From contig NZ_BMQQ01000005.1 in assembly GCF_014648195.1 (NCBI RefSeq), positions 122,012 to 186,011 of the forward strand: a DNA stretch of 64,000 nucleotides, in the 5' to 3' direction. The position numbers and the translations under genes are program-made. This document shows positions 1 to 64,000 of the stretch, in pieces. The stretch's first letter is position 1, and each line of letters begins with the position of its first letter. Source of the stretch: Streptomyces purpureus. Lineage in GTDB: Bacteria; Actinomycetota; Actinomycetes; Streptomycetales; Streptomycetaceae. Under the pieces are notes generated by a model, which worked only from the letters and a program-made list of their open reading frames with translations, searched no databases and was not told the origin of the DNA.

Positions 1-178
1 CCCCCACCGGGCACGCCCGGGCGCGCGGCCAGCCCCCTCCGGGCTCGCCCGGCGGCGCGCGGGGCGGGTCCCAGTCGGCCCCCGCCCGGCCGCGTGGGCA
101 GGAACCCCGCCGCCCCGGCGGGACGTTTTCCTCTCGTCACCGGTACGGTCGACTCTCACCCGACCCCAGGAGCGCCCC

Positions 179-982
179 ATGACCACGGCCACCGCGCGCC
201 GCGACCGCCGGATCAGTCCCGTCTTTCTGGGGATCCTCGCCGTCATGGCGGTGTCCGGCTGGGCCGTGTGGACGGACTTCGCGGCGTCGCCCGGGCTCGC
301 GGTGTTCCTCTTCGTGACCGCCTCGTGGGTCGTCTCGCTCTGTCTGCACGAGTACGCGCACGCCCGCACCGCGCTGCACAGCGGCGACGCGTCGGTCGAG
401 GCGCGCGGCTATCTCACCCTCAACCCGCTGAAGTACGCGCACGCGCTCCTCAGCATCGTGCTGCCGGTCCTCTTCGTGATCATGGGCGGGATCGGTCTGC
501 CCGGTGGCGCTGTCTTCATCGACCGGGGCCGGATCCGGGGCCGGTGGAAGCACAGCCTCATCTCCGCCGCCGGTCCGCTGACCAACGTCCTGTTCGCCGT
601 CGTCTGCACCGCGCCGTTCTGGCTCGGCGCGCTCGACGGGGTGCCGATGGCGTTCCGGTTCGCGCTGGGATTCCTGGCGCTGCTCCAGGTCACGGCCGCG
701 CTGCTGAATCTGCTGCCGGTTCCGGGGCTGGACGGCTACGGCGTGGTGGAGCCGTGGCTCTCGTACAACTTCCGCCGCAAGATCGAGCCGTACGCGCCGT
801 ACGGCTTCTTCATCGTGATCGCGCTGCTCTTCGTGCCCGTGGTCAACGACGCCTTCTTCGACGTGATCGACGCGCTGCTGCGCGGGCTCGGGGTCAGCGA
901 CGCGGAGCGCTACTGCGGCTGGGAGCTCTACCGCTTCTGGCAGGAGTCCCCGGAGCTGTGCACCGCGGCCGTCGGCGGCTAG
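179..982 (+). CDS. M50-family site-2-type membrane metalloprotease
   Basis: Predicted integral-membrane zinc protease of 267 aa. The zinc motif HEYAH lies at residues 57-61 inside the second hydrophobic segment, and the second M50 signature (NLLPVPGLDG, with Asp185 as likely third ligand) lies near residue 180. Several further hydrophobic stretches fit a compact M50 core without PDZ or CBS domains. M50 enzymes cut transmembrane substrates; the substrate here is unknown. The start is supported by AGGAG seven bases upstream. It is followed by convergent minus-strand genes, so it appears monocistronic. The family call is firm; the biological role is open. Confidence 0.88.
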   Translation: MTTATARRDRRISPVFLGILAVMAVSGWAVWTDFAASPGLAVFLFVTASWVVSLCLHEYAHARTALHSGDASVEARGYLTLNPLKYAHALLSIVLPVLFVIMGGIGLPGGAVFIDRGRIRGRWKHSLISAAGPLTNVLFAVVCTAPFWLGALDGVPMAFRFALGFLALLQVTAALLNLLPVPGLDGYGVVEPWLSYNFRRKIEPYAPYGFFIVIALLFVPVVNDAFFDVIDALLRGLGVSDAERYCGWELYRFWQESPELCTAAVGG

Positions 983-1001
983 GCACCCGCCCGGGCCTCG
1001 G

Positions 1002-1175
1002 TCAGGCCTCGTGGCTCATCCGCGCGCGGCGGATGTAGTACCAGGCCATGTTGGAGGAGAGGCCGGCCAGGAGCACCCAGATCACGCCGAGCCAACTGCC
1101 CTGGACGAAGGAGACGACGGCGGCGGCCACGGCGAGGACGCAGACGGCGAGGGCGTACAGAGCGAGGCGGGGCAT
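1002..1175 (-). CDS. Small two-segment membrane protein
   Basis: A 57-aa hydrophobic protein: two membrane segments (about residues 3-20 and 25-42) followed by a short basic tail ending RRARMSHEA. The ATG at 1175 is chosen because the protein then begins directly with the first membrane segment. An upstream in-frame ATG at 1226 would add 17 polar residues and cannot be excluded. It lies 63 bases downstream of the F420 reductase gene on the same strand and may be co-transcribed. Function unknown. Confidence 0.6.
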   Translation of the reverse strand: MPRLALYALAVCVLAVAAAVVSFVQGSWLGVIWVLLAGLSSNMAWYYIRRARMSHEA

Positions 1176-1238
1176 GGGGGTCGGCTTTCTCTCCGGCGGT
1201 GAGGTACGTCCACCAGTGTCCCCCATGCCCCGAGCGTG

Positions 1239-1943
1239 CTAGACGTCGGTCACGCGCAGACCCGCGTGCGCCTTGTAGCGGCGGTTGACCGAGATCAGGT
1301 TGGCGACGAGCGACTCGACCTGGTGGGCGTTGCGCAGCCGCCCCGCGAAGACGCCGCGCATGCCCGGGATACGCGCCGCCAGCGCCTGCACGATGTCGGT
1401 GTCGGCCCGGGCCTCGCCGAGGACCATCACATCCGTGTCGATCTCCTCGATCGACACGTCCTGGAGCAGCACCGCGGACAGGTGGTGGAACGCGGCCGTG
1501 ACCCGCGAGTCCGGCAGCAGGGCGGCGGCCTGCTCGGCGGCGCTGCCCTCCTCGGGCTTGAGCGCGTAGGCGCCCTTCTTGTCGAAGCCGAGCGGGTTGA
1601 CGCAGTCGACGACCAGCTTCCCGGCCAGCTCCGCGCGCAGGGACTCCAGCGTCTTGGCGTGCCCGTCCCACGGCACGGCGATGATCACGACGTCGCTGCG
1701 GCGGGCGCAGTCGGCGTTGTCGGCGCCTTCGATGCCGAGGCCGAGCTCGGCGGCGGCGGCCTCGGCGCGCTCGACGGCCCGGGAGCCGATGATCACCTTC
1801 TGGCCGGCCCGGGCGAGGCGGTAGGCCAGACCGCGGCCCTGGTCGCCGGTGCCGCCGAGGACGCCGACGACCAGGCCGGAGACGTCGGGGAGGTCCCACG
1901 GGTCCTTGGCCGCGGGCTTGGGCGTGCTGTCATTCGAAGTCAT
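1239..1943 (-). CDS. npdG: NADPH-dependent F420 reductase
   Basis: A 234-aa protein with an N-terminal Rossmann motif GVLGGTGDQG at residues 27-36 and the layout of F420H2:NADP oxidoreductases, including the VNPLGF segment and the AFHHL region. These enzymes move hydride between NADPH and the deazaflavin F420, feeding F420-dependent oxidoreductases typical of actinobacteria. The ATG at 1943 is chosen because family homology begins shortly after it; the reading frame stays open far upstream only because of GC bias. It sits divergent to a hypothetical gene starting at 2042. Confidence 0.85.
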   Translation of the reverse strand: MTSNDSTPKPAAKDPWDLPDVSGLVVGVLGGTGDQGRGLAYRLARAGQKVIIGSRAVERAEAAAAELGLGIEGADNADCARRSDVVIIAVPWDGHAKTLESLRAELAGKLVVDCVNPLGFDKKGAYALKPEEGSAAEQAAALLPDSRVTAAFHHLSAVLLQDVSIEEIDTDVMVLGEARADTDIVQALAARIPGMRGVFAGRLRNAHQVESLVANLISVNRRYKAHAGLRVTDV

Positions 1944-2041
1944 GGACCCGACAGTACGGGACGGGTCGGAGCGTTCCCGTACGGGTGAGCCGCTGCCCGA
2001 CCGGCCTCCCCCGCGGCGTCCTTCGGGCAGGATGCGGCCCC

Positions 2042-2650
2042 ATGGATGCCGTGCGTGTCGCGCTGCTGCGTGAGGTGCTCGCCGGGACCGAGTGGCCCGC
2101 GACGACCCGCTGTTTCGCCGGGGCCCTGCGGTCGTCGGTGGTCCCGCGGGGCGGGGGGCTGCTGCTGGTGGGCACCGAGGAGTACGAGCCGTGGCATCTG
2201 GCCGCGCATCTGGTGGACGAGGCCGCGTGGTCGGGGCAGCCGGAGCTGTCTCCCACGCTTGTACGCCACCGGGTGCGCCCGGGCGACCCGGCCCATCTGG
2301 CGGTGGGTCTGGGCCGGCTGGAGTCGGCGGGGCGCGGGGCGACGCTGCTGATGGTGGCGCCGCACCGGCCCGGTCCCGGCCTGCTGGAGCGGGTGCACGA
2401 CGCACGCCGGGCCGGGGCGACGGTGCTGGCGCTGGACGGCGGCGACGCGGAGGTGCGGGGTCTCGCGCACGAGTCGCTCGCCGTTCCCGAGGAGACGGCG
2501 GGGGTGGATCTGGACATCGTGCAGCACCTGGTCAGCGCGGCGGCCGGGGAGAACAGCCTGCCGGCCGAGCCCCGGGGCCGGCGCCGCCTGCGCGACCGGC
2601 TGTCGCGCCTGGCGGACCAGCTGACGTCCCCTCCGCCGGTGCGCTGGTAG
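2042..2650 (+). CDS. Conserved hypothetical protein, 202 aa
   Basis: A soluble 202-aa protein with no signal peptide or membrane segment. The N-terminal region (MDAVRVALLREVLAGTEWP) and the central part, which looks like an alternating alpha/beta sheet region (TLLMVAP, TVLALDGGD), give no family I can name. Its start at 2042 is preferred to an in-frame GTG at 1985 because the upstream stretch is the intergenic region of the divergent F420 reductase gene. Codon use is typical of the rest of the chromosome, so it is probably a real gene of unknown function. Confidence 0.65.
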   Translation: MDAVRVALLREVLAGTEWPATTRCFAGALRSSVVPRGGGLLLVGTEEYEPWHLAAHLVDEAAWSGQPELSPTLVRHRVRPGDPAHLAVGLGRLESAGRGATLLMVAPHRPGPGLLERVHDARRAGATVLALDGGDAEVRGLAHESLAVPEETAGVDLDIVQHLVSAAAGENSLPAEPRGRRRLRDRLSRLADQLTSPPPVRW

Positions 2651-3233
2651 GCCCACGCCCGAGTGACCGGCGCGGCCGCCGCCCGAGAGACCCGGGGGTC
2701 CGACGCCGGGTCAGGACATCCGCCGGGGCGGCCAGGCAGAGGACTGCGCCGAATGTGTCGCGCACGGCAGCGATACGGGCAGCCTTACCCCTGGGACGGG
2801 CCCTGGTGACGTAGAAACGGATCGGTGTTCCCGTCTTCAGTCCCACGGTTCCGAGGCGTCGGCAGGCGGTGACCGCCTCGGTCCGTGCCGTTCCGCGTCG
2901 TCGGTACGGCTCTTGTGTGTCGCGTCAGCCCAGAGAATCGCCTGTGAAACCCCCCGTCGCCACCGATTACCAACCACTTGACCGCCTGGACGTCGCAGCC
3001 GAGCACCCGTTGATCGTCGGGATGGACATGGCCGGAACCGTGGCTGAGGCCGACTCGGGAGTCAGCGGGTACGCGCCCGGCGATCGGGTGTCGAGGGCTC
3101 GGCGTGGTCGAACACCTCACCGGCCCGTATCCCTGGGCCGAGTGCCCTACATCGGGTCAACGCGTTCGCGCCGTCGACCCTGTCGATCCCGGCGGGTCCT
3201 TGTGCGGCGCGCCATCAAAGGAGAGCAGACAGC
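2651..3233. other. Gene-poor interval with one decayed fragment
   Basis: Between the hypothetical gene ending at 2650 and the DJ-1/PfpI gene at 3234 there is no intact gene. The only coding trace is a fragment of a medium-chain dehydrogenase around 2941-3103 (separate entry). The rest shows no convincing ribosome binding site, hairpin or repeat. Immediately before 3234 the sequence AAAGGAGA serves the next gene. Confidence 0.5.
2941..3103 (+). pseudogene. Fragment of medium-chain dehydrogenase/quinone oxidoreductase
   Basis: One reading frame encodes HPLIVGMDMAGTV followed by a short stretch ending GYAPGDRV. This is the N-terminal catalytic-domain signature of medium-chain dehydrogenases and quinone oxidoreductases (usually P-G-x-D-x-A-G-x-V ... 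G-D-R-V). After GDRV the similarity stops and no cofactor-binding domain follows in any frame. About 50 of the usual 320 residues remain, so this is a gene remnant. It may be what is left of a gene that neighboured the downstream DJ-1/PfpI protein. Confidence 0.5.
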
Positions 3234-3929
3234 ATGTCGAAGATCCTTTTCGTCGTCACCGGTGCCACCTACTGGACGCTCGCCGACGGCAGCCGCCATC
3301 CCACCGGCTTCTGGGCCGAGGAAGTCGTCGCCCCGTACGAGACGTTCACGGCCGCCGGCCACCAGATCACCATCGCCACCCCCGGCGGAGTCGTCCCGAC
3401 CGTGGACAAAGCCAGCCTCACCCCTCAGGCCAACGGCGGCCGGGAAGGCGCCGAAAAGGTGGCCGCCGCTCTTGAGGCCATCGACGAGCTCCGGCATCCG
3501 ATCGCTCTTGAGGACGCGAAGCCGGACGACTACGACGCCGTCTTCTACCCCGGCGGTCATGGCCCGATGGAGGACCTGGCCGTCGACGCCACCTCCGGCA
3601 GACTGCTCAGCGACACCCTCGCCTCGGGCAAACCGCTCGGAGTGGTCTGCCACGCCCCGGCCGCGATGCTGGCCGCCACCGGCGCCGGCGGGAGCAACGC
3701 CTTCGCCGGCTACCGGCTCACCGGTTTCAGCAACGCCGAGGAGACCCAGGCCGGCCTGGCCGCCAAAGCGAAGTGGCTGGTGCAGGACCGCCTGGTCGAG
3801 GCCGGCGTGGACTATCAGGAGGGCGAACCGTGGGCACCCAACGTGGTCGTCGACCGCAACCTGGTCACGGGACAGAACCCCGCCTCGGCAGGACCCGCCG
3901 CAGCCGAAATGCTCAAGAAGCTGACCTGA
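3234..3929 (+). CDS. DJ-1/PfpI family protein (Hsp31-like, class I amidotransferase fold)
   Basis: A 231-aa protein of the DJ-1/PfpI superfamily. The nucleophile-elbow cysteine is in GVVCHAP (Cys139-His140) and the preceding strand signature is DAVFYPGGHG (101-110). The layout matches the Hsp31-like branch, whose members act as glyoxalase III-type or chaperone/deglycase-like stress proteins; which activity applies cannot be told from sequence. An AAGGAG motif ten bases upstream supports the start. It stands alone between a gene remnant and an MFS gene. Confidence 0.85.
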   Translation: MSKILFVVTGATYWTLADGSRHPTGFWAEEVVAPYETFTAAGHQITIATPGGVVPTVDKASLTPQANGGREGAEKVAAALEAIDELRHPIALEDAKPDDYDAVFYPGGHGPMEDLAVDATSGRLLSDTLASGKPLGVVCHAPAAMLAATGAGGSNAFAGYRLTGFSNAEETQAGLAAKAKWLVQDRLVEAGVDYQEGEPWAPNVVVDRNLVTGQNPASAGPAAAEMLKKLT

Positions 3930-4093
3930 GACACAACGGCCACGGCAGGATCCGCCGGCGGGGCCGGACAGCGTCGTCTGCGTCGATCGCTCGGACCAGC
4001 CACGTGAAGGGCCGCATGTGCCGACGCAACCCAAAACCTGCCGGCCCGTAAATCGATTGCCCGTCCGCAGCCCCGGGCGGACCATGGCCCCTC

Positions 4094-5377
4094 GTGACCT
4101 CCAAGCTCTCCTCCGTCCTGCCCGATCTCTCCCCCTGGCGTTCCTCGCGGGACTTCCGTCTGCTGTGGATCCAGGGGCTGGTCACCACCTTCGCGAGCTT
4201 CATGGCGATGGTCGCGCTGCCGCTCCAGATCAAGGACCTGACCGGCTCGCCGTTCGCGGTCGGCGCGATGGGCGCGGTGGAGCTGGTTCCGCTGGTGGTG
4301 TTCGGGCTGTACGGCGGGGCGCTCGCGGACGCCGTCGACCGGCGCCGGGTGATCCTGTGGACGGAGGCGGGTCTCGGTCTGCTGGCGGCGATCCTGCTGG
4401 TCAATTCGCTGCTGCCGCAGCCTTTGCTGTGGCCGCTGTACGTGGTCGCGGCCGGGGTCTCGGCGGCCGCCGGGCTCCAGCGGCCCGCGCTGGACTCCCT
4501 GCTGGCCCGGATCGTGCCGCACGACCAGCAGACGGCGGCGGCCGCGCTGAACGCGCTGCGCTGGCAGGTCGCCGCGGTCGCGGCGCCCGCGGCGGCGGGG
4601 CTCGTGGTGGCGTACGCGGGCCACGCCCCTTCCTACGGTGTGACGATCGCGGGGCTCGCCGTCTCCGTACTGCTCTGTCTGCGGCTGGCGCCCGCGCCGC
4701 CCGCCCATGACGCCCAGAAGCCGTCGCTGCGCGGGATCGCGGAGGGCGCGCGGTACGCCTGGTCGCGGCCGGTGCTGCTGGGGACGTACGCGATCGACCT
4801 GGCCGCGATGTTCTTCGCCTTCCCCAACACGATCTTCCCGTTCCTGGCGGACGAGCTGGAGGCGCAGTGGGCGCTGGGCCTGATGTACGCGGCCGGGTCG
4901 GTCGGCTCGGTGCTGCTCAGTCTGACGAGCGGCTGGACCTCGCGGGTGCGGCGGCACGGGTTGCTGGTGGTCTTCGGGGCCGCGGGCTGGGGGGCGGCGA
5001 TCGCGGCGGCCGGCTGGTTCTCGAACGTATGGCTGGTGCTGCTGTGCCTGGTGGCCGCCGGGGCGGGCGACATGCTCAGCGGTCTCGGCCGGTCAACGAT
5101 CTGGAACCAGACCATCCCGGAGTCGCTGCGTGGGCGGCTGGCCGGCATCGAGGTCCTGTCGTACAGCGTCGGCCCGCAGCTGGGGCAGGTCCGCGCGGGC
5201 GCGATGGCGGGCTGGACCGGCACCCGTCCGGCGATCTGGTCGGGCGGCCTGGCCTGCCTGGCGTCGGTGGCGGCGCTGACCGTGGTGCTTCCGAAGCTGG
5301 TGACGTACGACGCGACGACGGACGAGGACGCGGTACGCCGCCGGGCCCAGCACGAGGACGCCTCGGCCACGGCGTGA
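4094..5377 (+). CDS. MFS transporter, EntS-like exporter
   Basis: A 427-aa major facilitator with about 12 hydrophobic segments and the loop 2-3 signature GGALADAVDRRR after TM2. The opening (SSRDFRLLWIQGLVTTFASFMAMVALPLQ) resembles the EntS/enterobactin-exporter branch, which exports siderophores or drugs. The GTG start at 4094 is chosen because the conserved N-terminus begins there; no strong ribosome binding site is visible. With heme oxygenase and an iron permease within 5 kb an iron-related role is tempting, but it is not shown by the sequence. Confidence 0.82.
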   Translation: MTSKLSSVLPDLSPWRSSRDFRLLWIQGLVTTFASFMAMVALPLQIKDLTGSPFAVGAMGAVELVPLVVFGLYGGALADAVDRRRVILWTEAGLGLLAAILLVNSLLPQPLLWPLYVVAAGVSAAAGLQRPALDSLLARIVPHDQQTAAAALNALRWQVAAVAAPAAAGLVVAYAGHAPSYGVTIAGLAVSVLLCLRLAPAPPAHDAQKPSLRGIAEGARYAWSRPVLLGTYAIDLAAMFFAFPNTIFPFLADELEAQWALGLMYAAGSVGSVLLSLTSGWTSRVRRHGLLVVFGAAGWGAAIAAAGWFSNVWLVLLCLVAAGAGDMLSGLGRSTIWNQTIPESLRGRLAGIEVLSYSVGPQLGQVRAGAMAGWTGTRPAIWSGGLACLASVAALTVVLPKLVTYDATTDEDAVRRRAQHEDASATA

Positions 5378-5500
5378 CGGCGGCCCGCCGCACCATCGCG
5401 ACGCACGGCAGGCATGACGGCGGCCGCCCCCTGCCCGACGCACGGCATGACGGTGGCCCGCCACCCCGTCCGCGACGCACGGGGCGGCGGGCCACCCGGC

Positions 5501-5737
5501 TCACTCCGTCGGGCCCGCGTCCTCACCCTTGGACGTGTCGTGCCACTTCGGGTCCGTCTCCCACTCCACGTTCCGCTCCCGCGCCCGCTCCATCGCGTGC
5601 CCGGCCTCCTCACGTGAGGGATACGGACCGAAACGGTTCTTGGCCGGGCACTCGGGGCCTTCCTCGACCTTCTTGTGCTCCAGGCAGTAGAACCACTCGC
5701 CCGGCTTGCCCACCGCGCGCCTCTTGAACAGGGCCAT
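5501..5737 (-). CDS. Small conserved hypothetical protein, 78 aa
   Basis: A 78-aa charged, soluble protein beginning [18 protein letters not shown]. It has an excellent ribosome binding site (GGAAGGAG) nine bases upstream of the ATG at 5737. The first half carries two cysteines ([18 protein letters not shown]) that might bind metal, and the second half resembles a short helix-rich segment ([17 protein letters not shown]). It is divergent from methionine aminopeptidase with 58 bases between starts, so the two may share a promoter region. I do not recognise a named family. Confidence 0.68.
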
Positions 5738-5795
5738 GTCCGGCTCCTTCCTCTGCCCACATGCTGCCCCACCCGCGCTGGTTAGACTCGCTGGC

Positions 5796-6653
5796 ATGTC
5801 TGGCCAGTCGCTGCTCGTACCAGGGGAGCTCTCCCCCACCCGTTCCGTTCCCGGTTCCATCCGACGCCCCGAGTACGTCGGGAAGCCGGGACCCGCGCCG
5901 TACACCGGTCCGGAGGTGCAGGATTCCGACACGATCGAGCGGATGCGCATCGCCGGGCAGATCGCCGCGCAGGCGATGGCGGAGGCCGCCAAGCACATCG
6001 CGCCGGGTGTGACCACGGACGAGCTGGACCGGGTCGCGCACGAGTTCCTGTGCGACCACGGCGCCTACCCCTCCACGCTCGGCTACCGCGGTTTCCCCAA
6101 GTCGCTGTGCTCCTCGGTCAACGAGGTCATCTGCCACGGCATCCCCGACTCCACCGTCCTGCGCGACGGGGACATCGTGAACCTCGACGTCACCGCCTAC
6201 ATCAACGGCGTCCATGGCGACAACAACGCCACCTACCTCTGCGGCGACGTCGACGAGGAGTCCAGGCTCCTGGTCGAGCGGACCCGTGAGTCGCTGAACC
6301 GGGCGATCAAGGCCGTCAAGCCCGGCCGGCAGATCAACATCATCGGCCGGGTCATCGAGTCGTACGCGAAGCGGTTCGGGTACGGCGTCGTGCGCGACTT
6401 CACCGGGCACGGGATCAATTCCTCGTTCCACTCCGGGCTGATCATCCCGCACTACGACTCCCCGCACGCCACCACCGTCATCCAGCCCGGCATGACGTTC
6501 ACGATCGAGCCCATGCTGACGCTGGGCACGCACGAGTACGACATGTGGGCCGACGGCTGGACCGTGGTGACCAAGGACCGGAAGCGGACGGCGCAGTTCG
6601 AGCACACGCTCGTGGTGACCGAGACCGGGGCCGAAATTCTCACGTTGCCGTGA
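5796..6653 (+). CDS. map: Type I methionine aminopeptidase
   Basis: A 285-aa cytoplasmic metalloprotease that removes the initiator methionine from nascent proteins. Pita-bread-fold landmarks are present: [16 protein letters not shown] (first two metal-binding aspartates), GHGINSSFH (histidine), FTIEPML and QFEHTLVV (two glutamates). An N-terminal extension of about 40 residues precedes the catalytic fold, as in the longer actinobacterial Map isoform. There is no ribosome binding site before the ATG at 5796. Instead a -10-like TAGACT (5783-5788) ends seven bases upstream, which suggests a leaderless mRNA. Confidence 0.93.
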
Positions 6654-6698
6654 CCCCGTGACGGGGTAGCGTCTTACCGACAGGCCGTCGGGAACCAG

Positions 6699-6727
6699 TT
6701 GACTTAGGTGAACCTAAGTAGCACGAT
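6699..6727 (+). promoter_or_regulatory. Iron box (DtxR/IdeR-type operator) over the heme oxygenase promoter
   Basis: CTTAGGT-GA-ACCTAAG at 6703-6718 is a perfect palindrome with 7-bp arms and matches the TTAGGTTAGGCTCACCTAA-type operator of the DtxR/IdeR family (DmdR in Streptomyces). It overlaps TTGACT (6699-6704), a plausible -35 element. A weak -10 may lie about 17 bases further down. Position and symmetry predict iron-dependent repression of the heme oxygenase gene starting at 6769. Confidence 0.82.
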
Positions 6728-6768
6728 CGTAACTGGTTCCCCGTTCCCCTCGGTTCCGGAGGCACGCC

Positions 6769-7419
6769 TTGGACACGCCCTTCTCGACGCTCATCCGAGT
6801 CGCTTCGCACGAGCAGCACACCGAAGCGGAGACCTCGACCTTCATGAGCGATCTGCTCGGGGGGCGGCTGGGCGTGGACGCCTACACCCGCTACACCGAG
6901 CAGCTGTGGTTCGTGTACCGCGCGCTGGAGGGCGCCGCCGAGGCCCTGAAGGACGATCCGGTCGCGGGGCCGTTCGTCAAGCCGGAGCTGTTCCGTACGG
7001 CCGAGCTGGAGCGGGACCTCGCGCATCTGCGGGGTCCCGGCTGGCGGGACGGGCTGACCGCGCTGCCGTCGACGGCCGCGTACGCCGCCCGGGTCGAGGA
7101 GTGCGCGCGGACCTGGCCCGCCGGGTATGTGGCCCACCACTACACCCGCTATCTCGGCGACCTCTCCGGCGGACAGATCATCCGGGACAAGGCCGAGCGC
7201 ACATGGGGTTTCGCGCGCAAGGGCGACGGCGTGCGCTTCTACGTCTTCGAGCAGATCTCCAACCCGGCGGCGTTCAAGCGGGCCTACCGCGAGCTCCTGG
7301 ACCGGGTGAACGCGGACGACCTGGAGAAGCAGCGGATCGTCGACGAGTGCAAGCGCGCCTTCGACTTCAACGGCGCGGTGTTCCGGGAGCTGGGCGGCGA
7401 GTTCTCGCTCAGCGCGTAG
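6769..7419 (+). CDS. Heme oxygenase (biliverdin-producing)
   Basis: A 216-aa heme oxygenase that opens heme to biliverdin, CO and Fe2+, here most likely to recover iron. The probable proximal heme ligand is His17 in HEQHTEAET. The distal-helix signature YLGDLSGGQII follows around residue 127, and the all-helical length matches HmuO-type enzymes. The start is TTG at 6769, set by GGAGG seven bases upstream. A palindromic iron box lies 50 bases upstream, so the gene should be derepressed in low iron. No heme transporter lies next to it. Confidence 0.93.
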   Translation: MDTPFSTLIRVASHEQHTEAETSTFMSDLLGGRLGVDAYTRYTEQLWFVYRALEGAAEALKDDPVAGPFVKPELFRTAELERDLAHLRGPGWRDGLTALPSTAAYAARVEECARTWPAGYVAHHYTRYLGDLSGGQIIRDKAERTWGFARKGDGVRFYVFEQISNPAAFKRAYRELLDRVNADDLEKQRIVDECKRAFDFNGAVFRELGGEFSLSA

Positions 7420-7428
7420 CGGAGCGGC

Positions 7429-8190
7429 TCAGCGGGCGGGACCGAAGGCCGGGTCGAAGGCCGGGTCGAAGCGGACCCGGCCGCCGAGCTCGATGATGCC
7501 GTCGGGGCCGGGGGCGGTCAGCAGCTGCGACCCCCGGCCCTGCCTGATGTTGAGGGCCCGGCCCAGCTCGGCGGTGAGCAGCAGCGCCGCCGCTCCGGTC
7601 GCCTCGTCCTCGTCTATGCCGTCGCCTCGGCCCGGGAAGGCCCTGGCCCGGATCCGGCCGGCGGACTCGTCCTCCCACGCCCAGGCGTAGAGCCTCCCCC
7701 TAGGCCCTGCGGGCCTGGGAGGTGCCCCCACTCCCGGCTCCGGCACCTCCAGGGCGTCGACCTCGGCCGCCGAGGCGTAGCCGCGCAGGGTGTGTGGCGG
7801 GGCCCATTCGGCGCGGGCGTTGATCCAGGTGAACTCGCCGTCGTGGCGTACCCACACCTCCCCCGCCGGCGGGTTGATCACTTCCAGGTCGAGCAGCCAG
7901 GCCGCTCCGACCAGCGAATGTCCGGCGAAGGGCAGCCGCACCGCGGGGGTGTAGATGTCGACGACCCCGAGCTCGGGGTCGTCGACGAACACCGTCTCGC
8001 TGAAGCCGAGGTGCTTGGCGAGGGCCTGCCGGGAGGCCTCGTCGGGGTGGGTGCGCCCGTCGCGTACGACGGCGAGGGCGTTGCCGTGCCGGCCGTCGCC
8101 CGCGCAGAAGACGCGCAGCACGTCGATGTCGGTCGCGGTCCCGGTCGCTGTTCCGGTCGCGGTCGCGGTCGTTTTCGTTCCGGCGTTCAT
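7429..8190 (-). CDS. PhzF family isomerase-like protein
   Basis: A 253-aa PhzF/diaminopimelate-epimerase-fold protein. Family marks are GRHGNALAVV near the N-terminus, LGFSETVFVDDP, RLPFAGHSLVGAAW and the C-terminal DEDEATGAAALLL. PhzF proteins are isomerases, but most remain without an assigned substrate. The ATG at 8190 is the closest start to the fold and leaves an odd Thr/Ala-rich leader encoded by a GGTCGC-type simple repeat (8131-8173). It converges with the heme oxygenase gene with nine bases between them, so shared regulation is unlikely. Confidence 0.82.
   Translation of the reverse strand: MNAGTKTTATATGTATGTATDIDVLRVFCAGDGRHGNALAVVRDGRTHPDEASRQALAKHLGFSETVFVDDPELGVVDIYTPAVRLPFAGHSLVGAAWLLDLEVINPPAGEVWVRHDGEFTWINARAEWAPPHTLRGYASAAEVDALEVPEPGVGAPPRPAGPRGRLYAWAWEDESAGRIRARAFPGRGDGIDEDEATGAAALLLTAELGRALNIRQGRGSQLLTAPGPDGIIELGGRVRFDPAFDPAFGPAR
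8131..8173. repeat. GGTCGC-type simple repeat inside a phzF-like gene
   Basis: About seven imperfect copies of GGTCGC/GGTCCC lie inside the start of the PhzF gene. They encode an alternating Thr-Ala/Thr-Gly leader in that gene's frame. Such short repeats can slip during replication, so the leader length may vary between strains. Confidence 0.6.
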
Positions 8191-8336
8191 CCGGGCATTC
8201 AAACATCCGCGCCCCGGGGGTCGCACGGCAAACAAGGGCCGCGGCGTGCGTTTTCCCGCACGCGGTTAGGTTGGGTCCGCGCCCCTCTTCAGGGCTGGGG
8301 GCCGGGCGCTGCTCTCCTGACCTGAAGGGACCCGAC

Positions 8337-9254
8337 GTGTACGGCATCTACCTGATAGGTCTGCGGCAGGGCCTGGCGGCGGTCGTGGTCGTCTGCGTCC
8401 TTGCCGCGTATCTGGTGCGGACCAGCCGGCGGGACGCGCTGCGGCCGGTCCGGGCCGGTGCCGGCGTCGCGGTGGGCCTGGCGCTCGCCTTCGGCTGTCT
8501 CCTGGAGTTCGGCTCGCAGGAGCTCACGGTCGAGGCGCGCAAGCTGCTCGGCGGCTCGCTGTCGGTCCTCGCCGCGGCCCTGACGACCTGGCTGGTGCTC
8601 GGCATGCGGCGACGCGTGCCCCTGGCCGCCTGGGCGCTGTTCGCCGCGGCGTTCCTGGCCGTGGGCCGGGAGGGCCTGGAGACGGCGCAGTACGTGTGGG
8701 CGTCGGTGCGGGCGGCCGGCGACGAGGCCGGTTCGTCCGGTCCGCTGTGGATGCTGCTGCTGGGCGTCGCGACCGCGGTCCTGCTCGGAGTGCTGCTCCA
8801 CCGGGGCCTGTTGCGGATCCGGTCGGTGAGGTTCTTCACCTGGGCCGGCGGGATGCTGGCCGTGATGGCGGCGGGTGTCCTCGCGTACGGCGTCCAAGGG
8901 CTGCGGGAGGCGCGTCTCCTGGGCGGTCCGTCGGGGACTGCGTTCGACATCGGATCCGTGGTCCCGGCGGACAGCTGGTACGGCACGCTTCTCGCGGGTG
9001 TGTTCGCCTTCCGGCCCGATCCGACGGTGCTCCAGGTGTGGGTGTGGGTGCTGTATCTGATCCCGGCGCTCACGCTCTTGCTTGCCCCGGTATGGTTCGG
9101 TCGGTCAGTGGGGGTCGAGGAGCAGAAGGCAACCGATGAGAAGGCTGAGGCCCGCGACGGCGCTCGCGACGGTGACGGTGCTGGCGACGGTGGCGACCGG
9201 CTGCGTGACGGTGCACGGCGAGCTGGAAGTCGTACCGACGGCGACGGCGTCTGA
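8337..9254 (+). CDS. efeU: FTR1/EfeU-type iron permease
   Basis: A 305-aa polytopic membrane protein with seven or so hydrophobic segments. The FTR1-family signature GREGLETAQ, corresponding to REGLE, sits mid-protein, where glutamates pass ferric iron. EfeU normally works with EfeO and EfeB, neither of which is seen here. The start is the GTG at 8337, because VYGIYLIGLRQGL opens the first membrane helix. A half iron-box or -10-like TTAGGTT lies at 8266-8272. The last 119 bases overlap the downstream lipoprotein gene in another frame, giving a low-complexity Asp/Arg/Gly tail. Confidence 0.82.
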   Translation: MYGIYLIGLRQGLAAVVVVCVLAAYLVRTSRRDALRPVRAGAGVAVGLALAFGCLLEFGSQELTVEARKLLGGSLSVLAAALTTWLVLGMRRRVPLAAWALFAAAFLAVGREGLETAQYVWASVRAAGDEAGSSGPLWMLLLGVATAVLLGVLLHRGLLRIRSVRFFTWAGGMLAVMAAGVLAYGVQGLREARLLGGPSGTAFDIGSVVPADSWYGTLLAGVFAFRPDPTVLQVWVWVLYLIPALTLLLAPVWFGRSVGVEEQKATDEKAEARDGARDGDGAGDGGDRLRDGARRAGSRTDGDGV

Positions 9255-10122
9255 GGCCGAACAGGCCGTCAAGGACTTCACCGAGGCGTACAACAAGGCG
9301 GACAAGGCGTACGACCCGGCGCTCGACGCGGGACGGGTCACCGGTCCGCTCGGCGCCGTCAACCAGGCCGGCCTGAAGGCCCGTTCCGTCACCAGTCCGA
9401 ACGGCAACCCGCAGCACCAGCCGCTGGTGCTGACGGACACGACGTATCTCATCCCGAAGAAGGCGGGCTGGCCGCGCTGGTTCGTGGCGAACGCCGACTC
9501 CAACCGGGACACCGACAGCGGCGCCGCCGACACCCGCTGGCTGCTCGTCTTCGTCAAGAACGGCTCGCAGCAGCTGTGGGAGGTGGCCTACCTCTCGATC
9601 CTCACGCCCGGGCAGATCCCGGCGTTCAAGAAGGGCCCCGACGGGTTCGTGGAGCCGGCCGACCCGGCCTCGACGACGCTGGCCCTGGCGCCGCGGAACC
9701 TGAGCGAGGCGTACGCCTCGTATCTCGGCAACGGCAAGCCGGAGCAGTTCGCGCCCGGCCCGCACACCAACGGGTGGCGCGAGGAGCGGGTGAAGGGCGC
9801 GCGGCGGGCGGGACTTGCCACGCAGTACGTCGACCAGGCCCTGGACACCGGTGACTTCGCGCCGCTCGGCCTGACCACCGAGGACGGCGGGGCGCTGGTC
9901 TTCTTCGCGATCCGCTTCCACGAACGGCAGACGGCCGCGCCCGGCTACCGCCCGAAGGTGAGCGCGGACGTGAAGGCGCTGATGACCGGCGAGGTGAAGA
10001 ACACGGTCACCAAGGAGTGGGTGGCGAGCCAGACCGTGGTGGTGAAGCCGGCCGGGCAGGAGCGTGACGGGGTGACGGTCCTGGGCCGGCTCCAGGGCGT
10101 GGTCTCGGCGCAGGGGTCGTAG
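9136..10122 (+). CDS. Secreted lipoprotein of unknown function
   Basis: A 328-aa predicted lipoprotein. The signal peptide MRRLRPATALATVTVLATVA is followed by a lipobox with Cys near residue 23 (VATGC). The mature part is soluble and mixed in composition, with no family I can name. The first 119 bases overlap the end of the iron-permease gene in a different frame. The signal peptide and lipobox in this frame show the overlap is genuinely coding. Coupling to the permease suggests a role in its extracytoplasmic handling of iron, which is inference only. Confidence 0.75.
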   Translation: MRRLRPATALATVTVLATVATGCVTVHGELEVVPTATASEAEQAVKDFTEAYNKADKAYDPALDAGRVTGPLGAVNQAGLKARSVTSPNGNPQHQPLVLTDTTYLIPKKAGWPRWFVANADSNRDTDSGAADTRWLLVFVKNGSQQLWEVAYLSILTPGQIPAFKKGPDGFVEPADPASTTLALAPRNLSEAYASYLGNGKPEQFAPGPHTNGWREERVKGARRAGLATQYVDQALDTGDFAPLGLTTEDGGALVFFAIRFHERQTAAPGYRPKVSADVKALMTGEVKNTVTKEWVASQTVVVKPAGQERDGVTVLGRLQGVVSAQGS

Positions 10123-10202
10123 CACGCCGCCGGAGCCTGCGGGAGCCCCGGAGCGTGCGGGAGCTCAGGAGCGTGCGGGGCCGGCGAGTTGGGGCCGGTG
10201 CC

Positions 10203-10955
10203 TCAGCGGCTCAGCGGCCACGCGACGGCGTGGCCGAGGGGCTCATCCTGCTCCCGCGCGTGGCGGGCGCAGGCGTCGGTGAGGGCTTCGAGGAGGGTCA
10301 GCGGGTCCGGCAGCTCGTGTTCGGGGCCGCGTACCCAGTCGACGGTGTGGTCACCGGGGAGCCGGGCCGGGGGGACGAGGACGTAGCTGCCCCGGCAGTG
10401 CCAGCGCAGGCCCGGATGTTCGTCCATGGTCTCGGGGTGACAGTCCAGCTCGCAGGGCCACCACTCGTCCTCGTCCTCGGGGGTGCCGCGGGTCGCGGTG
10501 AAGAAGAGCATCCGCGCTTCGTCGTGCGCCTCGCCGCCGGAGCGGGCGACCGGTCCGACGTCGACGCCTTCGGCGAGCAGCCGTTCCAGGGCGGCCCGGC
10601 CGGCCTCCAGGGGGACGTCCAGGACGTCGTGGACCATGCCGGTCGCGGTGATGAAGTTGGCCTGGGGCTGGTTGCGTACCCAACGTTCGAGCTGGGCACG
10701 ATCGGTGGTGGACTGGGTCTGCCAGGCGAAGGAGACGGGGTGTCTGGCCGGGGTGGGGCAGCCGACGCGTTCACAGGAACAGCGATAGCCGACGGGATAC
10801 GCGGCGGGGGCGAGGGGCAGGCCCGCGGCGGCCACGGCCAGGAGCAGGCGTTCGCGGTGTGCGCCGTCCGGGTCCGCGGGCTGTTTCGGTGCCCGGCGCA
10901 GCCACTGCGCAAGCTTGCTCCCCGTGCCGCGGTAGCGGCCGATACCGTCGCCCAT
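10203..10955 (-). CDS. Bifunctional DNA primase/polymerase (prim-pol) domain protein
   Basis: A 250-aa protein matching the prim-pol-like proteins common in actinobacteria. After a short basic N-terminus come the cysteine-bearing strand CSCERVGCPTPARHPVSFAW, where ARHP corresponds to the conserved K/R-H-P motif, and ARSGGEAHDEARMLFF. A C-terminal segment contains DHTVDWVRGP. The usual catalytic aspartates of active prim-pols are not obvious, and the protein has no helicase partner. It may be a degenerate, regulatory member. It is transcribed alone, convergent to the lipoprotein gene. Confidence 0.7.
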   Translation of the reverse strand: MGDGIGRYRGTGSKLAQWLRRAPKQPADPDGAHRERLLLAVAAAGLPLAPAAYPVGYRCSCERVGCPTPARHPVSFAWQTQSTTDRAQLERWVRNQPQANFITATGMVHDVLDVPLEAGRAALERLLAEGVDVGPVARSGGEAHDEARMLFFTATRGTPEDEDEWWPCELDCHPETMDEHPGLRWHCRGSYVLVPPARLPGDHTVDWVRGPEHELPDPLTLLEALTDACARHAREQDEPLGHAVAWPLSR

Positions 10956-11149
10956 CTATCCCCTCACACCTCACGCTCGCCCCGGCCCACGCGGCGAAAG
11001 CCGCATGGCGAAACTCCTGCCATGGTCCCACCATCCTGCGCCTCGGGTGACCGGAGTCCCCAACCGGGGTACGGCGGCCGATTCCGGCGTACGGATCCGT
11101 CGGGTGTCATTGACCGTTTTGTCCAGATATGTCGATCTAGCGTTTACCC

Positions 11150-12001
11150 ATGGCCCCACCGACTCCGCCGGCTCCGCTGACGTCGCCGGCGGCCCTGATC
11201 GCCCTGGCCCTGGCGGGCCTCGCCGCCCTGCTGCCGCCACCGCAGTGGGGAGCGGGGCAGGAGCGCGCGGCGGCCGGGGTGACGATCGACACACTGCCCC
11301 GCCTCGTCTACACCGCCCACCGCGGCGGGGCGCTGGAGTCCCCGGAGAACAGCATGTCCGGGCTGACGGCGGCATACCGCGGCGGGGCGGCGTCGGTGCT
11401 CGACGTGGACGTACGGATGCTGCGCGACGGCACGCTGGTCGCCATGCACGACAGCACCCTGGACCGTACGACCTTCTCCCGGGGCCCGGTCCGGGAGCTG
11501 GACGCACGCCAGTGGCGGGAGGTACGGCTGCGGGGCACCCGGCCCGCCGAGCGGCCGCCGACGCTGGCGGAGGTCCTCGACCGGTTCGGTGGGCGGGTGG
11601 TGCTGATGCTGGAGGCGAAGGACCCTCGGAGCCTGGAGCGGCTGGCCGCGATGGTGCACGGGCGGGGGCTCACGGCGTCGGTGCTGGTCAACTCCCGCCA
11701 CCCGGAGGTGGCGCGCGCGGCCCACGCGCTGGGGCTGCGGGCCCAGCTCTGGCGCTCGGCACGGCAGCTGCGGACCGACGACCCGTCGCGCTGGCGGACG
11801 TACGTGGACGTGCTGGACGTGGACCACCGGGCGCGGGACGAGGATCTGCGCCGGGCGGTCCGGTCCGGGATCGCCCGGGTGTGGGCGCACACGGTGAACA
11901 CGGAGCAGGACCGGGACAGGGCCCTGCGGCTTGGCTGCGACGGCATCATCACGGACGCGCCGCGCCGCCTGACCGGGGCGGGCGGCCGGGCCAGGGGCTA
12001 G
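11150..12001 (+). CDS. Secreted glycerophosphodiester phosphodiesterase
   Basis: A 283-aa GDPD family enzyme that hydrolyses glycerophosphodiesters to glycerol-3-phosphate and an alcohol. The hydrophobic Ala/Pro-rich first 35 residues look like a signal or anchor. The catalytic core follows: AHRGGALESPENS, the metal-binding segment VLDVDVRMLRDG and the second catalytic histidine in MHDSTLDRTT. The C-terminal DGIITDAPRRL is also characteristic. Its final codons lie in a 77-bp unit that is duplicated downstream, so the C-terminus may have been altered by that event. Confidence 0.85.
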   Translation: MAPPTPPAPLTSPAALIALALAGLAALLPPPQWGAGQERAAAGVTIDTLPRLVYTAHRGGALESPENSMSGLTAAYRGGAASVLDVDVRMLRDGTLVAMHDSTLDRTTFSRGPVRELDARQWREVRLRGTRPAERPPTLAEVLDRFGGRVVLMLEAKDPRSLERLAAMVHGRGLTASVLVNSRHPEVARAAHALGLRAQLWRSARQLRTDDPSRWRTYVDVLDVDHRARDEDLRRAVRSGIARVWAHTVNTEQDRDRALRLGCDGIITDAPRRLTGAGGRARG

Positions 12002-12136
12002 GCGAGTCCGGTACGCGTCAGGCGCGGGCTCAGTCGCGGGGGCGTCAGGCCGTGGAGGGCGGCCGGGCCAGGGGCTAGGCGAGTCCGGTACGCGTCAGAC
12101 GCGAGCTCAGTCGCGGGGCGTCAGGCCGTGGAGGGC
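11984..12136. repeat. 77-bp tandem duplication joining two gene ends
   Basis: Copy 1 (11984-12060) and copy 2 (12061-12136) are nearly identical, differing by two substitutions and one G deletion. Each contains GGCCGGGCCAGGGGCTAG and TCAGGCCGTGGAGGGC. Copy 1 includes the last codons of the GDPD gene and copy 2 includes the last codons of the convergent TetR gene, so the duplication has supplied tail sequence to both. Confidence 0.85.
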
Positions 12137-12727
12137 GTAGTCGACGAGGGCGTCGGCGTACTCGTGGGTGAGCGGCAGGGTGCGCAGCATCCACCGGTGG
12201 GCGAGGGGGCCGACGAAGAGTTCGAGGGCGATGCGCGGGTCGATCCCGGGGCGTACGTCGCCGGCGTCCTGGGCCGCTTCGAGCCGCCGTACGTAGTGCT
12301 GGAGCTGCGGTTCCAGGAGCTGCTGAACGAACTGGGCGCCGAGCTCGGCGTTGATGACGCCCTCGGCCGCGAGCGCGCGGGAGGGTGCGTCGAAGGTGGG
12401 GTCGTTCATCTCGTCGACGGTCGCGCGCAGCACGAAGCGCAGGTCGGCGGCGAGGTCGCCGGTGTCCGGGATGCCGCTGTCCGCGTCGCCGCCGAGGGCT
12501 TCGCTGGCCTGGCGGCCGAGGTCGACGAAGGCCTCAAGGAGGACGGCGGCCTTGGAGGGCCACCAGCGGTAGATGGTCTGCTTGCCGACACCGGCGCGGG
12601 CGGCGATGCCCTCGATGGTGGTCTTGGCGTAGCCGACCTCGCCGACGAGGGCGAGGGCGGCGTCGTAGATGGCACGCCGGGAGCGTTCGCTGCGGCGGGC
12701 GGAGTCGGGGGCCTTCGTGTCTGCCAT
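12107..12727 (-). CDS. TetR/AcrR family transcriptional regulator
   Basis: A 206-aa TetR-type repressor. The N-terminal helix-turn-helix spans about residues 35-60 (TTIEGIAARAGVGKQTIYRWW) and the C-terminal half is an all-helical ligand-binding domain with no recognised ligand. A short palindrome just upstream of its start (12755-12767) is a candidate autoregulatory operator. The divergent DDAH-like gene begins 213 bases away and may be its target. The C-terminal codons fall in the second copy of a 77-bp duplication. Confidence 0.88.
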   Translation of the reverse strand: MADTKAPDSARRSERSRRAIYDAALALVGEVGYAKTTIEGIAARAGVGKQTIYRWWPSKAAVLLEAFVDLGRQASEALGGDADSGIPDTGDLAADLRFVLRATVDEMNDPTFDAPSRALAAEGVINAELGAQFVQQLLEPQLQHYVRRLEAAQDAGDVRPGIDPRIALELFVGPLAHRWMLRTLPLTHEYADALVDYALHGLTPRD

Positions 12728-12754
12728 GGCAGCAATCTAGCAGCAGGCGAGGCG

Positions 12755-12767
12755 AGACGTATCGTCT
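12755..12767. promoter_or_regulatory. Candidate TetR operator
   Basis: AGACG-TAT-CGTCT is a perfect palindrome with 5-bp arms, 28 bases upstream of the tetR-type start codon and overlapping a TTGACG hexamer (12767-12772) on the plus strand. The size and place suit a TetR-family autoregulatory site that could also control the divergent hydrolase gene. This is inferred from position and symmetry only. Confidence 0.45.
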
Positions 12768-12864
12768 TGACGCTGTCGCACGTGTCGCCGGCTCCGCGAC
12801 GGATACGACACGCCCCGGACGGCTCGTGATCAGTGGGATGAACCACCCTTTCGGCTCAATGCGC

Positions 12865-12939
12865 GAGGGCTCCTCACACCGCACCATGGGCAGCACGCAC
12901 AACCGTGCGTCGCACCCGGCCCGTTCGTGAGGAGCCCTC
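12865..12939 (+). promoter_or_regulatory. Long-range hairpin enclosing the ribosome binding site of the DDAH-like gene
   Basis: A perfect 13-bp inverted repeat, GAGGGCTCCTCAC (12865-12877) and GTGAGGAGCCCTC (12927-12939), flanks a second hairpin ACGCAC-AACC-GTGCGT (12895-12910). The right arm contains GAGGAG (12929-12934), the ribosome binding site for the TTG start at 12941. In RNA the site would be buried in the stem, which suggests translational or attenuator-type control. Confidence 0.6.
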
Positions 12940-12940
12940 T

Positions 12941-13768
12941 TTGCGCTCAGCACCACGCGAGGCATCGCCCCGCCGCTACCTGATGTGCCCACCCACGCAC
13001 TTCCAGGTCACGTACTCCATCAACCCGTGGATGGACCCCGCGAAGCCGGTGGACCTGGGGCTCGCCCTCGCCCAGTGGGAGGATCTGCGGGACCGCTACC
13101 GCTCGCTCGGCCACACCGTCGAGCTGCTCGACCCGGACCCCGGCCTGCCGGACATGGTCTTCGCCGCCAACGGAGCCACCGTCATCGACGGGCGCGTGCT
13201 CGGCGCCCGGTTCGCCCACCCGCAGCGGACGGCGGAAGCCGCCGCCCACCGCGCGTGGTTCCGCGCCCACGGCTACACCGAGATCCGCGAGCCCGAGCAC
13301 GTCAACGAAGGCGAGGGCGACTTCGCCGTCACCGCCTCGTACATCCTGGCCGGGCGGGGCTTCCGCTCCAGCCCGCTGTCGCACGACGAGGCACAGGAGT
13401 TCTTCGGCCGGCCGGTGATCGGCCTCGACCTCGTCGACCCGCGCTACTACCACCTGGACACGGCGCTGTGCGTCCTGGACGACGCGGCCGACGAGATCAT
13501 GTACTACCCCGCCGCCTTCTCCCCCGGCAGCCGCGCCGTGCTCGCCCGGCTCTTCCCGGACGCGCTGCTCGCCGACGAGGAGGACGCGGCCGCCTTCGGC
13601 CTGAACGCGGTGAGCGACGGTCGGCACGTGGTGCTGCCGCACACCGCGCTGGGGCTCTTCGGCCCGCTGCGGGAGCGGGGCTTCGAACCGCTCGGCATGG
13701 ACCTCGGGGAGCTGCTCAAGGGCGGCGGCAGCGTGAAGTGCTGCACGCAGGAGCTGCGCGGCGGCTGA
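12941..13768 (+). CDS. DDAH-like amidinohydrolase (dimethylargininase family)
   Basis: A 275-aa guanidino-group-modifying enzyme of the DDAH/amidinotransferase fold. Family marks are MCPPTHFQVTYSINPWM near the start, DMVFAANGA, HVNEGEGDFA (substrate-binding region) and the C-terminal SVKCCTQEL carrying the nucleophilic cysteine. Members hydrolyse N-methylarginines or arginine-like substrates to citrulline. Start choice is TTG at 12941, because GAGGAG is placed six bases upstream; an in-frame GTG at 12905 lies within a hairpin and lacks a site. The gene is divergent from a TetR regulator. Confidence 0.83.
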   Translation: MRSAPREASPRRYLMCPPTHFQVTYSINPWMDPAKPVDLGLALAQWEDLRDRYRSLGHTVELLDPDPGLPDMVFAANGATVIDGRVLGARFAHPQRTAEAAAHRAWFRAHGYTEIREPEHVNEGEGDFAVTASYILAGRGFRSSPLSHDEAQEFFGRPVIGLDLVDPRYYHLDTALCVLDDAADEIMYYPAAFSPGSRAVLARLFPDALLADEEDAAAFGLNAVSDGRHVVLPHTALGLFGPLRERGFEPLGMDLGELLKGGGSVKCCTQELRGG

Positions 13769-13795
13769 GGCGTCGGACTGAGGCGTCGGACTGAG

Positions 13796-14140
13796 TCACT
13801 GCTCCGGGTCGGCGGCGGGCGGCGCGCCGCGCGCCGCCACCCGGGCGAGATTGGCCTCGAAGACGCGGGCGGCGTCCGGGGTCAGGGTGCGCAGGGCGAC
13901 CATCGCCGTGATGATCACGTCGCATAGCTCGGACTCCACGTCCTGCCAGGTGTGGGTCGTGCCCTTGCGGGGGTTCTGTCCGATGGTGCCGATGATCGCC
14001 TCGGCGACCTCACCGACCTCCTCGGACAGTTTGAGCACCCGCAGCAGCGCCTTCTGCTGGGGCGGGAAAGGGCCATGGGCAGGGCTGTGGGCGTCCAGCC
14101 AGGCGTGGAGCCCCTCTACGGTCTCCCAGGTGTCGTCCAT
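13796..14140 (-). CDS. MazG-like nucleotide pyrophosphohydrolase
   Basis: A 114-aa all-helical protein of the MazG-like superfamily. The metal-binding pattern is KLSEEVGEVAEAIIG (E-E-x-x-E) followed by ESELCDVIITAM (E-x-x-x-D). Such enzymes hydrolyse NTPs or dNTPs to monophosphates, usually as housecleaning. The ATG at 14140 is used because the helix-forming domain starts directly after it. It is divergent from the NTF2-like gene and ends 28 bases from the DDAH-like gene on the other strand. Confidence 0.82.
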   Translation of the reverse strand: MDDTWETVEGLHAWLDAHSPAHGPFPPQQKALLRVLKLSEEVGEVAEAIIGTIGQNPRKGTTHTWQDVESELCDVIITAMVALRTLTPDAARVFEANLARVAARGAPPAADPEQ

Positions 14141-14267
14141 GGGTGTGAGCCTGCCAGGTCGGTCCCCGGTGGGGCGGCCCAGGCGGTGTACGGGTGGGCA
14201 GTGCACCACCCGTACCTCCGTGTACGCCCCCGTACGCCCCCCTGTGCCCCACCGAGGAGCCGCTGCC

Positions 14268-14591
14268 ATGACCATCCCCGTCGACCGGCTGTCCGACCCC
14301 GCAGTACGCGCCTTCGTGGCCGCACTGAACGCCAACGACCGCGACGCCTTCTTCGACGCCCTCACGCCGGACGCGACCATGTCCGACGACGGTTCGGACC
14401 GTGACATCGACCAGTGGACCGACAAGGAGGTGTTCTCCTCGCGCGGCCACATGGAGATCGAGTCGGAGAAGGACGGCGGCCGGGCACTGGTCGCCCGCTA
14501 CCGCAACGACACGTGGGGAGAGATGAGGACGGCGTGGCGGTTCACGGTCCAGGAGGGGAAGGTGAGCCGCTTCGAAACGGGCCAGGCGTGA
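14268..14591 (+). CDS. NTF2-like family protein
   Basis: A 107-aa protein with the cone-shaped NTF2/SnoaL pattern: an N-terminal helix pair (PAVRAFVAALNANDRDAFFDALTPDATMSD), then strands ending in RYRNDTWGEMRTAW. Family members include ketosteroid-isomerase-like enzymes, polyketide cyclases and simple binding proteins, and this one cannot be placed further. The start at 14268 follows GAGGAG (about seven bases upstream). It has no operon partner. Confidence 0.7.
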   Translation: MTIPVDRLSDPAVRAFVAALNANDRDAFFDALTPDATMSDDGSDRDIDQWTDKEVFSSRGHMEIESEKDGGRALVARYRNDTWGEMRTAWRFTVQEGKVSRFETGQA

Positions 14592-14885
14592 GGGGGGGTG
14601 GGGGGCGGTTCTGGGACCGGAGGCGGGCGGCGCGCGCGGCTCTGGCACCGGCGGCCGTGAGCCGACCGTCGCCGGGCCGCGGGGCCGGGGTTGGGACCGG
14701 CTGCGGGCGGCCCGCGGCGCCGGTACTGAGACCGGCGGCTCGCCCGCCTGTCGGCGCCGGGCCTACGGCCGGGGGCGTCAGCCCGGGGTGCCGGGCTCAG
14801 GGGCCGGGCTTGGAGCCGGCCGTCGCCGGACCACGGGCCGGGCCTGAGACCGGCCCGCGGTCCGGCCGTCGTCACGTCCGCGGCA
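14592..14885. other. GC-rich non-coding interval with degenerate repeats
   Basis: This stretch between convergent genes has no plausible coding frame. It contains repeated GGGACCGG/GAGACCGG-type words (for example near 14616, 14695, 14730 and 14846) interspersed with GGCGGCCG-like runs, giving many possible short stems. It probably acts only as a spacer and transcription-stopping region. Confidence 0.45.
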
Positions 14886-15746
14886 TCAGTCCGGGATACG
14901 GGCCCCCGCGCCACCCACCCGCACCCGCGGATCGCCGGCGCGCAGTTCCACCGTCAGGGTGCCGGGGCGTCCCATGTCCTCGCCCTGGTGGAGGGTGAGC
15001 ACGGTCGCCTCCGGGACCAGACCGAGCTCCCGGAGGTACGCGCCGAACGCGGCGGCCGCCGCGCCCGTCGCCGGGTCCTCCACGACGCCGCCCACCGGGA
15101 ACGGGTCGCGGACGTGGAACACCGTCTCCGACGCTCGCCACACCAGCTGGACCGTCGTCAGTTCCAGCCGGTGCATGAGGGCTTCCAGCCGGGCGAAGTC
15201 GTAGTCCAGGTCCGCGAGGCGCTCCCGGGTCGCCGCGGCGAGAACGAGGTGGCGGGCGCCGCCGAAGGCGATCCGGGGCGGCAGGGCGGGGTCGAGGTCC
15301 GCCGCGGGCCAGTCGAGGGCGGCCAGCGCCTCGGTCACGTCGGCGGCGTCGACGGCCTCGACGTGCGGCTCGACGCTGGTGAGCGTGGCCCGCAGGCTGC
15401 CGTCCTCCTCCGACACGGTGACGGGCACCGTCCCGGCGGACGTCTCGAAGACGAGCTCGCCGGGACCGACGCGCTCGCCCAGCGCGATGGAGGTGGCGAT
15501 GGTGGCGTGCCCGCAGAACGGCACCTCCGCCTTGGGGCTGAAGTACCGCACCCCGAACGTCCGCCCGTCCGTCGGCCCGGTCAGAAACGCGGTCTCGCTG
15601 TACCCGAGCTCGGCGGCGATCGCCAGCATCTCCTCCTCCCCGAGCCCGGAGGCGTCGAGCACGACCCCGGCGGGGTTGCCGCCGGCGGGGTCGCCGGAGA
15701 AGGCGGTGTAGCGGAGTACGCCGGGGGTGTGCGATGCGCGTGTCAT
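14886..15746 (-). CDS. PhzF family isomerase-like protein (second copy)
   Basis: A 286-aa PhzF/DAP-epimerase-fold protein with the classic motifs: YTAFSGDPAGGNPAGVVLD at the N-terminus, ELGYSETAFLTGP, VPFCGHATIATS and DPATGAAAAAFGAYL near the C-terminus. It is longer and more canonical than the PhzF-like gene at 7429-8190, so the two are not a recent duplication. Substrate unknown. The ATG at 15746 is the only start near the conserved beginning. Upstream lies a repeat-rich intergenic region. Confidence 0.86.
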   Translation of the reverse strand: MTRASHTPGVLRYTAFSGDPAGGNPAGVVLDASGLGEEEMLAIAAELGYSETAFLTGPTDGRTFGVRYFSPKAEVPFCGHATIATSIALGERVGPGELVFETSAGTVPVTVSEEDGSLRATLTSVEPHVEAVDAADVTEALAALDWPAADLDPALPPRIAFGGARHLVLAAATRERLADLDYDFARLEALMHRLELTTVQLVWRASETVFHVRDPFPVGGVVEDPATGAAAAAFGAYLRELGLVPEATVLTLHQGEDMGRPGTLTVELRAGDPRVRVGGAGARIPD

Positions 15747-16509
15747 GCCCTGCCCAACGGCGGGGGCGGGTGGCTTGTTCCCACCGGTTCGAATCCCCCA
15801 CCCCGCCCCTTCCCGAAACCCTGCCGGGGGCGGGTGGGGGCAAGGATCGGGGGCAAGGCCCCCGGCCCGGGAGCGGGAGGCAGGGCCCCGGGGGCGAGGC
15901 CCCCGGGCCCCGGACGCGGCAGCTTCACGCCGCGGAGGCGGCCTTTCGGCCCCCGTTGCGGGCAAGCGCCCCGCCATGCGGCTTGCAACGCCGGCCCGCG
16001 TTGTGGGTAAAGGCCCCGCAGAGGTGCACCTGTTGTGGGCAATCGTCCCGCAGGGCGGGACGGGTGGGCACAACGCCCCGAAGGGCGGCGGCAACGTCGG
16101 ACCCCGTTGTGGGCATGCGTTCCGCCGGGGCGGAACGGGTGGGCACAACGCCCCGACGAGCGGCGCCCACTCGGTCCCGGCCCACCCCGACGGGCCTCGC
16201 GCCCACCCCGACGGGCGGCGGCAACGTCGGACCCCGTTGTGGGCATGCGTTCCGCCGGGGCGGAGCGGGTGGGCACAACGCCCCGACGAGCGGCGCCCAC
16301 TCGGTCCCGGCCCACCCCGACGGGCCTCGCGCCCAGCCAAGGGTTCGGGCCCACCCGACGGACGCCCCCGGAGGGTGGGGCGGCGGCATCACGGACCTGG
16401 CCCACCCCGACCGGCCCGCCCCCGCCAGGGGACCCGCCCACCCCGACCGGCCCCGCCCCCGGTGGGTCCCCGCTCCGCCACCCGGGCGTACCCCCGCGGC
16501 GTCGAACCC
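15747..16509. other. 763-bp non-coding region rich in hairpin repeats
   Basis: There is no gene here. The left part (15800-15960) is low-complexity GC sequence. From about 15950 words of the type GTTGTGGGC recur at about 16002, 16032, 16107 and 16237, and two 130-bp copies stand in tandem (separate entry). The region separates the start of one gene (15746) from the end of another (16510) on the same strand, so it should contain a terminator function and the promoter of the PhzF gene. Confidence 0.55.
16032..16334. repeat. Array of nested hairpins with a 130-bp tandem repeat
   Basis: A 130-bp unit starts at 16083 and again at 16213, with near-identity until about 16334. Each unit contains a nested hairpin (16105-16150 and 16235-16280): outer arms CGTTGTG/CACAACG and inner arms CGTTCCGCC/GGCGGAACG, the third copy having one mismatch. 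A related hairpin at 16032-16074 has inner arms CGTCCCGC/GCGGGACG, so compensatory changes keep the stem. This marks a palindromic intergenic repeat family. Confidence 0.8.
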
Positions 16510-17262
16510 TCAGCCCCGCCCGATGTACGGCATGTTCGTCGCCATGACCGTCGCGAACTGGACGTTCGCCTCCAGCGGCAGGGCCGCCATGTGGACCACC
16601 GTCCGCGCCACATCCGCCGCGTCCATCACCGGCTCCACCGCCAGCGCGCCGTTCGCCTGCAGGATCCCCTGCTGCATCGCCTCCGTCATCCGCGTCGCCG
16701 CGTTGCCGATGTCGATCTGGCCGCAGGCGATCCGGTACGGGCGGCCGTCCAGGGAGAGGGATTTGGTCAGGCCCGTCAGGGCGTGCTTGGTCGAGGTGTA
16801 CGGCGCCGAGTGCGGGCGGGGGACGTGCGCCGAGATGGAGCCGTTGTTGATGATCCGGCCTCCCTGCGGGCGCTGTTCCTTCATCGCCCGGAACGCCGCC
16901 TGCGCGCACAGGAACGCTCCGGTCAGGTTGACGTCCACGACCGACCGCCAGGCCTCGTAGGTGAGGTCCTCGAAGGGGACGCCCCCGGGGCCGAACGTGC
17001 CCGCGTTGTTGAAGAGCAGGTCCACCCGGCCGTACCGCTCCCGTACCGCTTCGAAGAGCGCCGCCACCTCCGCCGGTGACGTCACGTCCGTCGGGACGGT
17101 GAGGCAGGGGCCGCCCGCCAGCACCGCCGTCTCCTCCAGCGCGTCCGCGCGGCGGCCGGCCAGCGCCAGCGACCAGCCCGCCTCGGAGAGGGCCGCAGCC
17201 ACGCTGCGGCCGATACCCGAGCCCGCGCCCGTCACCACCGCGATCTTCGCTTCAGCGTTCAT
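16510..17262 (-). CDS. Short-chain dehydrogenase/reductase (SDR)
   Basis: A 250-aa classical SDR. The cofactor motif [12 protein letters not shown] is at residues 9-20, NNAG near residue 90, and the catalytic serine is in [12 protein letters not shown] with Tyr-x-x-x-Lys in YTSTKHAL. The absence of an acidic residue right after the second strand, with LAGRR there, hints at NADP(H) use. The substrate cannot be inferred. The gene is divergent from phoD with 133 bases between the starts, and a hairpin-repeat region follows it. Confidence 0.88.
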
Positions 17263-17395
17263 GGGGCCGCAGCGTACGTGAGGTCGGTGCACAGGGAACT
17301 CATCTGTCCGACACGCGGATGTTCTGTACCCGACAACGCCCGGCCTTGCCCCGCCACTGCAATGCCATGGACAACAGCCGCCAGGGGAGGGTCAC

Positions 17396-19039
17396 ATGAC
17401 ACCCTTAGACCGCCACGCCTCCGAATTCCGGGCCGCCGCCCGACACTTCGTGCGTCACGTCGACCGCCGCCGGTTCCTCACCGTCACCGGCGCGGCCGCC
17501 GCCCTCGCCTTCGCCGCCGAGCTGCCGGGCGCGGGCGCCGCGAGCGCCGCCGAGCTCGACGCGGCCCGGGTCACCGAGGACCCGTTCACCCTGGGTGTCG
17601 CCTCGGGCGACCCGCTGCCCGGTTCGGTGCTGCTGTGGACCCGGCTCGCCCCCCGTCCGTACGAGCCCGGCAACGGCCTTCCCCGGGCCCGCGTCCAGGT
17701 CGGCTGGGAGCTCGCCCGCGACGAGGGCTTCCGCCGGATCGTCGCCCACGGCAGCGCCACCGCGCACCCGGAGTACAACCACACCGTGCACGCCGAGGCG
17801 AAGGGCCTCGCCCCCGACCGCGTCCATTGGTACCGCTTCCGGGTCGGCCGCTGGATCAGCCCGGCCGGCCGGACCCGTACCGCGCCGGCCCCCGGTTCCC
17901 GGGTCACCGAGCTGAAGCTCGCCGCCGTCTCCTGCCAGGCGTACCACGACGGCTATTTCACCGCGTACCGTCACCTCGCCGACGAGGACCTCGACGCCGT
18001 CTTCCACCTCGGGGACTACCTCTACGAGTACGCGGTCAACTCCGCCGGCGGCGTCCGCAAGTACACCGACCGGGTGCTGCCCGCCCACTTCAACCGCGAG
18101 ACGGTGACGCTGGAGGACTACCGGCTGCGGTACGCGCTCTACCGGACCGACCGCGACCTCCAGGCCGCGCACGCCGCGCATCCGTTCGTCGTCACCTGGG
18201 ACGACCACGAGACCGAGAACAACTACGCGGGCGGCATCCCGGAGAACGGCGTGCCCCCGGAGGAGTTCCTGCTGCGCCGCGCCGCCGCTTACCGCGCGTA
18301 CTGGGAGAACCAGCCCCTGCGCGCGCCGCAGCGGCCCGACGGCCCGGACATGAAGCTCTACCGGCGCCTCCACTTCGGGCGCCTCGCGCAGTTCGACATC
18401 CTCGACACCCGGCAGTACCGCTCCAACCAGGCGTACGGGGACGGCTGGCAGACCCCCGGCCCCGAATCGCAGGACCCGGCGCGCACGATGACCGGCGCGA
18501 CGCAGGAGCGGTGGCTGCTCGACGGCTGGCAGCGCTCGCACGCACGGTGGAATGTGATGCCGCAGCAGGTCACCTTCGCCCAGCGGCGCAACCTGCCGAC
18601 GCCGGACTTCAAGCTGTCCATGGACGCCTGGGACGGCTACACCGCCTCCCGCGACCGCGTCCTGGCCGGTGCCCGCGCGGCCGGTGTCAGCAATCTCGTC
18701 GTCCTCACCGGTGACGTGCACGTCGGCTACGCCTTCGACCTGAAGGCCGACTTCGACGATCCGGCGTCCCGTACGGTCGGCACGGAGATCGTGGCCACCT
18801 CGATCGCCAGCGGCAAGGACGGTACGGACAAGCCGGCCAACTGGGACAATCTCACCCGGGCGAACCCGCATCTGAAGTTCTACAACGGGCGCCGGGGCTA
18901 TGTGAACGTCACCCTGTCCCAGGCCCAGGCCCAGGCCGACTTCCGCACGGTGTCCCATGTCACCACGCCCGGCGGCACGATCGCCACGGCGGCGTCCTTC
19001 GTGACCGAGGCGGACGACCCGGGTCTCGAACCCGCCTAG
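17396..19039 (+). CDS. phoD: Tat-exported alkaline phosphatase/phosphodiesterase PhoD
   Basis: A 547-aa PhoD-family enzyme releasing phosphate from mono- and diesters outside the cell. A twin-arginine signal (DRRRFLTVTG, followed by an Ala-rich hydrophobic core) occupies the first 50 residues. The PhoD N-terminal domain begins at FTLGVASGDPLPGSVLLWTR. Metal-binding motifs include FHLGDYLYEY, TWDDHETENNY and LTGDVHVGYAF. No signal other than Tat is seen. Phosphate-regulated expression is expected from the family, but I could not identify a convincing PHO box in the upstream 130 bases. Confidence 0.92.
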   Translation: MTPLDRHASEFRAAARHFVRHVDRRRFLTVTGAAAALAFAAELPGAGAASAAELDAARVTEDPFTLGVASGDPLPGSVLLWTRLAPRPYEPGNGLPRARVQVGWELARDEGFRRIVAHGSATAHPEYNHTVHAEAKGLAPDRVHWYRFRVGRWISPAGRTRTAPAPGSRVTELKLAAVSCQAYHDGYFTAYRHLADEDLDAVFHLGDYLYEYAVNSAGGVRKYTDRVLPAHFNRETVTLEDYRLRYALYRTDRDLQAAHAAHPFVVTWDDHETENNYAGGIPENGVPPEEFLLRRAAAYRAYWENQPLRAPQRPDGPDMKLYRRLHFGRLAQFDILDTRQYRSNQAYGDGWQTPGPESQDPARTMTGATQERWLLDGWQRSHARWNVMPQQVTFAQRRNLPTPDFKLSMDAWDGYTASRDRVLAGARAAGVSNLVVLTGDVHVGYAFDLKADFDDPASRTVGTEIVATSIASGKDGTDKPANWDNLTRANPHLKFYNGRRGYVNVTLSQAQAQADFRTVSHVTTPGGTIATAASFVTEADDPGLEPA

Positions 19040-19137
19040 CGCTCCCCATCGGCAGCCCGCCGCTTCCCCCATGCCCCTCCGTACGCCTCCCGGCGAACTG
19101 AGAACATGGGGGAAGATTCAACGAAACGGAGCTGTCG

Positions 19138-20427
19138 ATGCCGGAGAGCGGCCAGAGCACGCAAGGTCATATATCGAGCCCGCGCGCAGAGGCCGCACCC
19201 CCGGCCGCGCGGCGGGCAAGTCTCCTCGTCACCCTCGTACTCGGCGGCCTCACCGCGCTGCCCCCGCTCTCCATGGACATGTACCTCCCGGCCCTGCCGG
19301 AGGTCACGGACGCCCTGCGGGCGCCAGCCGCCACCATCCAGCTCACCCTGACGGCGTGTCTCCTCGGCATGGCTCTCGGCCAGCTCGTCGTCGGCCCCAT
19401 GAGCGACAAGTGGGGCCGACGGCGGCCGCTGCTCGCCGGCATGATCGTGTACGTCGCCGCCACCGCCGTCTGCGCCCTGGCGCCCACCGCCGAACTCCTC
19501 ATCGGCTTCCGGCTCCTCCAGGGCCTCGCCGGGGCCGCCGGAATCGTGATCGCCCGGGCGGTCGTCCGCGATCTGTACGACGGCGTCGAGATGGCCCGCT
19601 TCTTCTCCACGCTGATGCTGATCTCCGGCGTGGCCCCGATCGTCGCCCCGCTCATCGGCGGCCAGATCCTCCAGGTCACCGACTGGCGGGGCGTCTTCCA
19701 CGTCCTCGCCGGCATCGGCGTCGTCCTCACCTTCGTCGTATGGAAGTGGCTCGCCGAGCCCCTGCCCGCCGACCGGCGGCACAGCGGCGGCGTCGGCGCG
19801 GCCCTGCGCACCATGCGCGGCCTGCTCGCCGACCGGATCTTCACCGGCTACATGCTGGCCGGCTCCCTCGCCTTCGCCGCGCTCTTCGCCTACATCTCCG
19901 CCTCGCCGTTCGTGGTCCAGGAGATCTACGGCGCCTCGCCCCAGACCTTCAGCCTGCTCTTCGGCCTGAACTCGGTCGGCCTGGTCGCCGCCGGCCAGAT
20001 CAACGGCAAGCTGCTCGTCGGCCGGGTCAGCATGGACAAGACGATCGGCTCCGGCCTCGCCGTGATCACGCTGGCGGCGACCGCGCTGCTGCTGATGACG
20101 TCCGGTGTCTTCGGCGAGGTCGGCCTGGTCCCGGTCTCGGCCGGGCTGTTCGTGCTGATGTCGGCGATGGGCCTGGCGCTGCCCAACACCAACGCCTCGG
20201 CGCTGATGCGGACCCCGCATGCGGCCGGTTCGGCGTCGGCGCTGCTGGGGACGTCCTCGTTCCTGGTCGGCGCGATCGCGTCGCCGCTGGTGGGGATCGC
20301 GGGCGAGTCGACGGCGGTGCCGATGGCCGCCGTCCAGCTCAGCTGCGCGGTGGCGGCGCTCGGCTGCTTCCTGATCCTGTGCCGGCCGTGGCGTAAGGAG
20401 CCCGGGAAGCCGGAGACCGAGGCGTAG
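19138..20427 (+). CDS. Bcr/CflA-type multidrug MFS exporter
   Basis: A 429-aa 12-TM drug:proton antiporter of the DHA1 Bcr/CflA group. The opening PLSMDMYLPALPEV in TM1 (motif D1) and the loop GPMSDKWGRRRPLL are diagnostic. Members export chloramphenicol, bicyclomycin and similar compounds; the actual substrate is unknown. The first 25 residues are a polar leader. The ATG at 19138 follows ACGGAG. The gene ends at the start of a heptamer repeat array. Confidence 0.87.
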   Translation: MPESGQSTQGHISSPRAEAAPPAARRASLLVTLVLGGLTALPPLSMDMYLPALPEVTDALRAPAATIQLTLTACLLGMALGQLVVGPMSDKWGRRRPLLAGMIVYVAATAVCALAPTAELLIGFRLLQGLAGAAGIVIARAVVRDLYDGVEMARFFSTLMLISGVAPIVAPLIGGQILQVTDWRGVFHVLAGIGVVLTFVVWKWLAEPLPADRRHSGGVGAALRTMRGLLADRIFTGYMLAGSLAFAALFAYISASPFVVQEIYGASPQTFSLLFGLNSVGLVAAGQINGKLLVGRVSMDKTIGSGLAVITLAATALLLMTSGVFGEVGLVPVSAGLFVLMSAMGLALPNTNASALMRTPHAAGSASALLGTSSFLVGAIASPLVGIAGESTAVPMAAVQLSCAVAALGCFLILCRPWRKEPGKPETEA

Positions 20428-20432
20428 GCCGT

Positions 20433-20509
20433 CAGCTGTCAGCTGTCAGTCGTCATCCGTCAGTCGTCAGTCGTCAGTCGTCAGTCGTCAGTCGTCAGTC
20501 GTCAGTCGC
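20433..20509. repeat. Eleven-unit heptamer array (CAGTCGT)
   Basis: Eleven consecutive 7-bp units: CAGCTGT twice, CAGTCGT, CATCCGT, CAGTCGT six times and CAGTCGC. The final unit overlaps the stop codon of the beta-propeller gene ending at 20502. Copies this regular arise by replication slippage, so the number is likely to vary among strains. It sits between the ends of two convergent genes. Confidence 0.93.
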
Positions 20510-21929
20510 GGCGCGGGTAGCCGATGAGATGCACCCGGTCCTTCGCGTCGGTCCAGCGGAAGATCCCCACGCCCCCGACCTCCACTCCCGGCAGCCGGAC
20601 GTTGGCGGCCAGCGGCTCCAGGTCGCCGGTCGCCAGGTCCGCCTCGACGGGGGTGCCGTGGCCCGCGAGGGCGTCCGCCGCGTTCCGTACGCCCGCCGCG
20701 CCGTAGACCAGGCCGTCGTCGGTGACGGTGGCGAGGCTGGGCCGGTGGGTGCCGTCGGCCTCCTCGAAGCAGTAGCCCTTCTTGCGCTCCAGGTCGAAGG
20801 CGAGGTTCCCGGCGATCAGGTAGCGGCCGTTCGGGGAGAGGACGGCCTGCGGGTGGTCACCGGGCTCTATCGCCGGTTTGCGGCACTCGACCTGGACGAG
20901 CGGGGCGCCGGTCGCCGAGTCGTGCACGGCCCAGATGTCGTGCGTGGCGGCCCGTTTGGCGCCCTTCTTCTGCTGCCAGCGGGCGACGACGCGGCCGGGC
21001 ACGACGGAGGTGGGCAGCCCGCCGGTGGCCTGGGCGCCGCTGGGCGGGCGGTTGCGGCTGAACCAGCCGCCGCGGACCCAGAACTCCCGCGCCCCGCCCA
21101 CCAGCAGGCCCTTCGCGGTCACGCCGTGCACCTCGGTGAGGCGGCGGCAGTCCGCGCAGCCCGCAGGGGGGCCGAGCTTGTCCGGCGGGACGGTGGTGAC
21201 CTCGCCGGTCTCCGGGTCGAGAGTCGCGCTCCTGGCCTTGCCGTCGGTGATCAGCAGGGCGGGGCCGGTGCCGGTCACCGTCGGCGTGTCCGCCCAGGGC
21301 ACCTCGAACCGGCGGCGGACGCCGTCCTCGGCGTCGTACACGTCGAGGGAGACGAAGGTCCCGGCCGGGGTCCAGGAGTCGGCGCCGGCCTTCCCGTACG
21401 ACCAGGTCACGAAGTACCGCCGGTCGCCCTTGGTGACGGAGAGCAGATGCGGGTACGTGCCGGGGGCGGTCAGCGGCCGCCACGGCTTGCCCGCCCACAG
21501 CGGCCTGCCGGTGGCGGTGTTGAGGGTGCGCAGCCGGAACTGGGTGGCGTCGGCCCGTTCCAGGTAGCCGAGCGTGTCGGGCCCGGCCAGGGCGTGGACC
21601 GCGGAGGCCCTGGGGATCTCCCAGCCGCGGCCGGTGTCGTACGCCTCGGGGACGGCGAGCCTGGTCGCCGGGCCCGGGGCGCTCCTCTTCACCGGCTTCC
21701 TGGGCCGGGCATCGTCCGCGCCGCCGCCGGGGCCGCACATCGACAGCAGCAGGATCATCGCGAGGACGGCCGCTCCGGCGAGCAGGGCCGTACGGACCGC
21801 GCGTTCCCGGGTGGTGGCGCCGAGGGCGGCACCGCTGAGTCGTAACCGTCCGAGACCGCTGCCCCTGGGCCTGGTCCGGGTCCTGCGGAACGTCCCTCCG
21901 ATGCGCACTGCCTGCCCCCCGATGAGCAC
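20502..21929 (-). CDS. Membrane-anchored beta-propeller protein of unknown function
   Basis: A 475-aa protein with a basic, disordered N-terminus, one membrane segment around residues 45-65 (TALLAGAAVLAMILLLSMCG) and an extracytoplasmic region. That region has repeated strand-rich motifs of PQQ/quinoprotein-like propellers, such as LRTLNTATGRPLWAG and SLDVYDAEDG. Two Cys pairs (CADC, and two single cysteines later) may form disulphides. The GTG at 21929 is used; GTG at 21908 is equally plausible. Its stop codon lies within a heptamer array. No enzymatic residues can be named. Confidence 0.7.
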   Translation of the reverse strand: MLIGGQAVRIGGTFRRTRTRPRGSGLGRLRLSGAALGATTRERAVRTALLAGAAVLAMILLLSMCGPGGGADDARPRKPVKRSAPGPATRLAVPEAYDTGRGWEIPRASAVHALAGPDTLGYLERADATQFRLRTLNTATGRPLWAGKPWRPLTAPGTYPHLLSVTKGDRRYFVTWSYGKAGADSWTPAGTFVSLDVYDAEDGVRRRFEVPWADTPTVTGTGPALLITDGKARSATLDPETGEVTTVPPDKLGPPAGCADCRRLTEVHGVTAKGLLVGGAREFWVRGGWFSRNRPPSGAQATGGLPTSVVPGRVVARWQQKKGAKRAATHDIWAVHDSATGAPLVQVECRKPAIEPGDHPQAVLSPNGRYLIAGNLAFDLERKKGYCFEEADGTHRPSLATVTDDGLVYGAAGVRNAADALAGHGTPVEADLATGDLEPLAANVRLPGVEVGGVGIFRWTDAKDRVHLIGYPRRD

Positions 21930-21976
21930 CGTCGCCTCGACAACGGGCGTCAGCGTATCCCGCCTAGGATGGGCCG

Positions 21977-22966
21977 GTGAACGACTCCCTCCCCACCGCC
22001 GATGTGCTGCGCGGCGCGCTGGCCGGACTGCTCGACGGGCTGCCGCCGAAGCAGGCCGCTCAGGCCGTCGAGCGGCTGATCGCCAACTACCGCGGCACCA
22101 CCCCGACCGACGCCCCGCTGCTCCGCGACCGCTCGGACGTGGCGGCGTACGCGGCGTACCGCATGCCGGCGACCTTCGAGGCGGTACGGGCCGCGCTGGG
22201 CGCGCTGCGGGACGCGGCGCCGGACTGGGAGCCGGCGACGCACACCGACATCGGCGGCGGTACGGGCGCGGCGAGCTGGGCGGTCGCGGAGGCGTGGGAC
22301 TCGGCGGCGCGTACGACGGTCCTGGACTGGGCCGAGCCGGCGCTGGCGCTGGGCGAGGAGCTGGCCCGGGCGTCGGGGATCGAGGGGCTCGCGGCGGCGC
22401 GCTGGCAGCGCTCTCGGATCAGTGCGTCGCTCCGGATCGAGAGCAGTGATCTCGTGACGGTGTCGTATGTGCTCAACGAGCTCACCGTGGCGGACCGTGC
22501 GGCAGTCGTCGAGGAGGCCGCCCGCGCGGCCCAGGCGGTGGTGATCGTCGAGCCCGGCACCCCGGACGGCTACGAGCGGGTGATCGCCGCCCGCGACCAC
22601 CTGATCGCCTCGGGAATGACCGTCGCCGCCCCCTGCCCGCACAGCGCCGCCTGCCCGATCGTGCCGGGCACGGACTGGTGCCACTTCGCGGCCCGGGTCA
22701 GCCGCTCGTCCCTGCACCGGCAGGTCAAGGGCGGCTCGCTGCCGTACGAGGACGAGAAGTTCAGCTACGTCGCGGCCACCCGCTTCCCGGTGACCCCGGC
22801 CGTATCCCGCGTCACCCGGAAGCCCCAGATCCGCAAGGGCCAGGTCCTGCTCGACCTGTGCGCTCCGGCCGGCCTCGAACGCTCCACGGTGACCAAGCGC
22901 CACGGCGCGCTCTACAAGGCGGCACGCGACACGGAGTGGGGCGACGCCTGGCCGCCGGAGGAGTAA
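21977..22966 (+). CDS. Rsm22-like small-subunit ribosomal methyltransferase family protein
   Basis: A 329-aa SAM-binding protein matching the Rsm22 family. The glycine-rich motif is THTDIGGGTGAASWA at about residues 84-98, the acidic loop is VLDWAEPAL, and a cysteine cluster follows (PCPHSAACPIVPGTDWCHF), as in Rsm22, where metal binding is proposed. Yeast Rsm22 is linked to the mitochondrial ribosome; the bacterial role is uncertain. The GTG at 21977 has no ribosome binding site, but TAGGAT (21965-21970) lies six bases upstream, consistent with a leaderless transcript. Confidence 0.8.
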   Translation: MNDSLPTADVLRGALAGLLDGLPPKQAAQAVERLIANYRGTTPTDAPLLRDRSDVAAYAAYRMPATFEAVRAALGALRDAAPDWEPATHTDIGGGTGAASWAVAEAWDSAARTTVLDWAEPALALGEELARASGIEGLAAARWQRSRISASLRIESSDLVTVSYVLNELTVADRAAVVEEAARAAQAVVIVEPGTPDGYERVIAARDHLIASGMTVAAPCPHSAACPIVPGTDWCHFAARVSRSSLHRQVKGGSLPYEDEKFSYVAATRFPVTPAVSRVTRKPQIRKGQVLLDLCAPAGLERSTVTKRHGALYKAARDTEWGDAWPPEE

Positions 22967-23084
22967 GGCCGGGGGGCCGGGCGGCCCGATGGGGGGCTTT
23001 GTCGCTCCCCGGTCAGGGGGTCCGTAGCGTGCGCACCATCACCGGGGCGGGGCCTTGCCCGTGCGTACTGACGGTTAGTCAAAA

Positions 23085-23658
23085 ATGTATCCGACCAGCC
23101 GTGGTGGCTGGAAAAGCCGGCACAAGGCCGGGCAGACCATCGCCCCCGGCGGGGCGTCCGTCGCGACGATCGACAGCATCGACTCGATGCTGATCGACCC
23201 GTCCAACTCGCCCGCCACCACGCCGCGCATCTTCCGCGGCAGCCACTCTTCCACCTCCACATCGCTGGTGAAGGGCTCGTATTCCAACTGGCCGGGCGAC
23301 CCGGTGTGCTCCTCGGGTGCCAGCACGGGGGAGCACTGCGGCACCGTCTATGACGACTCCGACGTCTACACGTGGACGAGAACGGGGTGAGGGTCGGCGT
23401 CATCCAGGTCGCGGCCCCGGCCGGCCAGATCATGGGCGGCCAGGGCGACAGCGGCGGCCCGATGTTCAAGAAGGTGACCGGCGGCGTGCAGGCCCGGGGA
23501 ATCCTCATCAGTGCGGACACCACGGCGGGGGCCCCATGACCTACTCGTGCGGTTCCGTGGCCCCCGACGCGTCGGGCATCAGGTGCTCGCGGTGGGTCAA
23601 CTACGTGCCGATCAGCACCATCCTGAACACGTGGGGCGTGAACCTGGAAGTGGGCTGA
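23085..23658 (+). pseudogene. Frameshifted and truncated secreted S1-family serine protease
   Basis: Three frames in succession encode pieces of one chymotrypsin-like protease. The first (23085-23390) carries GQTIAPGG and IFRGSHSSTSTS through GEHCGTVYDDSDVYTW. The second (about 23371-23539) carries the active-site motif GQGDSGGPMF. The third (about 23539-23658) carries GIRCSRWVNYVPISTILNTWGV. The signal peptide and the catalytic histidine region (TAAHC) are absent. With two frameshifts and an N-terminal truncation it cannot yield an active enzyme unless the frameshifts are sequencing errors. Confidence 0.82.
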
Positions 23659-23754
23659 TACGCGGCCATGCCGCCGTACGGAACCCGTGCGGGAGAAGGC
23701 CCGGCCCACCTGGCAGCGCACACCAGTCGTGCGCCTGGCGAACGGACGGATGCG

Positions 23755-24267
23755 ATGGCAGAGCAGCTCGACACGCGGACGAGACGGACCGCGCACCGTG
23801 GCGTAGCGGCCGTGGCGGGAATCCTGCTGCTGGCGGGGGTCAGCGGCTGCGGGTCGCTCACCGACGAACCTCCGGCGGACCAGATACCGAAGACGGTCCC
23901 CGTCAAGGGGAAGACGACCGGCACGGCCAAGAACCCCGAGACGCCGCCCCGGATGATCCTGCGCGGAAAGGACGACCCCACGGCCGGCCTGCAAGCGCTC
24001 CTCCCGGGAACGCTCGTGGTCACGGACAAGAACTGCGTAGCCGTGAAGCCGGAAACCGACGGAGGAACCGTTGCCCTCAACTGGGGGTACGGATGGACGG
24101 CCCGGGTCGAGGACGGCAAGGCCGTCGTCTACGACGCGCGCGGAAAGGTCTTCGCGAGAGAGGGCGACAAGGTAAGCCTGGGCGGAGGGACGTCCTCGCG
24201 GTTCGCTGACCACCCGTGCGCCGGACGCAGCATGTTCGCGGTCAACAACGCACCCACCGACAAGTAG
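23755..24267 (+). CDS. Small secreted lipoprotein
   Basis: A 170-aa predicted lipoprotein: basic N-terminus (RTRRTAHRG), hydrophobic core, and lipobox LLLAGVSGC, so Cys should be lipidated and the protein exported. The mature part is Thr/Pro-rich at first, then a compact domain with WGYGWTARVEDGKAVVYD that looks strand-rich. No family is recognised. The ATG at 23755 is preferred over an in-frame ATG at 23668 because the signal peptide then starts promptly. This is the last chromosomal gene before the integrated element. Confidence 0.72.
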   Translation: MAEQLDTRTRRTAHRGVAAVAGILLLAGVSGCGSLTDEPPADQIPKTVPVKGKTTGTAKNPETPPRMILRGKDDPTAGLQALLPGTLVVTDKNCVAVKPETDGGTVALNWGYGWTARVEDGKAVVYDARGKVFAREGDKVSLGGGTSSRFADHPCAGRSMFAVNNAPTDK

Positions 24268-24669
24268 AGCCGCCACGCACCAAGGTCCGCTCCTCCCCTT
24301 ACGGATGCTGTCGGTTGATGCGGGCCTGGTCGCTTCGCCCCCTCGTCATGCGGCGGGGCCAAGTGCTTCCAGAGCGCTGGTGCTGGTTCGTGCGTTGGGG
24401 TTGGCCGGGTGCGGATCTTCGGACAGGTCCAGCCGAGGTTCTGTTTGAACAGGCGGAAGGTGCCCCGGCTCCAGCACGCAGACGATCGAGTACGGCCACC
24501 CGGGAGGGGGAAGTAATTGCAGGACTAAGCCCCAGGTCAGGGCTGTAAGGGGCAGACGAGTCGGGCTGTACGCCGGGTTCTGTTCCACTCAGGGAGCGAT
24601 CACGCTCTGACCTGCACGTTTGCTGGAATCTGGCGGCTGTTCCGGCCCTCTGGGACTTCTCAGGGACTT
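24268..24669. other. Junction interval with no gene; contains attL
   Basis: The 402 bases between the lipoprotein gene and the integrase gene hold the element's left attachment site (24551-24583, separate entry). The chromosomal side (24268-24550) should be the sequence downstream of rnpB in the uninterrupted genome. I see no clear terminator or open reading frame with a ribosome binding site there. Short minus-strand frames cross the attachment site and are judged spurious. Confidence 0.55.
24551..24583 (-). other. rnpB: attL: 3' end of the RNase P RNA gene
   Basis: Read on the minus strand this 33-nt segment starts ACAGAACCCGGCGTACAG and ends GACTCGTCTGCC. It matches what I know of the 3' end of actinobacterial RNase P RNA: the universal ACAGAA followed by the 3' strand of P2/P1. 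Only the 3' end is here. Upstream on the minus strand the match stops abruptly and the integrase gene follows. This is the arrangement expected when an element integrates into the 3' end of rnpB and leaves a partial copy at the far side. Confidence 0.8.
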
Positions 24670-25923
24670 TCAGCCGAGATCCGTGAGCCACGCCTCGATC
24701 GCGGACAGTCCCCGCGCGCCAGCCTGCGGCATGAAGTGAGTGTACGTCCGGAGCGTGAACGCCGGGTCGGAGTGCCCCAGCCACTTCGCGAGCGAGACGA
24801 TCGACTCGCCGGCTTCGAGCATCACCGAGGCGTACGTGTGGCGCAGGACGTGGAAACCGTGCTCGCGGCTCGGCTCCCATACACGCGACGGCTTCTCGCC
24901 CGGCTGCCGCTCGGGCAGCGGCGAGATGACTCCCACGTCGGCGAGCGCCGGCTTCCACGCCTTGGTGTTCCAGGTGGTGCGGTTGATCGCGCCGCGCCGC
25001 CCGGTGTACACGAGCAACGGGACGGTCACCTTGCGCCGGTCCTCGCGTGCAAGGTCGGGCTCCTCGGGGTCCAACCACGGCAGGGTGACGTCGATCGGTT
25101 CGAAGCGTTCCTGGTGGGTGAGGAGCCGTTTCGCGAGCACGTTCGGCAGAGGCACGTCACGTTCCTTGCCGCCCTTGGGCGGGCCGAAGTACAGCCGCGA
25201 TTTGTACATGAGGATCTGGCGCTCGACGTGCACGAAGTCGCCGTGGACGTCGTTGGGACTGAAGCCGAACACCTCACCCTGTCGGAGTCCGCATCCGACG
25301 CCGAGATCGAGCGCGATCTGGTAGCGGTCGGCCAGCGCCTCCCGTACGGCGTCGACACGGTCCTGCTCCCATGCTCGAGCCTTGCGCTCCGGCTTCTTCG
25401 GCGGCTTGATCGAGCTGTTGCCCTTGCACGGGTTGCGGTAGAGCCGCTTGTCCTCGACCGCGGCCTGCATGATCGCCTTGAGGTACACCCACGCGACATA
25501 GGCCGTACTCGACGCCACCGCCCTCTGAACGTCGGCCGACCACTTGCGCAGCTCCGCGACGCCAATGTCCCTGAGCGCCAGGTCTCCGAGCTGCGGCAGC
25601 ACCTGCCCCCAGATCCGGTGCCTCATGCTTTCCAGCGTCTGGGCGGAATGCACCTGGGACGGCCACCAGTGCTTCTCGACGTACTCACGAAGGCTGATCG
25701 CACCGTCTCGCGCGTCGACGAAATCCCCACGCCGCGCGTCGGTCTGCGCCTCGGCCAGCCACGCCTTGGCGTCCGCGACCGTGTCGAAAGAGCGGTCGCG
25801 GACCCCTGGTATCCCCTTGACCCGATAGCGCGTGCACTTACCCCACAGAGCGGTGCGTTCGCGCTTGCCCGTCTCCTTGTTCGGTCGCTTCTTGAGCCAC
25901 CGGTCTTCGATGTAACCCGCCAT
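24670..25923 (-). CDS. int: Tyrosine site-specific integrase
   Basis: A 417-aa phage/ICE-type tyrosine recombinase. An arm-binding N-terminus and a SAM-like core-binding domain (about 70-190) precede the catalytic domain. Catalytic residues are visible: Arg in GCGLRQGEV, His358-x-x-Arg361 in HVLRHTYAS, His384 in WLGHSDP and nucleophile Tyr394 in LRTYTHF. It should recombine attP with the rnpB 3' end. It ends 86 bases from attL, the usual adjacency, and is 108 bases downstream of the excisionase gene on the same strand. Confidence 0.95.
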   Translation of the reverse strand: MAGYIEDRWLKKRPNKETGKRERTALWGKCTRYRVKGIPGVRDRSFDTVADAKAWLAEAQTDARRGDFVDARDGAISLREYVEKHWWPSQVHSAQTLESMRHRIWGQVLPQLGDLALRDIGVAELRKWSADVQRAVASSTAYVAWVYLKAIMQAAVEDKRLYRNPCKGNSSIKPPKKPERKARAWEQDRVDAVREALADRYQIALDLGVGCGLRQGEVFGFSPNDVHGDFVHVERQILMYKSRLYFGPPKGGKERDVPLPNVLAKRLLTHQERFEPIDVTLPWLDPEEPDLAREDRRKVTVPLLVYTGRRGAINRTTWNTKAWKPALADVGVISPLPERQPGEKPSRVWEPSREHGFHVLRHTYASVMLEAGESIVSLAKWLGHSDPAFTLRTYTHFMPQAGARGLSAIEAWLTDLG

Positions 25924-26031
25924 ACTCGTCTTACCCTCGGCTTCGCCTGGCTTCTCTCGGCGCGATCTGCGTCGCGATCAGACACACAGACGATCGCCGT
26001 GCGCATGAAATTCCGAGTGCTGCTGAACTCC

Positions 26032-26328
26032 TCATACCTGTTTTCCCAGGTCAGCAGCCCGGCGACGCTCACGCTGCCGCGGGGCCTTGTTCAGCGGGTT
26101 GAGGGCGGGGTTCGACCGCGAGTCCGCCTTCTGCTGCTCGCTGAGCCACGCATCGAGCAGATCCCGCCGGTACATGACCCTTCCGCCGGGACCCATCCGA
26201 AAGCTGGGCGGCCCTTGCCTGCGGTGGCGCCAGACGTAGAGCGTGTTCACCGAGATGCCCATGTACTTCGCAGCGTTCTGAACATTCAGGAACGCAGCCT
26301 CAACAGCAGGCTGGGACTGGTTACGCAT
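26032..26328 (-). CDS. xis: AlpA/MerR-like excisionase (helix-turn-helix)
   Basis: A 98-aa DNA-binding protein with a winged helix-turn-helix typical of AlpA/Xis proteins: LNVQNAAKYMGISVNTLYVW, then GPGGRVMYRRDLLDAWL as the wing and final helix. Such proteins bend attachment-site DNA and tip the integrase toward excision. The basic tail (RQRERRRAADLGKQ) may add DNA contact. The ATG at 26328 is used, with GGAGA nine bases upstream. Its place directly upstream of the integrase supports the role. Confidence 0.85.
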   Translation of the reverse strand: MRNQSQPAVEAAFLNVQNAAKYMGISVNTLYVWRHRRQGPPSFRMGPGGRVMYRRDLLDAWLSEQQKADSRSNPALNPLNKAPRQRERRRAADLGKQV

Positions 26329-26680
26329 CGCGTGTCTCCGAGGTGTGCGCTGCCGGAGCAGCAGTCGTTCCGTCCTACCGCCCACCGCGCAGCGAAACCG
26401 CACGGATCACTGCTGGCGAGCAGGTTCAGAATCCGGAGAATCAGTGGTTTGGCCCGGCTGTCACCTCGTGATAAAGAGCGGCCGACCGTCGCCTGCTGAC
26501 GTCCGAGGCCGCAGAGTGCCGACACACACCAGACTCTGCGTGCCGAGGACCATCGCATCCCGTTCAGGACCGACGGGGCAAGGTCACGCGCGTTCGTCGT
26601 CGGCGGCGAAGCGAGTGCTGTGACCTAAAAGGTTCACCGGGTTCGCGCCGATACCCGATTGCGCAGCGAAGCGCGGGACG
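26329..26680. promoter_or_regulatory. Divergent control region between xis-int and the PD-(D/E)XK gene
   Basis: This 352-bp gap separates two divergently transcribed units and should contain both promoters. Two inverted repeats are visible: GCAGAGT (26511-26517) with ACTCTGC (26533-26539), and GTGACCT (26620-26626) with an imperfect AGGTTCAC ending at 26637. Either may be a repressor site. No open frame with a ribosome binding site is seen. Confidence 0.4.
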
Positions 26681-28819
26681 ATGGGGGCCATGAGTCTTGT
26701 AGGACAGTCAGCCCTCTTCAAACTGACGGTGCGGCCTGCCCGGGCTGCCTATCTCATCGCCGAGGGAAGCCGGGACGGCCTTCGGCGAGCGGTTCAGGAA
26801 GCGACTTCTCGGTGGGGCGGTCAGACCGAGCCCATCGTTCCCGTCCCGGAGGACGGCACGATCGCCCCGGACCACAGGCGCGTCATCGAGGTCGCCCACG
26901 TGGATGGTTTGGTGAACGTCGATGCGCCGGCCGATCACGCGCAGTCATTGGCCGAGTCGTTCGATATGCAGCTTACGCCGATCGATCACATCGACCGGTG
27001 GGGCGCGACCAGGTGCACGAGCCATCCCGCCGATCTGGCGCTGCCAGCGACCATCGACGGGAGCAACGGCTACGTCATCGCCGCCGAGGGCGCCCCACTG
27101 TGGCAGGTGGCTGCTGCGGGCGACCTGAGGAGCGAAGCGGAGAAGGGGTTCCACGACGCCGGGACGGCAGTGCGCCGGGTCCGGTTTGACCACGAGATCG
27201 GCGAGTCGCAACTCTGGGATCACACCCTGCTCGGGGCAACCACGGTGTCGATGAGTGAGGAATGGGCGTCGCCGGCCCCTTCGGATTCGCCGACGGTGCT
27301 CTTCCTCGTGTCGGATGCGGACGACTTCGACACTTGCCTGGCGTTCTGGAACCTGCGAGCTCTGCGCTCGGTGAGTCGCGGGGCAATTCCCATGCACCTG
27401 CTACCCGTAGACATCAGCCACTGGACGGCATGGCCGCGCGTTCTGGCTGGCGCATTGCAGCGACCCGACCAGTTCTCCCCCGATGTGCTGATTGCCTCCT
27501 CCTCTGTGGGGGAGCAGGCGATGCACACCTTCGCCCAGAACATGGGCTTGCAGCTATCCGAGGAGCAGCAGGTCAGCCGCTCGATGACGTTCGGCAAGGA
27601 GGTGCCGAAGCGCTCAGCTCCGTTCACCTACCTGGTTGGCTTGCCGATGCGTTACGTCGATTTCGAGCGCCGGTACGGCCTGGCGGCCTTGGTCGATGTG
27701 CCGGTGGTCGGTGAAAAGACCGCATTGCGTTTCACCAGCCCGGTGCCGACGAAGCTGGACTACGGCGGGATGTCGCTTGTCAGCATCTCTGGCGGGCCGA
27801 TTGACGCGCTCCCCAAGCGTGAGCCGGTGGCCAAACTCGTCACAGACAACGCCGAGTGGCACGACGACGCAATCCAGCTCGCCGCCCTCCTTCAGCGAGA
27901 CTGGCGACTTGAGCTTCGGATTCCGACGCCGGCCGCGGCCTACGAGGCGGTCATGCGGGAGCGGACCGCGTCTCACCTGCTGTCCGACAAGGGGGCAATC
28001 GGAGCGGGGCTGCTGGATGAGGCCGCGACGGACGTCCTGGCCGAGCCAAACGTCTTCGAGACGATCCGGCAGCTGACGACTCCGCGCGGCGAGGACATCG
28101 CGAAGAAGCTGCAGAAGCTGTTCGGCAAGGACCGGCCGCTGACTGAAGACCAGAAGGCGTTCGCTGAGGAGTTCGGTGGCCGCAGCGAACGGGTCTTCAA
28201 GAGCGCCAACCGCCTGGGCTGCGGATCCTTCGAGACCGCGCAAACGGCTCTGGAGCACCTTGCCGGAATCGGTTGGGCCGAGCGTGGCTTCCAAACCGCG
28301 TGCAGCGAATGCAAGATCAAAAGCTTCGCGCCGTTCTCGCAAGAGACCGTTCGTGGGATCGCACGTTGCCCCGTATGCGGTTCGTCGACCGACTACACGC
28401 GCGAGCCGGGCCGCGGCTTGGTCCTTCACTACCGGCTCGACGCGCGTGTGGACTTCGCCAATGACAACGGCGTGATCGCCCACCTCATGGTGATCGGCGC
28501 CCTGGACCGGCGCTACACGCACACCCTCCTCAAGCCGGGGGTTGATCTCTTCTTCGCTGACGGCGTGCAAGGCGAAGCCGACGTCATCGGCATCTGCGAC
28601 GGCAAGCTGGTCAGCGGCGAAGTCAAGATGTCCGGCAGGTCGTTCACCGACACGCAGCTCAACAAGGACATGGACATCGCCGAGCGGCTCCGCTCGGATA
28701 TCTACCTGATGGCCGCCACCAGCCCTATCGAGGAGGAGGCCAAGCATCGCGCCAAGGCCCGCTGCGACGAACTCGGCGTCGAACTGCTGATCCTCGAACG
28801 AGACGACCTGCTGCGTTGA
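26681..28819 (+). CDS. Large uncharacterised protein with zinc ribbon and PD-(D/E)XK-like nuclease domain
   Basis: A 712-aa soluble protein. Residues 1-440 form no domain I can name, though LFLVSDADDFDTCLAFWNLRAL (about 204-225) resembles a Rossmann-like strand-helix unit. A four-cysteine zinc ribbon follows (Cys541, Cys544, Cys563, Cys566). The C-terminal domain has D634 and E647-V-K649 (GEADVIGI ... SGEVKMS), the spacing of a PD-(D/E)XK nuclease core. Its place at the integrase end, next to restriction genes, suggests antiviral defence; that is inference. ATGs at 26681 and 26690 are both possible starts. Confidence 0.72.
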   Translation: MGAMSLVGQSALFKLTVRPARAAYLIAEGSRDGLRRAVQEATSRWGGQTEPIVPVPEDGTIAPDHRRVIEVAHVDGLVNVDAPADHAQSLAESFDMQLTPIDHIDRWGATRCTSHPADLALPATIDGSNGYVIAAEGAPLWQVAAAGDLRSEAEKGFHDAGTAVRRVRFDHEIGESQLWDHTLLGATTVSMSEEWASPAPSDSPTVLFLVSDADDFDTCLAFWNLRALRSVSRGAIPMHLLPVDISHWTAWPRVLAGALQRPDQFSPDVLIASSSVGEQAMHTFAQNMGLQLSEEQQVSRSMTFGKEVPKRSAPFTYLVGLPMRYVDFERRYGLAALVDVPVVGEKTALRFTSPVPTKLDYGGMSLVSISGGPIDALPKREPVAKLVTDNAEWHDDAIQLAALLQRDWRLELRIPTPAAAYEAVMRERTASHLLSDKGAIGAGLLDEAATDVLAEPNVFETIRQLTTPRGEDIAKKLQKLFGKDRPLTEDQKAFAEEFGGRSERVFKSANRLGCGSFETAQTALEHLAGIGWAERGFQTACSECKIKSFAPFSQETVRGIARCPVCGSSTDYTREPGRGLVLHYRLDARVDFANDNGVIAHLMVIGALDRRYTHTLLKPGVDLFFADGVQGEADVIGICDGKLVSGEVKMSGRSFTDTQLNKDMDIAERLRSDIYLMAATSPIEEEAKHRAKARCDELGVELLILERDDLLR

Positions 28820-29110
28820 CCCGGCGGCTTGGTCGTCTGGGCAGAAGGGGAACATCGACGAAGTCGCCGCCAACCCGGTGCACAATGCCGGTCAGGGCAC
28901 TCGCGCTGTAGGTGACGGGCCTGTCGGCGAGCTTGGCGACCAGGGCCAATCCCAGCGTCTACTCCTCCACCACCTCCGGGGGAAGGATCGGAGCTGATCA
29001 AGGGCCGCGAGCCCGTTGTGTAGCTCTCCGGCAGTAGCTCTGCAGTTGCCCGCTGACCGCAGAGGGCGGACACGTATGCCATCCCCGACGGAGCCGGCGG
29101 TGCCAGCCGA
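28820..29110. other. Interval between convergent genes
   Basis: The 291 bases between the PD-(D/E)XK gene and the end of the kinase gene contain no credible gene. I see no strong terminator hairpin. Sequence composition is a little less GC-rich than the flanks. Confidence 0.4.
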
Positions 29111-30769
29111 TTAGCCCAGGTCTTGGCGAAGGCGGCGGAGGTAGGCGTCGATCTGCACCAATCCGGGCCAGTCGCTTCCCCGGAGGCGGGAGGTCTCCGA
29201 TCGGAGCCGGTCACCTACGTGAAGTGCGTGCGGGAGGCTTTCCGCCGCGGCGTGCAGACTCATCAATCGTGCGAGGGCGTCCAAGTAGCGGTTGACGGCG
29301 TCCTCGTCATCGGGCGCGGGCGTGGCCTCGCTGACGTGGTCGAAGGCTTGGATGGCGGCGGTGGCCTCGCCCAGTTCCATCCGGCACTGCGCGGCGTAGT
29401 ACCAGCACAGCTGAGCTTGCTCGTCGTGGTCGCCGTAGCGGTCGGAGTAGTGGTGGGCGAGCGGCTCGAAGAGAGCGAGGGCCTCGCTGTGGCTTCCGGC
29501 CAGGAACTTCACCTGGGCGAGGCTGAACTGCATGCCTTCTTTGAGCTCCGGGTCAGCGGCTCTTGCGATGGCCTCGGCGAGCGCGTCGGCGGCCTGGGTG
29601 AACTGGCCATCCTGAGCGAGCCGCGCTGCCCGATCAGAGACCGCGTCCGCCTCTTGCTCTGTCAGTGCAGCGGGGCCTGATGCCGGCCCCTGAGGTGCGG
29701 CTGCTGCCAGTGAGGGCGCGAGCGGCGACGGGACGACAACTGTGGGTGTGTACGAAGCGGCAACACTGGGGCTGGGTGCCCGGCCTCCGAAGGGGCGCAG
29801 GAACGGCAGACGGGGGTCGAGGGTGCTCTCGTCGGTCGTGGCGGCGGCGCCGGTGGAGGCGTGGACGAAGGGCAGGAGGGTGTCGTAGACCGCCATCGCG
29901 TCCGTACGCTGCTCGGCTTCCTTGGTGAGCATCGCCAGCAGGAGCTTCTCGATGTCGGCCGGCACGTCCGGGCGCAGGGTGCGGATGGGCGGGGGTGGGG
30001 TGTGGACGTGGTGCCACATGTGGGAGCGGCTGTCGTCGGGGGTGAACGGCGGTTTTCCGGTGAGGAGTTCGTGGAGCACGCAGGCGAGGGCGTAGACGTC
30101 TGCGGCGGGGCCGACGGCGTTGGCCAGGCTCTGTTCGGGGGACATGTAGGGCGGGGTGCCTACGGTCATGCCGACCTGGGTGAGGCGGGGCAGGGTGCCG
30201 ACTCCGCGCAGGGCGGCGACGCCGAAGTCGAGGACCTTGACGACGCCTCCGGGGGTGAGCATCAGGTTGGACGGTTTGATGTCGCGGTGCACGACGTCGT
30301 GACGGTGGACGGTGTCGAGGACGGAGGCGATCTGGGCGCCGACGGCCGCGGCCCAGGAGACGGGGACCGTCTCGCTTTCGTAGTCGGTCTCGTCGATGAA
30401 CGTCTGCAGTTCGCGTCCCTGCAGGAGCTGCATGACGACGAACAGCCGTCCACTGGCCTCGTCGGTTCCAGTGTCGTAAACAGCCGGCACACCCAGGTGC
30501 TCGATGCCGGCGGTGATCTGGACCTCGCGCAGGAATCGGGCACGGCGGGTCTGCAGGGTCTCCTCGAACGCCGCACCCTGGAACCCGGGCGGGACCGGGC
30601 TCTCGGCCAGCATCATCTTGACCGCGACCCGGCGGTCCAGGCGCTCGTCGTACGCCTGCCAGACCTCGCCCATGCCGCCCGCGCCGATGGGCGTGTGCAG
30701 CCGGTACCGGCCCGCGATCACGCGAGCCGGTACGCCGGCGTCGAAGATCGGCGTACCGCCCTGCACCAT
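29111..30769 (-). CDS. Cytosolic Ser/Thr protein kinase with C-terminal TPR-like region
   Basis: A 552-aa Hanks-type kinase. The glycine loop is GAGGMGEV (29-36), followed by catalytic Lys51 in VAVKMM, HRDIKPSN (161-168), DFG (181-183) and activation-segment end GTPPYMSPEQ. All active-site residues are present. After a Pro/Ala/Ser linker (about 320-390) the last 160 residues are helical repeats with TPR-like periodicity. No membrane segment is seen, unlike PknB-type kinases. It is the last gene of a minus-strand operon behind hsdR (75-bp gap), so it may sense or control the restriction system. Confidence 0.88.
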   Translation of the reverse strand: MVQGGTPIFDAGVPARVIAGRYRLHTPIGAGGMGEVWQAYDERLDRRVAVKMMLAESPVPPGFQGAAFEETLQTRRARFLREVQITAGIEHLGVPAVYDTGTDEASGRLFVVMQLLQGRELQTFIDETDYESETVPVSWAAAVGAQIASVLDTVHRHDVVHRDIKPSNLMLTPGGVVKVLDFGVAALRGVGTLPRLTQVGMTVGTPPYMSPEQSLANAVGPAADVYALACVLHELLTGKPPFTPDDSRSHMWHHVHTPPPPIRTLRPDVPADIEKLLLAMLTKEAEQRTDAMAVYDTLLPFVHASTGAAATTDESTLDPRLPFLRPFGGRAPSPSVAASYTPTVVVPSPLAPSLAAAAPQGPASGPAALTEQEADAVSDRAARLAQDGQFTQAADALAEAIARAADPELKEGMQFSLAQVKFLAGSHSEALALFEPLAHHYSDRYGDHDEQAQLCWYYAAQCRMELGEATAAIQAFDHVSEATPAPDDEDAVNRYLDALARLMSLHAAAESLPHALHVGDRLRSETSRLRGSDWPGLVQIDAYLRRLRQDLG

Positions 30770-30844
30770 ACGAGGTCCCCCTCTGTGTGGTCGGAGCGTG
30801 ACCACCCCGTTCGGCCTCTTGTCTGACGTGCTGCAAAGCACAGG

Positions 30845-33800
30845 CTATGCGGTCGGCGGTTCCGCCCGACGGCTTCCGGACGACTTGAGCTCGGCGGCCC
30901 GCTGCTCGGTGGCCCGGCGCTCGGCCTCACGTCGGACCGGGCGTCGAATGAGCTGGTACGCCTGCTGGGTCGCGACCTGCTTGAACAGGCGGTTGACGTC
31001 GGCGTCGTCGAAGTAGCGGACCATCAGGGCGTCGTTGGACGCCGCCTGGTCGATGACGATCCGGTCGAGGTCCTTCTCCAGTTCCCCGCCGAAGACGTCC
31101 TGGTCCTGGTGCAGAGCGATGGCCCGGAGTTCCGGGTCCTCGCTGACGGCGACAACGAGCTGACCGAGCAAAATCTGGTCGGTGGTGGACAGCCCGGTCC
31201 CGTACTCCTCGTTCACCGACTGGATCACCTCGGCCAGCGACATCTCCTCCGCCTCCGCCACCGCTCCGGCCGCCTCGGGTACCAGGCCAGGCAGTACCTG
31301 GGCGCCCGCCGCCTCCAAGCGCAGCTCCGGGGTGCCCGTCTGAGCGATGCGCATGTGACTTGGGGCGGCCGTCCCTATGTCGGCGCCGGCGCTGCGGGCG
31401 GGCGCGGGAAGGCGGCGCAGCAGGAAGCGTCCGTACTGGTAGAGCCGTTCCAGTTCGAGGTTCTCGAATCCGATGACGTGGGAGAGCCAGCCGTACGCCT
31501 TGGTGTAGGAGTCCAGGGCGCGGCGGAATTCGGCGGCGGTGTCCGGTTCGGTGGCGTTGAGGGCGTTGAAGCGGTCCACGGCGGGCTGCAGGTAGCCGTA
31601 GAGGCGGGCGTGGGCCTTCATGATGGCGGTGTCGGTGGCCGAGCCGCCCTGGAAGGCTGCGAAGTACGCGGTAGCGAAGGCGTCCATCTCGGCTTCCACC
31701 AGGAGCTGATAGGCCATCACCTCGCGTTCGCGGTCGAACAGCAGGTTGGGGTCGGTGGGCTCGCTGACTGACGCCTCGTAGTACTGCTGGAATGCCTGCT
31801 CGATGTCCTCGGGCCGGTTGGCGAAGTCGAGGATGAACAGGTCCTCGGTGGTCTTGAGCCGGTGGGTGCGGTTGAGCCGGGAAAGGGTCTGCACCGCGGC
31901 CAGTTTCACCAGGATCTTGTCCACGTACATGGTGGTCAGCAGCGGCTGGTCGAAGCCGGTCTGGTACTTCTCGGCGACGACGAGGATGCGGTGCTCGGGC
32001 TTGGGGACGGACGGCGGGTTCGGGTCGTCCGCGCGGGTGTAGCCGAAACGTGCCGGCAGTTCGCGTTCGGGGAAGCCATTGAGCTTGGCCTCGGTGTACT
32101 CGATCCCATCGAGGGTCAGGGCCCCGGAGAACGCGACCAGGGTGCCGCAGTCGGTGAAGCCCCGCTGGTCGATGTAGGCCCGCATGGCCTGGTAGAGCCG
32201 TACGGCGTGGTCACGGCCGGAGGTGACCACCATCGCCTTGGCCCGGCCGCCAAGACGCGGGCTGGAGTGCGACCGGAAGTGGTCGACGATGATCTTCGCC
32301 CGGGAGGCCATCGACGCCTCCGACATCAGCGCGGCCCTTACCAGCCGCGAGCGGGCCTTGCGTGGGTCCACCTGCTGCTCCGCCTCCTCGGCGGCGGCCT
32401 CCTGGAGCTTGAAGTACGTGGCGTAGGTGATGTAGTTGCCGAGCACGTCGAGGATGAAGCCCTCCTCGATGGCCTGCCGCATCGAGTAGACGTGGAACGG
32501 TCCCTTCTCCTGCTCCCCCGAGCCAGGATTGGCGTAAGGGGTGCCGAAGAGGTCGATCGTCTTCGCCTTGGGGGTGGCCGTGAACGCGAAGAAGGACAGG
32601 TTCGGCTGCTTGCCGCGCGCCAGGGCCGCGGCCGTCAGCGGGTCACCGTCCTCGTCCACCGCGTCCGAGCCGAGACGTCCCAGCGCCTTCTTCAAGGCCG
32701 CCGCGCTTTCCCCACCCTGCGAGGAGTGCGCCTCATCGATGATCACCGCGTAACGCTGACTTCCCAGCCCCGCGACCTTGTCCAGGACGAAGGGGAACTT
32801 CTGCACCGTGGTGATCACGATCCGGGCCGTAGGCCCGGTCAGCGCGTCCGCGAGCTGCTGGGAGTTCTCATCGATCCGCACGACCACGCCGGCCTTGTGG
32901 TCGAACTGGTAGATGGTGTCCTGGAGCTGCTTGTCCAGTACCCGCCGGTCGGTGATGACGATCACCTTGTCGAAGACCAGCTTGTTTGCCCCCAAGCCGG
33001 AGGCGAGCGCGGCGGGTGCGATCTGCCCAGGATCGTGGGAGGTGTGCAGGCTGGACAGGTGGTGCGCGAGCCAGGCGATGGTGTTGGACTTGCCCGAGCC
33101 GGCGGAGTGCTGGATCAGGTAGTTCTCCCCCGCCCCGTGGCGGGCCGCGTGTGCGATGAGCTTGCGCACCGCGTCCCACTGGTGGAACCGCGGGAAGATC
33201 AACGGCTGCGTGTGCGCGCTACCCGGCTTGTGAGACGGCGCACGGCCGGCCTTCGCGGCGGCGTCCTCGACGTGCAGGAACCGCTGCAGCAGCTCCAGCC
33301 AGTTGTCACGAGCCCACACTTCGTCGAAAAGGTAGGAGGTGGGGTACTTCCCATCGGTCGAGGCCGGGACGTTGCCAGCTCCGCCGATCTGGCCGGGGCC
33401 ACCGGAGCCGGTGTTAAAGGGGAGGAAGCGGGTGGCGTCGCCGGCCAGGCGGGTCGTCAGAAATGCCAGCGTCGGATCGACCGCGAAGTGGACCAGACTC
33501 CGCTTGGCAAAGAACAGTTCCTTCGGATCGCGGTCGCGGCGGTACTGCCGCTTGGCGTCCTCGACGGTCTGGCCGGTCAGTCCGTTCTTCAACTCCACCG
33601 AGGCGACCGGCAGTCCGTTGAGGAAGAACGCCATGTCGAGGCTGTCGGCCGGACGCGCCGCGGAGTAGCGGAACTGACGTACGAAGGTGAGCCGGTTGGC
33701 GTCGTACTCGGCCAAAGCGTCGGCGGCGAGAGTGTGCGCGGGACGGAAGTACGCAAGCTGGATCTTCACGTTGCGGTCATTCACGCCCCGACGCAGCACG

Positions 33801-34066
33801 TCCAGCAAGCCGCGCGAGTCGATCTCCCGCGCCACGCGCTTCGCGAACCGGCCGATGGCCTGCTCTTCGTCCTCGCCGTAGGCGGCCTGTAGCGCCAGCC
33901 ACGCGTCATTCTGCGACGCGCCAAGGAACGCAGACAACTCGGAGGTGTCGATGCCCAGCGTGGGGTTGTAGGTGTTCGACAGCCCGCGCTGCCAGCCGCT
34001 GCGCAGTAGCGCCGCTTCCACGGCGTTTTCGAATGCCTTCTCGGTGTATACGCGGGCGTCGTTCAT
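30845..34066 (-). CDS. hsdR: Type I restriction enzyme, R (endonuclease/translocase) subunit
   Basis: A 1073-aa HsdR. The N-terminal nuclease domain has SLDMAFFLNG, ELK (VASVELKNG) and the RecB-type Q-x-x-x-Y in DAKRQYRRDR. A superfamily 2 translocase follows: HSAGSGKSNTIAW (Walker A), VIIDEAHSSQGG (DEAH), FFAFTATPKAKT (motif III) and QTLSRLNRTHR (motif VI). The C-terminal helical region should dock onto the methylase. The ATG at 34066 follows GAGGGGGA. It lies 11 bases after hsdS and is cotranscribed with hsdM and hsdS. The enzyme translocates and cuts unmodified DNA. Confidence 0.95.
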   Translation of the reverse strand: MNDARVYTEKAFENAVEAALLRSGWQRGLSNTYNPTLGIDTSELSAFLGASQNDAWLALQAAYGEDEEQAIGRFAKRVAREIDSRGLLDVLRRGVNDRNVKIQLAYFRPAHTLAADALAEYDANRLTFVRQFRYSAARPADSLDMAFFLNGLPVASVELKNGLTGQTVEDAKRQYRRDRDPKELFFAKRSLVHFAVDPTLAFLTTRLAGDATRFLPFNTGSGGPGQIGGAGNVPASTDGKYPTSYLFDEVWARDNWLELLQRFLHVEDAAAKAGRAPSHKPGSAHTQPLIFPRFHQWDAVRKLIAHAARHGAGENYLIQHSAGSGKSNTIAWLAHHLSSLHTSHDPGQIAPAALASGLGANKLVFDKVIVITDRRVLDKQLQDTIYQFDHKAGVVVRIDENSQQLADALTGPTARIVITTVQKFPFVLDKVAGLGSQRYAVIIDEAHSSQGGESAAALKKALGRLGSDAVDEDGDPLTAAALARGKQPNLSFFAFTATPKAKTIDLFGTPYANPGSGEQEKGPFHVYSMRQAIEEGFILDVLGNYITYATYFKLQEAAAEEAEQQVDPRKARSRLVRAALMSEASMASRAKIIVDHFRSHSSPRLGGRAKAMVVTSGRDHAVRLYQAMRAYIDQRGFTDCGTLVAFSGALTLDGIEYTEAKLNGFPERELPARFGYTRADDPNPPSVPKPEHRILVVAEKYQTGFDQPLLTTMYVDKILVKLAAVQTLSRLNRTHRLKTTEDLFILDFANRPEDIEQAFQQYYEASVSEPTDPNLLFDREREVMAYQLLVEAEMDAFATAYFAAFQGGSATDTAIMKAHARLYGYLQPAVDRFNALNATEPDTAAEFRRALDSYTKAYGWLSHVIGFENLELERLYQYGRFLLRRLPAPARSAGADIGTAAPSHMRIAQTGTPELRLEAAGAQVLPGLVPEAAGAVAEAEEMSLAEVIQSVNEEYGTGLSTTDQILLGQLVVAVSEDPELRAIALHQDQDVFGGELEKDLDRIVIDQAASNDALMVRYFDDADVNRLFKQVATQQAYQLIRRPVRREAERRATEQRAAELKSSGSRRAEPPTA

Positions 34067-34077
34067 CTGAATCCCCC

Positions 34078-35241
34078 TCAGAGATCGCGGTCGGGCGCGG
34101 GGCGGGCGGTGGTGACGTCGAGCTGGCCGGTGACGGCAGCGGTGATCAGTGCCTGACGGCGTTCGGCAAGGAGTGCCAACTGCCTGGCGCGTGCACCCCT
34201 TTCGTTCTCGATCGCGATGATCTGATGCTGGATCTCGTCGGCTACCGACTGTTGCGTCCGAAGGTCAGGGATCGGAACTTTCAAGTCCCTCAAATCGGGA
34301 AGTGAGAGCTGGGTTTTTGTGCCGCCATACTGACTCCCAAGAAGAGAATCTTGGATGAGGGGTGACGACAGGAGGTAGGCCAGCCACTTCCCAGACACAA
34401 GCCTGGAGGGGCGGAGCAGGCAGACATGCTGACTGACATTCGCACCTACGACGTCCTGATTGGCTAGGCATACCCAGCCAGTATTTGCGCCGGTAATACC
34501 AACGAGAACGTCACCAGAGCGGATCGTAGATCGGATAGATTCCGCCAATGCAGATGGCGGAGGATCAACATAGGCAACCGAAGCGAGTTTCGGCTCCGTG
34601 GAATCACGCCACAAGTTGGCGCTCCGAAAAAACATATTTCCCTCGGAGCCGATATACTCGCCCCACCCGCGCGGGCCACTAGTCACCAAATTAAGGAAGT
34701 ACCCCAACCTCGCCACCCGAACTTCGGGGTGCCAGGTTGCAGCAAGTACCGCTCGTCGGCGGCTGGAAAGCAACTCGTCCTGAGAGCACATTTTCGCCAT
34801 GAGGCGGTCAATCCGAGAGGTCTCGGCGTCGAGGAAGCCAGCGGTGCGACGCTGCTCCTCCAGTGGGGGTGGAGTCGGTACGGGAACCTCATACGCGGCC
34901 TCACGCGCCAAGCCCGGCACTCCAACATCTTGTGACGGACCCTTGAGGTCAACAGCCTGGAGGACATAGTAAAGCCATCTGAGGTCGGCGGAGGTAAGTC
35001 GCTCGTCGATATAATAGGCCGTATCGATGGCGAATCCACCTGTCGGGAGCCAATGGATGGAGCCATAACTTCCCTTGCGGCCAACTACGATGCCTGGCGC
35101 CCGAAAATTCCGTGCGGTGTGAGTGCCTGAAATTCCGCCGGATCCGACGACTGGGAACTCGCCATCGATCCTCATATCCGAAGCCAAAGAACTTCCGTAC
35201 GCCATGCGTGTTACTCGCTTCAGCGGAACGGTCGAGGTCAC
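34078..35241 (-). CDS. hsdS: Type I restriction enzyme, S (specificity) subunit
   Basis: A 387-aa HsdS with two target recognition domains separated by conserved helices. The first (about 1-115) has the aromatic and glycine-rich pattern of a TRD (FPVVGSGGISGTH). The central spacer is PPPLEEQRRTAGFLDAETSRIDRLM, the second TRD spans about 170-310, and the C-terminal spacer is IPDLRTQQSVADEIQHQI. It starts by overlapping the hsdM stop (ATGA). The DNA is visibly more AT-rich, with more A/T-ending codons, than its neighbours. This is typical of specificity genes swapped by recombination. Confidence 0.93.
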   Translation of the reverse strand: MTSTVPLKRVTRMAYGSSLASDMRIDGEFPVVGSGGISGTHTARNFRAPGIVVGRKGSYGSIHWLPTGGFAIDTAYYIDERLTSADLRWLYYVLQAVDLKGPSQDVGVPGLAREAAYEVPVPTPPPLEEQRRTAGFLDAETSRIDRLMAKMCSQDELLSSRRRAVLAATWHPEVRVARLGYFLNLVTSGPRGWGEYIGSEGNMFFRSANLWRDSTEPKLASVAYVDPPPSALAESIRSTIRSGDVLVGITGANTGWVCLANQDVVGANVSQHVCLLRPSRLVSGKWLAYLLSSPLIQDSLLGSQYGGTKTQLSLPDLRDLKVPIPDLRTQQSVADEIQHQIIAIENERGARARQLALLAERRQALITAAVTGQLDVTTARPAPDRDL

Positions 35242-37268
35242 GCCGTCACCTCACTCAGCAGCGTCTGAATCTCTGTCTCCAAAGCCTTCAGTTCCGCATC
35301 GATCTCCGCCAGCGGCCTCGGTGGCGTGTAGACGTAGAAGTGGCGGGTGAAGGGGATCTCGTATCCCAGCTTGAATCGCTCCGTCTCCTTGGTCTTCGGA
35401 TTGCGGGTCTCGGCGATCCAGGCATCCGGGACGTGGGGAAGCACCTCACGAGTGAAGTACTCGTCGATGTCCTCGCTCAGCGGTACGTTCTCGTTATCGC
35501 GCAGGTCGGGGTCAGGCTCGGGCTTGCCTTTGATGAGCTGGACTTCACCTTCCGGGTCGGTCACCCCCACGGCGTCACGCAAAGCCTTCTGGAACGGCGC
35601 GGCGGAGGGCCACAGCACGCCGCTGGCCACCATCGCCGTCCGCATGGCGTCCCACGCCTCAGCCTTGGTCGACCACTGCGACCCGAGAAGTGGCTTGAGC
35701 GCGGCCAGCAACAACTCGACCGCTGCCTCGCCCCCGACCGCCTTCTTCACGGCGGCAGACGCGCCGAGCTGAGCGAGGCTGTCCTCGGTCAGCTCGAAGC
35801 GGAGCTTGAGCGGCCGGTCCACGGTGATGCGCTGGTAGCCGAAGTCTCGGTTGGCGAAGACCTTCACCCGCCCGTGATCCGGGTGGGCTTCGTCGCTGGC
35901 GATGCTCAGCGCATCGCGGTAGATCGCGCAGATATTTCCGATCTGCGCCCGTGTGATTTCCTTGCGCTTCTCACCGAGAGACTTGCGCATCTTGGTCCAC
36001 TGGTCGCGGGCGTCGAGCAGGATCACACGGCCCTTGCGATCGGCTGGCTTGCGGTTGGTGACGATCCAGAAGTACGTGGAGATGCCCGTGTTGTAGAAGA
36101 GCTGGTCCGGGAGGGCGACGATCGCCTCCAGGTAGTCGTGCTCGATGATCCACCGGCGGATCTCTGACTCGCCAGACCCAGCGCCACCGCTGAACAACGG
36201 GGAGCCGTTGAAGACGATGGCAAGGCGGGTACCGCCGACCTCATCGCCTGCCGCGTCCTTCTTGAGCGGCTGCATCTTGCTCATCATGTGCTGCAGGAAC
36301 AGCAGCGAACCGTCATTGATCCGGGGCAGGCCGGCTCCGAAGCGGCCGTCGAATCCGCGGTCCTCGTGCTCCTGCCGTACGACCTTCTCGACCTTCTTCC
36401 ACTCCACTCCGAAGGGCGGGTTGGCGAGCATGTAGTTGAAGGTCTCGCCGTCGTGGCCGTCCTGGCTGAAGGAGTTGCCGAAGCGGATGTTCTTGGCGGT
36501 GTGGCCCTTCAGAAGCATGTCGGAGCGGCAGATCGCGTACGACTCGGCGTTCAGCTCCTGTCCGAAGAGGTTGACGCGCACGCGCGGGTTCAGCTTGCGG
36601 ATGTGCTCTTCAGCTGCCGAGAGCATGCCGCCGGTGCCGCAGGCCGGGTCGAGGATCTTGACGACCTGGCCCTCTCCGTTCAGCCGGTCGTCATCCGGGG
36701 CGAGCAGCAGCTCGACCATGAGCTCGATGACCTCGCGCGGGGTGAAGTGCTCACCGGCGGTCTCGTTGGAGGCATCGGCGAACTTACGGATCAGCTCCTC
36801 GAAGACGTAGCCCATGTCGTGGTTGTCCACGGCCTCGAAGCTCAGGTCCAGGCCGGCGAACTTCCGCACCACCTGGTAGAGCAGGTCGGCGTTGTCCAGG
36901 CGGTCGATCTGAAGGTGGAACTCGTAGCGGTTGATGATCTCGGTGGCCTCCGAGGAGAAGCCCCGGATGTAGTCCTTGAGGTTCTTCGCCACGTTGGCCG
37001 CGTCACTGCTGATCGTGTCGAAGGTCTGCTCGGACAGGTTGTAGAACTTGAGTTTGGACGCTGCCAGCAGCAGTCCGTCCTTGTTCTCTCCGGTGTAGGA
37101 GGCCGCCCGGTCCCACACCGCCGGGCGGGTCGGGGCCATGACGCAGTCCAGCCTGCGCAGCACCGTCAGCGGCAGGATGACCTTTCCGTACTCCGAGCGC
37201 TTGTAGTCACCGCGCAGGAGGTCGGCCACCGACCAGATGAAATCGGCCAGTTCCTGGTTCTTGCTCAA
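35238..37268 (-). CDS. hsdM: Type I restriction enzyme, M (adenine methylase) subunit
   Basis: A 676-aa N6-adenine methylase subunit. The N-terminal helical domain (HsdM_N) is followed by the catalytic domain with SAM motif ILDPACGTGGML and the catalytic NPPFGVEW. Both are intact, so methylation should be active with HsdS. The C-terminal 150 residues end in a coiled-coil-like stretch (LAEIDAELKALETEIQTLL) that typically contacts HsdS or HsdR. It overlaps the stop of the upstream methylase-like gene by four bases and hsdS by four bases, so the three are translationally coupled. Confidence 0.95.
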   Translation of the reverse strand: MSKNQELADFIWSVADLLRGDYKRSEYGKVILPLTVLRRLDCVMAPTRPAVWDRAASYTGENKDGLLLAASKLKFYNLSEQTFDTISSDAANVAKNLKDYIRGFSSEATEIINRYEFHLQIDRLDNADLLYQVVRKFAGLDLSFEAVDNHDMGYVFEELIRKFADASNETAGEHFTPREVIELMVELLLAPDDDRLNGEGQVVKILDPACGTGGMLSAAEEHIRKLNPRVRVNLFGQELNAESYAICRSDMLLKGHTAKNIRFGNSFSQDGHDGETFNYMLANPPFGVEWKKVEKVVRQEHEDRGFDGRFGAGLPRINDGSLLFLQHMMSKMQPLKKDAAGDEVGGTRLAIVFNGSPLFSGGAGSGESEIRRWIIEHDYLEAIVALPDQLFYNTGISTYFWIVTNRKPADRKGRVILLDARDQWTKMRKSLGEKRKEITRAQIGNICAIYRDALSIASDEAHPDHGRVKVFANRDFGYQRITVDRPLKLRFELTEDSLAQLGASAAVKKAVGGEAAVELLLAALKPLLGSQWSTKAEAWDAMRTAMVASGVLWPSAAPFQKALRDAVGVTDPEGEVQLIKGKPEPDPDLRDNENVPLSEDIDEYFTREVLPHVPDAWIAETRNPKTKETERFKLGYEIPFTRHFYVYTPPRPLAEIDAELKALETEIQTLLSEVTA

Positions 37269-38998
37269 AGTGTCCTGTCCTCTCGCCCCACTGCGGCGTC
37301 TCCGTCGATCGTCGTGCTTTGGTGTTCAGAGTTCCCGCCGTCACGGGTCGCCGGCGGATCGAGTGCGCCGCCGGTGAGGCCGTCGCGGGCGAGCCGCGCA
37401 GCCCGGTCGCCCATGCTGGCGAGTTCGGTGAGTTCGCGCTCGAACGCGCCCAACGAGCGAAAGGCGTCGCCGTAGCGGCGCTGCCGCTCAACGTCCATGC
37501 GGGGTAGGCGCGCCGCCTGCAGCTCCGCTCGGAACGTACCCGAGGAGGACGTGCTACGACGGACGTTCGCCGCGCTGCTGGCGAATCCACGCACGTAGTC
37601 GGGGTCCAACTGGTCGCTGACGGAGGTGAGCTCGTCACCGTCCAGGCTGACCAGGCCGGCGGCCAGCAGGTCGCTCACAGCCACCGGGACGCCATCATCC
37701 AGGGCGTCGGCCCGGCCACGTGGTGGGAGCTCGGGAAGCAGCGCCCGAAGGCGGCGCAGGCGCGTGTCCAGATCCTCACGCAGCTTGGCGTATTCCACCG
37801 CGTAGTCGGGTTCCGGCTCGCGTACGTAGCGGCTGGGAGTGAGGTCCACCTCGTTGTCCAGCAGATCGATCAGCTGCACCTCCGCCTCCTGGTGAGGCTG
37901 AGGGGCCCACGGTCCGTCCGGGCTGTTGGCGCTGAGATCCACCATGCGTACGGTCCCCGCCGCCCGCCCAGGGTTGGAGGGACGGCTCAGCAGCCACAGG
38001 TGTAGCGGAAGTGCATGACTGGCGGCGAGGCCAGGCGGTAGAGCCACCACTGCGGTGACGCAGCCGCGACGCACCAACTCCGCACGGATTCTGCGACCGG
38101 AGCGACGATGGGCGACTGATGCCGGCAGGACCACCACGGCTCGCCCGCCGGGTGCCGTGTGGTGGTAGCAATGCTGAAGCCAGGCGAGTTCGCTCTCCCC
38201 GCGCGAGGGCACCCCCGCCTCCCAGCGCGGATCGACGAGCAACTGCTCGCGGCCCCAGTCGGCCACGGCGGTCGGCGGCTCGCACACGACCAGGTCTGCG
38301 CGGAGATCGGGGAACGCGTCAGCCCGCAACGAGTCGCCTGCCACGACCTGAACCGGCGCCGCCTTCTCAGTGGCGGCCAAGGCCGCACGCACCTGGGCTA
38401 CGCGTGCCGCATCCGACTGTGTGTCCTGCCCCAGCCTGCTCTGGACCGTACCGCCGCCCACCGCAACGAGGAGCGAGCCGATGCCGCACGCGGGGTCAAA
38501 GACGGTACCTGAGGTCTCACCAGCGAATTCTCGGACCGCGCGAGCCAGCCGCAATGTCGAGGCCCCGTCCAACGCGGCGCGCGCGGTGGACTCCAGCAGC
38601 CGGGCGACCAGAGCGTCCATCACCTCGGTGGGCCTCCGGTCGGCGACCAGCCCGTCCACCGCCTCTCGGACGGCCTGGTCGGCGAGCTCTTCCGCATCGC
38701 CCCGGAGATAGTCCCCGACAGCAGCCAGCGCCCCGGCCATCTCCTCGCCGTAGGCGCCGCGCAGCGCCTGCCAGAGCCGGACCTCCCCGCTGACCTCTCG
38801 CCCGTCGCGCTGCCCCTCCAGCCACTGCCGTACCTCGGCGAGCGAGAACAGGGGACTCGCCGAGGTGCCGCCTACGGGCGCGGGGAAGTCCGAACGACGC
38901 CTGCGCCAGTTGGACACCGCGGCACGCGTCACGCCCGCCAACCGTGCGATCTCCGCAGCGGTCGCCGTGGCATCAGCCGCCTCGTTTCCTCCGATCAT
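37265..38998 (-). CDS. HTH-fused N6-methylase-like protein with degenerate catalytic motif
   Basis: A 577-aa protein. Residues 10-65 form a helix-turn-helix of MerR/AlpA type (TAAEIARLAGVTRAAVSNW then LFSLAEVRQWL). The rest resembles an HsdM-like methylase: SAM motif VFDPACGIGSLLVAV is intact, but the catalytic motif IV reads VCEPPTAV instead of NPPY/F. The Asn-to-Glu change should abolish or alter adenine methylation. It is the first gene of the hsd operon (overlap of four bases with hsdM), so it could regulate the operon or act as a pseudo-enzyme subunit. A TTG at 39034 is an alternative start. Confidence 0.8.
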   Translation of the reverse strand: MIGGNEAADATATAAEIARLAGVTRAAVSNWRRRRSDFPAPVGGTSASPLFSLAEVRQWLEGQRDGREVSGEVRLWQALRGAYGEEMAGALAAVGDYLRGDAEELADQAVREAVDGLVADRRPTEVMDALVARLLESTARAALDGASTLRLARAVREFAGETSGTVFDPACGIGSLLVAVGGGTVQSRLGQDTQSDAARVAQVRAALAATEKAAPVQVVAGDSLRADAFPDLRADLVVCEPPTAVADWGREQLLVDPRWEAGVPSRGESELAWLQHCYHHTAPGGRAVVVLPASVAHRRSGRRIRAELVRRGCVTAVVALPPGLAASHALPLHLWLLSRPSNPGRAAGTVRMVDLSANSPDGPWAPQPHQEAEVQLIDLLDNEVDLTPSRYVREPEPDYAVEYAKLREDLDTRLRRLRALLPELPPRGRADALDDGVPVAVSDLLAAGLVSLDGDELTSVSDQLDPDYVRGFASSAANVRRSTSSSGTFRAELQAARLPRMDVERQRRYGDAFRSLGAFERELTELASMGDRAARLARDGLTGGALDPPATRDGGNSEHQSTTIDGDAAVGREDRTL

Positions 38999-39043
38999 GG
39001 CGCGACCGTACACCGTTCCCACTCGGATCTCCAAGTTACATTC

Positions 39044-39060
39044 AGTTGACGGCGTTAACT
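39044..39060. promoter_or_regulatory. Palindromic candidate operator in the divergent hsd/DUF6119 promoter
   Basis: AGTTGAC-GGC-GTTAACT is an inverted repeat with 7-bp arms and one mismatch, and a further GTTAC-type half site precedes it at about 39034-39038. It lies in the short region between the divergently transcribed hsd operon and the DUF6119 gene. The first hsd-operon protein carries an HTH domain and is the natural candidate binder; that is inference. TTGACG at 39047-39052 could be a -35 element of the plus-strand promoter. Confidence 0.4.
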
Positions 39061-39134
39061 AGCTCCTGTTCACTGGGGGTCACGCGCCATGGACTCCGCC
39101 GCACACAGCACACCCCACCGGAGGAGAACCGAGC

Positions 39135-39281
39135 GTGAGCACGAAGTCACGCGGATCGAGGAGAACGACCCCGCGGCATCGACCTCCGGCACCTCGACTC
39201 GAAGGAGCATCACGTGGCGGCCAAGGAGAAGAGCAGCACCGGCACCCGGAAGTCCACGTTGCACCGGCTCACTGTTCCTAA
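39135..39281 (+). CDS. Possible 48-aa leader peptide upstream of the DUF6119 gene
   Basis: A short frame starts GTG at 39135 after a strong GGAGGAG at 39119-39125 and runs 48 codons, overlapping the start of the DUF6119 gene (39214) in another frame. The peptide is Arg/Pro/Gly-rich and has no recognisable domain. The good ribosome binding site and the overlap suggest translational coupling, but the composition is what chance would give in this DNA, so confidence is low. Confidence 0.25.
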   Translation: MSTKSRGSRRTTPRHRPPAPRLEGASRGGQGEEQHRHPEVHVAPAHCS

Positions 39282-40905
39282 TGGTGGCGAGGTAGAACTC
39301 CGCACTCTTGTGCGCCCTCACTATCTCGACAGACCCGGTTACCAAGTCCGCGAGTTCGCCCGGGAGGGCGTCACCGGGCTGCTGGTGAACGGGGGAATCC
39401 CCCGAGACCGCGCCGACTGGTGCCCGGCCGTCGAGCGGATCACCGGCCTGGAGGTCAACGAACGGAATCACTCCGCTGCGGGCCTGGTGCTCATGCGCAC
39501 CGAGCGCGGCCTGTACGCCCTGAGTTACGGGGTCGGCCAGCACATGCTGGACCCGTACTACCGTGATGATGAGTTCGGCCTGGAGTTCGCCACCCGCTGC
39601 CTCGACGAGGACGGCATCATCAGGGTGCGCAACCAGATCATGGACGGACGAGGGCGCGTCGACGAGTACTCCGTCGCCCGGGGAGAGCGTATCGACGGCT
39701 TCGGGCTTGACCGGTTCGGCGCAGTCGTCCGCCGCATCTGCGGAACCGTTAGCGGCATCCCGTTGACCTCACTGCCCTCCGGTATCTCCAAGCATGTTCG
39801 AGTCGAGTGCTCCGAGTCGACCATCAAGCTGCCGCTGGCCACCACCCCGGAGGAATTCCTCAACGACCTGCGCGCGATAGAGGAGGTCTGCTCGCGCCCG
39901 GATCCGCTGCCCGAACTGGGCTTCGTCGATCGGCTCCGCACGATGGACAACCGCAGCCGCAAGGCGGTGGACGCCCAGGCAGTCCTTGAGCGCATGCTCG
40001 CCGACCCGACTCACCCGCGGCTCACGCTGGGAGTTCCGGAGAGCTGCCAGGAGGGCTTCGGCTCAGCCCAGGCGTTCCGGATCAGCTCGGGTAGCCGCAG
40101 CATCGACGTCACCGACCTGGACCTTCCTGTCCTCCTCGAGTTCGTCTCGGACAAGACCGAAGGCGAGCGCCTCAAGGCCCTCGGCCAGGTCCGGGTCGTC
40201 ATGTTCAGCGACGACGACTTGAAAACGCCGGCCAGCGCCGCGACCACCGGCAAGGAGTGGCTCATCGCGGACGTCCCTGTGGAAACAGTGCGGTACTTCT
40301 ACGGCCACGGAAAGTGGTACGAGGTGGGAGCCGGATTCCTCGAGACGCTGGAGGAAGAGCTCCGGGAACTGCTCGGCAAGTCGGCCAGCGTCCAACTGCC
40401 CGCCTGGCCAAAGGGAGTACCGAACGCCAAGGGGCGGGACTCTCACGATGAGGACTGGTACAACAAGCAGGCGGCAGGCCAGGAGGGCTACCTCCTCTTC
40501 GACAAGAAGAACATCGTCACGGACAAGTTCAACGGTGGCGGCCTGGAGGTCTGCGATGTCCTCGGCCCGGACAACCAGCTGATCTGCGTCAAGAAGGCCA
40601 CCAGCAGCAACGGCACCGCGCCGCTGAACCACCTCTTCGCCCAGGCGGTCACCGCCGTCGAAACCCTGCGCAGCGACAAAGCCATCCGCAGCGCCTTCCT
40701 GGGGCAGGTTGCGGATCGTACTCCCGAGCACCGTCTCCTGAGCGACTTCGGCACGCTGAAGGTCGTGCTCGGCATCCTCCTCAAGGACGGAAAGGAGATC
40801 ACCGTCGACTCCCTCTTCGCCTTCGCCCAGGTCTCCCTCCTCCAATCGGCACGTCGCTTGCGCGCGATGAACGCAGAGGTCGAGGTCGTCGCCATCCGAC
40901 GCTGA
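39214..40905 (+). CDS. DUF6119/TIGR04141 family sporadically distributed protein
   Basis: A 563-aa soluble protein matching the TIGR04141 (DUF6119) family. Family marks are RGLYALSYGVGQHMLDP with FGLEFATR just after, and a C-terminal segment GYLLFDKKNIVTDKF, then LEVCDVL and LNHLFAQAV. No catalytic motif is known to me for this family. It is mostly found on mobile elements next to restriction-type genes, and here it diverges from the hsd operon. The GTG at 39214 is set by GGAG (GAAGGAG) seven bases upstream. Likely part of the defence island. Confidence 0.8.
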   Translation: MAAKEKSSTGTRKSTLHRLTVPNGGEVELRTLVRPHYLDRPGYQVREFAREGVTGLLVNGGIPRDRADWCPAVERITGLEVNERNHSAAGLVLMRTERGLYALSYGVGQHMLDPYYRDDEFGLEFATRCLDEDGIIRVRNQIMDGRGRVDEYSVARGERIDGFGLDRFGAVVRRICGTVSGIPLTSLPSGISKHVRVECSESTIKLPLATTPEEFLNDLRAIEEVCSRPDPLPELGFVDRLRTMDNRSRKAVDAQAVLERMLADPTHPRLTLGVPESCQEGFGSAQAFRISSGSRSIDVTDLDLPVLLEFVSDKTEGERLKALGQVRVVMFSDDDLKTPASAATTGKEWLIADVPVETVRYFYGHGKWYEVGAGFLETLEEELRELLGKSASVQLPAWPKGVPNAKGRDSHDEDWYNKQAAGQEGYLLFDKKNIVTDKFNGGGLEVCDVLGPDNQLICVKKATSSNGTAPLNHLFAQAVTAVETLRSDKAIRSAFLGQVADRTPEHRLLSDFGTLKVVLGILLKDGKEITVDSLFAFAQVSLLQSARRLRAMNAEVEVVAIRR

Positions 40906-41148
40906 ACCCACGCTGCCCCGGGGCGATTTCCCAAGCCCACTTCGCGAGCGCCGTGACGCGTCCAGCACGTGTCCGAATGCGACAAGCCCAACGCAGCTGA
41001 TCATCTTCCCTGAACGACCCCGAGGCGTCCACGGTGGCTGAGAAGCAGCGAGCGGAGCCCGACGAGGCATGAGGCGTAGGTATCCACTGGAATACCCGCA
41101 GGCCGGTTTCGATTGCTCCTCTTGTAGTGATCACGGAGGGGGACGCTG

Positions 41149-42084
41149 GTGGCCGAGCTGATGTTGTTCCGGCGGGACGCGGACGGGCGGGATGTCGAGT
41201 TGTCCGGTTCGACGGTGGCGCTGGAGGTGGAGCTGCAGCGGCGGGTCGAGGCCGGGCTGGAGCAGATGCTCGGTATCCGGTTTGTGGTGTCGGAGTATGC
41301 GACTGGTCCGTGGCATCGGGGGCGGATCGACACGCTGGGGCTGGATGAGAACGGCACCCCGGTCGTGATCGAGTTCAAGAAGGGCTCCGACAGCGGGGTG
41401 CTGTCGCAGGCCGTCTCGTATCTGTCCTGGCTGCGCTCGGCACAGCACGAGTTCGAGGCGCTCGTCCGGAAGGTGCTGGGCGCGGAGGCCGCCGAGTCGA
41501 TCGACTGGCGGCGTCCGCGGATGGTCTGCATCGCGGCCGGCTTCTCCCACCACGACCGGGTGGCCGTGCAGTGGCTGCCCGAGCGGATCGACCTGGTGCG
41601 CTACCGGGTCTTCGAGGGCGGCCTGCTGAGCCTGCTGCTTGTCGACTCCTCGCCCGGCTCAGCGAGCGCCGCTTCGTCTCGACGGAGCCGGGAGCGGGAC
41701 GCGGTGATCGGCAGCGCGCCGGCGGCACCGGCGACTCCTGCGCCTACGGGTGCTGGCCTCGTGCCGGAGTCCTTGCGTGACCTGTACTCGGAGCTGGACG
41801 AGGCGCTCACGGCGTGGGGCGAGGTGGAGGTGGCGGCGCTGCGGCACTACATCGCTCACCGGCGGCTGGTGAACGTAGCGTCGGTGATCTTCCGTCCGAA
41901 GCACGAGGTGATTCTGGTCTATCTCAGACTCGACCCGGACTCGGTCGTGCTGGAGGAGGGCTTTGCCCGGGACATGCGAGGCATCGGGCATCTCGGGACC
42001 GGGGACCTGGAGGTGCGCCTCGTTTCAGCGGCGGACCTGGAGAAGGCAGCGCCGTTGATCCGGCGGGCGTTCGAGGCGGCGTGA
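41149..42084 (+). CDS. NucS-like PD-(D/E)XK nuclease fused to a DUF5655-type domain
   Basis: A 311-aa protein in two parts. Residues 1-165 resemble the nuclease half of NucS/DUF91, with D61 in GRIDTLGLD and E75-F-K77 in VVIEFKKGS forming a PD-(D/E)XK site. A Ser/Ala/Pro linker follows (about 168-200), then a domain (about 205-311: LYSELDEALTAWGEVEVAAL through AAPLIRRAF) resembling DUF5655. The GTG at 41149 has GGAGGGGGA upstream. It converges on an orphan DNA methyltransferase, so a restriction role is plausible but unproven. Confidence 0.75.
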   Translation: MAELMLFRRDADGRDVELSGSTVALEVELQRRVEAGLEQMLGIRFVVSEYATGPWHRGRIDTLGLDENGTPVVIEFKKGSDSGVLSQAVSYLSWLRSAQHEFEALVRKVLGAEAAESIDWRRPRMVCIAAGFSHHDRVAVQWLPERIDLVRYRVFEGGLLSLLLVDSSPGSASAASSRRSRERDAVIGSAPAAPATPAPTGAGLVPESLRDLYSELDEALTAWGEVEVAALRHYIAHRRLVNVASVIFRPKHEVILVYLRLDPDSVVLEEGFARDMRGIGHLGTGDLEVRLVSAADLEKAAPLIRRAFEAA

Positions 42085-42093
42085 CGCAACGAA

Positions 42094-42137
42094 AAGGGCG
42101 GCTGGTGCATCGGTCAATCGATGCACCAGCCGCCCTT
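42094..42137. terminator. Bidirectional terminator, 19-bp perfect stem
   Basis: AAGGGCGGCTGGTGCATCG (42094-42112) pairs perfectly with its complement at 42119-42137 across a six-base loop (GTCAAT). It lies between the ends of two convergent genes (42084 and 42183). The stem is flanked by AA and TT, giving short A/T edges in both directions, so it should stop transcription from either side. Confidence 0.88.
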
Positions 42138-42182
42138 CGGCGTCTGCGGCCCGCCGGCCCCGGGCTCTCTTTGCTCTCATGA

Positions 42183-42932
42183 TCAGGCCTCCGGTCCGGC
42201 CAGGTCGAAGTCGTCCTTGGTCAGCTCGGCGCGGAGCCGCTGCTCGGCGATGTCCGCGTAGTGCTCGGAGAGCTCGACGCCGATGAACTTGCGGCCCTCG
42301 CGCAGGGCTGCGACACCAGTCGTGCCGGAGCCGGTGAAGGGGTCGAGGACGGTTCCGCCCGGCGGGCAGATACGCACCAGCTCCCGCATCACCTCCACGG
42401 GCTTCTGCGTGATGTGCACGCGGTCCTTCCGAGGCTGGCTCGCGGTGTAGAGGCCGGGCAGGTAGACGGGGTTCCGGTCGGGGTCGACCGGGCCCTTGGT
42501 GCCCCAGACGATGTATTCGCAGGACTGCTTGAGCCGGCCCTTCTGCGGTCGGGCGACGGGCTTGTGCCACGAGGCGATGCCGCGCCAGGTCCAGCCGGCG
42601 GCCTGGAGCGCGTCGGTGGTGGTGGGCAGTTGCCTCCAGTCGGTGAAGACAAGCGCGGCGCCCGACTCGGCGGTGGCCCGGTAGGACTCGGTGAGCAGGA
42701 GGGTGAGCCAGAAGTCGTACGAGCGCTGGTCGCGGTTCTCCCCGGGGAAGTTGGCGAGGTCGTGCTCGGCGTCGCCCGAGGTGTACTTCGCGCGGGCACT
42801 GCGGCCGGTTCGTTCGCCGCTGGTTCGGCCACCGCTGTTGTAGGGCGGGTCCGTGATCACGGCATCGACGCTGTTGTCGGGGATGCCGGCGAGGGCGGTC
42901 AGCGCGTCGCCTCGGTGCAGGGTGTACGGCAT
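42183..42932 (-). CDS. Orphan site-specific DNA methyltransferase (beta-type, N6A/N4C)
   Basis: A 249-aa DNA amino-methyltransferase. The catalytic motif DAVITDPPYNSGG is N-terminal and the SAM-binding GTVLDPFTGSGTTGVAAL is C-terminal, the order of beta-class enzymes, with the target-recognition stretch between them. Whether it methylates adenine or cytosine cannot be told. The ATG at 42932 has GGAAAGAGAG upstream. No cognate restriction gene sits on the same strand; a NucS-like nuclease gene converges on it. It may serve self-protection or regulation. Confidence 0.9.
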   Translation of the reverse strand: MPYTLHRGDALTALAGIPDNSVDAVITDPPYNSGGRTSGERTGRSARAKYTSGDAEHDLANFPGENRDQRSYDFWLTLLLTESYRATAESGAALVFTDWRQLPTTTDALQAAGWTWRGIASWHKPVARPQKGRLKQSCEYIVWGTKGPVDPDRNPVYLPGLYTASQPRKDRVHITQKPVEVMRELVRICPPGGTVLDPFTGSGTTGVAALREGRKFIGVELSEHYADIAEQRLRAELTKDDFDLAGPEA

Positions 42933-43497
42933 GGTGCGGTTCTCTCTTTCCGCGGGGACGGTCGTGCGGGATTCCGCGTTCCCGGAACACCGCGCACGTC
43001 GGCTTGATTCGCTCCCGGAAGCCACAGAAGCAGCCGCCTGCGGAGAGCGATGGGCTGGAGAGTAACCACCATTCTCGGCCGCACCTAATGGCGCTCTGCC
43101 GCCGCATCACGGGCCTCGACTGCCAGACGTGGCGTCGTTTGGTGCGGCCGGAATTCGTCTCTACAGTCTCGCCGTGTTCGACGGACCGGGGTCGCCCTCC
43201 CACCCTGTTGAGCTGTGTTGATGCGTGTTGCCTCGTCCAGATGGCAGCACGGGCAGCATCCGCGAAGCGGTCTGATATTTAGGCGAGGCGTTTTCTCTAT
43301 GTGGCGCGTGAGATTAAGAGCGCGGCTGGCTGCCGCCCTCCAGTAGAGAGGTGCCCAGGGGTCGGGAGTTAGCCGCTCCCGACCCCTGGACCTCCATTCC
43401 CTGATCTCAAGGGTTGTGAATTTCCGACCGGTGCGGTGCCGGTGACCTTTTCGACGAGAACGCTGGTGCCGCGCTGCCTACGAGTAAGGAGCTGCTG
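42933..43497. other. Divergent intergenic region before the transfer operon
   Basis: About 565 bases without a clear gene, separating the methyltransferase from the transfer genes. It should contain their divergent promoters. The main visible structure is a perfect 14-bp inverted repeat at 43355-43389 (separate entry). The composition around 43270-43330 is lower in GC than the flanks, which suits a promoter, but I cannot name hexamers with confidence. Confidence 0.5.
43355..43389. terminator. 14-bp perfect hairpin upstream of the transfer operon
   Basis: CCAGGGGTCGGGAG (43355-43368) and CTCCCGACCCCTGG (43376-43389) form a perfect stem with a 7-base loop. No T-run follows. It lies about 110 bases before a short leader frame, so it may be an attenuator, an mRNA-stabilising 5' hairpin or an operator rather than a simple terminator. 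Confidence 0.55.
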
Positions 43498-43575
43498 ATG
43501 CAGCATGCCCAGGCACGCCCTTCCCCAGAGCCCGGCTCCTGCGCCCTCGGTTCGGCGGACGGCCCTCAGCTGTGA
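43498..43575 (+). CDS. Short leader peptide coupled to the VirB1-like gene
   Basis: A 25-codon frame (MQHAQARPSPEPGSCALG...) starts at ATG 43498 after AAGGAG and ends with TGA at 43573-43575. This overlaps the GTG start of the next gene (43572) in a GTGA arrangement. The downstream gene has no ribosome binding site of its own, so ribosomes finishing the leader probably re-initiate there. The peptide has no domain. Confidence 0.5.
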   Translation: MQHAQARPSPEPGSCALGSADGPQL

Positions 43576-44702
43576 AGGCGGGCGCGGCGATAGTCGGGGC
43601 CGTCGCTCTCGGCCCGCTGCTGCTGGTCGCCCCGCTCGCGATGGCTCTGGCCGGCGCGTCCAGCGCCCAGGCCGCCTGCGCGAACGGCAATACACAGGCT
43701 GTGGATTCTGCGGCGGTTGCCAAGCAGGTGGATTCGATCCTCAAGGGCGGCGGCGGCAAGGCCACAGTGTCCGTCCCGGGGCTGGACGATCCCGCGGAGC
43801 AGATCCCGAACGCCAAGACGATCCAGGCCACCGGCGTCGCCATGAAGGTGCCGGCCCGGGGCCAGGTCGTGGCTCTGGCCACAGCCTTGCAGGAGTCGGG
43901 GCTGCGGAATCTCGACTACGGCGACCGGGATTCACTCGGTCTCTTCCAGCAGCGCCCCAGCCAGGGCTGGGGAACGGCCCAGCAGATCCGCGATCCGGTG
44001 CACGCGTCGACAAAGTTCTACGAGGCGCTGCTGAAGGTCCCGGGCTGGCAGTCCATGACCGTCACGCAGGCGGCGCAGGCGGTCCAGAAGAGCGGCTTCC
44101 CCGACGCGTACGCGAAGTGGGAGCCGCTGGCCACGGCCCTACAGAAGGCCATCGCCACGTCGCTGTCCGCAGGGTCGAGTTCCGACACGGGCGACAAGAC
44201 CGACCCGACGGATGCGACGCCCGGCGCGTGCGGCACTGGCGAGGACGGTGCCAAGTTCGGTCCGATCCCTGCCGGCTCCGTCCCCAAGGACTACAAGATC
44301 CCGGCTGATGCGCCCAAGTCGGTCCGCACCGCCATCCGCTGGGGTCTCGGTCAGCTCGGCACTCCGTATCAGTGGGGTGGCGCGTGTACCGATCCGCGCG
44401 GCCAGGACCCGATGGGCCGCTGCGACTGCTCGTCCCTGATGCAGATGTCGTACAAGGCCGGGGGCGTCTCGATCTCCCGGACCACGTACACGCAGGTCAA
44501 GGAGGGCAAGGCGGTCAGCGTCGATGCCCTCAAGCCGGGCGATCTCCTCTTCACTCGCGGCACGGCCCAAGTCCCGGAACACGTAGGGATGTTCATCGGT
44601 GACGGCCTGATTCTGCATGCTCCGCGTACCGGTGACGTGGTCAAGATCTCGACTCTCGCCGACTGGCGGCCGGACGTGCTCGCCGCCCGCCGGATCGTCT
44701 GA
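43572..44702 (+). CDS. VirB1-like bifunctional peptidoglycan hydrolase (lysozyme-like + NlpC/P60)
   Basis: A 376-aa exported protein. After a signal peptide (first 35 residues, ending SSAQA-AC) a lysozyme-like domain has a probable catalytic glutamate in ATALQESGLRNL, then DSLGLFQQRPSQGWGT. From about residue 255 an NlpC/P60 cysteine-peptidase domain follows: GTPYQWGGAC, nucleophile in RCDCSSLMQMSY and histidine in EHVGMFIGDG. It should open the cell wall for the type IV channel, like VirB1/TcpG proteins. The GTG start is coupled to a short leader frame. Confidence 0.9.
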   Translation: MKAGAAIVGAVALGPLLLVAPLAMALAGASSAQAACANGNTQAVDSAAVAKQVDSILKGGGGKATVSVPGLDDPAEQIPNAKTIQATGVAMKVPARGQVVALATALQESGLRNLDYGDRDSLGLFQQRPSQGWGTAQQIRDPVHASTKFYEALLKVPGWQSMTVTQAAQAVQKSGFPDAYAKWEPLATALQKAIATSLSAGSSSDTGDKTDPTDATPGACGTGEDGAKFGPIPAGSVPKDYKIPADAPKSVRTAIRWGLGQLGTPYQWGGACTDPRGQDPMGRCDCSSLMQMSYKAGGVSISRTTYTQVKEGKAVSVDALKPGDLLFTRGTAQVPEHVGMFIGDGLILHAPRTGDVVKISTLADWRPDVLAARRIV

Positions 44703-44774
44703 CCGGCCCCCCTCTCCCCCTCTCACTCCTCCCCTTCCGGGCCTTCGCGCGCCCATATTCGTACTGGAGTTCCA

Positions 44775-45083
44775 ATGAAGCTCATTCAGCACGCCCAGAT
44801 GCTGGCGTACAACCCTGGCGTCACACCGAGCGAGGGCGGCCTGCCCGGCCTCGACGTCCTCAAGAAGGTCATGGGCAGCATCAACCTCTTCGGCATCATC
44901 GCCACGGTCGGCGCCCTCGCCATCTCCGCCATCGTCTGGGCCTGGGGCCACCACAGCGGAGGCCACCAGGCCGAGGCCAACGGCAAGAAGGGCACAGTCG
45001 TCGCCGCCGGCTGCGCCCTCCTGCTCGGCGCGGCCAACGGCGTCGTCGCGTTCTTCTCGGCGATGGGGACGCAGGTTCACTGA
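44775..45083 (+). CDS. DUF6112-type small membrane protein (possible T4SS pilin/VirB2-like)
   Basis: A 102-aa protein with two hydrophobic segments (about 38-57 and 73-95) separated by a charged His/Gly/Lys loop. The layout matches DUF6112 proteins in actinobacterial conjugative elements and resembles VirB2/TrbC-like pilins or small channel subunits. No cleavable signal is evident. Its stop overlaps the next start by one base (TGATG), so translation is coupled to the VirB8-like gene. Confidence 0.72.
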   Translation: MKLIQHAQMLAYNPGVTPSEGGLPGLDVLKKVMGSINLFGIIATVGALAISAIVWAWGHHSGGHQAEANGKKGTVVAAGCALLLGAANGVVAFFSAMGTQVH

Positions 45084-45769
45084 TGCCGAAGAATCGTTTC
45101 CCTTCCGCCAGGGGGCAGAGGCACGGAGCCCCGTCCTCGGTTCTGCGCCGCGCCTCGATCGGCGGCATCGTCCTCGCTGTCCTGCTGGCCGTCGCCGGTC
45201 TGGTCGCGTACGTCACCCGTGCGGAGAGCCCGGCCGCGCCGAAGGCCACCCCCGCGCCGGCGTCCTCTTCGACGTCGCCCTCCCCTGCCACCACCACGCA
45301 CGCCGGGGTGGCGGTGGTCGCGCCGCCCAGGACGACGGATCCGATCGAGTTCGCCAAGGCCGCCACCAAAGTCCTGTGGACGTACGACACCCGGTCCTTC
45401 TCGCAGACCGAGCACCTGGCCGGTCTCAAGCAGTGGATGACCAGCGAGAAGAAGTACGCGGACTGGAAGTCGGTCTCGGACCAGGTACCCAGCCCGGTGT
45501 TGTGGTCGCGGATGCACGACAACGGGCAGCACGCCGGCGCCACGGTCGGCGAGGGCCACTTCCCGCAGGCATTCAAGACCGCCCTGGCCCAGGACCCCGG
45601 CGCGATCACCGAGGCGTACGTCTACGCCGTCACGGTCACCGGCAAGCAGTCCATCGCCTGGAAGGGCTCCGGTGCCGGAGCCGAGTCCCGCTCGACGACC
45701 CTCGCCGTCCAGTGCCGACCGGACCGCGACTGCGCCCTCGTCGGCGTCCTGCCGAACGTCGCGCCGTGA
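45083..45769 (+). CDS. VirB8/TcpC-like membrane-anchored transfer protein
   Basis: A 228-aa protein with a short cytoplasmic basic N-terminus, one membrane segment (about 24-46), a Pro/Ser/Thr/Ala-rich linker and an extracytoplasmic domain (about 90-228). Its length and secondary-structure feel fit the NTF2-like fold of VirB8/TcpC channel proteins. The identification rests on topology and on its position between DUF6112 and VirB6-like genes, not on a sequence motif. It overlaps the preceding gene by one base. Confidence 0.6.
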   Translation: MPKNRFPSARGQRHGAPSSVLRRASIGGIVLAVLLAVAGLVAYVTRAESPAAPKATPAPASSSTSPSPATTTHAGVAVVAPPRTTDPIEFAKAATKVLWTYDTRSFSQTEHLAGLKQWMTSEKKYADWKSVSDQVPSPVLWSRMHDNGQHAGATVGEGHFPQAFKTALAQDPGAITEAYVYAVTVTGKQSIAWKGSGAGAESRSTTLAVQCRPDRDCALVGVLPNVAP

Positions 45770-45800
45770 TCGCCCTCAACCTGTGTAAGGAGGCACCCTC

Positions 45801-47171
45801 ATGGGGGCTTGCGACCTTCCTCTGATGAGTACGGTCTGCGACACCGTAGGCGGTGTCGTCGGCGCGACCGGCGAAGCCGTCACGGACGGCATCGGCGCCT
45901 GGATCGCCAAGTCGATGGGCGAGATGGCCCAGGCCGCAGCTGACCTGGCCTCGAAGGCCGTCGACAAGACCACCGCCATCGATCTCAACGCCGAGTGGTT
46001 CAGGAGCAACTACGAACTGATCCTGCCCATCGGCCTCATCCTCACCGTCGGCACGTTCTGCCTCCAGCTCACCCGCGCCGCCTGGCGCCGGGACGAACGC
46101 GCCCTCGCTCAGGCGGTATACGGAACAGTGGCCGGCGTCCTGTTCGCGTTCGCCGCCATCGCCTGCACCACCGTCGCGATCACCGTGGTCGACGCGCTCA
46201 GCGCCGGCCTGTTCAAGGCCGCCAACAGCTCCGTAGACGACGCGGTACGCCGCATCATCAAGGTCAACGAGTTGGGGGCGATGTACGGCCTGGGCTGGGG
46301 CGTCCCCGCCATCGTCGCACTCGGCTGCGCGGTCGGCGCCTTCCTCTACTGGGCGGTGATGGTCGCCCGCAAGGTCGGCATCCTGGTCCTGGTCACCCTG
46401 GCCGTGTTCGCCGGGGCCGGCGGCGGCTGGGAGGTCGCGCGGCGCTGGCGGCGCGGCTGGATCGAGGCGACCAGCACCCTGATCGTCTCCAAGCTCCTGA
46501 TGACCATCGTGTTCCTGCTGGGCGTCTCCGCCATGGGCAAGACCGACGCGAGCGACGGTCTGAGCGCCCTGTCGGACGCGATCGCGGGCATCGTCGTGAT
46601 GGTCCTGGTGCTGCTCTGCCCCTACGCCACGTACAAATTCGTGCACTGGGCGGCCGACGGCGGCGGCCACGACGATCTGCACCGCACCGGTGTCGCGGGC
46701 ATGGCGGTCGCCGCGGGTGCGGCGAAGACCGCAGGCCAGCTCGCGGTCCAGGCCGGCACGGGAATGCGGGCTCCGCAGGGACCGGCAAAGGTGCCGGGCC
46801 AGGGCTCCGGTGGCGTCGCCTCCGGGATCGACCCGACGGGCGGATCCAGTGGTGAGGCCAAACCGAAGCAGACCCACTTCCGCTTCGGTGAGGATCCGAA
46901 CGCGACCGGCGACAAGGGCCGGGCGCTGATCCGCCGTCCTCCCACGGACGGCGACCGCGGAGTCCCGCTCATCCAGCGCCCCGGTGGCAGCGAGGCGTCC
47001 GACTCGGCGCCGGCGCTCTCCGGGCCTACACCACAGGGCGCCTCGGTCTCGGTCCCGCAGGTCACGCACCTGGACCCGCCGGCACCACGGCGCAGCGGTC
47101 CTCCTCCGCAGGGTGGCGCCACCCCGCAGCGGTGGATCTATCCCGGGCCAGCGGACCGCTCGGGCTCGTAG
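45801..47171 (+). CDS. VirB6/TrbL-like polytopic transfer channel protein
   Basis: A 456-aa protein with an N-terminal amphipathic stretch, six or so membrane segments between about 70 and 290 and a long Pro/Gly/Ser-rich, probably disordered C-terminal tail. This is the topology of VirB6/TrbL channel subunits in Gram-positive T4SSs. The ATG at 45801 follows AAGGAGG. It stands between the VirB8-like and SCO6880-like genes, the usual order in actinobacterial elements. Confidence 0.72.
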   Translation: MGACDLPLMSTVCDTVGGVVGATGEAVTDGIGAWIAKSMGEMAQAAADLASKAVDKTTAIDLNAEWFRSNYELILPIGLILTVGTFCLQLTRAAWRRDERALAQAVYGTVAGVLFAFAAIACTTVAITVVDALSAGLFKAANSSVDDAVRRIIKVNELGAMYGLGWGVPAIVALGCAVGAFLYWAVMVARKVGILVLVTLAVFAGAGGGWEVARRWRRGWIEATSTLIVSKLLMTIVFLLGVSAMGKTDASDGLSALSDAIAGIVVMVLVLLCPYATYKFVHWAADGGGHDDLHRTGVAGMAVAAGAAKTAGQLAVQAGTGMRAPQGPAKVPGQGSGGVASGIDPTGGSSGEAKPKQTHFRFGEDPNATGDKGRALIRRPPTDGDRGVPLIQRPGGSEASDSAPALSGPTPQGASVSVPQVTHLDPPAPRRSGPPPQGGATPQRWIYPGPADRSGS

Positions 47172-47260
47172 CCCGGAGCTGACGGGGTGGGCCGAGGCCC
47201 GCCCGGCCCACCCCGTCCTCGTCTTCTTCTTTCTCCTCATGTTCCAAGGACGGCTTCGCC

Positions 47261-48730
47261 ATGCTCTCTGACACTTCTCACCCCGACGGTCCGCCCACCG
47301 TCAAGTTCCCTCACCGCTCGCGCCGGGGCGTGCTGCTCGGTCTCTCGGCCCCGCAGCTGATCGTCGTCGCGACCTGCGGTCTGCTCCTGCTCGGGGTGCT
47401 GCTCGCCTCCGGTGTGACCGGAGCGCTCCAGCTCGTACCGCTGTGGGCCGTCGTCCTCGCGGCCGTCTTCATCCGCCACCGCGGACGGGCGCTCGTCGAC
47501 TGGGCGCCGATCGCGATCCGATACGCGCTCCGACGCTTCCGGGGGCAGCTGGTCTGGCTCGCCCGGCCGTCCACCCGACCGCAGCGAGAGGGTCTGCTCC
47601 ACCTGCCTGGCACGGCCGCGTCCCTGCGGGTGGTCTCCTCGCCGGACGGCCGCCTCGGCGCGGTGCACGATCCGCACCAGGCCACCCTCACCGCCGTGGT
47701 GAAGGTCTCCTCCCGCGCCTTCGCCCTGCTCGACCCCGCCACCCAGACCGGCAACGTCTCCGGCTGGGGCCGCACCCTGGCCGCGCTCGCGCGCACCGGG
47801 CACATCGCCCGCGTCCAGGTCCTGGAGCGCACCGTCCCCGACTCCGGCGACGCGCTGAACCGCTACTGGCACGAGCACGGCAACGCCCAGACCCCGCTTG
47901 CCGGTCCGATCTACGGCGACCTGCTGGCCGCTGCCGGCCCCGCCGCCGCGCCCCACGAGGCGTACGTCTCCCTCGCCCTCGATCTCAAGGCGGCCCGCCG
48001 CCTGATCAACCAGGCCGGCGGCGGGCTCACCGGAGCCTTCGCGGTCCTGTCCCAGCTCGCCTCCACCTTCGACCAGGCCGCCCGGACCTCCGGGCTCATG
48101 CCCGCGGGCTGGCTCCCCGCGCGCGAGATCGCCGCCGTGATCCGCACCGCGTACGACCCCAAGGCGTCGGCCGCGCTCGACCGGTGGTCCGACTCGGGCC
48201 GTCCGCAGGCCGACCCCGCTGCCGCCGGGCCGGTGGTCCTAGTCGAGAAGGCCGACCGTATCCAGACCGACTCGGCCCATCACGCCACGTTCTGGATCGA
48301 GAACTGGCCGCGCATCGAGACCAGCCCCGGCTTCCTGCACCAGCTCCTGTTCACCACCGGCGTGCGCCGCACCCTCTCGCTGACCTACGAGCCCAAGGGA
48401 CTGGAGGCCGCCCTGAAGGACGTACAGCGCAAGAAGGCCACCGTGATCGCGGACGCCGCCGAGCGGGCCCGCAAGGGACAGGTCGACTCCGAGGAGGACT
48501 CGGTCGAGTACGCCGACATCAAGCAGCGCGAGCGCCAGCTCATCGCCGGACACGCCGATGTCGCACTCACCGGCCTGCTCACCGTGAGCGCGGACACGAG
48601 CGAGGAACTCAACGCCGCCTGCGCCGCCGTCGAGACCGCGGCCGTCGCCGCCCTCGTCGACCTGCGCCTGCTGACCTGGCAGCAGGCCGAAGCCTTCACC
48701 AACGCCGCTCTGCCGCTCGCCCGCCTGTAG
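47261..48730 (+). CDS. SCO6880 family conjugation protein (PrgI/TcpE-like with VirB4 N-terminal-like region)
   Basis: A 489-aa protein with two close membrane segments (about 28-65) after a short leader, then a large soluble part. The family named SCO6880 in Streptomyces has this layout. The membrane part resembles PrgI/TcpE and the soluble part the N-terminal half of VirB4, so the ATPase proper is split off as the next large gene (49250). No Walker motif is present, as expected. It is a core T4SS component. Confidence 0.78.
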   Translation: MLSDTSHPDGPPTVKFPHRSRRGVLLGLSAPQLIVVATCGLLLLGVLLASGVTGALQLVPLWAVVLAAVFIRHRGRALVDWAPIAIRYALRRFRGQLVWLARPSTRPQREGLLHLPGTAASLRVVSSPDGRLGAVHDPHQATLTAVVKVSSRAFALLDPATQTGNVSGWGRTLAALARTGHIARVQVLERTVPDSGDALNRYWHEHGNAQTPLAGPIYGDLLAAAGPAAAPHEAYVSLALDLKAARRLINQAGGGLTGAFAVLSQLASTFDQAARTSGLMPAGWLPAREIAAVIRTAYDPKASAALDRWSDSGRPQADPAAAGPVVLVEKADRIQTDSAHHATFWIENWPRIETSPGFLHQLLFTTGVRRTLSLTYEPKGLEAALKDVQRKKATVIADAAERARKGQVDSEEDSVEYADIKQRERQLIAGHADVALTGLLTVSADTSEELNAACAAVETAAVAALVDLRLLTWQQAEAFTNAALPLARL

Positions 48731-48774
48731 CGCAGCCCAGCACCACCGACCGCGCTCTACCGAAGGGCACCCCC

Positions 48775-49230
48775 ATGCCGACCGAGCCCCTGCCCGACCT
48801 GGCTCCGGACTTCGTCCCGTTCGCCACCGCCGCCCTCGACTTCCACCGGGCCATCAACATGCCCGTCGCCCCGGTCGCCGCCAGCCGCACCGAACTGGAC
48901 TCCCTGCACGCCCACCTGGTCGCCCTGTACGGGCTGCTGGACGCGCACACCGCGCGGACCTCTCCCGTGGCCGCAGCCGAGGGCGACCACCTGAGGGCCT
49001 GCCGCATCCGGCTGTGGCAGGCAGCCGAGCACCTCCACGCCGCGTATCACGCGGCCCCGCAGCGACTCACCGGCCGCCTCCCCACGCGGGAGGCATGCCG
49101 GGCCCACCTTCCCGAGGGCGCCCCCGACCTCACCGTGTGCCAGCGCCACCTCGCCACCGCCGCCCGCGTCCGCCGTGCCCACACCCCGGCCGACCTGCGC
49201 GACCCCTTCACCGGCCTCACCCGCCACTGA
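48775..49230 (+). CDS. DUF6238-type small hypothetical protein
   Basis: A 151-aa mostly helical soluble protein (LDFHRAINMPVAPVAASRTELDSL through LWQAAEHLHAAYHAAPQ). It resembles DUF6238 proteins found between the SCO6880 and VirB4-like genes of actinobacterial conjugative elements. Function unknown. Its ATG at 48775 follows GAAGGG, and it precedes the VirB4-like start by 19 bases, so it belongs to the transfer operon. Confidence 0.65.
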   Translation: MPTEPLPDLAPDFVPFATAALDFHRAINMPVAPVAASRTELDSLHAHLVALYGLLDAHTARTSPVAAAEGDHLRACRIRLWQAAEHLHAAYHAAPQRLTGRLPTREACRAHLPEGAPDLTVCQRHLATAARVRRAHTPADLRDPFTGLTRH

Positions 49231-49249
49231 CCACCGGAGCACCACCGCC

Positions 49250-50755
49250 ATGCCCACCCGAACCACCCGCGCCAGCGCCAGCCCACTGTTCGTCCCTCGC
49301 AAGACCGACCGCCGCACGGCCCGCGCAGCACGCGACCAGTTCGCCGCCGCCCGCGACAAGGCCCGCCACGCCGCCCGGCCCGAAGTCCGCCATACCACGA
49401 CCGGCATCGATCCCGAACTGCGCGCCACCTACCCGGCCGCTGGCCGCTCCGGTCCCACCTCCGCCCGCGGCGGCCTGCTCAAGCTCCCCGCCCACCGGAT
49501 GACCACAGCCACCGCCTCCGGTGCCTACCCCTTCCTCGCCGAGGGCGGCCTCGGCGCCCAGGGCATCTACGTGGGCCGTGACGTGCACGCGGAGGCCGCC
49601 TTCACCTACGACCCGTTCGCGCTCTACGGACGGCTCGACGGCTTCACGAATCCGAACATTCTGCTCGCCGGGGTCATCGGCATGGGCAAGTCCGCCCTGG
49701 CCAAGTCCCTCGCCGTACGAGCCGTGGCCTTCGGCTACCACATCTACGTGCCCTGCGACCCCAAGGGCGAATGGACCGTGGTCGCCCAGGCGCTGGGCGG
49801 GCAGACCATCGCACTCGGCCCGGGCCTTCCCGGCCGGCTGAATCCACTGGACGCCCCCGCCCGGCCGTACGGCGTCAGCCAGGACGACTGGGCCGGCGAG
49901 GTCCGCAAGCGACGCCTGCTTCTCCTCGGCTCCCTCGCGAAGACCGTTCTGCGGCGCGACCTGCACCCGATGGAGCACACCGCCCTGGACGTGGCACTCG
50001 ACCAGGCGGTCGCCCACGCCGAAGCAACCGGCACCACCCCGCTGCTCGGAGACATCGCGTACGTACTCGGCGCACCCGAGCGGCTCAACACCGCACTCGG
50101 TGACCTGTCCGGACGCCTCGGACGCGCGGCCGAGGACCTGGCCCACGCGCTGCGGCGCCTCGTCCACGGCGACCTGGCCGGCATGTTCGACGCGCCAAGC
50201 ACCGTCGCGTTCGACCCGGCCGCGCCGATGCTCTCCATCGACCTTTCCCGGCTCGGCGGCACCGGCGACGACACCGCGCTCGTCCTGGCGATGACCTGCG
50301 CCTCCGCGTGGATGGAGTCCGCGCTCGCCGACCCCACCGGTGGACGGCGCTGGGTGATCTACGACGAGGCATGGCGCGTGATGCGGCACGTCGCCCTGCT
50401 CGAACGCATGCAGAGCCAGTGGAAGCTCAGCCGGGGCCTCGGCATCGCCAACATGATGGTCATCCACCGCCTCAGCGACCTGCTCACCGCGGGCGACGCC
50501 GGATCCCGGGGCCGCGCCCTCGCCGAGGGCCTGCTCACCGACTGCTCCACCCGCATCATCTACCGCCAGGAAGCCGACCAACTCGGCTCCGCCGCCGCCC
50601 TGTTGGGTCTCACCGGCGTCGAGACCCAGGCCGTCTCCGCCCTCACCAAGGGGCGCGGCCTGTGGAAAGTCGCAGGCCGGTCGTTCATTACTCAACATCT
50701 GCTCCACCCGCACGAGCGCGAGCTGTTCGACACGGATGCCCGGATGCACACCTGA
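49250..50755 (+). CDS. VirB4-like T4SS ATPase (C-terminal part)
   Basis: A 501-aa RecA-like ATPase. A basic N-terminus (about 1-50) leads to the Walker A motif GVIGMGKSAL (141-150), and Walker B is in RRWVIYDEAW with MVIHRLSDL (motif 3) after it. It corresponds to the C-terminal motor half of VirB4, its N-terminal half apparently being supplied by the SCO6880-type protein. It powers assembly or substrate passage of the mating channel. The ATG at 49250 follows GGAG. Confidence 0.88.
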   Translation: MPTRTTRASASPLFVPRKTDRRTARAARDQFAAARDKARHAARPEVRHTTTGIDPELRATYPAAGRSGPTSARGGLLKLPAHRMTTATASGAYPFLAEGGLGAQGIYVGRDVHAEAAFTYDPFALYGRLDGFTNPNILLAGVIGMGKSALAKSLAVRAVAFGYHIYVPCDPKGEWTVVAQALGGQTIALGPGLPGRLNPLDAPARPYGVSQDDWAGEVRKRRLLLLGSLAKTVLRRDLHPMEHTALDVALDQAVAHAEATGTTPLLGDIAYVLGAPERLNTALGDLSGRLGRAAEDLAHALRRLVHGDLAGMFDAPSTVAFDPAAPMLSIDLSRLGGTGDDTALVLAMTCASAWMESALADPTGGRRWVIYDEAWRVMRHVALLERMQSQWKLSRGLGIANMMVIHRLSDLLTAGDAGSRGRALAEGLLTDCSTRIIYRQEADQLGSAAALLGLTGVETQAVSALTKGRGLWKVAGRSFITQHLLHPHERELFDTDARMHT

Positions 50756-50858
50756 GCCGTCCGCTCCCGTACACGCCCCGGGGGAGCCGGCCCACGCCTC
50801 CCCGGCTCCCCCTCGCCAGTCGTCACATCACGCCCTCCGCACAGGAAGTCGCCCCGCC

Positions 50859-51050
50859 ATGCACCTGAAGCGCACCATCCGTCGCGGCCTGCGCCGCCTC
50901 GTCCAGCTCTACGCCGACGCCGCTCGCGCCCACACCGCACACGGCCATGCCTCCGTAACCCCCAGCCCGTGCGATCCCGTGGACGCGACACGGCCAGAGA
51001 CCGACCGGCGCCCTGACGCGCACGACGAGGGCGAGACCCACCATGGCTGA
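50859..51050 (+). CDS. Small basic protein, 63 aa
   Basis: A 63-aa protein beginning MHLKRTIRRGLRRLVQLYAD, an amphipathic basic helix, then a Pro/Asp-rich tail. It overlaps the next gene by eight bases, which suggests coupled translation. AGGAAG lies 10-14 bases before the ATG. No family is recognised. Confidence 0.5.
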   Translation: MHLKRTIRRGLRRLVQLYADAARAHTAHGHASVTPSPCDPVDATRPETDRRPDAHDEGETHHG

Positions 51051-52410
51051 GCTGGCATGGATCACGCTGGGCAAGCACCCTCAGCTCGGCCTCACCGCCG
51101 CCACCCTCCACGACGACTTCGGCTCCGCGAACCGGCTGCTGCTCGATGCCGGATTCTCCACCGGGCATCCCGACTTCGCCTATGCCCTCGGCGACAGCCG
51201 TCCGGACGAGGTCCGGGCGACGCTTCAGCAGCTCTACAGCACCGTGGCCAGCCACTACGTCGCCATCGACGACGCCTCGCTCGACGGCCCCATGCACACC
51301 AGCCCTGCGCCGCCACGTGGTTCAGAGCCCGCGCACCCGCCGCCCCCGTCACCGCGCCAGCCGGGCTCGCGGGCGGCCGATCTCACCCGGTTCGCCGAGG
51401 AGCTGTCGGGTCGGCTCCCCGGCTCCTGGACTGCCACCGTCCACGAACACGCGGCAGAGGGAGGCCAGCTCCCGCTCAGCGAACGGGTCTGGGATTGCGG
51501 CCACGTGAGCTGGGCCCTCTCCGAGTTCACCCCACATCGAAGCGCCGTGCTCACCGGTGACTCAGGGATCGAGCTCCTGGTCACCGACCGCCCCCTGCGC
51601 AAGCACGAATTCCTCATCGCCGCGTTCGAGCCACGAGGCAGCGTGTTCGACACGACCACCAAGACACCCAACGGCATCGTCGTGAGCAACGACCCGATGC
51701 GAGCCGCCTCCCGAGTGACAACCCGCCTGCTGCCCCGGTACCACGAGGCCGTCCGCGAGACCCGGCTCAGCCAAGTCGCCAAGTCGGTGGCTGCCGGCCA
51801 GCGCGTTCTGGCCGAATGGGACGCGGTCTCGGACAGCCTGTGCGATGCCGATCACTGGCCGCTCGACGAGCGGTACGGCCTGCGCCAACAGGTACGGGAC
51901 GCGGAAATGTGGGCGCAGTTCGCTCCCTTCCTCGAGCACGGTCCCACCCTGGTCGCGCACGCCGAGGAAGAGCTTCCTCTCCTTGATCCCGCGGAGCGTG
52001 CGGCCGGGCGCTGGGCGTACCGGCTCCGTGCCTTGCGCGAGGCACTGGACGGCGGCGCCCGGGTGCAGGCCGAGTTCCAGGTGGTCGCCGAGGCGCTCCT
52101 GCCCGACCATCCTCGCTCGAAGGCGGTGTTCGCGGACGCCGTGGCCGTGCGCAACGCCGAGGGCTGGCACTACTCCCTGACCTGGATGGACAACGCCGGC
52201 GTCCTCGTCGACATCGCGCGCGCCGACAAGGCGCCGCCCGCGCCACCGACCCGACCGCTCCGTGCGCAGCAGGTCCGGTCGCCACGCGCCGAGGCTGCCC
52301 TTTCCTGGTCGCCACACGCCGCCCGCCAGATCACCGCGGCGATCGAGAAGAACGCCGGTCCGCCGGCCATCCGCTTCTTCAACTCCAGCAGGCCGCCGCG
52401 CTCACGCTGA
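51043..52410 (+). CDS. Accessory protein A of a five-member paralogous family (455 aa)
   Basis: A soluble 455-aa protein. Residues 5-80 (ITLGKHPQLGLTAATLHDDF then LLLDAGFSTGHPDFAYAL) form the domain shared with four smaller neighbours at 53728, 54219, 55540 and 56277. The middle part includes a second strand-rich domain (about 110-240) and a helical region with charged pairs (240-380). The end is a disordered stretch terminating in RPPRSR. No known domain or catalytic motif is evident. It lies between the VirB4-like gene and an IS-like insertion; transfer function is inferred from position only. Confidence 0.68.
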   Translation: MAELAWITLGKHPQLGLTAATLHDDFGSANRLLLDAGFSTGHPDFAYALGDSRPDEVRATLQQLYSTVASHYVAIDDASLDGPMHTSPAPPRGSEPAHPPPPSPRQPGSRAADLTRFAEELSGRLPGSWTATVHEHAAEGGQLPLSERVWDCGHVSWALSEFTPHRSAVLTGDSGIELLVTDRPLRKHEFLIAAFEPRGSVFDTTTKTPNGIVVSNDPMRAASRVTTRLLPRYHEAVRETRLSQVAKSVAAGQRVLAEWDAVSDSLCDADHWPLDERYGLRQQVRDAEMWAQFAPFLEHGPTLVAHAEEELPLLDPAERAAGRWAYRLRALREALDGGARVQAEFQVVAEALLPDHPRSKAVFADAVAVRNAEGWHYSLTWMDNAGVLVDIARADKAPPAPPTRPLRAQQVRSPRAEAALSWSPHAARQITAAIEKNAGPPAIRFFNSSRPPRSR

Positions 52411-52630
52411 CTAGCTCCGTACTTCGCGGGTCACTCATTTGCACAGCCCCCGAGCTTGATCACGGTCCTCAGGTGATCGTGCTTCGGCGGGTTCTGCAAC
52501 TCGGACCGCTGCGCTGATCGGTGGCTGGCCCGCTGCGATCAGTTGATCTTCCCGAATGGGTGACCTGCGGAGAAGGATCTAGCGCCGGGGCACCCGTCCA
52601 CCAGTGGCACTACCCGCAGTACGCCCTCAC

Positions 52631-53020
52631 TCAGCAGTCGTAGCTCTTGAGCGTCTTCGAGGCACCGGTGGCCGACTTCAGGTAGTCGTTCTCCGACTTC
52701 AGGCTCTGGTTCTCCGACTTCAGGATCTCGTTCTCCGCCGTCGACTCCGCCAACTGCACGACCAGTCCGGCAGCCATGGACAGGAGCCCCTCGTGCTTCG
52801 TCTGGAGCTCCTTGTACTTCCAGGCGAGGACTCCGATGGTGGTGGCCGCCAGAACGCTGGCGCCGGCCTTAACCACGCCCCTGGCTTTGCCGGACTTACC
52901 TCCGGCTGGCCCGGCACCGTCCTTGCCGATGCAAACGTGGCCCGTCTGGTGCGAGTGTTGTTGAGCCTCACCGAGATGGTCGCTCTGATACGAGCACGAT
53001 CCGCATTGGTAATGGGTCAT
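52631..53020 (-). CDS. Zinc-finger, membrane and coiled-coil protein
   Basis: A 129-aa protein beginning with a C2H2-like finger (CGSCSYQSDHLGEAQQHSHQ, then TGH). A Gly/Lys-rich linker leads to a hydrophobic segment (about 52-67, AGASVLAATTIGVLAW). A coiled coil in heptads rich in Leu, Lys, Ser and Glu follows (NEILKSENQSLKSENDYLKS, about 97-117). The ATG at 53020 has GGGGGAGAGGA upstream. It lies within the IS-like segment, so it may be cargo. Function unknown. Confidence 0.62.
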   Translation of the reverse strand: MTHYQCGSCSYQSDHLGEAQQHSHQTGHVCIGKDGAGPAGGKSGKARGVVKAGASVLAATTIGVLAWKYKELQTKHEGLLSMAAGLVVQLAESTAENEILKSENQSLKSENDYLKSATGASKTLKSYDC

Positions 53021-53213
53021 CAGTCGTTCCTCTCCCCCCGGGGAGATGAGCTTGCCACAGGTCACGTGCCTCCGGCGTCCACTTGGTCATCCTCCGTACG
53101 TCCACCAACGCTGAGGGAAGGATGCGCACCTACACGGGCGTGCGCGCCCGCTAGTTGTGACCTATGCCGTCAACGCTCCCAGGAGGGCGCATGGCGCGGC
53201 ACGGGTAGCTCGT

Positions 53214-53624
53214 TCAGGTCTCTGGCCAGCGTGGGTGCGTCGGTTCCAGGCCGAGGAGGTCGAGGAGATGGAGCTGGACGCTGCGGCTGATGACGATGAT
53301 GGGCGGGTTGGTGGCGCCGACGACGCGTAGCCGCAGGCCGGAGAGATGGTAGAGGATCACCGGCCGGTGGGCCGGACCTGCTAGTTGCCGGATAGAGCCC
53401 GAGCATCTTCTGGTGGCTCCCGAGGGCCCGGCGGACCTGGCGCTCGATCGGCAGCGACAGGCAGAGCGCCCAGTCGCTTTTCCACCACGGCGCTGACGAC
53501 ACATTCCATGCGCGGACGCACCGTCCGTGGCCGCGGGGACCGGGAAAAGTTCGTCACGCCCCACCAATGCGGCCACGGCCCCAACAGATACTCCCACAGG
53601 CCCCGAACCAGCCGATTCAGTCAC
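53214..53624 (-). pseudogene. Decayed gene in the IS-like segment
   Basis: Three minus-strand frames between about 53600 and 53214 give protein-like pieces: one around WPHWWGVTNFSRSPRPRTVRPRM, one around LCLSLPIERQVRRALG and one around RPVILYHLSGLRLRVVGATN. They are in different frames and connect only through frameshifts. A transposase or small cargo protein is possible, but I do not recognise one. Treat as a remnant. Confidence 0.4.
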
Positions 53625-53727
53625 CCGCGAAGTACGGAACTAGCGCGAATCCACGGCCACACCAAATCCGCCTTTCGGCCGCATCCTCGTCCTCCGCACG
53701 GCCCCGACCTCTGCGAGGTGCATCTTC

Positions 53728-54192
53728 GTGGCGGAAACACGTCCGCACATCACCGTCGGCCATCACGACCAGTACGGCGTCGTGGCGGCGACGTCGCACG
53801 ACAACCACGTCGCCGAGCACATCCTGCGGCTCGTCGGCTTCGAGCGGCTGCCCGGCAGCACGCTGTACGGGCTGACCGATCCGCAGCGTGATCCGGTACG
53901 GCGCGGGGCGCAGGCGGTCCAGTCCCTGCGGGCCGCGCAGTACAGGGTCAACGCCGATGTCGCGTACGACCTCCAGCCCCATACCCGGCTCGGCACGGGC
54001 CGGGGCCTCCTGGAGCGGCTGGAGAAACCTTCCGCCTCACCGGTGGCGCCTGCGGCCCAGCAGCGCAGGTCCCAGGCCGCCACCGCCATCTCTCCGGCCC
54101 GCGCGACCGCGACGCCGGCGCGGCAGCCCGGCGTCGCCGTCGAGTACCGCCCTGCCCCCTCCGCCGCCCCGCAGCCGGTCCGCACCCGCTAG
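53728..54192 (+). CDS. Accessory protein B of the five-member family (154 aa)
   Basis: A 154-aa protein. Residues 8-85 (ITVGHHDQYGVVAATSHDNH, then LVGFERLPGSTLYGL and LRAAQYRVNADVAYDL) match the shared domain: a strand with His-x-x-x-Gly, helix, Gly-Phe turn, Tyr-x-Leu strand and second helix. The rest is an Ala/Pro/Gln-rich disordered tail ending PVRTR. The start is GTG at 53728 with GAGGTG about nine bases upstream. Function unknown; it lies between VirB4- and VirD4-like genes. Confidence 0.68.
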   Translation: MAETRPHITVGHHDQYGVVAATSHDNHVAEHILRLVGFERLPGSTLYGLTDPQRDPVRRGAQAVQSLRAAQYRVNADVAYDLQPHTRLGTGRGLLERLEKPSASPVAPAAQQRRSQAATAISPARATATPARQPGVAVEYRPAPSAAPQPVRTR

Positions 54193-54218
54193 ACCGTCCC
54201 CACCAAGGAGCCCGCGCG

Positions 54219-54992
54219 ATGACTCTGCAACTCGAACCGGAAGTCGCGTTCGGAATGCACCCCGACTACGGGGTGGCCGCCGCCGTCGCGGACGCCCGAC
54301 CGTTCCTCGACGAGGTCCTGCGCAAGCACCACTTCCGCTACAGCGAGTACCTCGACGTCTACCTGCTGGCGGACGACACTCCCCACAACACGGCGGTGCG
54401 GACCGTGGCCAGGGCGACCCGCGAATTCCAGGACGCTGGTCTGTCGGTCGCAGCCGATCCCAGGATCATGATCCCGCCGCCGGTCCCGACTCCGGACGGA
54501 GTCGCGGCGCGGGCGACACGGCCCGGCCAGTCCGTTACCGCGCTGACCGGCGAGCTGCACGAGCTGCGTCGCGCGGCGGACGTCTCCGAGGTCCTGGGAG
54601 AGATCCTCGACGAACACCACGGCGTCGTGCTCGACCTGGAGGAGTTCATCGACACGGCCGCCGCCTGGTGCGAGCGGCTCGACACTCCGCATGGTCACGA
54701 GCTGGGCCTTCATCTGCGCAACATCGCCCATCACGTCGCCTTCCTCGGCGACCGGCTCGTCGGCGCCCAGCTCGAACTGGCTGTCATGCCCGACGTGCCC
54801 CCCGAGAACGCCCCACCCCTGGCTGAGGTGCCGCTGCCCGAGCGGCAGGAGTGGCTCCGGGTCACGCACACCGCGCGAGCGCGCGCCGCCATGGCGTCGT
54901 CCCCCAACCGCCCGGCCAACGCACCGAAGCCGCAGGACGAGCCGGTGCCGCGCATCCAGGCAACGCCGACTGCCTCGAGTCGTACGCGCTGA
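54219..54992 (+). CDS. Accessory protein C of the five-member family (257 aa)
   Basis: A 257-aa protein. The shared domain covers residues 7-80 (VAFGMHPDYGVAAAVADARP through GLSVAADPRI). A second, helical domain (about 105-200: LTGELHELRRAADVSEVLGE, LDLEEFIDTAAAW, LRNIAHHVAFLG) resembles the corresponding part of the paralogue at 55540. The final 45 residues are Pro/Ala/Asn-rich and end TASSRTR. The ATG at 54219 has AAGGAG nine bases upstream. Function unknown. Confidence 0.68.
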   Translation: MTLQLEPEVAFGMHPDYGVAAAVADARPFLDEVLRKHHFRYSEYLDVYLLADDTPHNTAVRTVARATREFQDAGLSVAADPRIMIPPPVPTPDGVAARATRPGQSVTALTGELHELRRAADVSEVLGEILDEHHGVVLDLEEFIDTAAAWCERLDTPHGHELGLHLRNIAHHVAFLGDRLVGAQLELAVMPDVPPENAPPLAEVPLPERQEWLRVTHTARARAAMASSPNRPANAPKPQDEPVPRIQATPTASSRTR

Positions 54993-55026
54993 TCCTCCCT
55001 TTCTCGACGTTCAAGGAGTCCGGCTC

Positions 55027-55524
55027 ATGGCCGTGAAGAAGTTCTGGACCATCGACCACGCCTGCGGTCACACCGTCGAGGCCGATCTGTCCGACCGTCC
55101 GGCCGACCGCCGTGCTGGATACGCCCGCTGGCTCGCCGGCCGGGACTGCGCCGACTGCTGGCGGACCTCTCGCCCGGAGGACCCCGAGGCCACGGCCGAG
55201 TGGCTCGCGAAGCAGAGGGTGACCGAGCAGGCCGAGGCCGAGGCGTGGTCCGAGCAGTACCGCATGCCCCCGCTGGACGGCACCGACCGCGCGGTCGCCT
55301 GGGCCACCCGCTGTCGCCACCAGCTGGTCTCCGCCGCGTACACCGCGCTCGTCGTCGAAGGAACCACGAGCGAGACGGAGTGGGAGGCCATCGAGGACGC
55401 CGTACGGCTACTGACCCGCGCCGGCTGGTGGCTCGACCAGCGTGACGCCGACCCCGCGGACCTGCCCGAGCTGCTGGACGCCGCCTCCACCAGCGACCGG
55501 CCGACCGAGAACCCCCACTACTGA
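55027..55524 (+). CDS. Small zinc-ribbon-like hypothetical protein (165 aa)
   Basis: A 165-aa protein with a possible metal site made of CGH (HACGHTVEADL) and CADC (GRDCADCW) about 30 residues apart, followed by helical sequence rich in Trp and Glu. It sits inside the paralogue array but does not share its N-terminal domain or R-[S/T]-R end (it ends TENPHY). The ATG at 55027 follows AAGGAG. Function unknown. Confidence 0.6.
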   Translation: MAVKKFWTIDHACGHTVEADLSDRPADRRAGYARWLAGRDCADCWRTSRPEDPEATAEWLAKQRVTEQAEAEAWSEQYRMPPLDGTDRAVAWATRCRHQLVSAAYTALVVEGTTSETEWEAIEDAVRLLTRAGWWLDQRDADPADLPELLDAASTSDRPTENPHY

Positions 55525-55539
55525 ACGGACCACCACACG

Positions 55540-56247
55540 ATGCCCACCCCGCCCGACGTCGTCATCACACGCCATCCGACCGGCAATGTCACCGCCGAAG
55601 GCGGAGACGAACTCGCCACCACACTCCTCAAGCGCGCGGGCTACGTCATCGAGACAACGCCCCGGTCCTTCTGGTACCGCCTGCCCTGGGACATGGGCGA
55701 AGCCCGCGAGAACCAGATGGCCAGCCACGCGGCCCGCATGCTCAGCGCCGTCGGCTACCGCGTCGACCTCGGCCCCGATCTGCACGTGGGCCCCCTCACG
55801 ACGCCCTCCGACCCTCAGGGGAAACACGTCCTCGGCCACCAGGTCCTGCGGCTGACCGACGAACTCAACGGCGCCGAGGCGTACGAGACTGCCGCTGATC
55901 TCGCGGAGCACGTCCTGGACCCCCACGATGGTGTGCTCGTCCGCCTCAGTGAGTTCTTCGAGGCTGCCGCCGAGCAGGCCAAGGCATCCGAGACCGATGC
56001 CGGTTGGGATCTGTCGTACGACTTCGCGGAAGCCGCCGCGACGCTCACCGCCCTCGGCGAAGAACTGCACGACGCCACCGACCAGCTGCGCTCACTCAAT
56101 CGGCCGGCGAAGCCGAGCTGGCAGGCACGGGTCGCCAACTACTACGCGACCACCCCGGCCACCCAACGCACCGGAACACCCGCCGTCACACCCGAGGGGT
56201 CCGCTGCCGCTCCACCGCCCGCGTCCAGGCCGAACCGAACGCGCTGA
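55540..56247 (+). CDS. Accessory protein D of the five-member family (235 aa)
   Basis: A 235-aa protein. The shared domain covers residues 5-82 (VVITRHPTGNVTAEGGDELA, LLKRAGYVIETTPRSFWYRL, MLSAVGYRVDLG). The second domain (about 105-200: LTDELNGAEAYETAADLAEHV, LVRLSEFFEAAAE, LTALGEELHDATDQL) matches protein C. The C-terminal 40 residues are Thr/Pro/Ala-rich and end RPNRTR. It starts 15 bases after the preceding stop, in one operon. Function unknown. Confidence 0.68.
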   Translation: MPTPPDVVITRHPTGNVTAEGGDELATTLLKRAGYVIETTPRSFWYRLPWDMGEARENQMASHAARMLSAVGYRVDLGPDLHVGPLTTPSDPQGKHVLGHQVLRLTDELNGAEAYETAADLAEHVLDPHDGVLVRLSEFFEAAAEQAKASETDAGWDLSYDFAEAAATLTALGEELHDATDQLRSLNRPAKPSWQARVANYYATTPATQRTGTPAVTPEGSAAAPPPASRPNRTR

Positions 56248-56276
56248 CCAATCCCCTTCATCAGAGAGGCCGTTGC

Positions 56277-56714
56277 GTGTCCATCCTGCACGAAGAGTAC
56301 GGAACCGACGCCGAGATCTACCGCAAGCCGTTCAGCAACGAGGTGATCGCCGACTGCGGTGACCCGCGCGCCCACGAGGTGCTTGCCACGTGCGGCTTCG
56401 TGAAGAAGACCGTCCCGCCACACTACGTCTGGCACCAGCTGCCCGACGGACTGCCCGAGGAGGAACAAGCGCGGCGCGCCACGCGCGCCGCGTGCCTCCT
56501 GCGCGCCCGGGGCTTCGACGCGAACGTCGCCGAGGACCTGGTCTCCGAGGAAGCCGTCGCCGCCGTACGCGACGAGGTCCGGCGGCACCGGATCAGCGGC
56601 GCGGCCACGTCGTCCTCGTCGACCGTCGGTCCGGGCGCGCCACCGGCGCGCCCGGACACCACGGCCCCGGCCGCGCCCGCGGCTTCCTCCATCTCCGCCC
56701 ACCGCAGCCGCTAG
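56277..56714 (+). CDS. Accessory protein E of the five-member family (145 aa)
   Basis: A 145-aa protein. Residues 10-85 (AEIYRKPFSNEVIADCGDPR, VLATCGFVKKTVPPHYVWHQ, LLRARGFDANVAEDLV) are the most diverged copy of the shared domain. A short basic helix and a Ser/Ala/Pro-rich disordered tail follow, ending SAHRSR. The GTG at 56277 has GAGAGG eight bases upstream. It directly precedes the VirD4-like gene. Function unknown. Confidence 0.65.
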   Translation: MSILHEEYGTDAEIYRKPFSNEVIADCGDPRAHEVLATCGFVKKTVPPHYVWHQLPDGLPEEEQARRATRAACLLRARGFDANVAEDLVSEEAVAAVRDEVRRHRISGAATSSSSTVGPGAPPARPDTTAPAAPAASSISAHRSR

Positions 56715-56791
56715 GAGCCCCTCGTGACCACCAGAAGAACCCGCCGGCCCCAGCCCATCGCCCCTCTCGCACGACGTAACGGGACCGCGCC

Positions 56792-58591
56792 TTGTCTCCT
56801 GCACGCACCAGCACACCCTCGACCGCCACCGCCACCGGCACCGACTTCCTGCTGTACCTGATGCTGTCCGTCGCCGGCCTCGGCATGGGGGCCGGGACGC
56901 TGGCCTGGTTGTTCAGTAACGCCGCCAACACCCTCACCAGGTCCGGTTCCTGGGCCCCGTACGAGCCGACCGACGCGCTGCTCCACCCCCACGAGGTCTG
57001 GCCGCACCTTCCACAGCCGGTCCTCATCGGCGCCTGCTACGTCCTGCCCGCATTCGTACTCGTGGCCGCCGCGCTGCTCGGCGCGAAGGTGTGGCTGCGG
57101 CTGCGCCGCAACCCCAAGGGGCTGGCCGACCAGCGTGACCTGGCCGACCTGATGCCCAAGAAGATCGCGGCCAAGGCGATCGACCTCCGTCCAAGCCTCA
57201 AGGGCACCAAGCCCAAGGACGTCGTCCCCGACGACCGCGGCGTCCTGCTCGGCACGCTCACGCCCGGCGCGCGCGAGGTCCGCTCCTCGTGGGAGGACGT
57301 GATCCTGGCGATCATGGCACCCCGGTCCGGAAAGACCTCCGGCCTGGCGATCCCGGCGATCCTGCGCGCGCCCGGACCGGTGCTGCTGACCTCCAACAAG
57401 GCGGCCCGCGACGCCTACACCGCCACGCTCGCGGCCCGCGCCGAAGCCGGCACAGTCTGGACGCTCGATCCGCAGCAGATCGCCCACGCGCCCCAGACGA
57501 TGTGGTGGGACATCCTCGCGGACGCCCACGATCTCGCCGGAGCCCGCCGTCTGGCCGGGCACTTCGTGACCGCCTCCGTGGACGAGTCGAACGCGGGCGA
57601 CTTCTGGTCCACCGCCGCCGCGAACACGCTCACCGCGCTGTTCCTCGCCGCCGCCCGCGACCGGCGCCCGATCACCGACGTCCTGGCCTGGCTCGCCTCA
57701 CCGGCCGACCGCTCCCCCATCGACCTGCTCCAGGACGCCGGCCTCGACGCGGTCGCCGCCCAGCTCCAGGGCACCGTGGCCGGCGCCGTCGAGACCCGCG
57801 ACGGCATCTTCGAGACCGCTCGGCAGTACGCGAGCTGCCTGCTCGACCCGGCCATCGCCGCCTGGGTCACGCCGCCCAGCGGCCTCGGCAAGATCCGCGA
57901 GTTCAAGCCGGAGGCGTTCGCCACCGGCAAGGACACCCTGTTCCTGCTGTCGAAGGACGGCGGCGGCTCCGCCTCGGCGATCATCGCCGCCGCCGCCGAC
58001 GCGGTGATGCGCGCGGCCGTCATCCAGGCCGAGCGCGACGGCGGGCGGCTCGACGCCCCGCTGCTCGCGATCCTCGACGAGGCCGCCAACGTGTGCAAGA
58101 TCGCCGACCTGCCGGACCTGTACTCGCACCTCGGCTCCCGCGGCGTCATCCCGATCACGATCCTGCAGTCCTACCGCCAGGGCGTCCGGGTCTGGGGCGA
58201 GGCAGGGATGGACGCCCTGTGGTCAGCCGCGACGATCAAACTCGTCGGCTCGGGCATCGACGACGCCGACTTCGCGGACAAACTCAGCCGCCTGGTGGGC
58301 GATCACGACGTCCGTACGGTCTCGGTCTCCACCAGCGAGTCGGGCAAGTCCACATCGGTCTCCATGCGCCAGGAGCGCGTGCTGCCGGCGGATGCGATCC
58401 GCGCCCTGCGCAAGGGTTCCGCCCTGCTGCTGGCCACCGGCATCCGCCCCGCGCTCCTCGACCTCAAGCCCTGGTACCGGGAGCCGGACGCCGACCGGCT
58501 CGGCGCCGCGTCCGCCACGGCGACCGCGGCGATCACCGAGCGCGCGCTGGCCAAGAGCCGGCGCCGAGACGACTTCGGTCCGGCCGCATGA
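56792..58591 (+). CDS. VirD4/TraG-like coupling protein (T4CP)
   Basis: A 599-aa type IV coupling ATPase. Two N-terminal membrane segments (about 18-40 and 78-101) precede the motor: Walker A APRSGKTSG (176-184) and Walker B LLAILDEAANV. The GVIPITILQSYRQG strand with its Gln is also typical. It recruits the relaxosome and protein substrates to the mating channel. The start is TTG at 56792; the ribosome binding site is weak and no better in-frame start is close upstream. It follows the five-member accessory family. Confidence 0.88.
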   Translation: MSPARTSTPSTATATGTDFLLYLMLSVAGLGMGAGTLAWLFSNAANTLTRSGSWAPYEPTDALLHPHEVWPHLPQPVLIGACYVLPAFVLVAAALLGAKVWLRLRRNPKGLADQRDLADLMPKKIAAKAIDLRPSLKGTKPKDVVPDDRGVLLGTLTPGAREVRSSWEDVILAIMAPRSGKTSGLAIPAILRAPGPVLLTSNKAARDAYTATLAARAEAGTVWTLDPQQIAHAPQTMWWDILADAHDLAGARRLAGHFVTASVDESNAGDFWSTAAANTLTALFLAAARDRRPITDVLAWLASPADRSPIDLLQDAGLDAVAAQLQGTVAGAVETRDGIFETARQYASCLLDPAIAAWVTPPSGLGKIREFKPEAFATGKDTLFLLSKDGGGSASAIIAAAADAVMRAAVIQAERDGGRLDAPLLAILDEAANVCKIADLPDLYSHLGSRGVIPITILQSYRQGVRVWGEAGMDALWSAATIKLVGSGIDDADFADKLSRLVGDHDVRTVSVSTSESGKSTSVSMRQERVLPADAIRALRKGSALLLATGIRPALLDLKPWYREPDADRLGAASATATAAITERALAKSRRRDDFGPAA

Positions 58592-58691
58592 ACCCGGTGC
58601 TGCCAGGTGCCCGGCGGGCGAGACGCAACGGTGCACGCCCCCAACCGTCGCGTCCCTGGGCCTTCGCCCCCCATCTCCTTGAGGTACTCCC

Positions 58692-58928
58692 ATGTCCCAC
58701 CCCGCCCCGTCCTGGGCTTCGATCCGCCGGTCCGAGCGCCTCGCCGGCACACCCGTCGTACGGCGCGGCGCCGACTGGTGGCTCGTGTCCCCGTCCGGCT
58801 CCCTGCTCGCCTCAGACCCCGCGTTCACCGGTGAACTGGACCGCTTCGCCGCCGACCTAGCCGCGGCCGACCGTGCAGTCGCCGAGATCCGCGCCCAGGG
58901 CAAGCCCTCGCGCAAGGCACGGCCGTGA
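58692..58928 (+). CDS. Small hypothetical protein, 78 aa
   Basis: A 78-aa soluble protein (MSHPAPSWASIRRSERLAG then DWWLVSPSGSLLAS and a helical end). GAGG occurs about ten bases before the ATG (CTTGAGGTACTCCC), and the gene overlaps the next by four bases (GTGA). Probably part of the same operon. Function unknown. Confidence 0.55.
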   Translation: MSHPAPSWASIRRSERLAGTPVVRRGADWWLVSPSGSLLASDPAFTGELDRFAADLAAADRAVAEIRAQGKPSRKARP

Positions 58929-60103
58929 CCCCGCTCGTCCACGCCGAACAGGCCGTGCTGGGCGCGATCTTCCTAGAGCCCGGCCAACTCGACAGGCTCT
59001 CGCCCTGGCTGCGCCCGGAACACTTCTCCCGCCCCGCGCACACGGCGATCTACGCCGCGATGCTCCAGCTCAAGACCGACGGTCACCCGGCGGCAGCCAC
59101 AGCGGCCGGCTTCCCCGTCCCGCTGGCCTGGGTGACCGACACGCTGCGGGAGGCGAGCACACGGACCCGCGGGCTCACCGCCTCGTATCTGCACTCCCTC
59201 GCGTCGGCGTGCCCGCGCCCCGACCACGCCCCGGTGTACGGGCGGATGGTCCTGGAGGGGGCCATCCACCGCAGCGTGGCCCAGCACGCCGCCCGCCTCC
59301 ACCAGGCCGCGCTCGCCGACGCCGGGGCCGGCACGGTGGAGGAGACGCTGCACCACGCCCAGGTCCTGACTGACGTACTCGCCGACCTGGCGCGCGGCTG
59401 GGGCACGGAGGCACGTCCCGTGCAGCCGCCCGCCCCGTACGCACCCCAGGCCGAACGCCCTCAGCCGGTGGGCGAGCAGGTCCTCGCCGACGAGGAGTTC
59501 CTCCTCGGCTGCCTCGCCGCCCGCCCCGAACAGCTGCTCGGCCTGGTGCGCTGGCTCCGCCCCGGCGACTTCGCCGACCCGGGCCATCAGCAGCTCTACC
59601 GCGCGCTGGGGGCCCTGCACCATCGCGGCGAACCCATCGACCAGCTGACCGTGCTGTGGGAGACCCAGCGTCGCGGCACCCTCGCAGACGGGACGCTCGA
59701 CACCGAGCGTGTGATGCGGATCTGCGATCCGCTCGTGGGCGGGGCCGCCGAGCACATCGGCGAGCAGGTCGTCCACGCCTCCCTCGTCCGCACGGCCGCC
59801 CTCGCGGCCCGGCAGGTCGGCGCCCTGGCCAACCGCGACGCGCTCGCGCCCGGGCAGCTCATCGGCTACGCCCTGCACGCGCTCGGCCCGCTGAACGACG
59901 TACGCCGCCGACTGCGCCTCGCGCGCGAAGCCGAACCCGAGCAGCGGCGGCCGGCAAGCCGTCCCGGTGCGCCGCCTCCTGCCGCCCGTATCGACGCCGC
60001 CCGTGCTCGCAGCCGCCTCGCGGATGCGGCGGCCCCCGCGGCGCCGGTCGCGGCCTCCTGCGCCGCGCTTCCCTCCCGCCACAACCTTCGGAGTCCGTCA
60101 TGA
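58925..60103 (+). CDS. Tandem DnaB N-terminal-domain protein without helicase motor
   Basis: A 392-aa protein with two copies of the DnaB N-terminal fold. The first (about 5-125) starts HAEQAVLGAIFLEPGQLDRL, and the second (about 185-310) starts LADEEFLLGCLAARPEQLLGL. They share a common end pattern (VYGRMVLEGAIHRSV and IGEQVVHASLVRTA). There is no RecA-like motor domain. The C-terminal 60 residues are Arg/Ala-rich and disordered. It may bind the host replicative helicase or DnaG to load or inhibit it; that is inference. The start is GTG, four bases overlapping the previous gene. Confidence 0.7.
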   Translation: MTPLVHAEQAVLGAIFLEPGQLDRLSPWLRPEHFSRPAHTAIYAAMLQLKTDGHPAAATAAGFPVPLAWVTDTLREASTRTRGLTASYLHSLASACPRPDHAPVYGRMVLEGAIHRSVAQHAARLHQAALADAGAGTVEETLHHAQVLTDVLADLARGWGTEARPVQPPAPYAPQAERPQPVGEQVLADEEFLLGCLAARPEQLLGLVRWLRPGDFADPGHQQLYRALGALHHRGEPIDQLTVLWETQRRGTLADGTLDTERVMRICDPLVGGAAEHIGEQVVHASLVRTAALAARQVGALANRDALAPGQLIGYALHALGPLNDVRRRLRLAREAEPEQRRPASRPGAPPPAARIDAARARSRLADAAAPAAPVAASCAALPSRHNLRSPS

Positions 60104-60702
60104 CCGACCACACCGGCCGCGCCGGCCTGGAGAAGGACGAACTGTACGCAGTGGCCCTGGAGTTCGAGGAGGCCCGCCACGAGATTGTCGGGTCGTACAC
60201 AACGAACTCCCTGCCTGACCTCGTCACCGCGTCCCACCACCTCGCCGCGCTGACGGGGCTGGTGAAGGACCTGTCCGACGAGGTTCTCTTCCGCGTCACC
60301 GACAACGACCCGGGCCTCGACTTCGGTCCGGTCATCGCCGCGTACACCAGCGCGTCCGCCCCGGCGGGACGCGCCGTGACCAACTACACTGAAGCCTTCG
60401 AGCAGCTCGGCTTCCTGCGCCAGCACGCGGAAGCCCCAGCCTCGCCAGACCTCCGCGACGCCCGCCAGGCCGCGTTCGACGTCGTGCAGGACCGGCTGGA
60501 CCTCACCGTGGACTCGCTGCAGGAAGCCTTCGTCGCCCTGCGGCACGCGGCCGACCGGATCGACGGCACCCCGCCTCGTGTCCTCGCCGCGCTCAGCCGC
60601 TCGGCACGCCCAGCGAACTCGATCTACCGTGTCCCGGCCGAGCTGCCCGCGACCGAGCCGACCCGTCTCGCCTACATGCCGGTGTCCCGCCATGCGCGCT
60701 GA
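60100..60702 (+). CDS. Helical hypothetical protein, 200 aa
   Basis: A 200-aa soluble, mostly helical protein (LYAVALEFEEARHEIVGSYT, DLTVDSLQEAFVALRHAADR). It overlaps the DnaB-N protein by four bases (ATGA) and ends in a basic tail (PVSRHAR) reminiscent of, but not identical to, the R-[S/T]-R ends of the accessory family. No known family. Confidence 0.58.
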   Translation: MTDHTGRAGLEKDELYAVALEFEEARHEIVGSYTTNSLPDLVTASHHLAALTGLVKDLSDEVLFRVTDNDPGLDFGPVIAAYTSASAPAGRAVTNYTEAFEQLGFLRQHAEAPASPDLRDARQAAFDVVQDRLDLTVDSLQEAFVALRHAADRIDGTPPRVLAALSRSARPANSIYRVPAELPATEPTRLAYMPVSRHAR

Positions 60703-61895
60703 TCTCCAGGCAGCGGCGCACCCGCCGTCGATCGGGAGCCTGTTTTCCGGGTACGGCGGTCTGGATCTCGGCGTCCAAGCCGTCCTCGGCGGAACGATCG
60801 CCTGGCATGCCGAGGTCGATCCAGGCCCAGCCCGGATCCTGTCCCGACACTGGCCGGCCGTACCCAATCTCGGCGACATCACGGCCGTGAACTGGGCCGA
60901 TGTCCCGGAGGTGTGCGTCCTGACGGCCGGGTTCCCCTGTCAAAGACGTCTCGGTCGCCGGCCGTCGCGCCGGACTGGCTGATGGCACCCGGTCCGGTCT
61001 GTGGTTGCACATCGTCCGTGCCATCGAAGCCCTCAACCCGTGCCTGGTGGTCATCGAGAATGTCCGAGGACTCCTCACCTCCCCCGCCGGTTCCCCTGGC
61101 GACGTGGAACCCTGCCCGTGGTGTCTGGGAGACACCGCAGGCCAGCCTGCTGTGCGCGCACTCGGTGCCGTACTCGGCTCCCTGGCCGACCTCGGGTTCG
61201 ATGCGCGCTGGTGCGTGCTTCGCGCCTCTGAAGTCGGAGCCCCGCACCGCCGTGAGCGCATCTTCCTCGCCGCTTGGCCCTCCTGGCGGACCGCCGTTGC
61301 TGAAGACGCCGACGACCAACCTGGCGACGAACGGAGGGAGTCAGCACCCGACGAAGAGGAAGCAGGGCGGGCACGGTCCGAATCTGGCGGACGAGGTCGA
61401 GTGGCTGCTGCCGACACCGAAGGCGTCGGACGGAGCCAAGGGATCGCCCAACCAGCGTCACGGGAACGGGGACCTGACACTGCCCTCGGCGGCTGCCCGA
61501 CTGCTGCCGACCCCACGGGCAAGCGACACCGGCACTCCGGGACGCCGAGCGGGCGCGGGCTTCCGGCCCCCGCTCTCAGCGGTAGTGCTCCCCATGTTCA
61601 CGGCTCAGACGCCGACGGACGAAGGGCGTGGGGACCGTACGCCGCCGCCATCGCCCGATGGGAGAGGGCAACGCGCCCGGCACCCCGACCCACGGATGAG
61701 GCGGGGCGCCTCAGCCCGCTGTTCGTCGAGTGGATGCAAGGGCTTGACCCCGGCTGGGTGACGGCCACTCCGGGACTGGGACGCCCAGCCCAACTATCCG
61801 CTCTGGGCAACGGAGTCGTGCCACAGCAGGCCGCTCGCGCGCTGGAGATCCTCGCTCCTCCCGTCGCGGTCTGCGGCCATCACGGCTCGCGGTGA
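60692..61895 (+). pseudogene. Frameshifted cytosine-5 DNA methyltransferase
   Basis: The first frame (60692-60982) gives SLFSGYGGLDLGVQA (motif I), then reaches the catalytic GFPCQ and at once goes out of frame. Removing one base of AAA at 60942-60944 restores CQDVSVAGRRAGLADGTRSG and joins the frame from 61005 with ENVRGLL (motif VI). A second shift near 61285 leads to the frame with LLPTPKASDGAKG, and a third near 61600-61640 returns to WGPYAAAIARWE and ALGNGVVPQQAARALEIL (motif X). Three frameshifts would inactivate it, unless they are sequencing errors. Confidence 0.85.
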
Positions 61896-61989
61896 ACGGC
61901 ACTCTCTACACCGGATTCCCGGCCTGGCCAAACCCGGTTTTCTTCGGATCCTCGCCACCCCAACCACCCGATCTTGCGGAGGGGTAGCG

Positions 61990-62595
61990 ATGACCGAACC
62001 CGCTCAGGAAAATGAGCCGATTCGCGTGGCGGACCACGATCTGGACGACTTGGTCGCCACGGTCGCGAGGCTGGTCGCGGAGAGCCGTAAGCAGGGCGAG
62101 ACGCTCGCCCTGCTCACCGACGACGCCCCGCCCTCGGACGACGAGGGCGACGGAGCCGAGCGCGGTGATGGCGAGGGCTCGGTCGCCGCGACGTCGGCGG
62201 CCGAGCCGGGCGACTCGCAGGAGCGCCCGGCGTCCATCTTCATCCTGGCCCTCGACGGCAAGGCATACGTCGAGGAACTCGCGGCGCTGACGAGTTGGGT
62301 GCACGACCTGCTGCTGCCGGTCTACGGGCGGGAGATCACCACCGGCCGGCCGTGGTGCCGGCAGTGGCAGGAGCACCCCGAGGCCGTGGCACGCCTCCAT
62401 GCCCTGTGGCTGGCCTGGCAACAGCTCACCGACACCGAGGCCGGCCTCACCGGCCCCTCGACATGGCACCGCGACCACCTCGACCCCACTCTTCTCCAAC
62501 TCCGCGTTCCCGACGGTCCATTCGGGGCGTGTACCACCAGTCCGACCCGCCCCAACCACCGGCTCCTGGCTTCGCCCGAGCCCGCGGGAGCCTGA
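61990..62595 (+). CDS. DUF4913 domain protein
   Basis: A 201-aa soluble protein. An acidic, disordered N-terminus (about 30-80) is followed by a DUF4913 domain (about 95-185: LTSWVHDLLLPVYGREI, WCRQWQEHPEAVARLHALWL, GPFGAC), common on actinobacterial mobile elements and of unknown function. The start at 61990 has GGAGGGG upstream. It belongs to the same run of small transfer-region genes. Confidence 0.72.
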   Translation: MTEPAQENEPIRVADHDLDDLVATVARLVAESRKQGETLALLTDDAPPSDDEGDGAERGDGEGSVAATSAAEPGDSQERPASIFILALDGKAYVEELAALTSWVHDLLLPVYGREITTGRPWCRQWQEHPEAVARLHALWLAWQQLTDTEAGLTGPSTWHRDHLDPTLLQLRVPDGPFGACTTSPTRPNHRLLASPEPAGA

Positions 62596-62596
62596 C

Positions 62597-63406
62597 ATGA
62601 CCGCCACATACGAGCCCCAGGCTCCGGACTACCGGATCGACGGCTTCGAAGCAGCCACCGAGCGGATCGAGGAGGACTTCTTCTCGGTCACGCTCTCGGA
62701 CGACATGTTCGTACCCCTCGCCGAGCACCACAGCGACGACGGACGCGACAGCTACCTGCTGTTCCACGACCGGGCGGCCATCTGGGACGTACCCGGCACA
62801 GCGGAGTACGTCGCGTTCCACCTCACCCGAGACGTGGAGCAGCGGACCTTCGACTTCGAGTACGAGCGGGCCCCCACCGCCCCGCTCGCCCAGAACTGGC
62901 TCATCCGCCGGGGCTGCCCGCCGGAGGCCACCGCTCCGAGCCGCAACCACGGGCCACGCCCCGCCGATGCGCTCACCTCGCGGCTGGAGGACCTGCTCCG
63001 GACCAATCCCGACGTCCGGTACGAGGTCATCGCCCACCACACCGACAGCCCGGGCTCCTTCGACGTCGGCACCGAGGTGCGCACCCTCGTCCACGACAGC
63101 CACCCGGACTCAGCGCACGCCCCCTACCGTCTCTTCCTGGAAGAGACAGCCAGGGACTTCCGCTCCTACACGGTGCGCGAAGGGGCCTTCACCAGCGCCG
63201 GGGCGGCGGACGCCTGGGTCATGGATCGCAGCACTCCTCTCCCGCTGGCCATGGCCCCGAAGAGCACCGTCGTCCACAGGGCCCAGGCTGCCCGCACCCG
63301 CTCCTCGCGCGCCGGAACCGCTGCCCTCGCGGTCCCCCCGGCGCCCGTCGCGACTTCTCGCCCCGCGTCTCCTTCCGTACCGCGCTCTCACCGGGGTTCG
63401 CTGTGA
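62597..63406 (+). CDS. Hypothetical protein, 269 aa
   Basis: A 269-aa protein with two strand-rich regions (about 10-105, DYRIDGFEAATERIEEDFFS; and 120-225, DVRYEVIAHHTDSPGSFDVG) and a Pro/Ala/Ser-rich tail ending RSHRGSL. The first region has acidic clusters. No family is recognised. Its stop overlaps the next gene's GTG start (GTGA), so it may be paired with the ParE-like protein. Confidence 0.58.
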   Translation: MTATYEPQAPDYRIDGFEAATERIEEDFFSVTLSDDMFVPLAEHHSDDGRDSYLLFHDRAAIWDVPGTAEYVAFHLTRDVEQRTFDFEYERAPTAPLAQNWLIRRGCPPEATAPSRNHGPRPADALTSRLEDLLRTNPDVRYEVIAHHTDSPGSFDVGTEVRTLVHDSHPDSAHAPYRLFLEETARDFRSYTVREGAFTSAGAADAWVMDRSTPLPLAMAPKSTVVHRAQAARTRSSRAGTAALAVPPAPVATSRPASPSVPRSHRGSL

Positions 63407-63876
63407 GCCGGGCGCGGTACGCATTCGCGGCGCACCCCGAAGCCCTGGCCGATCTGCGCTCCGTTCCTGAGAGCATCCGCGACCTGGCCCTGCTGGAGCT
63501 GCAGCACCTGGTCCACGGCAACGAACGCGGCGCGGCGCTGACCCGCGAGCTCGCGGGCTGCCACAAGATCTACGTCGATCCGGAGACCCGCTGGCGCATG
63601 GTCGTCCAGTACCGCGACGCCCCGGCGACCTCGCAGCACCGCCGGGAGATCTACCTCCTCGCGGTAGGCGAGCGCCAGGACCAGGCCGCGTACCGCACCG
63701 CGGCTCGCCGCCTGGACCGCGAACGTGAGGCATCCGCCGGGACCGCGCCGCTCCATGGCCGCCGCGCCCAAGCGGCACGGTCCCGTTCCCCGCACGGGAG
63801 CGCAGGTCCGGCACACGCCGGTTCGCCGGCCCCCGCCGCTTCCACGGCTCAGCCGCGAGCTCGCCGCCGGTCATGA
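63403..63876 (+). CDS. RelE/ParE-like toxin-fold protein
   Basis: A 157-aa protein whose first 95 residues resemble the RelE/ParE fold: YAFAAHPEALADLRSVPE (helix 1), LELQHLVHGN (helix 2), LAGCHKIYVDPETRWRMVVQ (strands) and RREIYLLAVGER (final strand). The core length and order suit a plasmid-stabilisation toxin. The long Arg/Ala/Pro-rich tail is unusual. No typical antitoxin gene is adjacent; the overlapping upstream gene encodes a larger protein. It may be a toxin, or a related domain used differently. Confidence 0.6.
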   Translation: MSRARYAFAAHPEALADLRSVPESIRDLALLELQHLVHGNERGAALTRELAGCHKIYVDPETRWRMVVQYRDAPATSQHRREIYLLAVGERQDQAAYRTAARRLDREREASAGTAPLHGRRAQAARSRSPHGSAGPAHAGSPAPAASTAQPRARRRS

Positions 63877-63917
63877 CGCCCAGCCCCTCATCCGCCACCG
63901 ATCGGAGGTACCTCCCC

Positions 63918-64000
63918 ATGTCACCTCTCGACCTCGGCGGTCTCGCCCAAGATACCGAGGTCCTCGTCGCGCCGGTCCACCTCGCGGGTCCCGGGACGGA
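63918..64000 (+). CDS. Start of a DUF317-like protein (partial)
   Basis: The window ends inside this gene. The visible 27 residues begin MSPLDLGGLAQDTEVLVAPV, then HLAGPG. The last part (VLVAPVHLAGPG) resembles the opening of DUF317 proteins of Streptomyces. GGAGG is seen nine bases before the ATG at 63918. Only the start is supported. Confidence 0.5.
   Translation, partial: MSPLDLGGLAQDTEVLVAPVHLAGPGT

Follow-up and report, generated by a model that had tools for sequence, protein, structure and literature searches.

A C-terminal Arg-x-Arg end recurring on many protein families of Streptomyces conjugative elements

Five genes, A to E, form an array in a conjugative element of Streptomyces purpureus and encode proteins with a common N-terminal domain (N-domain) and a C-terminal tag of the form R-x-R-COOH, in which x is mostly S, T, R, A or G and of which RR and R-x-x-R are variants. 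The comparisons presented below support a common N-domain and its link to VirB4 and VirD4, and show that the tag is conserved at the protein level, recurs on families lacking profile links and is nearly absent from the parts of the transfer machine. From these sequence data the tag may be a docking or export signal for the element's own VirD4 and type IV secretion system (T4SS), a reading to which we assign a probability of roughly 0.48; what we infer is recognition by VirD4 or by the product of the neighbouring gene F, followed by translocation and a role in the recipient.

All five genes lie on the forward strand of the window, the whole stretch of 64,000 nucleotides analyzed here, at the places and with the ends (RSR, RTR, RTR, RTR and RSR) given by a previous sequence-only reading. 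Gene A (51043-52410, 455 aa) comprises the N-domain (51055-51267), a further domain and a tail ending in RPPRSR (R-S-R codons at 52399-52407); gene B (53728-54192, 154 aa) the N-domain (53743-53952) and a Pro/Ala-rich tail ending in QPVRTR (R-T-R at 54181-54189); gene C (54219-54992, 257 aa) the N-domain (54237-54452), a helical domain common with D and a tail ending in ASSRTR (R-T-R at 54981-54989); gene D (55540-56247, 235 aa) the N-domain (55552-55767), the helical domain and a tail ending in RPNRTR (R-T-R at 56236-56244); and gene E, with a GTG start (56277-56714, 145 aa), the N-domain (56304-56525) and a tail ending in SAHRSR (R-S-R at 56703-56711). The extended tail with its terminal Arg is present in all five, and the predicted model of D, from which alone disorder is taken, has a probably disordered tail, with pLDDT <50 at residues 204-235.

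The homology of the N-domains, likewise proposed earlier, is borne out by phmmer comparisons of the whole proteins, which link A to B (4e-7), D to E (7e-7 and 1e-5) and B to C (0.002), and C to D (7e-7) with the aid of the second, helical domain, the sharing of which was also seen by sequence comparison; no direct phmmer links of A with C, D or E were found at E 0.01. An iterated profile seeded with A to E and run over the loci recovers all five, with E-values for the domains in the window of 4e-20 to 3e-28, these proteins being part of the profile's own training set. Searches of A to E against Pfam, NCBIfam and PHROGs gave no trustworthy match. Foldseek searches with an N-domain model built from B yielded no match at E <0.001 in the PDB and BFVD, the phage helicase entries reaching TM 0.45-0.61 at E-values of 0.4-1.6. 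VIA comparisons of the same model gave Z 6.1 with XPB (2.3 Å over 54-57 residues), tied with aIF1 (6.0), and Z 5.1 with UvsW (2.9 Å over 62 residues), a likeness to the N-terminal domains of SF2 helicases that is weak and within noise. The model of D had no Foldseek match in the PDB at E <0.001, and its VIA scores, of helical-bundle type, did not rise above noise (best Z 9.0).

The R-x-R codons differ between B (CGC ACC CGC), C (CGT ACG CGC), D (CGA ACG CGC) and E (CGC AGC CGC), and hence the common end is not a copied stretch of DNA. Since the Arg codons vary and none of B, C, D and E overlaps the next gene, we rejected a cause at the DNA level, be it a copied 3' end or overlap with a downstream start. 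The spacer between A and B measures 1317 bp here and 88 bp in two sister elements. More widely, 188 R-x-R ends in the five communities holding the N-domain represent 89 different last 9-mers, and the variation of the Arg codons of the tag points to selection on the protein level. Codon variation is lower inside single families, the -1 codon being always CGC in a VWA protein family (22 members) and in the families c32 (11) and c19 (13), and the -3 codon always CGC in a MoxR-like ATPase family (24).

Among 127 dereplicated N-domain proteins from 81 Streptomyces loci, 63 end in strict R-x-R, as against 2.1 expected (maximum 8) when their own tails are shuffled, and 89 end in R-x-R or RR, so that most homologues on other Streptomyces T4SS elements retain the terminal motif, the lack of which had been named in the sequence-only reading as a refutation. 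The corresponding figure for chromosomal genes of the source genome, a baseline drawn from this one genome, is 4/349 (4/356 at a looser coding score), and by our own arithmetic the chance of all five of A to E ending in R-x-R is ~1e-10 if independence is assumed. Genes of the transfer machine carry the tag in 0/68 cases after dereplication and 3/448 before it, with a lone final Arg in 21% of the 68. Streptomyces composition was rejected as the cause, the pattern being absent from chromosomal genes, the shuffled tails and the dereplicated machine genes alike. Genes were called with our codon-usage script, which leaves starts and some frames rough, and broken or misframed genes were counted as negatives; genes lacking a stop codon within their stretch, those with a coding score <20 (<15 in the family table) and families of <5 members were dropped before counting, and dereplication was by common 4-mers. 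Sixty of the stretches (L041-L100) stem from 59 of 136 genomes with a match, chosen by us among the matches listed.

The array lies between genes for a VirB4-like ATPase (49250-50755, forward strand; NF045971, E 6e-19, under its curated cut-off) and a VirD4/TraG-like coupling ATPase (56792-58591, forward; PF12696, E 7e-32), in agreement with the sequence-only reading, both being untagged and ending in DTDARMHT and DDFGPAA respectively. Within the same interval, between C and D, is gene F (55027-55524, forward; phrog_16123), the product of which is acidic, has Cys/His residues at its N-terminus and is also untagged, ending in ENPHY. The F family has a median net charge of -10 (85 members) and persists between VirB4 and VirD4 in the elements that we read; we regard it as a candidate adaptor. 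Upstream on the forward strand are an NlpC/P60 protein (43572-44702; PF00877, E 5e-22), which may be VirB1-like by its position, and a VirB6/TrbL-like membrane protein (45825-47171; PF04610, E 0.001, under the Pfam cut-off) that occupies the same place in sister elements. Downstream, also forward, are an element protein ending in R-H-A-R (60100-60702; R-H-G-R in sister elements), with Arg at -1 and -4, and a DUF317-related gene, its start inferred from L001, that ends in R-R-Q-R and runs from 63873 to 64000 and on to G000:C5:186789 outside the window. The left part of the element holds an integrase-like gene on the reverse strand (24670-25923), assigned by eye from its sequence, and no tRNA was found in the window. 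With a relaxase at G000:C5:192511-194259 (PF03432, E 2e-6) and an adjoining NikA/MobC, the host element has both ATPases together with a relaxase and a mobilisation accessory protein, as expected of a T4SS integrative conjugative element.

Co-occurrence with VirD4, which the sequence-only reading had put forward as a check, was found in 29 of 30 genomes that we chose mostly for long contigs, the N-domain lying ≤30 kb from VirD4; in the exception, G012, VirB4 and VirB6 still adjoin the N-domain cluster. The N-domain family is nearly confined to Streptomyces. In 20 stretches with related VirB4/VirD4 loci from other families of the class, no tagged arrays were found and 14/337 genes were tagged, four of which encode VirB4 or VirD4. 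The pattern does not extend to actinobacterial T4SS elements at large, and motors of this kind can work without tagged arrays.

The tag extends well beyond the N-domain. Of the genes without it in the same elements (a set from which L021 was left out, as were the window genes with starts before position 43000), 114/419 end in R-x-R or RR, as against 9/356 chromosomal baseline genes, and 15 of 43 families, falling into ~11 groups without profile links between them, are tagged in most members. Twelve majority-tagged families have few or no N-domain members: profile comparison (last 35 residues cut off, ≤40 sequences per family) connects two of them, c10 and c20, to C/D, and for the remaining ten no link exceeded 52% probability, whether with the N-domain/helical group or among the ten. 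They include, with names given by eye, the MoxR-like ATPases (R-x-R in 24/24) and a 599-aa VWA protein (22/22); family counts were not dereplicated, and among nine families checked for distinct sequences these two consist of distinct sequences throughout. The SPDY/DUF317 proteins of Streptomyces mobile elements occur in the same elements and many also end in RR or R-x-R; A to E differ from them in lacking any PF03771 match, even with E-values of up to 1 allowed, and in reaching ≤1.8% probability in family profile comparison, PF03771 being matched by a neighbour at L021:809-1684. Among the DUF317 matches listed, most appeared element-linked by eye, without a count. We found no papers joining DUF317 and Streptomyces in the open-licence literature.

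The relaxase, the normal substrate of such a system, offers a further comparison. PF03432 matched in 7/30 genomes and failed to detect the majority of the relaxases in the larger elements, which were recovered by homology search and maps. The stop codon was reached for 22 distinct relaxases: 20 have Arg as their last residue, RR being the end in 16 of the 20, and none ends in strict R-x-R. Full element maps supplied another two, with the ends GKTR and RQTR. The idea of a C-terminal signal gains from the recurrence of the same end on unlinked families of the same elements and from the mostly Arg-terminal relaxases, but their lack of R-x-R and the restriction to Streptomyces tell against it. The folded part of each protein is joined to the tag via a Pro/Ala-rich, probably disordered linker. 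If the tag is a docking or export signal, it would most likely be recognised at VirD4 by the coupling complex, for which acidic F may act as adaptor; tagged proteins would then be loaded into the T4SS, sent along with relaxase-bound DNA, and help to establish the element in the recipient. We count against export the 38/127 N-domain proteins that lack both R-x-R and RR at the end, the 22 relaxases, the absence of tagged arrays elsewhere, the lone final Arg on some machine genes, the misfit to the Agrobacterium spacing, the MoxR-like ATPase, VWA protein and DUF317, which are not obvious cargo, and the number of tagged genes in two mapped elements (20/82 and 16/61), which is large. A more specific proposal, which we advance only tentatively from the sequences, is that strict R-x-R-COOH is a cargo label acquired by unrelated domains, with ~16-20 labelled proteins per element loaded with DNA, the label being read by VirD4 and F, and serving establishment and spread in the recipient mycelium; if true, this would explain why the tag is seen in Streptomyces but not in the related actinobacterial T4SS loci sampled.

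The consensus of the Agrobacterium signal is R-x7-R-x-R-x-R, and the tails of A to E do not fit it, having Arg at -1, -3 and scattered positions only. As described in the cited parts of the literature, the Agrobacterium VirB/VirD4 effectors VirF, VirE2, VirE3 and VirD5 have a C-terminal Arg-rich transport signal (PMC8525350, PMC10025392), comparable to the present tag in being C-terminal, dominated by Arg and on proteins encoded with a VirD4 T4SS; the Streptomyces tag, known here from comparative data, differs in having Arg at exactly -1 and -3 and in occurring on many families. Conjugation systems also move proteins, and the F-type pED208 co-transfers ParA, ParB1, ParB2, SSB, PsiA, PsiB and chromosomal proteins (PMC11288057, PMC8406263), a likeness in that helper proteins travel with DNA through a conjugation T4SS; the pED208 signals given in the cited sections differ among themselves and lie at the C-terminus or internally, and no tripeptide common to them is mentioned there, in contrast to the one end on many families of the Streptomyces elements. 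The Xanthomonas XVIPCD and Bartonella BID are, in the accounts drawn upon here, likewise single recognition modules common to several T4SS substrates, though they are domains and the Streptomyces tag consists of three residues at the end of a probably disordered linker. No earlier report of an R-x-R tag on Streptomyces conjugative-element proteins was found in the open-licence literature, and four signal terms have no occurrence in PMC12857230.

The main rival to export is that the tip gathers element proteins in the donor on VirD4, F, the relaxosome or another conserved factor, for DNA processing or machine running, much as the C-terminal tip of SSB does with the charge reversed. We consider this somewhat unlikely, even though the comparative evidence fits it equally well, the tagged MoxR-like ATPase and VWA protein, so named by eye, would suit an assembly machine, and F is both acidic and kept in the same gene neighbourhood; the Arg ends of most relaxases, which are bound to leave with the DNA, speak for export, but a hub at the relaxosome predicts the same, and the point hardly discriminates. 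That the basic tip does no more than help the proteins to bind DNA, RNA or acidic lipid unspecifically is quite improbable: the residues are basic and the N-domain model weakly resembles SF2 helicase N-terminal domains, within noise, but Arg enrichment is limited to the last four positions, with background levels at -5 to -12, Lys is found at -1 or -3 in 0/127 N-domain proteins, and the A-type and D-type tagged domain families are net acidic at the median. The exact placement of Arg and the absence of Lys at -1 and -3 suit a binding pocket rather than charge alone. A stability or processing tag, recognised by a host- or element-encoded protease or modifying enzyme, would fit the position at the very C-terminus and the spread over unlinked families, but is highly improbable in view of its rarity on chromosomal genes (R-x-R or RR in 9/356), and we know of no bacterial degron of R-x-R type.

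On the whole, three terminal residues predict from sequence alone which element proteins form one functional set. If the tag is an export signal, Gram-positive bacteria would have a precisely delimited T4SS recognition motif, and a large protein kit would travel with the DNA; if it is instead a tag for a hub in the donor, it would identify which proteins work together in a conjugation machine made up mostly of parts of unknown function.

The array that the sequence-only reading had placed between the VirB4 gene (49250-50755) and the VirD4 gene (56792-58591) of the window indeed lies there. It comprises five paralogues, A (51043-52410), B (53728-54192), C (54219-54992), D (55540-56247) and E (56277-56714), with F (55027-55524) between C and D. 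In this 7.54 Mb genome the T4SS begins at about 43.5 kb of the window with an NlpC/P60 protein gene, and includes a small pilin-like gene, a VirB6-like gene and a conserved gene at 47330. DUF317-type genes and a relaxase (G000:C5:192511-194259; PF03432, E 2e-6) with an adjoining NikA/MobC partner lie downstream, beyond the window end. The A-B interval (52411-53727) spans 1317 bp as against 88 bp in two related loci (L001 and L003). Read by eye, the extra DNA contains an ORF on the minus strand (52631-53065) that has Cys/His residues and a segment resembling a coiled coil, and this DNA looks inserted. The cargo at 26681-43025 includes a serine/threonine kinase-like gene and type I restriction-modification genes, both recognized by eye, and a DNA methylase (PF01555 match, 42183-42932).

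The proposed homology of the five N-terminal domains is confirmed by a phmmer chain and by a profile, and the second helical domain ascribed to C and D is present in both and occurs in other elements also without the N-domain. The N-domain was modeled (mean pLDDT 81.5) with the order beta-beta-alpha-beta-beta-alpha-beta; its closest structural likenesses, the N-terminal domain of XPB helicase (Z 6.1), aIF1 (Z 6.0) and the N-terminal domain of UvsW helicase (Z 5.1), all fall inside the noise range of the method, and this predicted likeness is a lead, not a fold assignment. A protein with two N-domains (L008:1735-2463) matches both A and B, as if the two had been fused. All five paralogues terminate in R-[S/T]-R, and the codons of this tripeptide differ among B to E. 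The disordered tails that had been described stand for D, whose final 32 residues are unstructured in the model.

N-domain profile matches were recovered in 136 of the 392 Streptomyces genomes searched. The loci read, namely 60 stretches of up to 20 kb around such matches, 20 named homologous loci (all from Streptomyces) and the window, hold 298 domain genes, of which 273 had a stop and a sound score and 127 remained after dereplication. Among these 127 proteins 80% have a final Arg and 57% an Arg at -3, as against 11% and 9% of chromosomal genes. The R-x-R end is kept on other Streptomyces T4SS elements in 63/127 (chromosomal genes, 4/356), and R-x-R or RR, together termed the tag, in 89/127 (chromosomal, 9/356), with 38 having neither. 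Shuffling the last 25 residues yielded a mean of 2.1 and a maximum of 8 R-x-R ends versus the 63 observed. The Arg share at -5 to -12 (4-9%) is not above background. No protein among the 127 has Lys at either -1 or -3, and His occurs at -1 in three and at -3 in 13. In 24 aligned C/D-type sequences the linkers vary in length and letters while the Arg end persists: the final Arg is invariant, and the second lies at -3 in 21 and at -4 in three (RHTR, RHTR, RHAR). Across five blastp communities with domain proteins, 188 R-x-R ends represent 89 distinct last 9-mers, with all six Arg codons used at -3 and five at -1.

The tag extends well beyond the N-domain. The stretches were picked by this domain (the 20 named loci by D), so that the choice did not bear on the ends of most other genes in them; among the dereplicated non-domain, non-machine genes, 114/419 are tagged versus 9/356 chromosomal genes (Fisher 6e-24). 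In 15 of the 43 families with at least five scored members the majority are tagged, and 12 of these 15 hold 0-2% N-domain members. R-x-R ends occur in 24/24 members of a MoxR-like ATPase family and 22/22 of a family of 599-aa VWA proteins (both named by eye), and the tag in 24/25 of a 127-aa and 11/12 of a 257-aa family. The ATPase and VWA genes are consecutive at L020:15870-18808 and its equivalents, with R-x-R in every stop-bearing member. When family profiles were compared with tails removed, c10 and the 127-aa family, both among the 12, proved to carry the helical domain of C and D (96% and 94%), and the other ten gave no link above 52%, the best being that of c15 with the B-type over 29 residues. 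At the level of sequence profiles the 15 families therefore fall into about 11 groups without detectable homology. Tagged genes number a median of seven per element stretch (range 1-15), and among 19 chromosomal stretches none in 12, one in six and three in one; whole maps of two elements gave 20/82 and 16/61 tagged genes.

The machine genes are almost never tagged (0/68 dereplicated; 3/448 before dereplication), with a lone final Arg in 21% of the 68. VirB4, VirD4, VirB6, the NlpC protein, the DnaB-N protein, DUF4913, and ParB-like and glycosyltransferase-like proteins (the last two named by eye) are untagged as families. Of 22 relaxases (25 loci gave 24 genes, two being reached by two routes), 20 end in Arg, as RR in 16, KTR or NTR in three and PQR in one, the others ending in HRHRY and SPRQ; none of the 22 has a strict R-x-R. 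By coordinates, 15 of the 22 share a contig with a domain or D-type cluster no more than 45 kb away (13 Arg-ended, 12 RR). Two further relaxases from the full element maps end in GKTR and RQTR. The larger elements also encode 26 proteins that resemble relaxases and are about 250-300 aa long (L042-L096, e.g. L094:13056-13904), many ending in RSP and others in RSR or RRR. The His residues of the HIH motif function in relaxase catalysis; as the first is lost in 26/26 and the second in 25/26, these proteins look catalytically dead.

VirB4, VirB6 or VirD4 is present in 75 of 80 stretches; in two of the 80 (L015, L065) the gene caller used recovered no domain gene. Co-occurrence with a VirD4-like gene was recovered in 29 of 30 chosen genomes, where the N-domain matches listed are no more than 30 kb from a TraG-D_C match. 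The thirtieth, G012, has VirB4 and VirB6 beside the cluster and lacks the VirD4 side; its element (L086, L150) is decayed, retaining the VirB half and the tagged cluster, with other genes beginning at the expected VirD4 half.

The C-terminal tip is short, exactly placed and borne on a linker; it recurs on proteins of one element that have no link to each other, and hardly ever on the machine parts. This is the layout of a docking tag, its most likely role. Its partner would be common to both element types: VirD4, VirB4, the 48775 family, F, or a host factor. The F family is acidic (median net charge -10, 85 members) and keeps its place between VirB4 and VirD4 in the elements read, making F a candidate coupling adaptor. 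F itself is untagged; the commonest ends of its family are NPFR (39/85) and NPHF (11/85), and the match to F in L081 and L086 is a protein of about 595 aa.

The ends of A-E would work like a C-terminal T4SS signal. The Agrobacterium signal class follows the spacing R-x7-R-x-R-x-R; A-E do not match this spacing and their translocation is putative, so we do not file them in that class. Export of the tagged proteins with DNA by the T4SS is our first choice, at a probability of roughly one half (0.48), by analogy with the C-terminal Arg signals that direct substrates to the Agrobacterium VirB/D4 system (passages in PMC8525350, PMC10025392) and with the helper proteins sent by conjugation systems (passages in PMC11288057). 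A donor-side hub, in which the tag gathers element proteins, accounts for nearly all the same data; we regard it as less probable. A-E are not DUF317 proteins, having neither a PF03771 match nor a family profile link. DUF317 genes (e.g. L021:809-1684) are present in 18/18 genomes searched, mostly beside T4SS elements by eye among the matches listed, and most members of their community end in RR or R-x-R.

The wider expectation, that the pattern would hold across actinobacterial T4SS elements, was not borne out in the loci sampled. N-domain matches occur in 14/394 genomes of the class; 12 of these, counting the present genome, belong to the same genus, and the two elsewhere give weak matches. 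VirB4 relatives occur in 151/394. In 20 non-Streptomyces stretches beside VirB4 relatives (18 genomes; VirB4 identity 50-56% in 18 stretches, 41-42% in two), 14/337 genes are tagged, near baseline, and no long tagged arrays were seen by eye. Four of the 14 are VirB4 or VirD4 (L152, L155, L158, L169; ends RSWRAR, AALRRR, TTARMR, GAYARR). Given this near-baseline frequency at related VirB4 loci, the tag seems to belong to the Streptomyces lineage of these elements rather than to the whole motor family.
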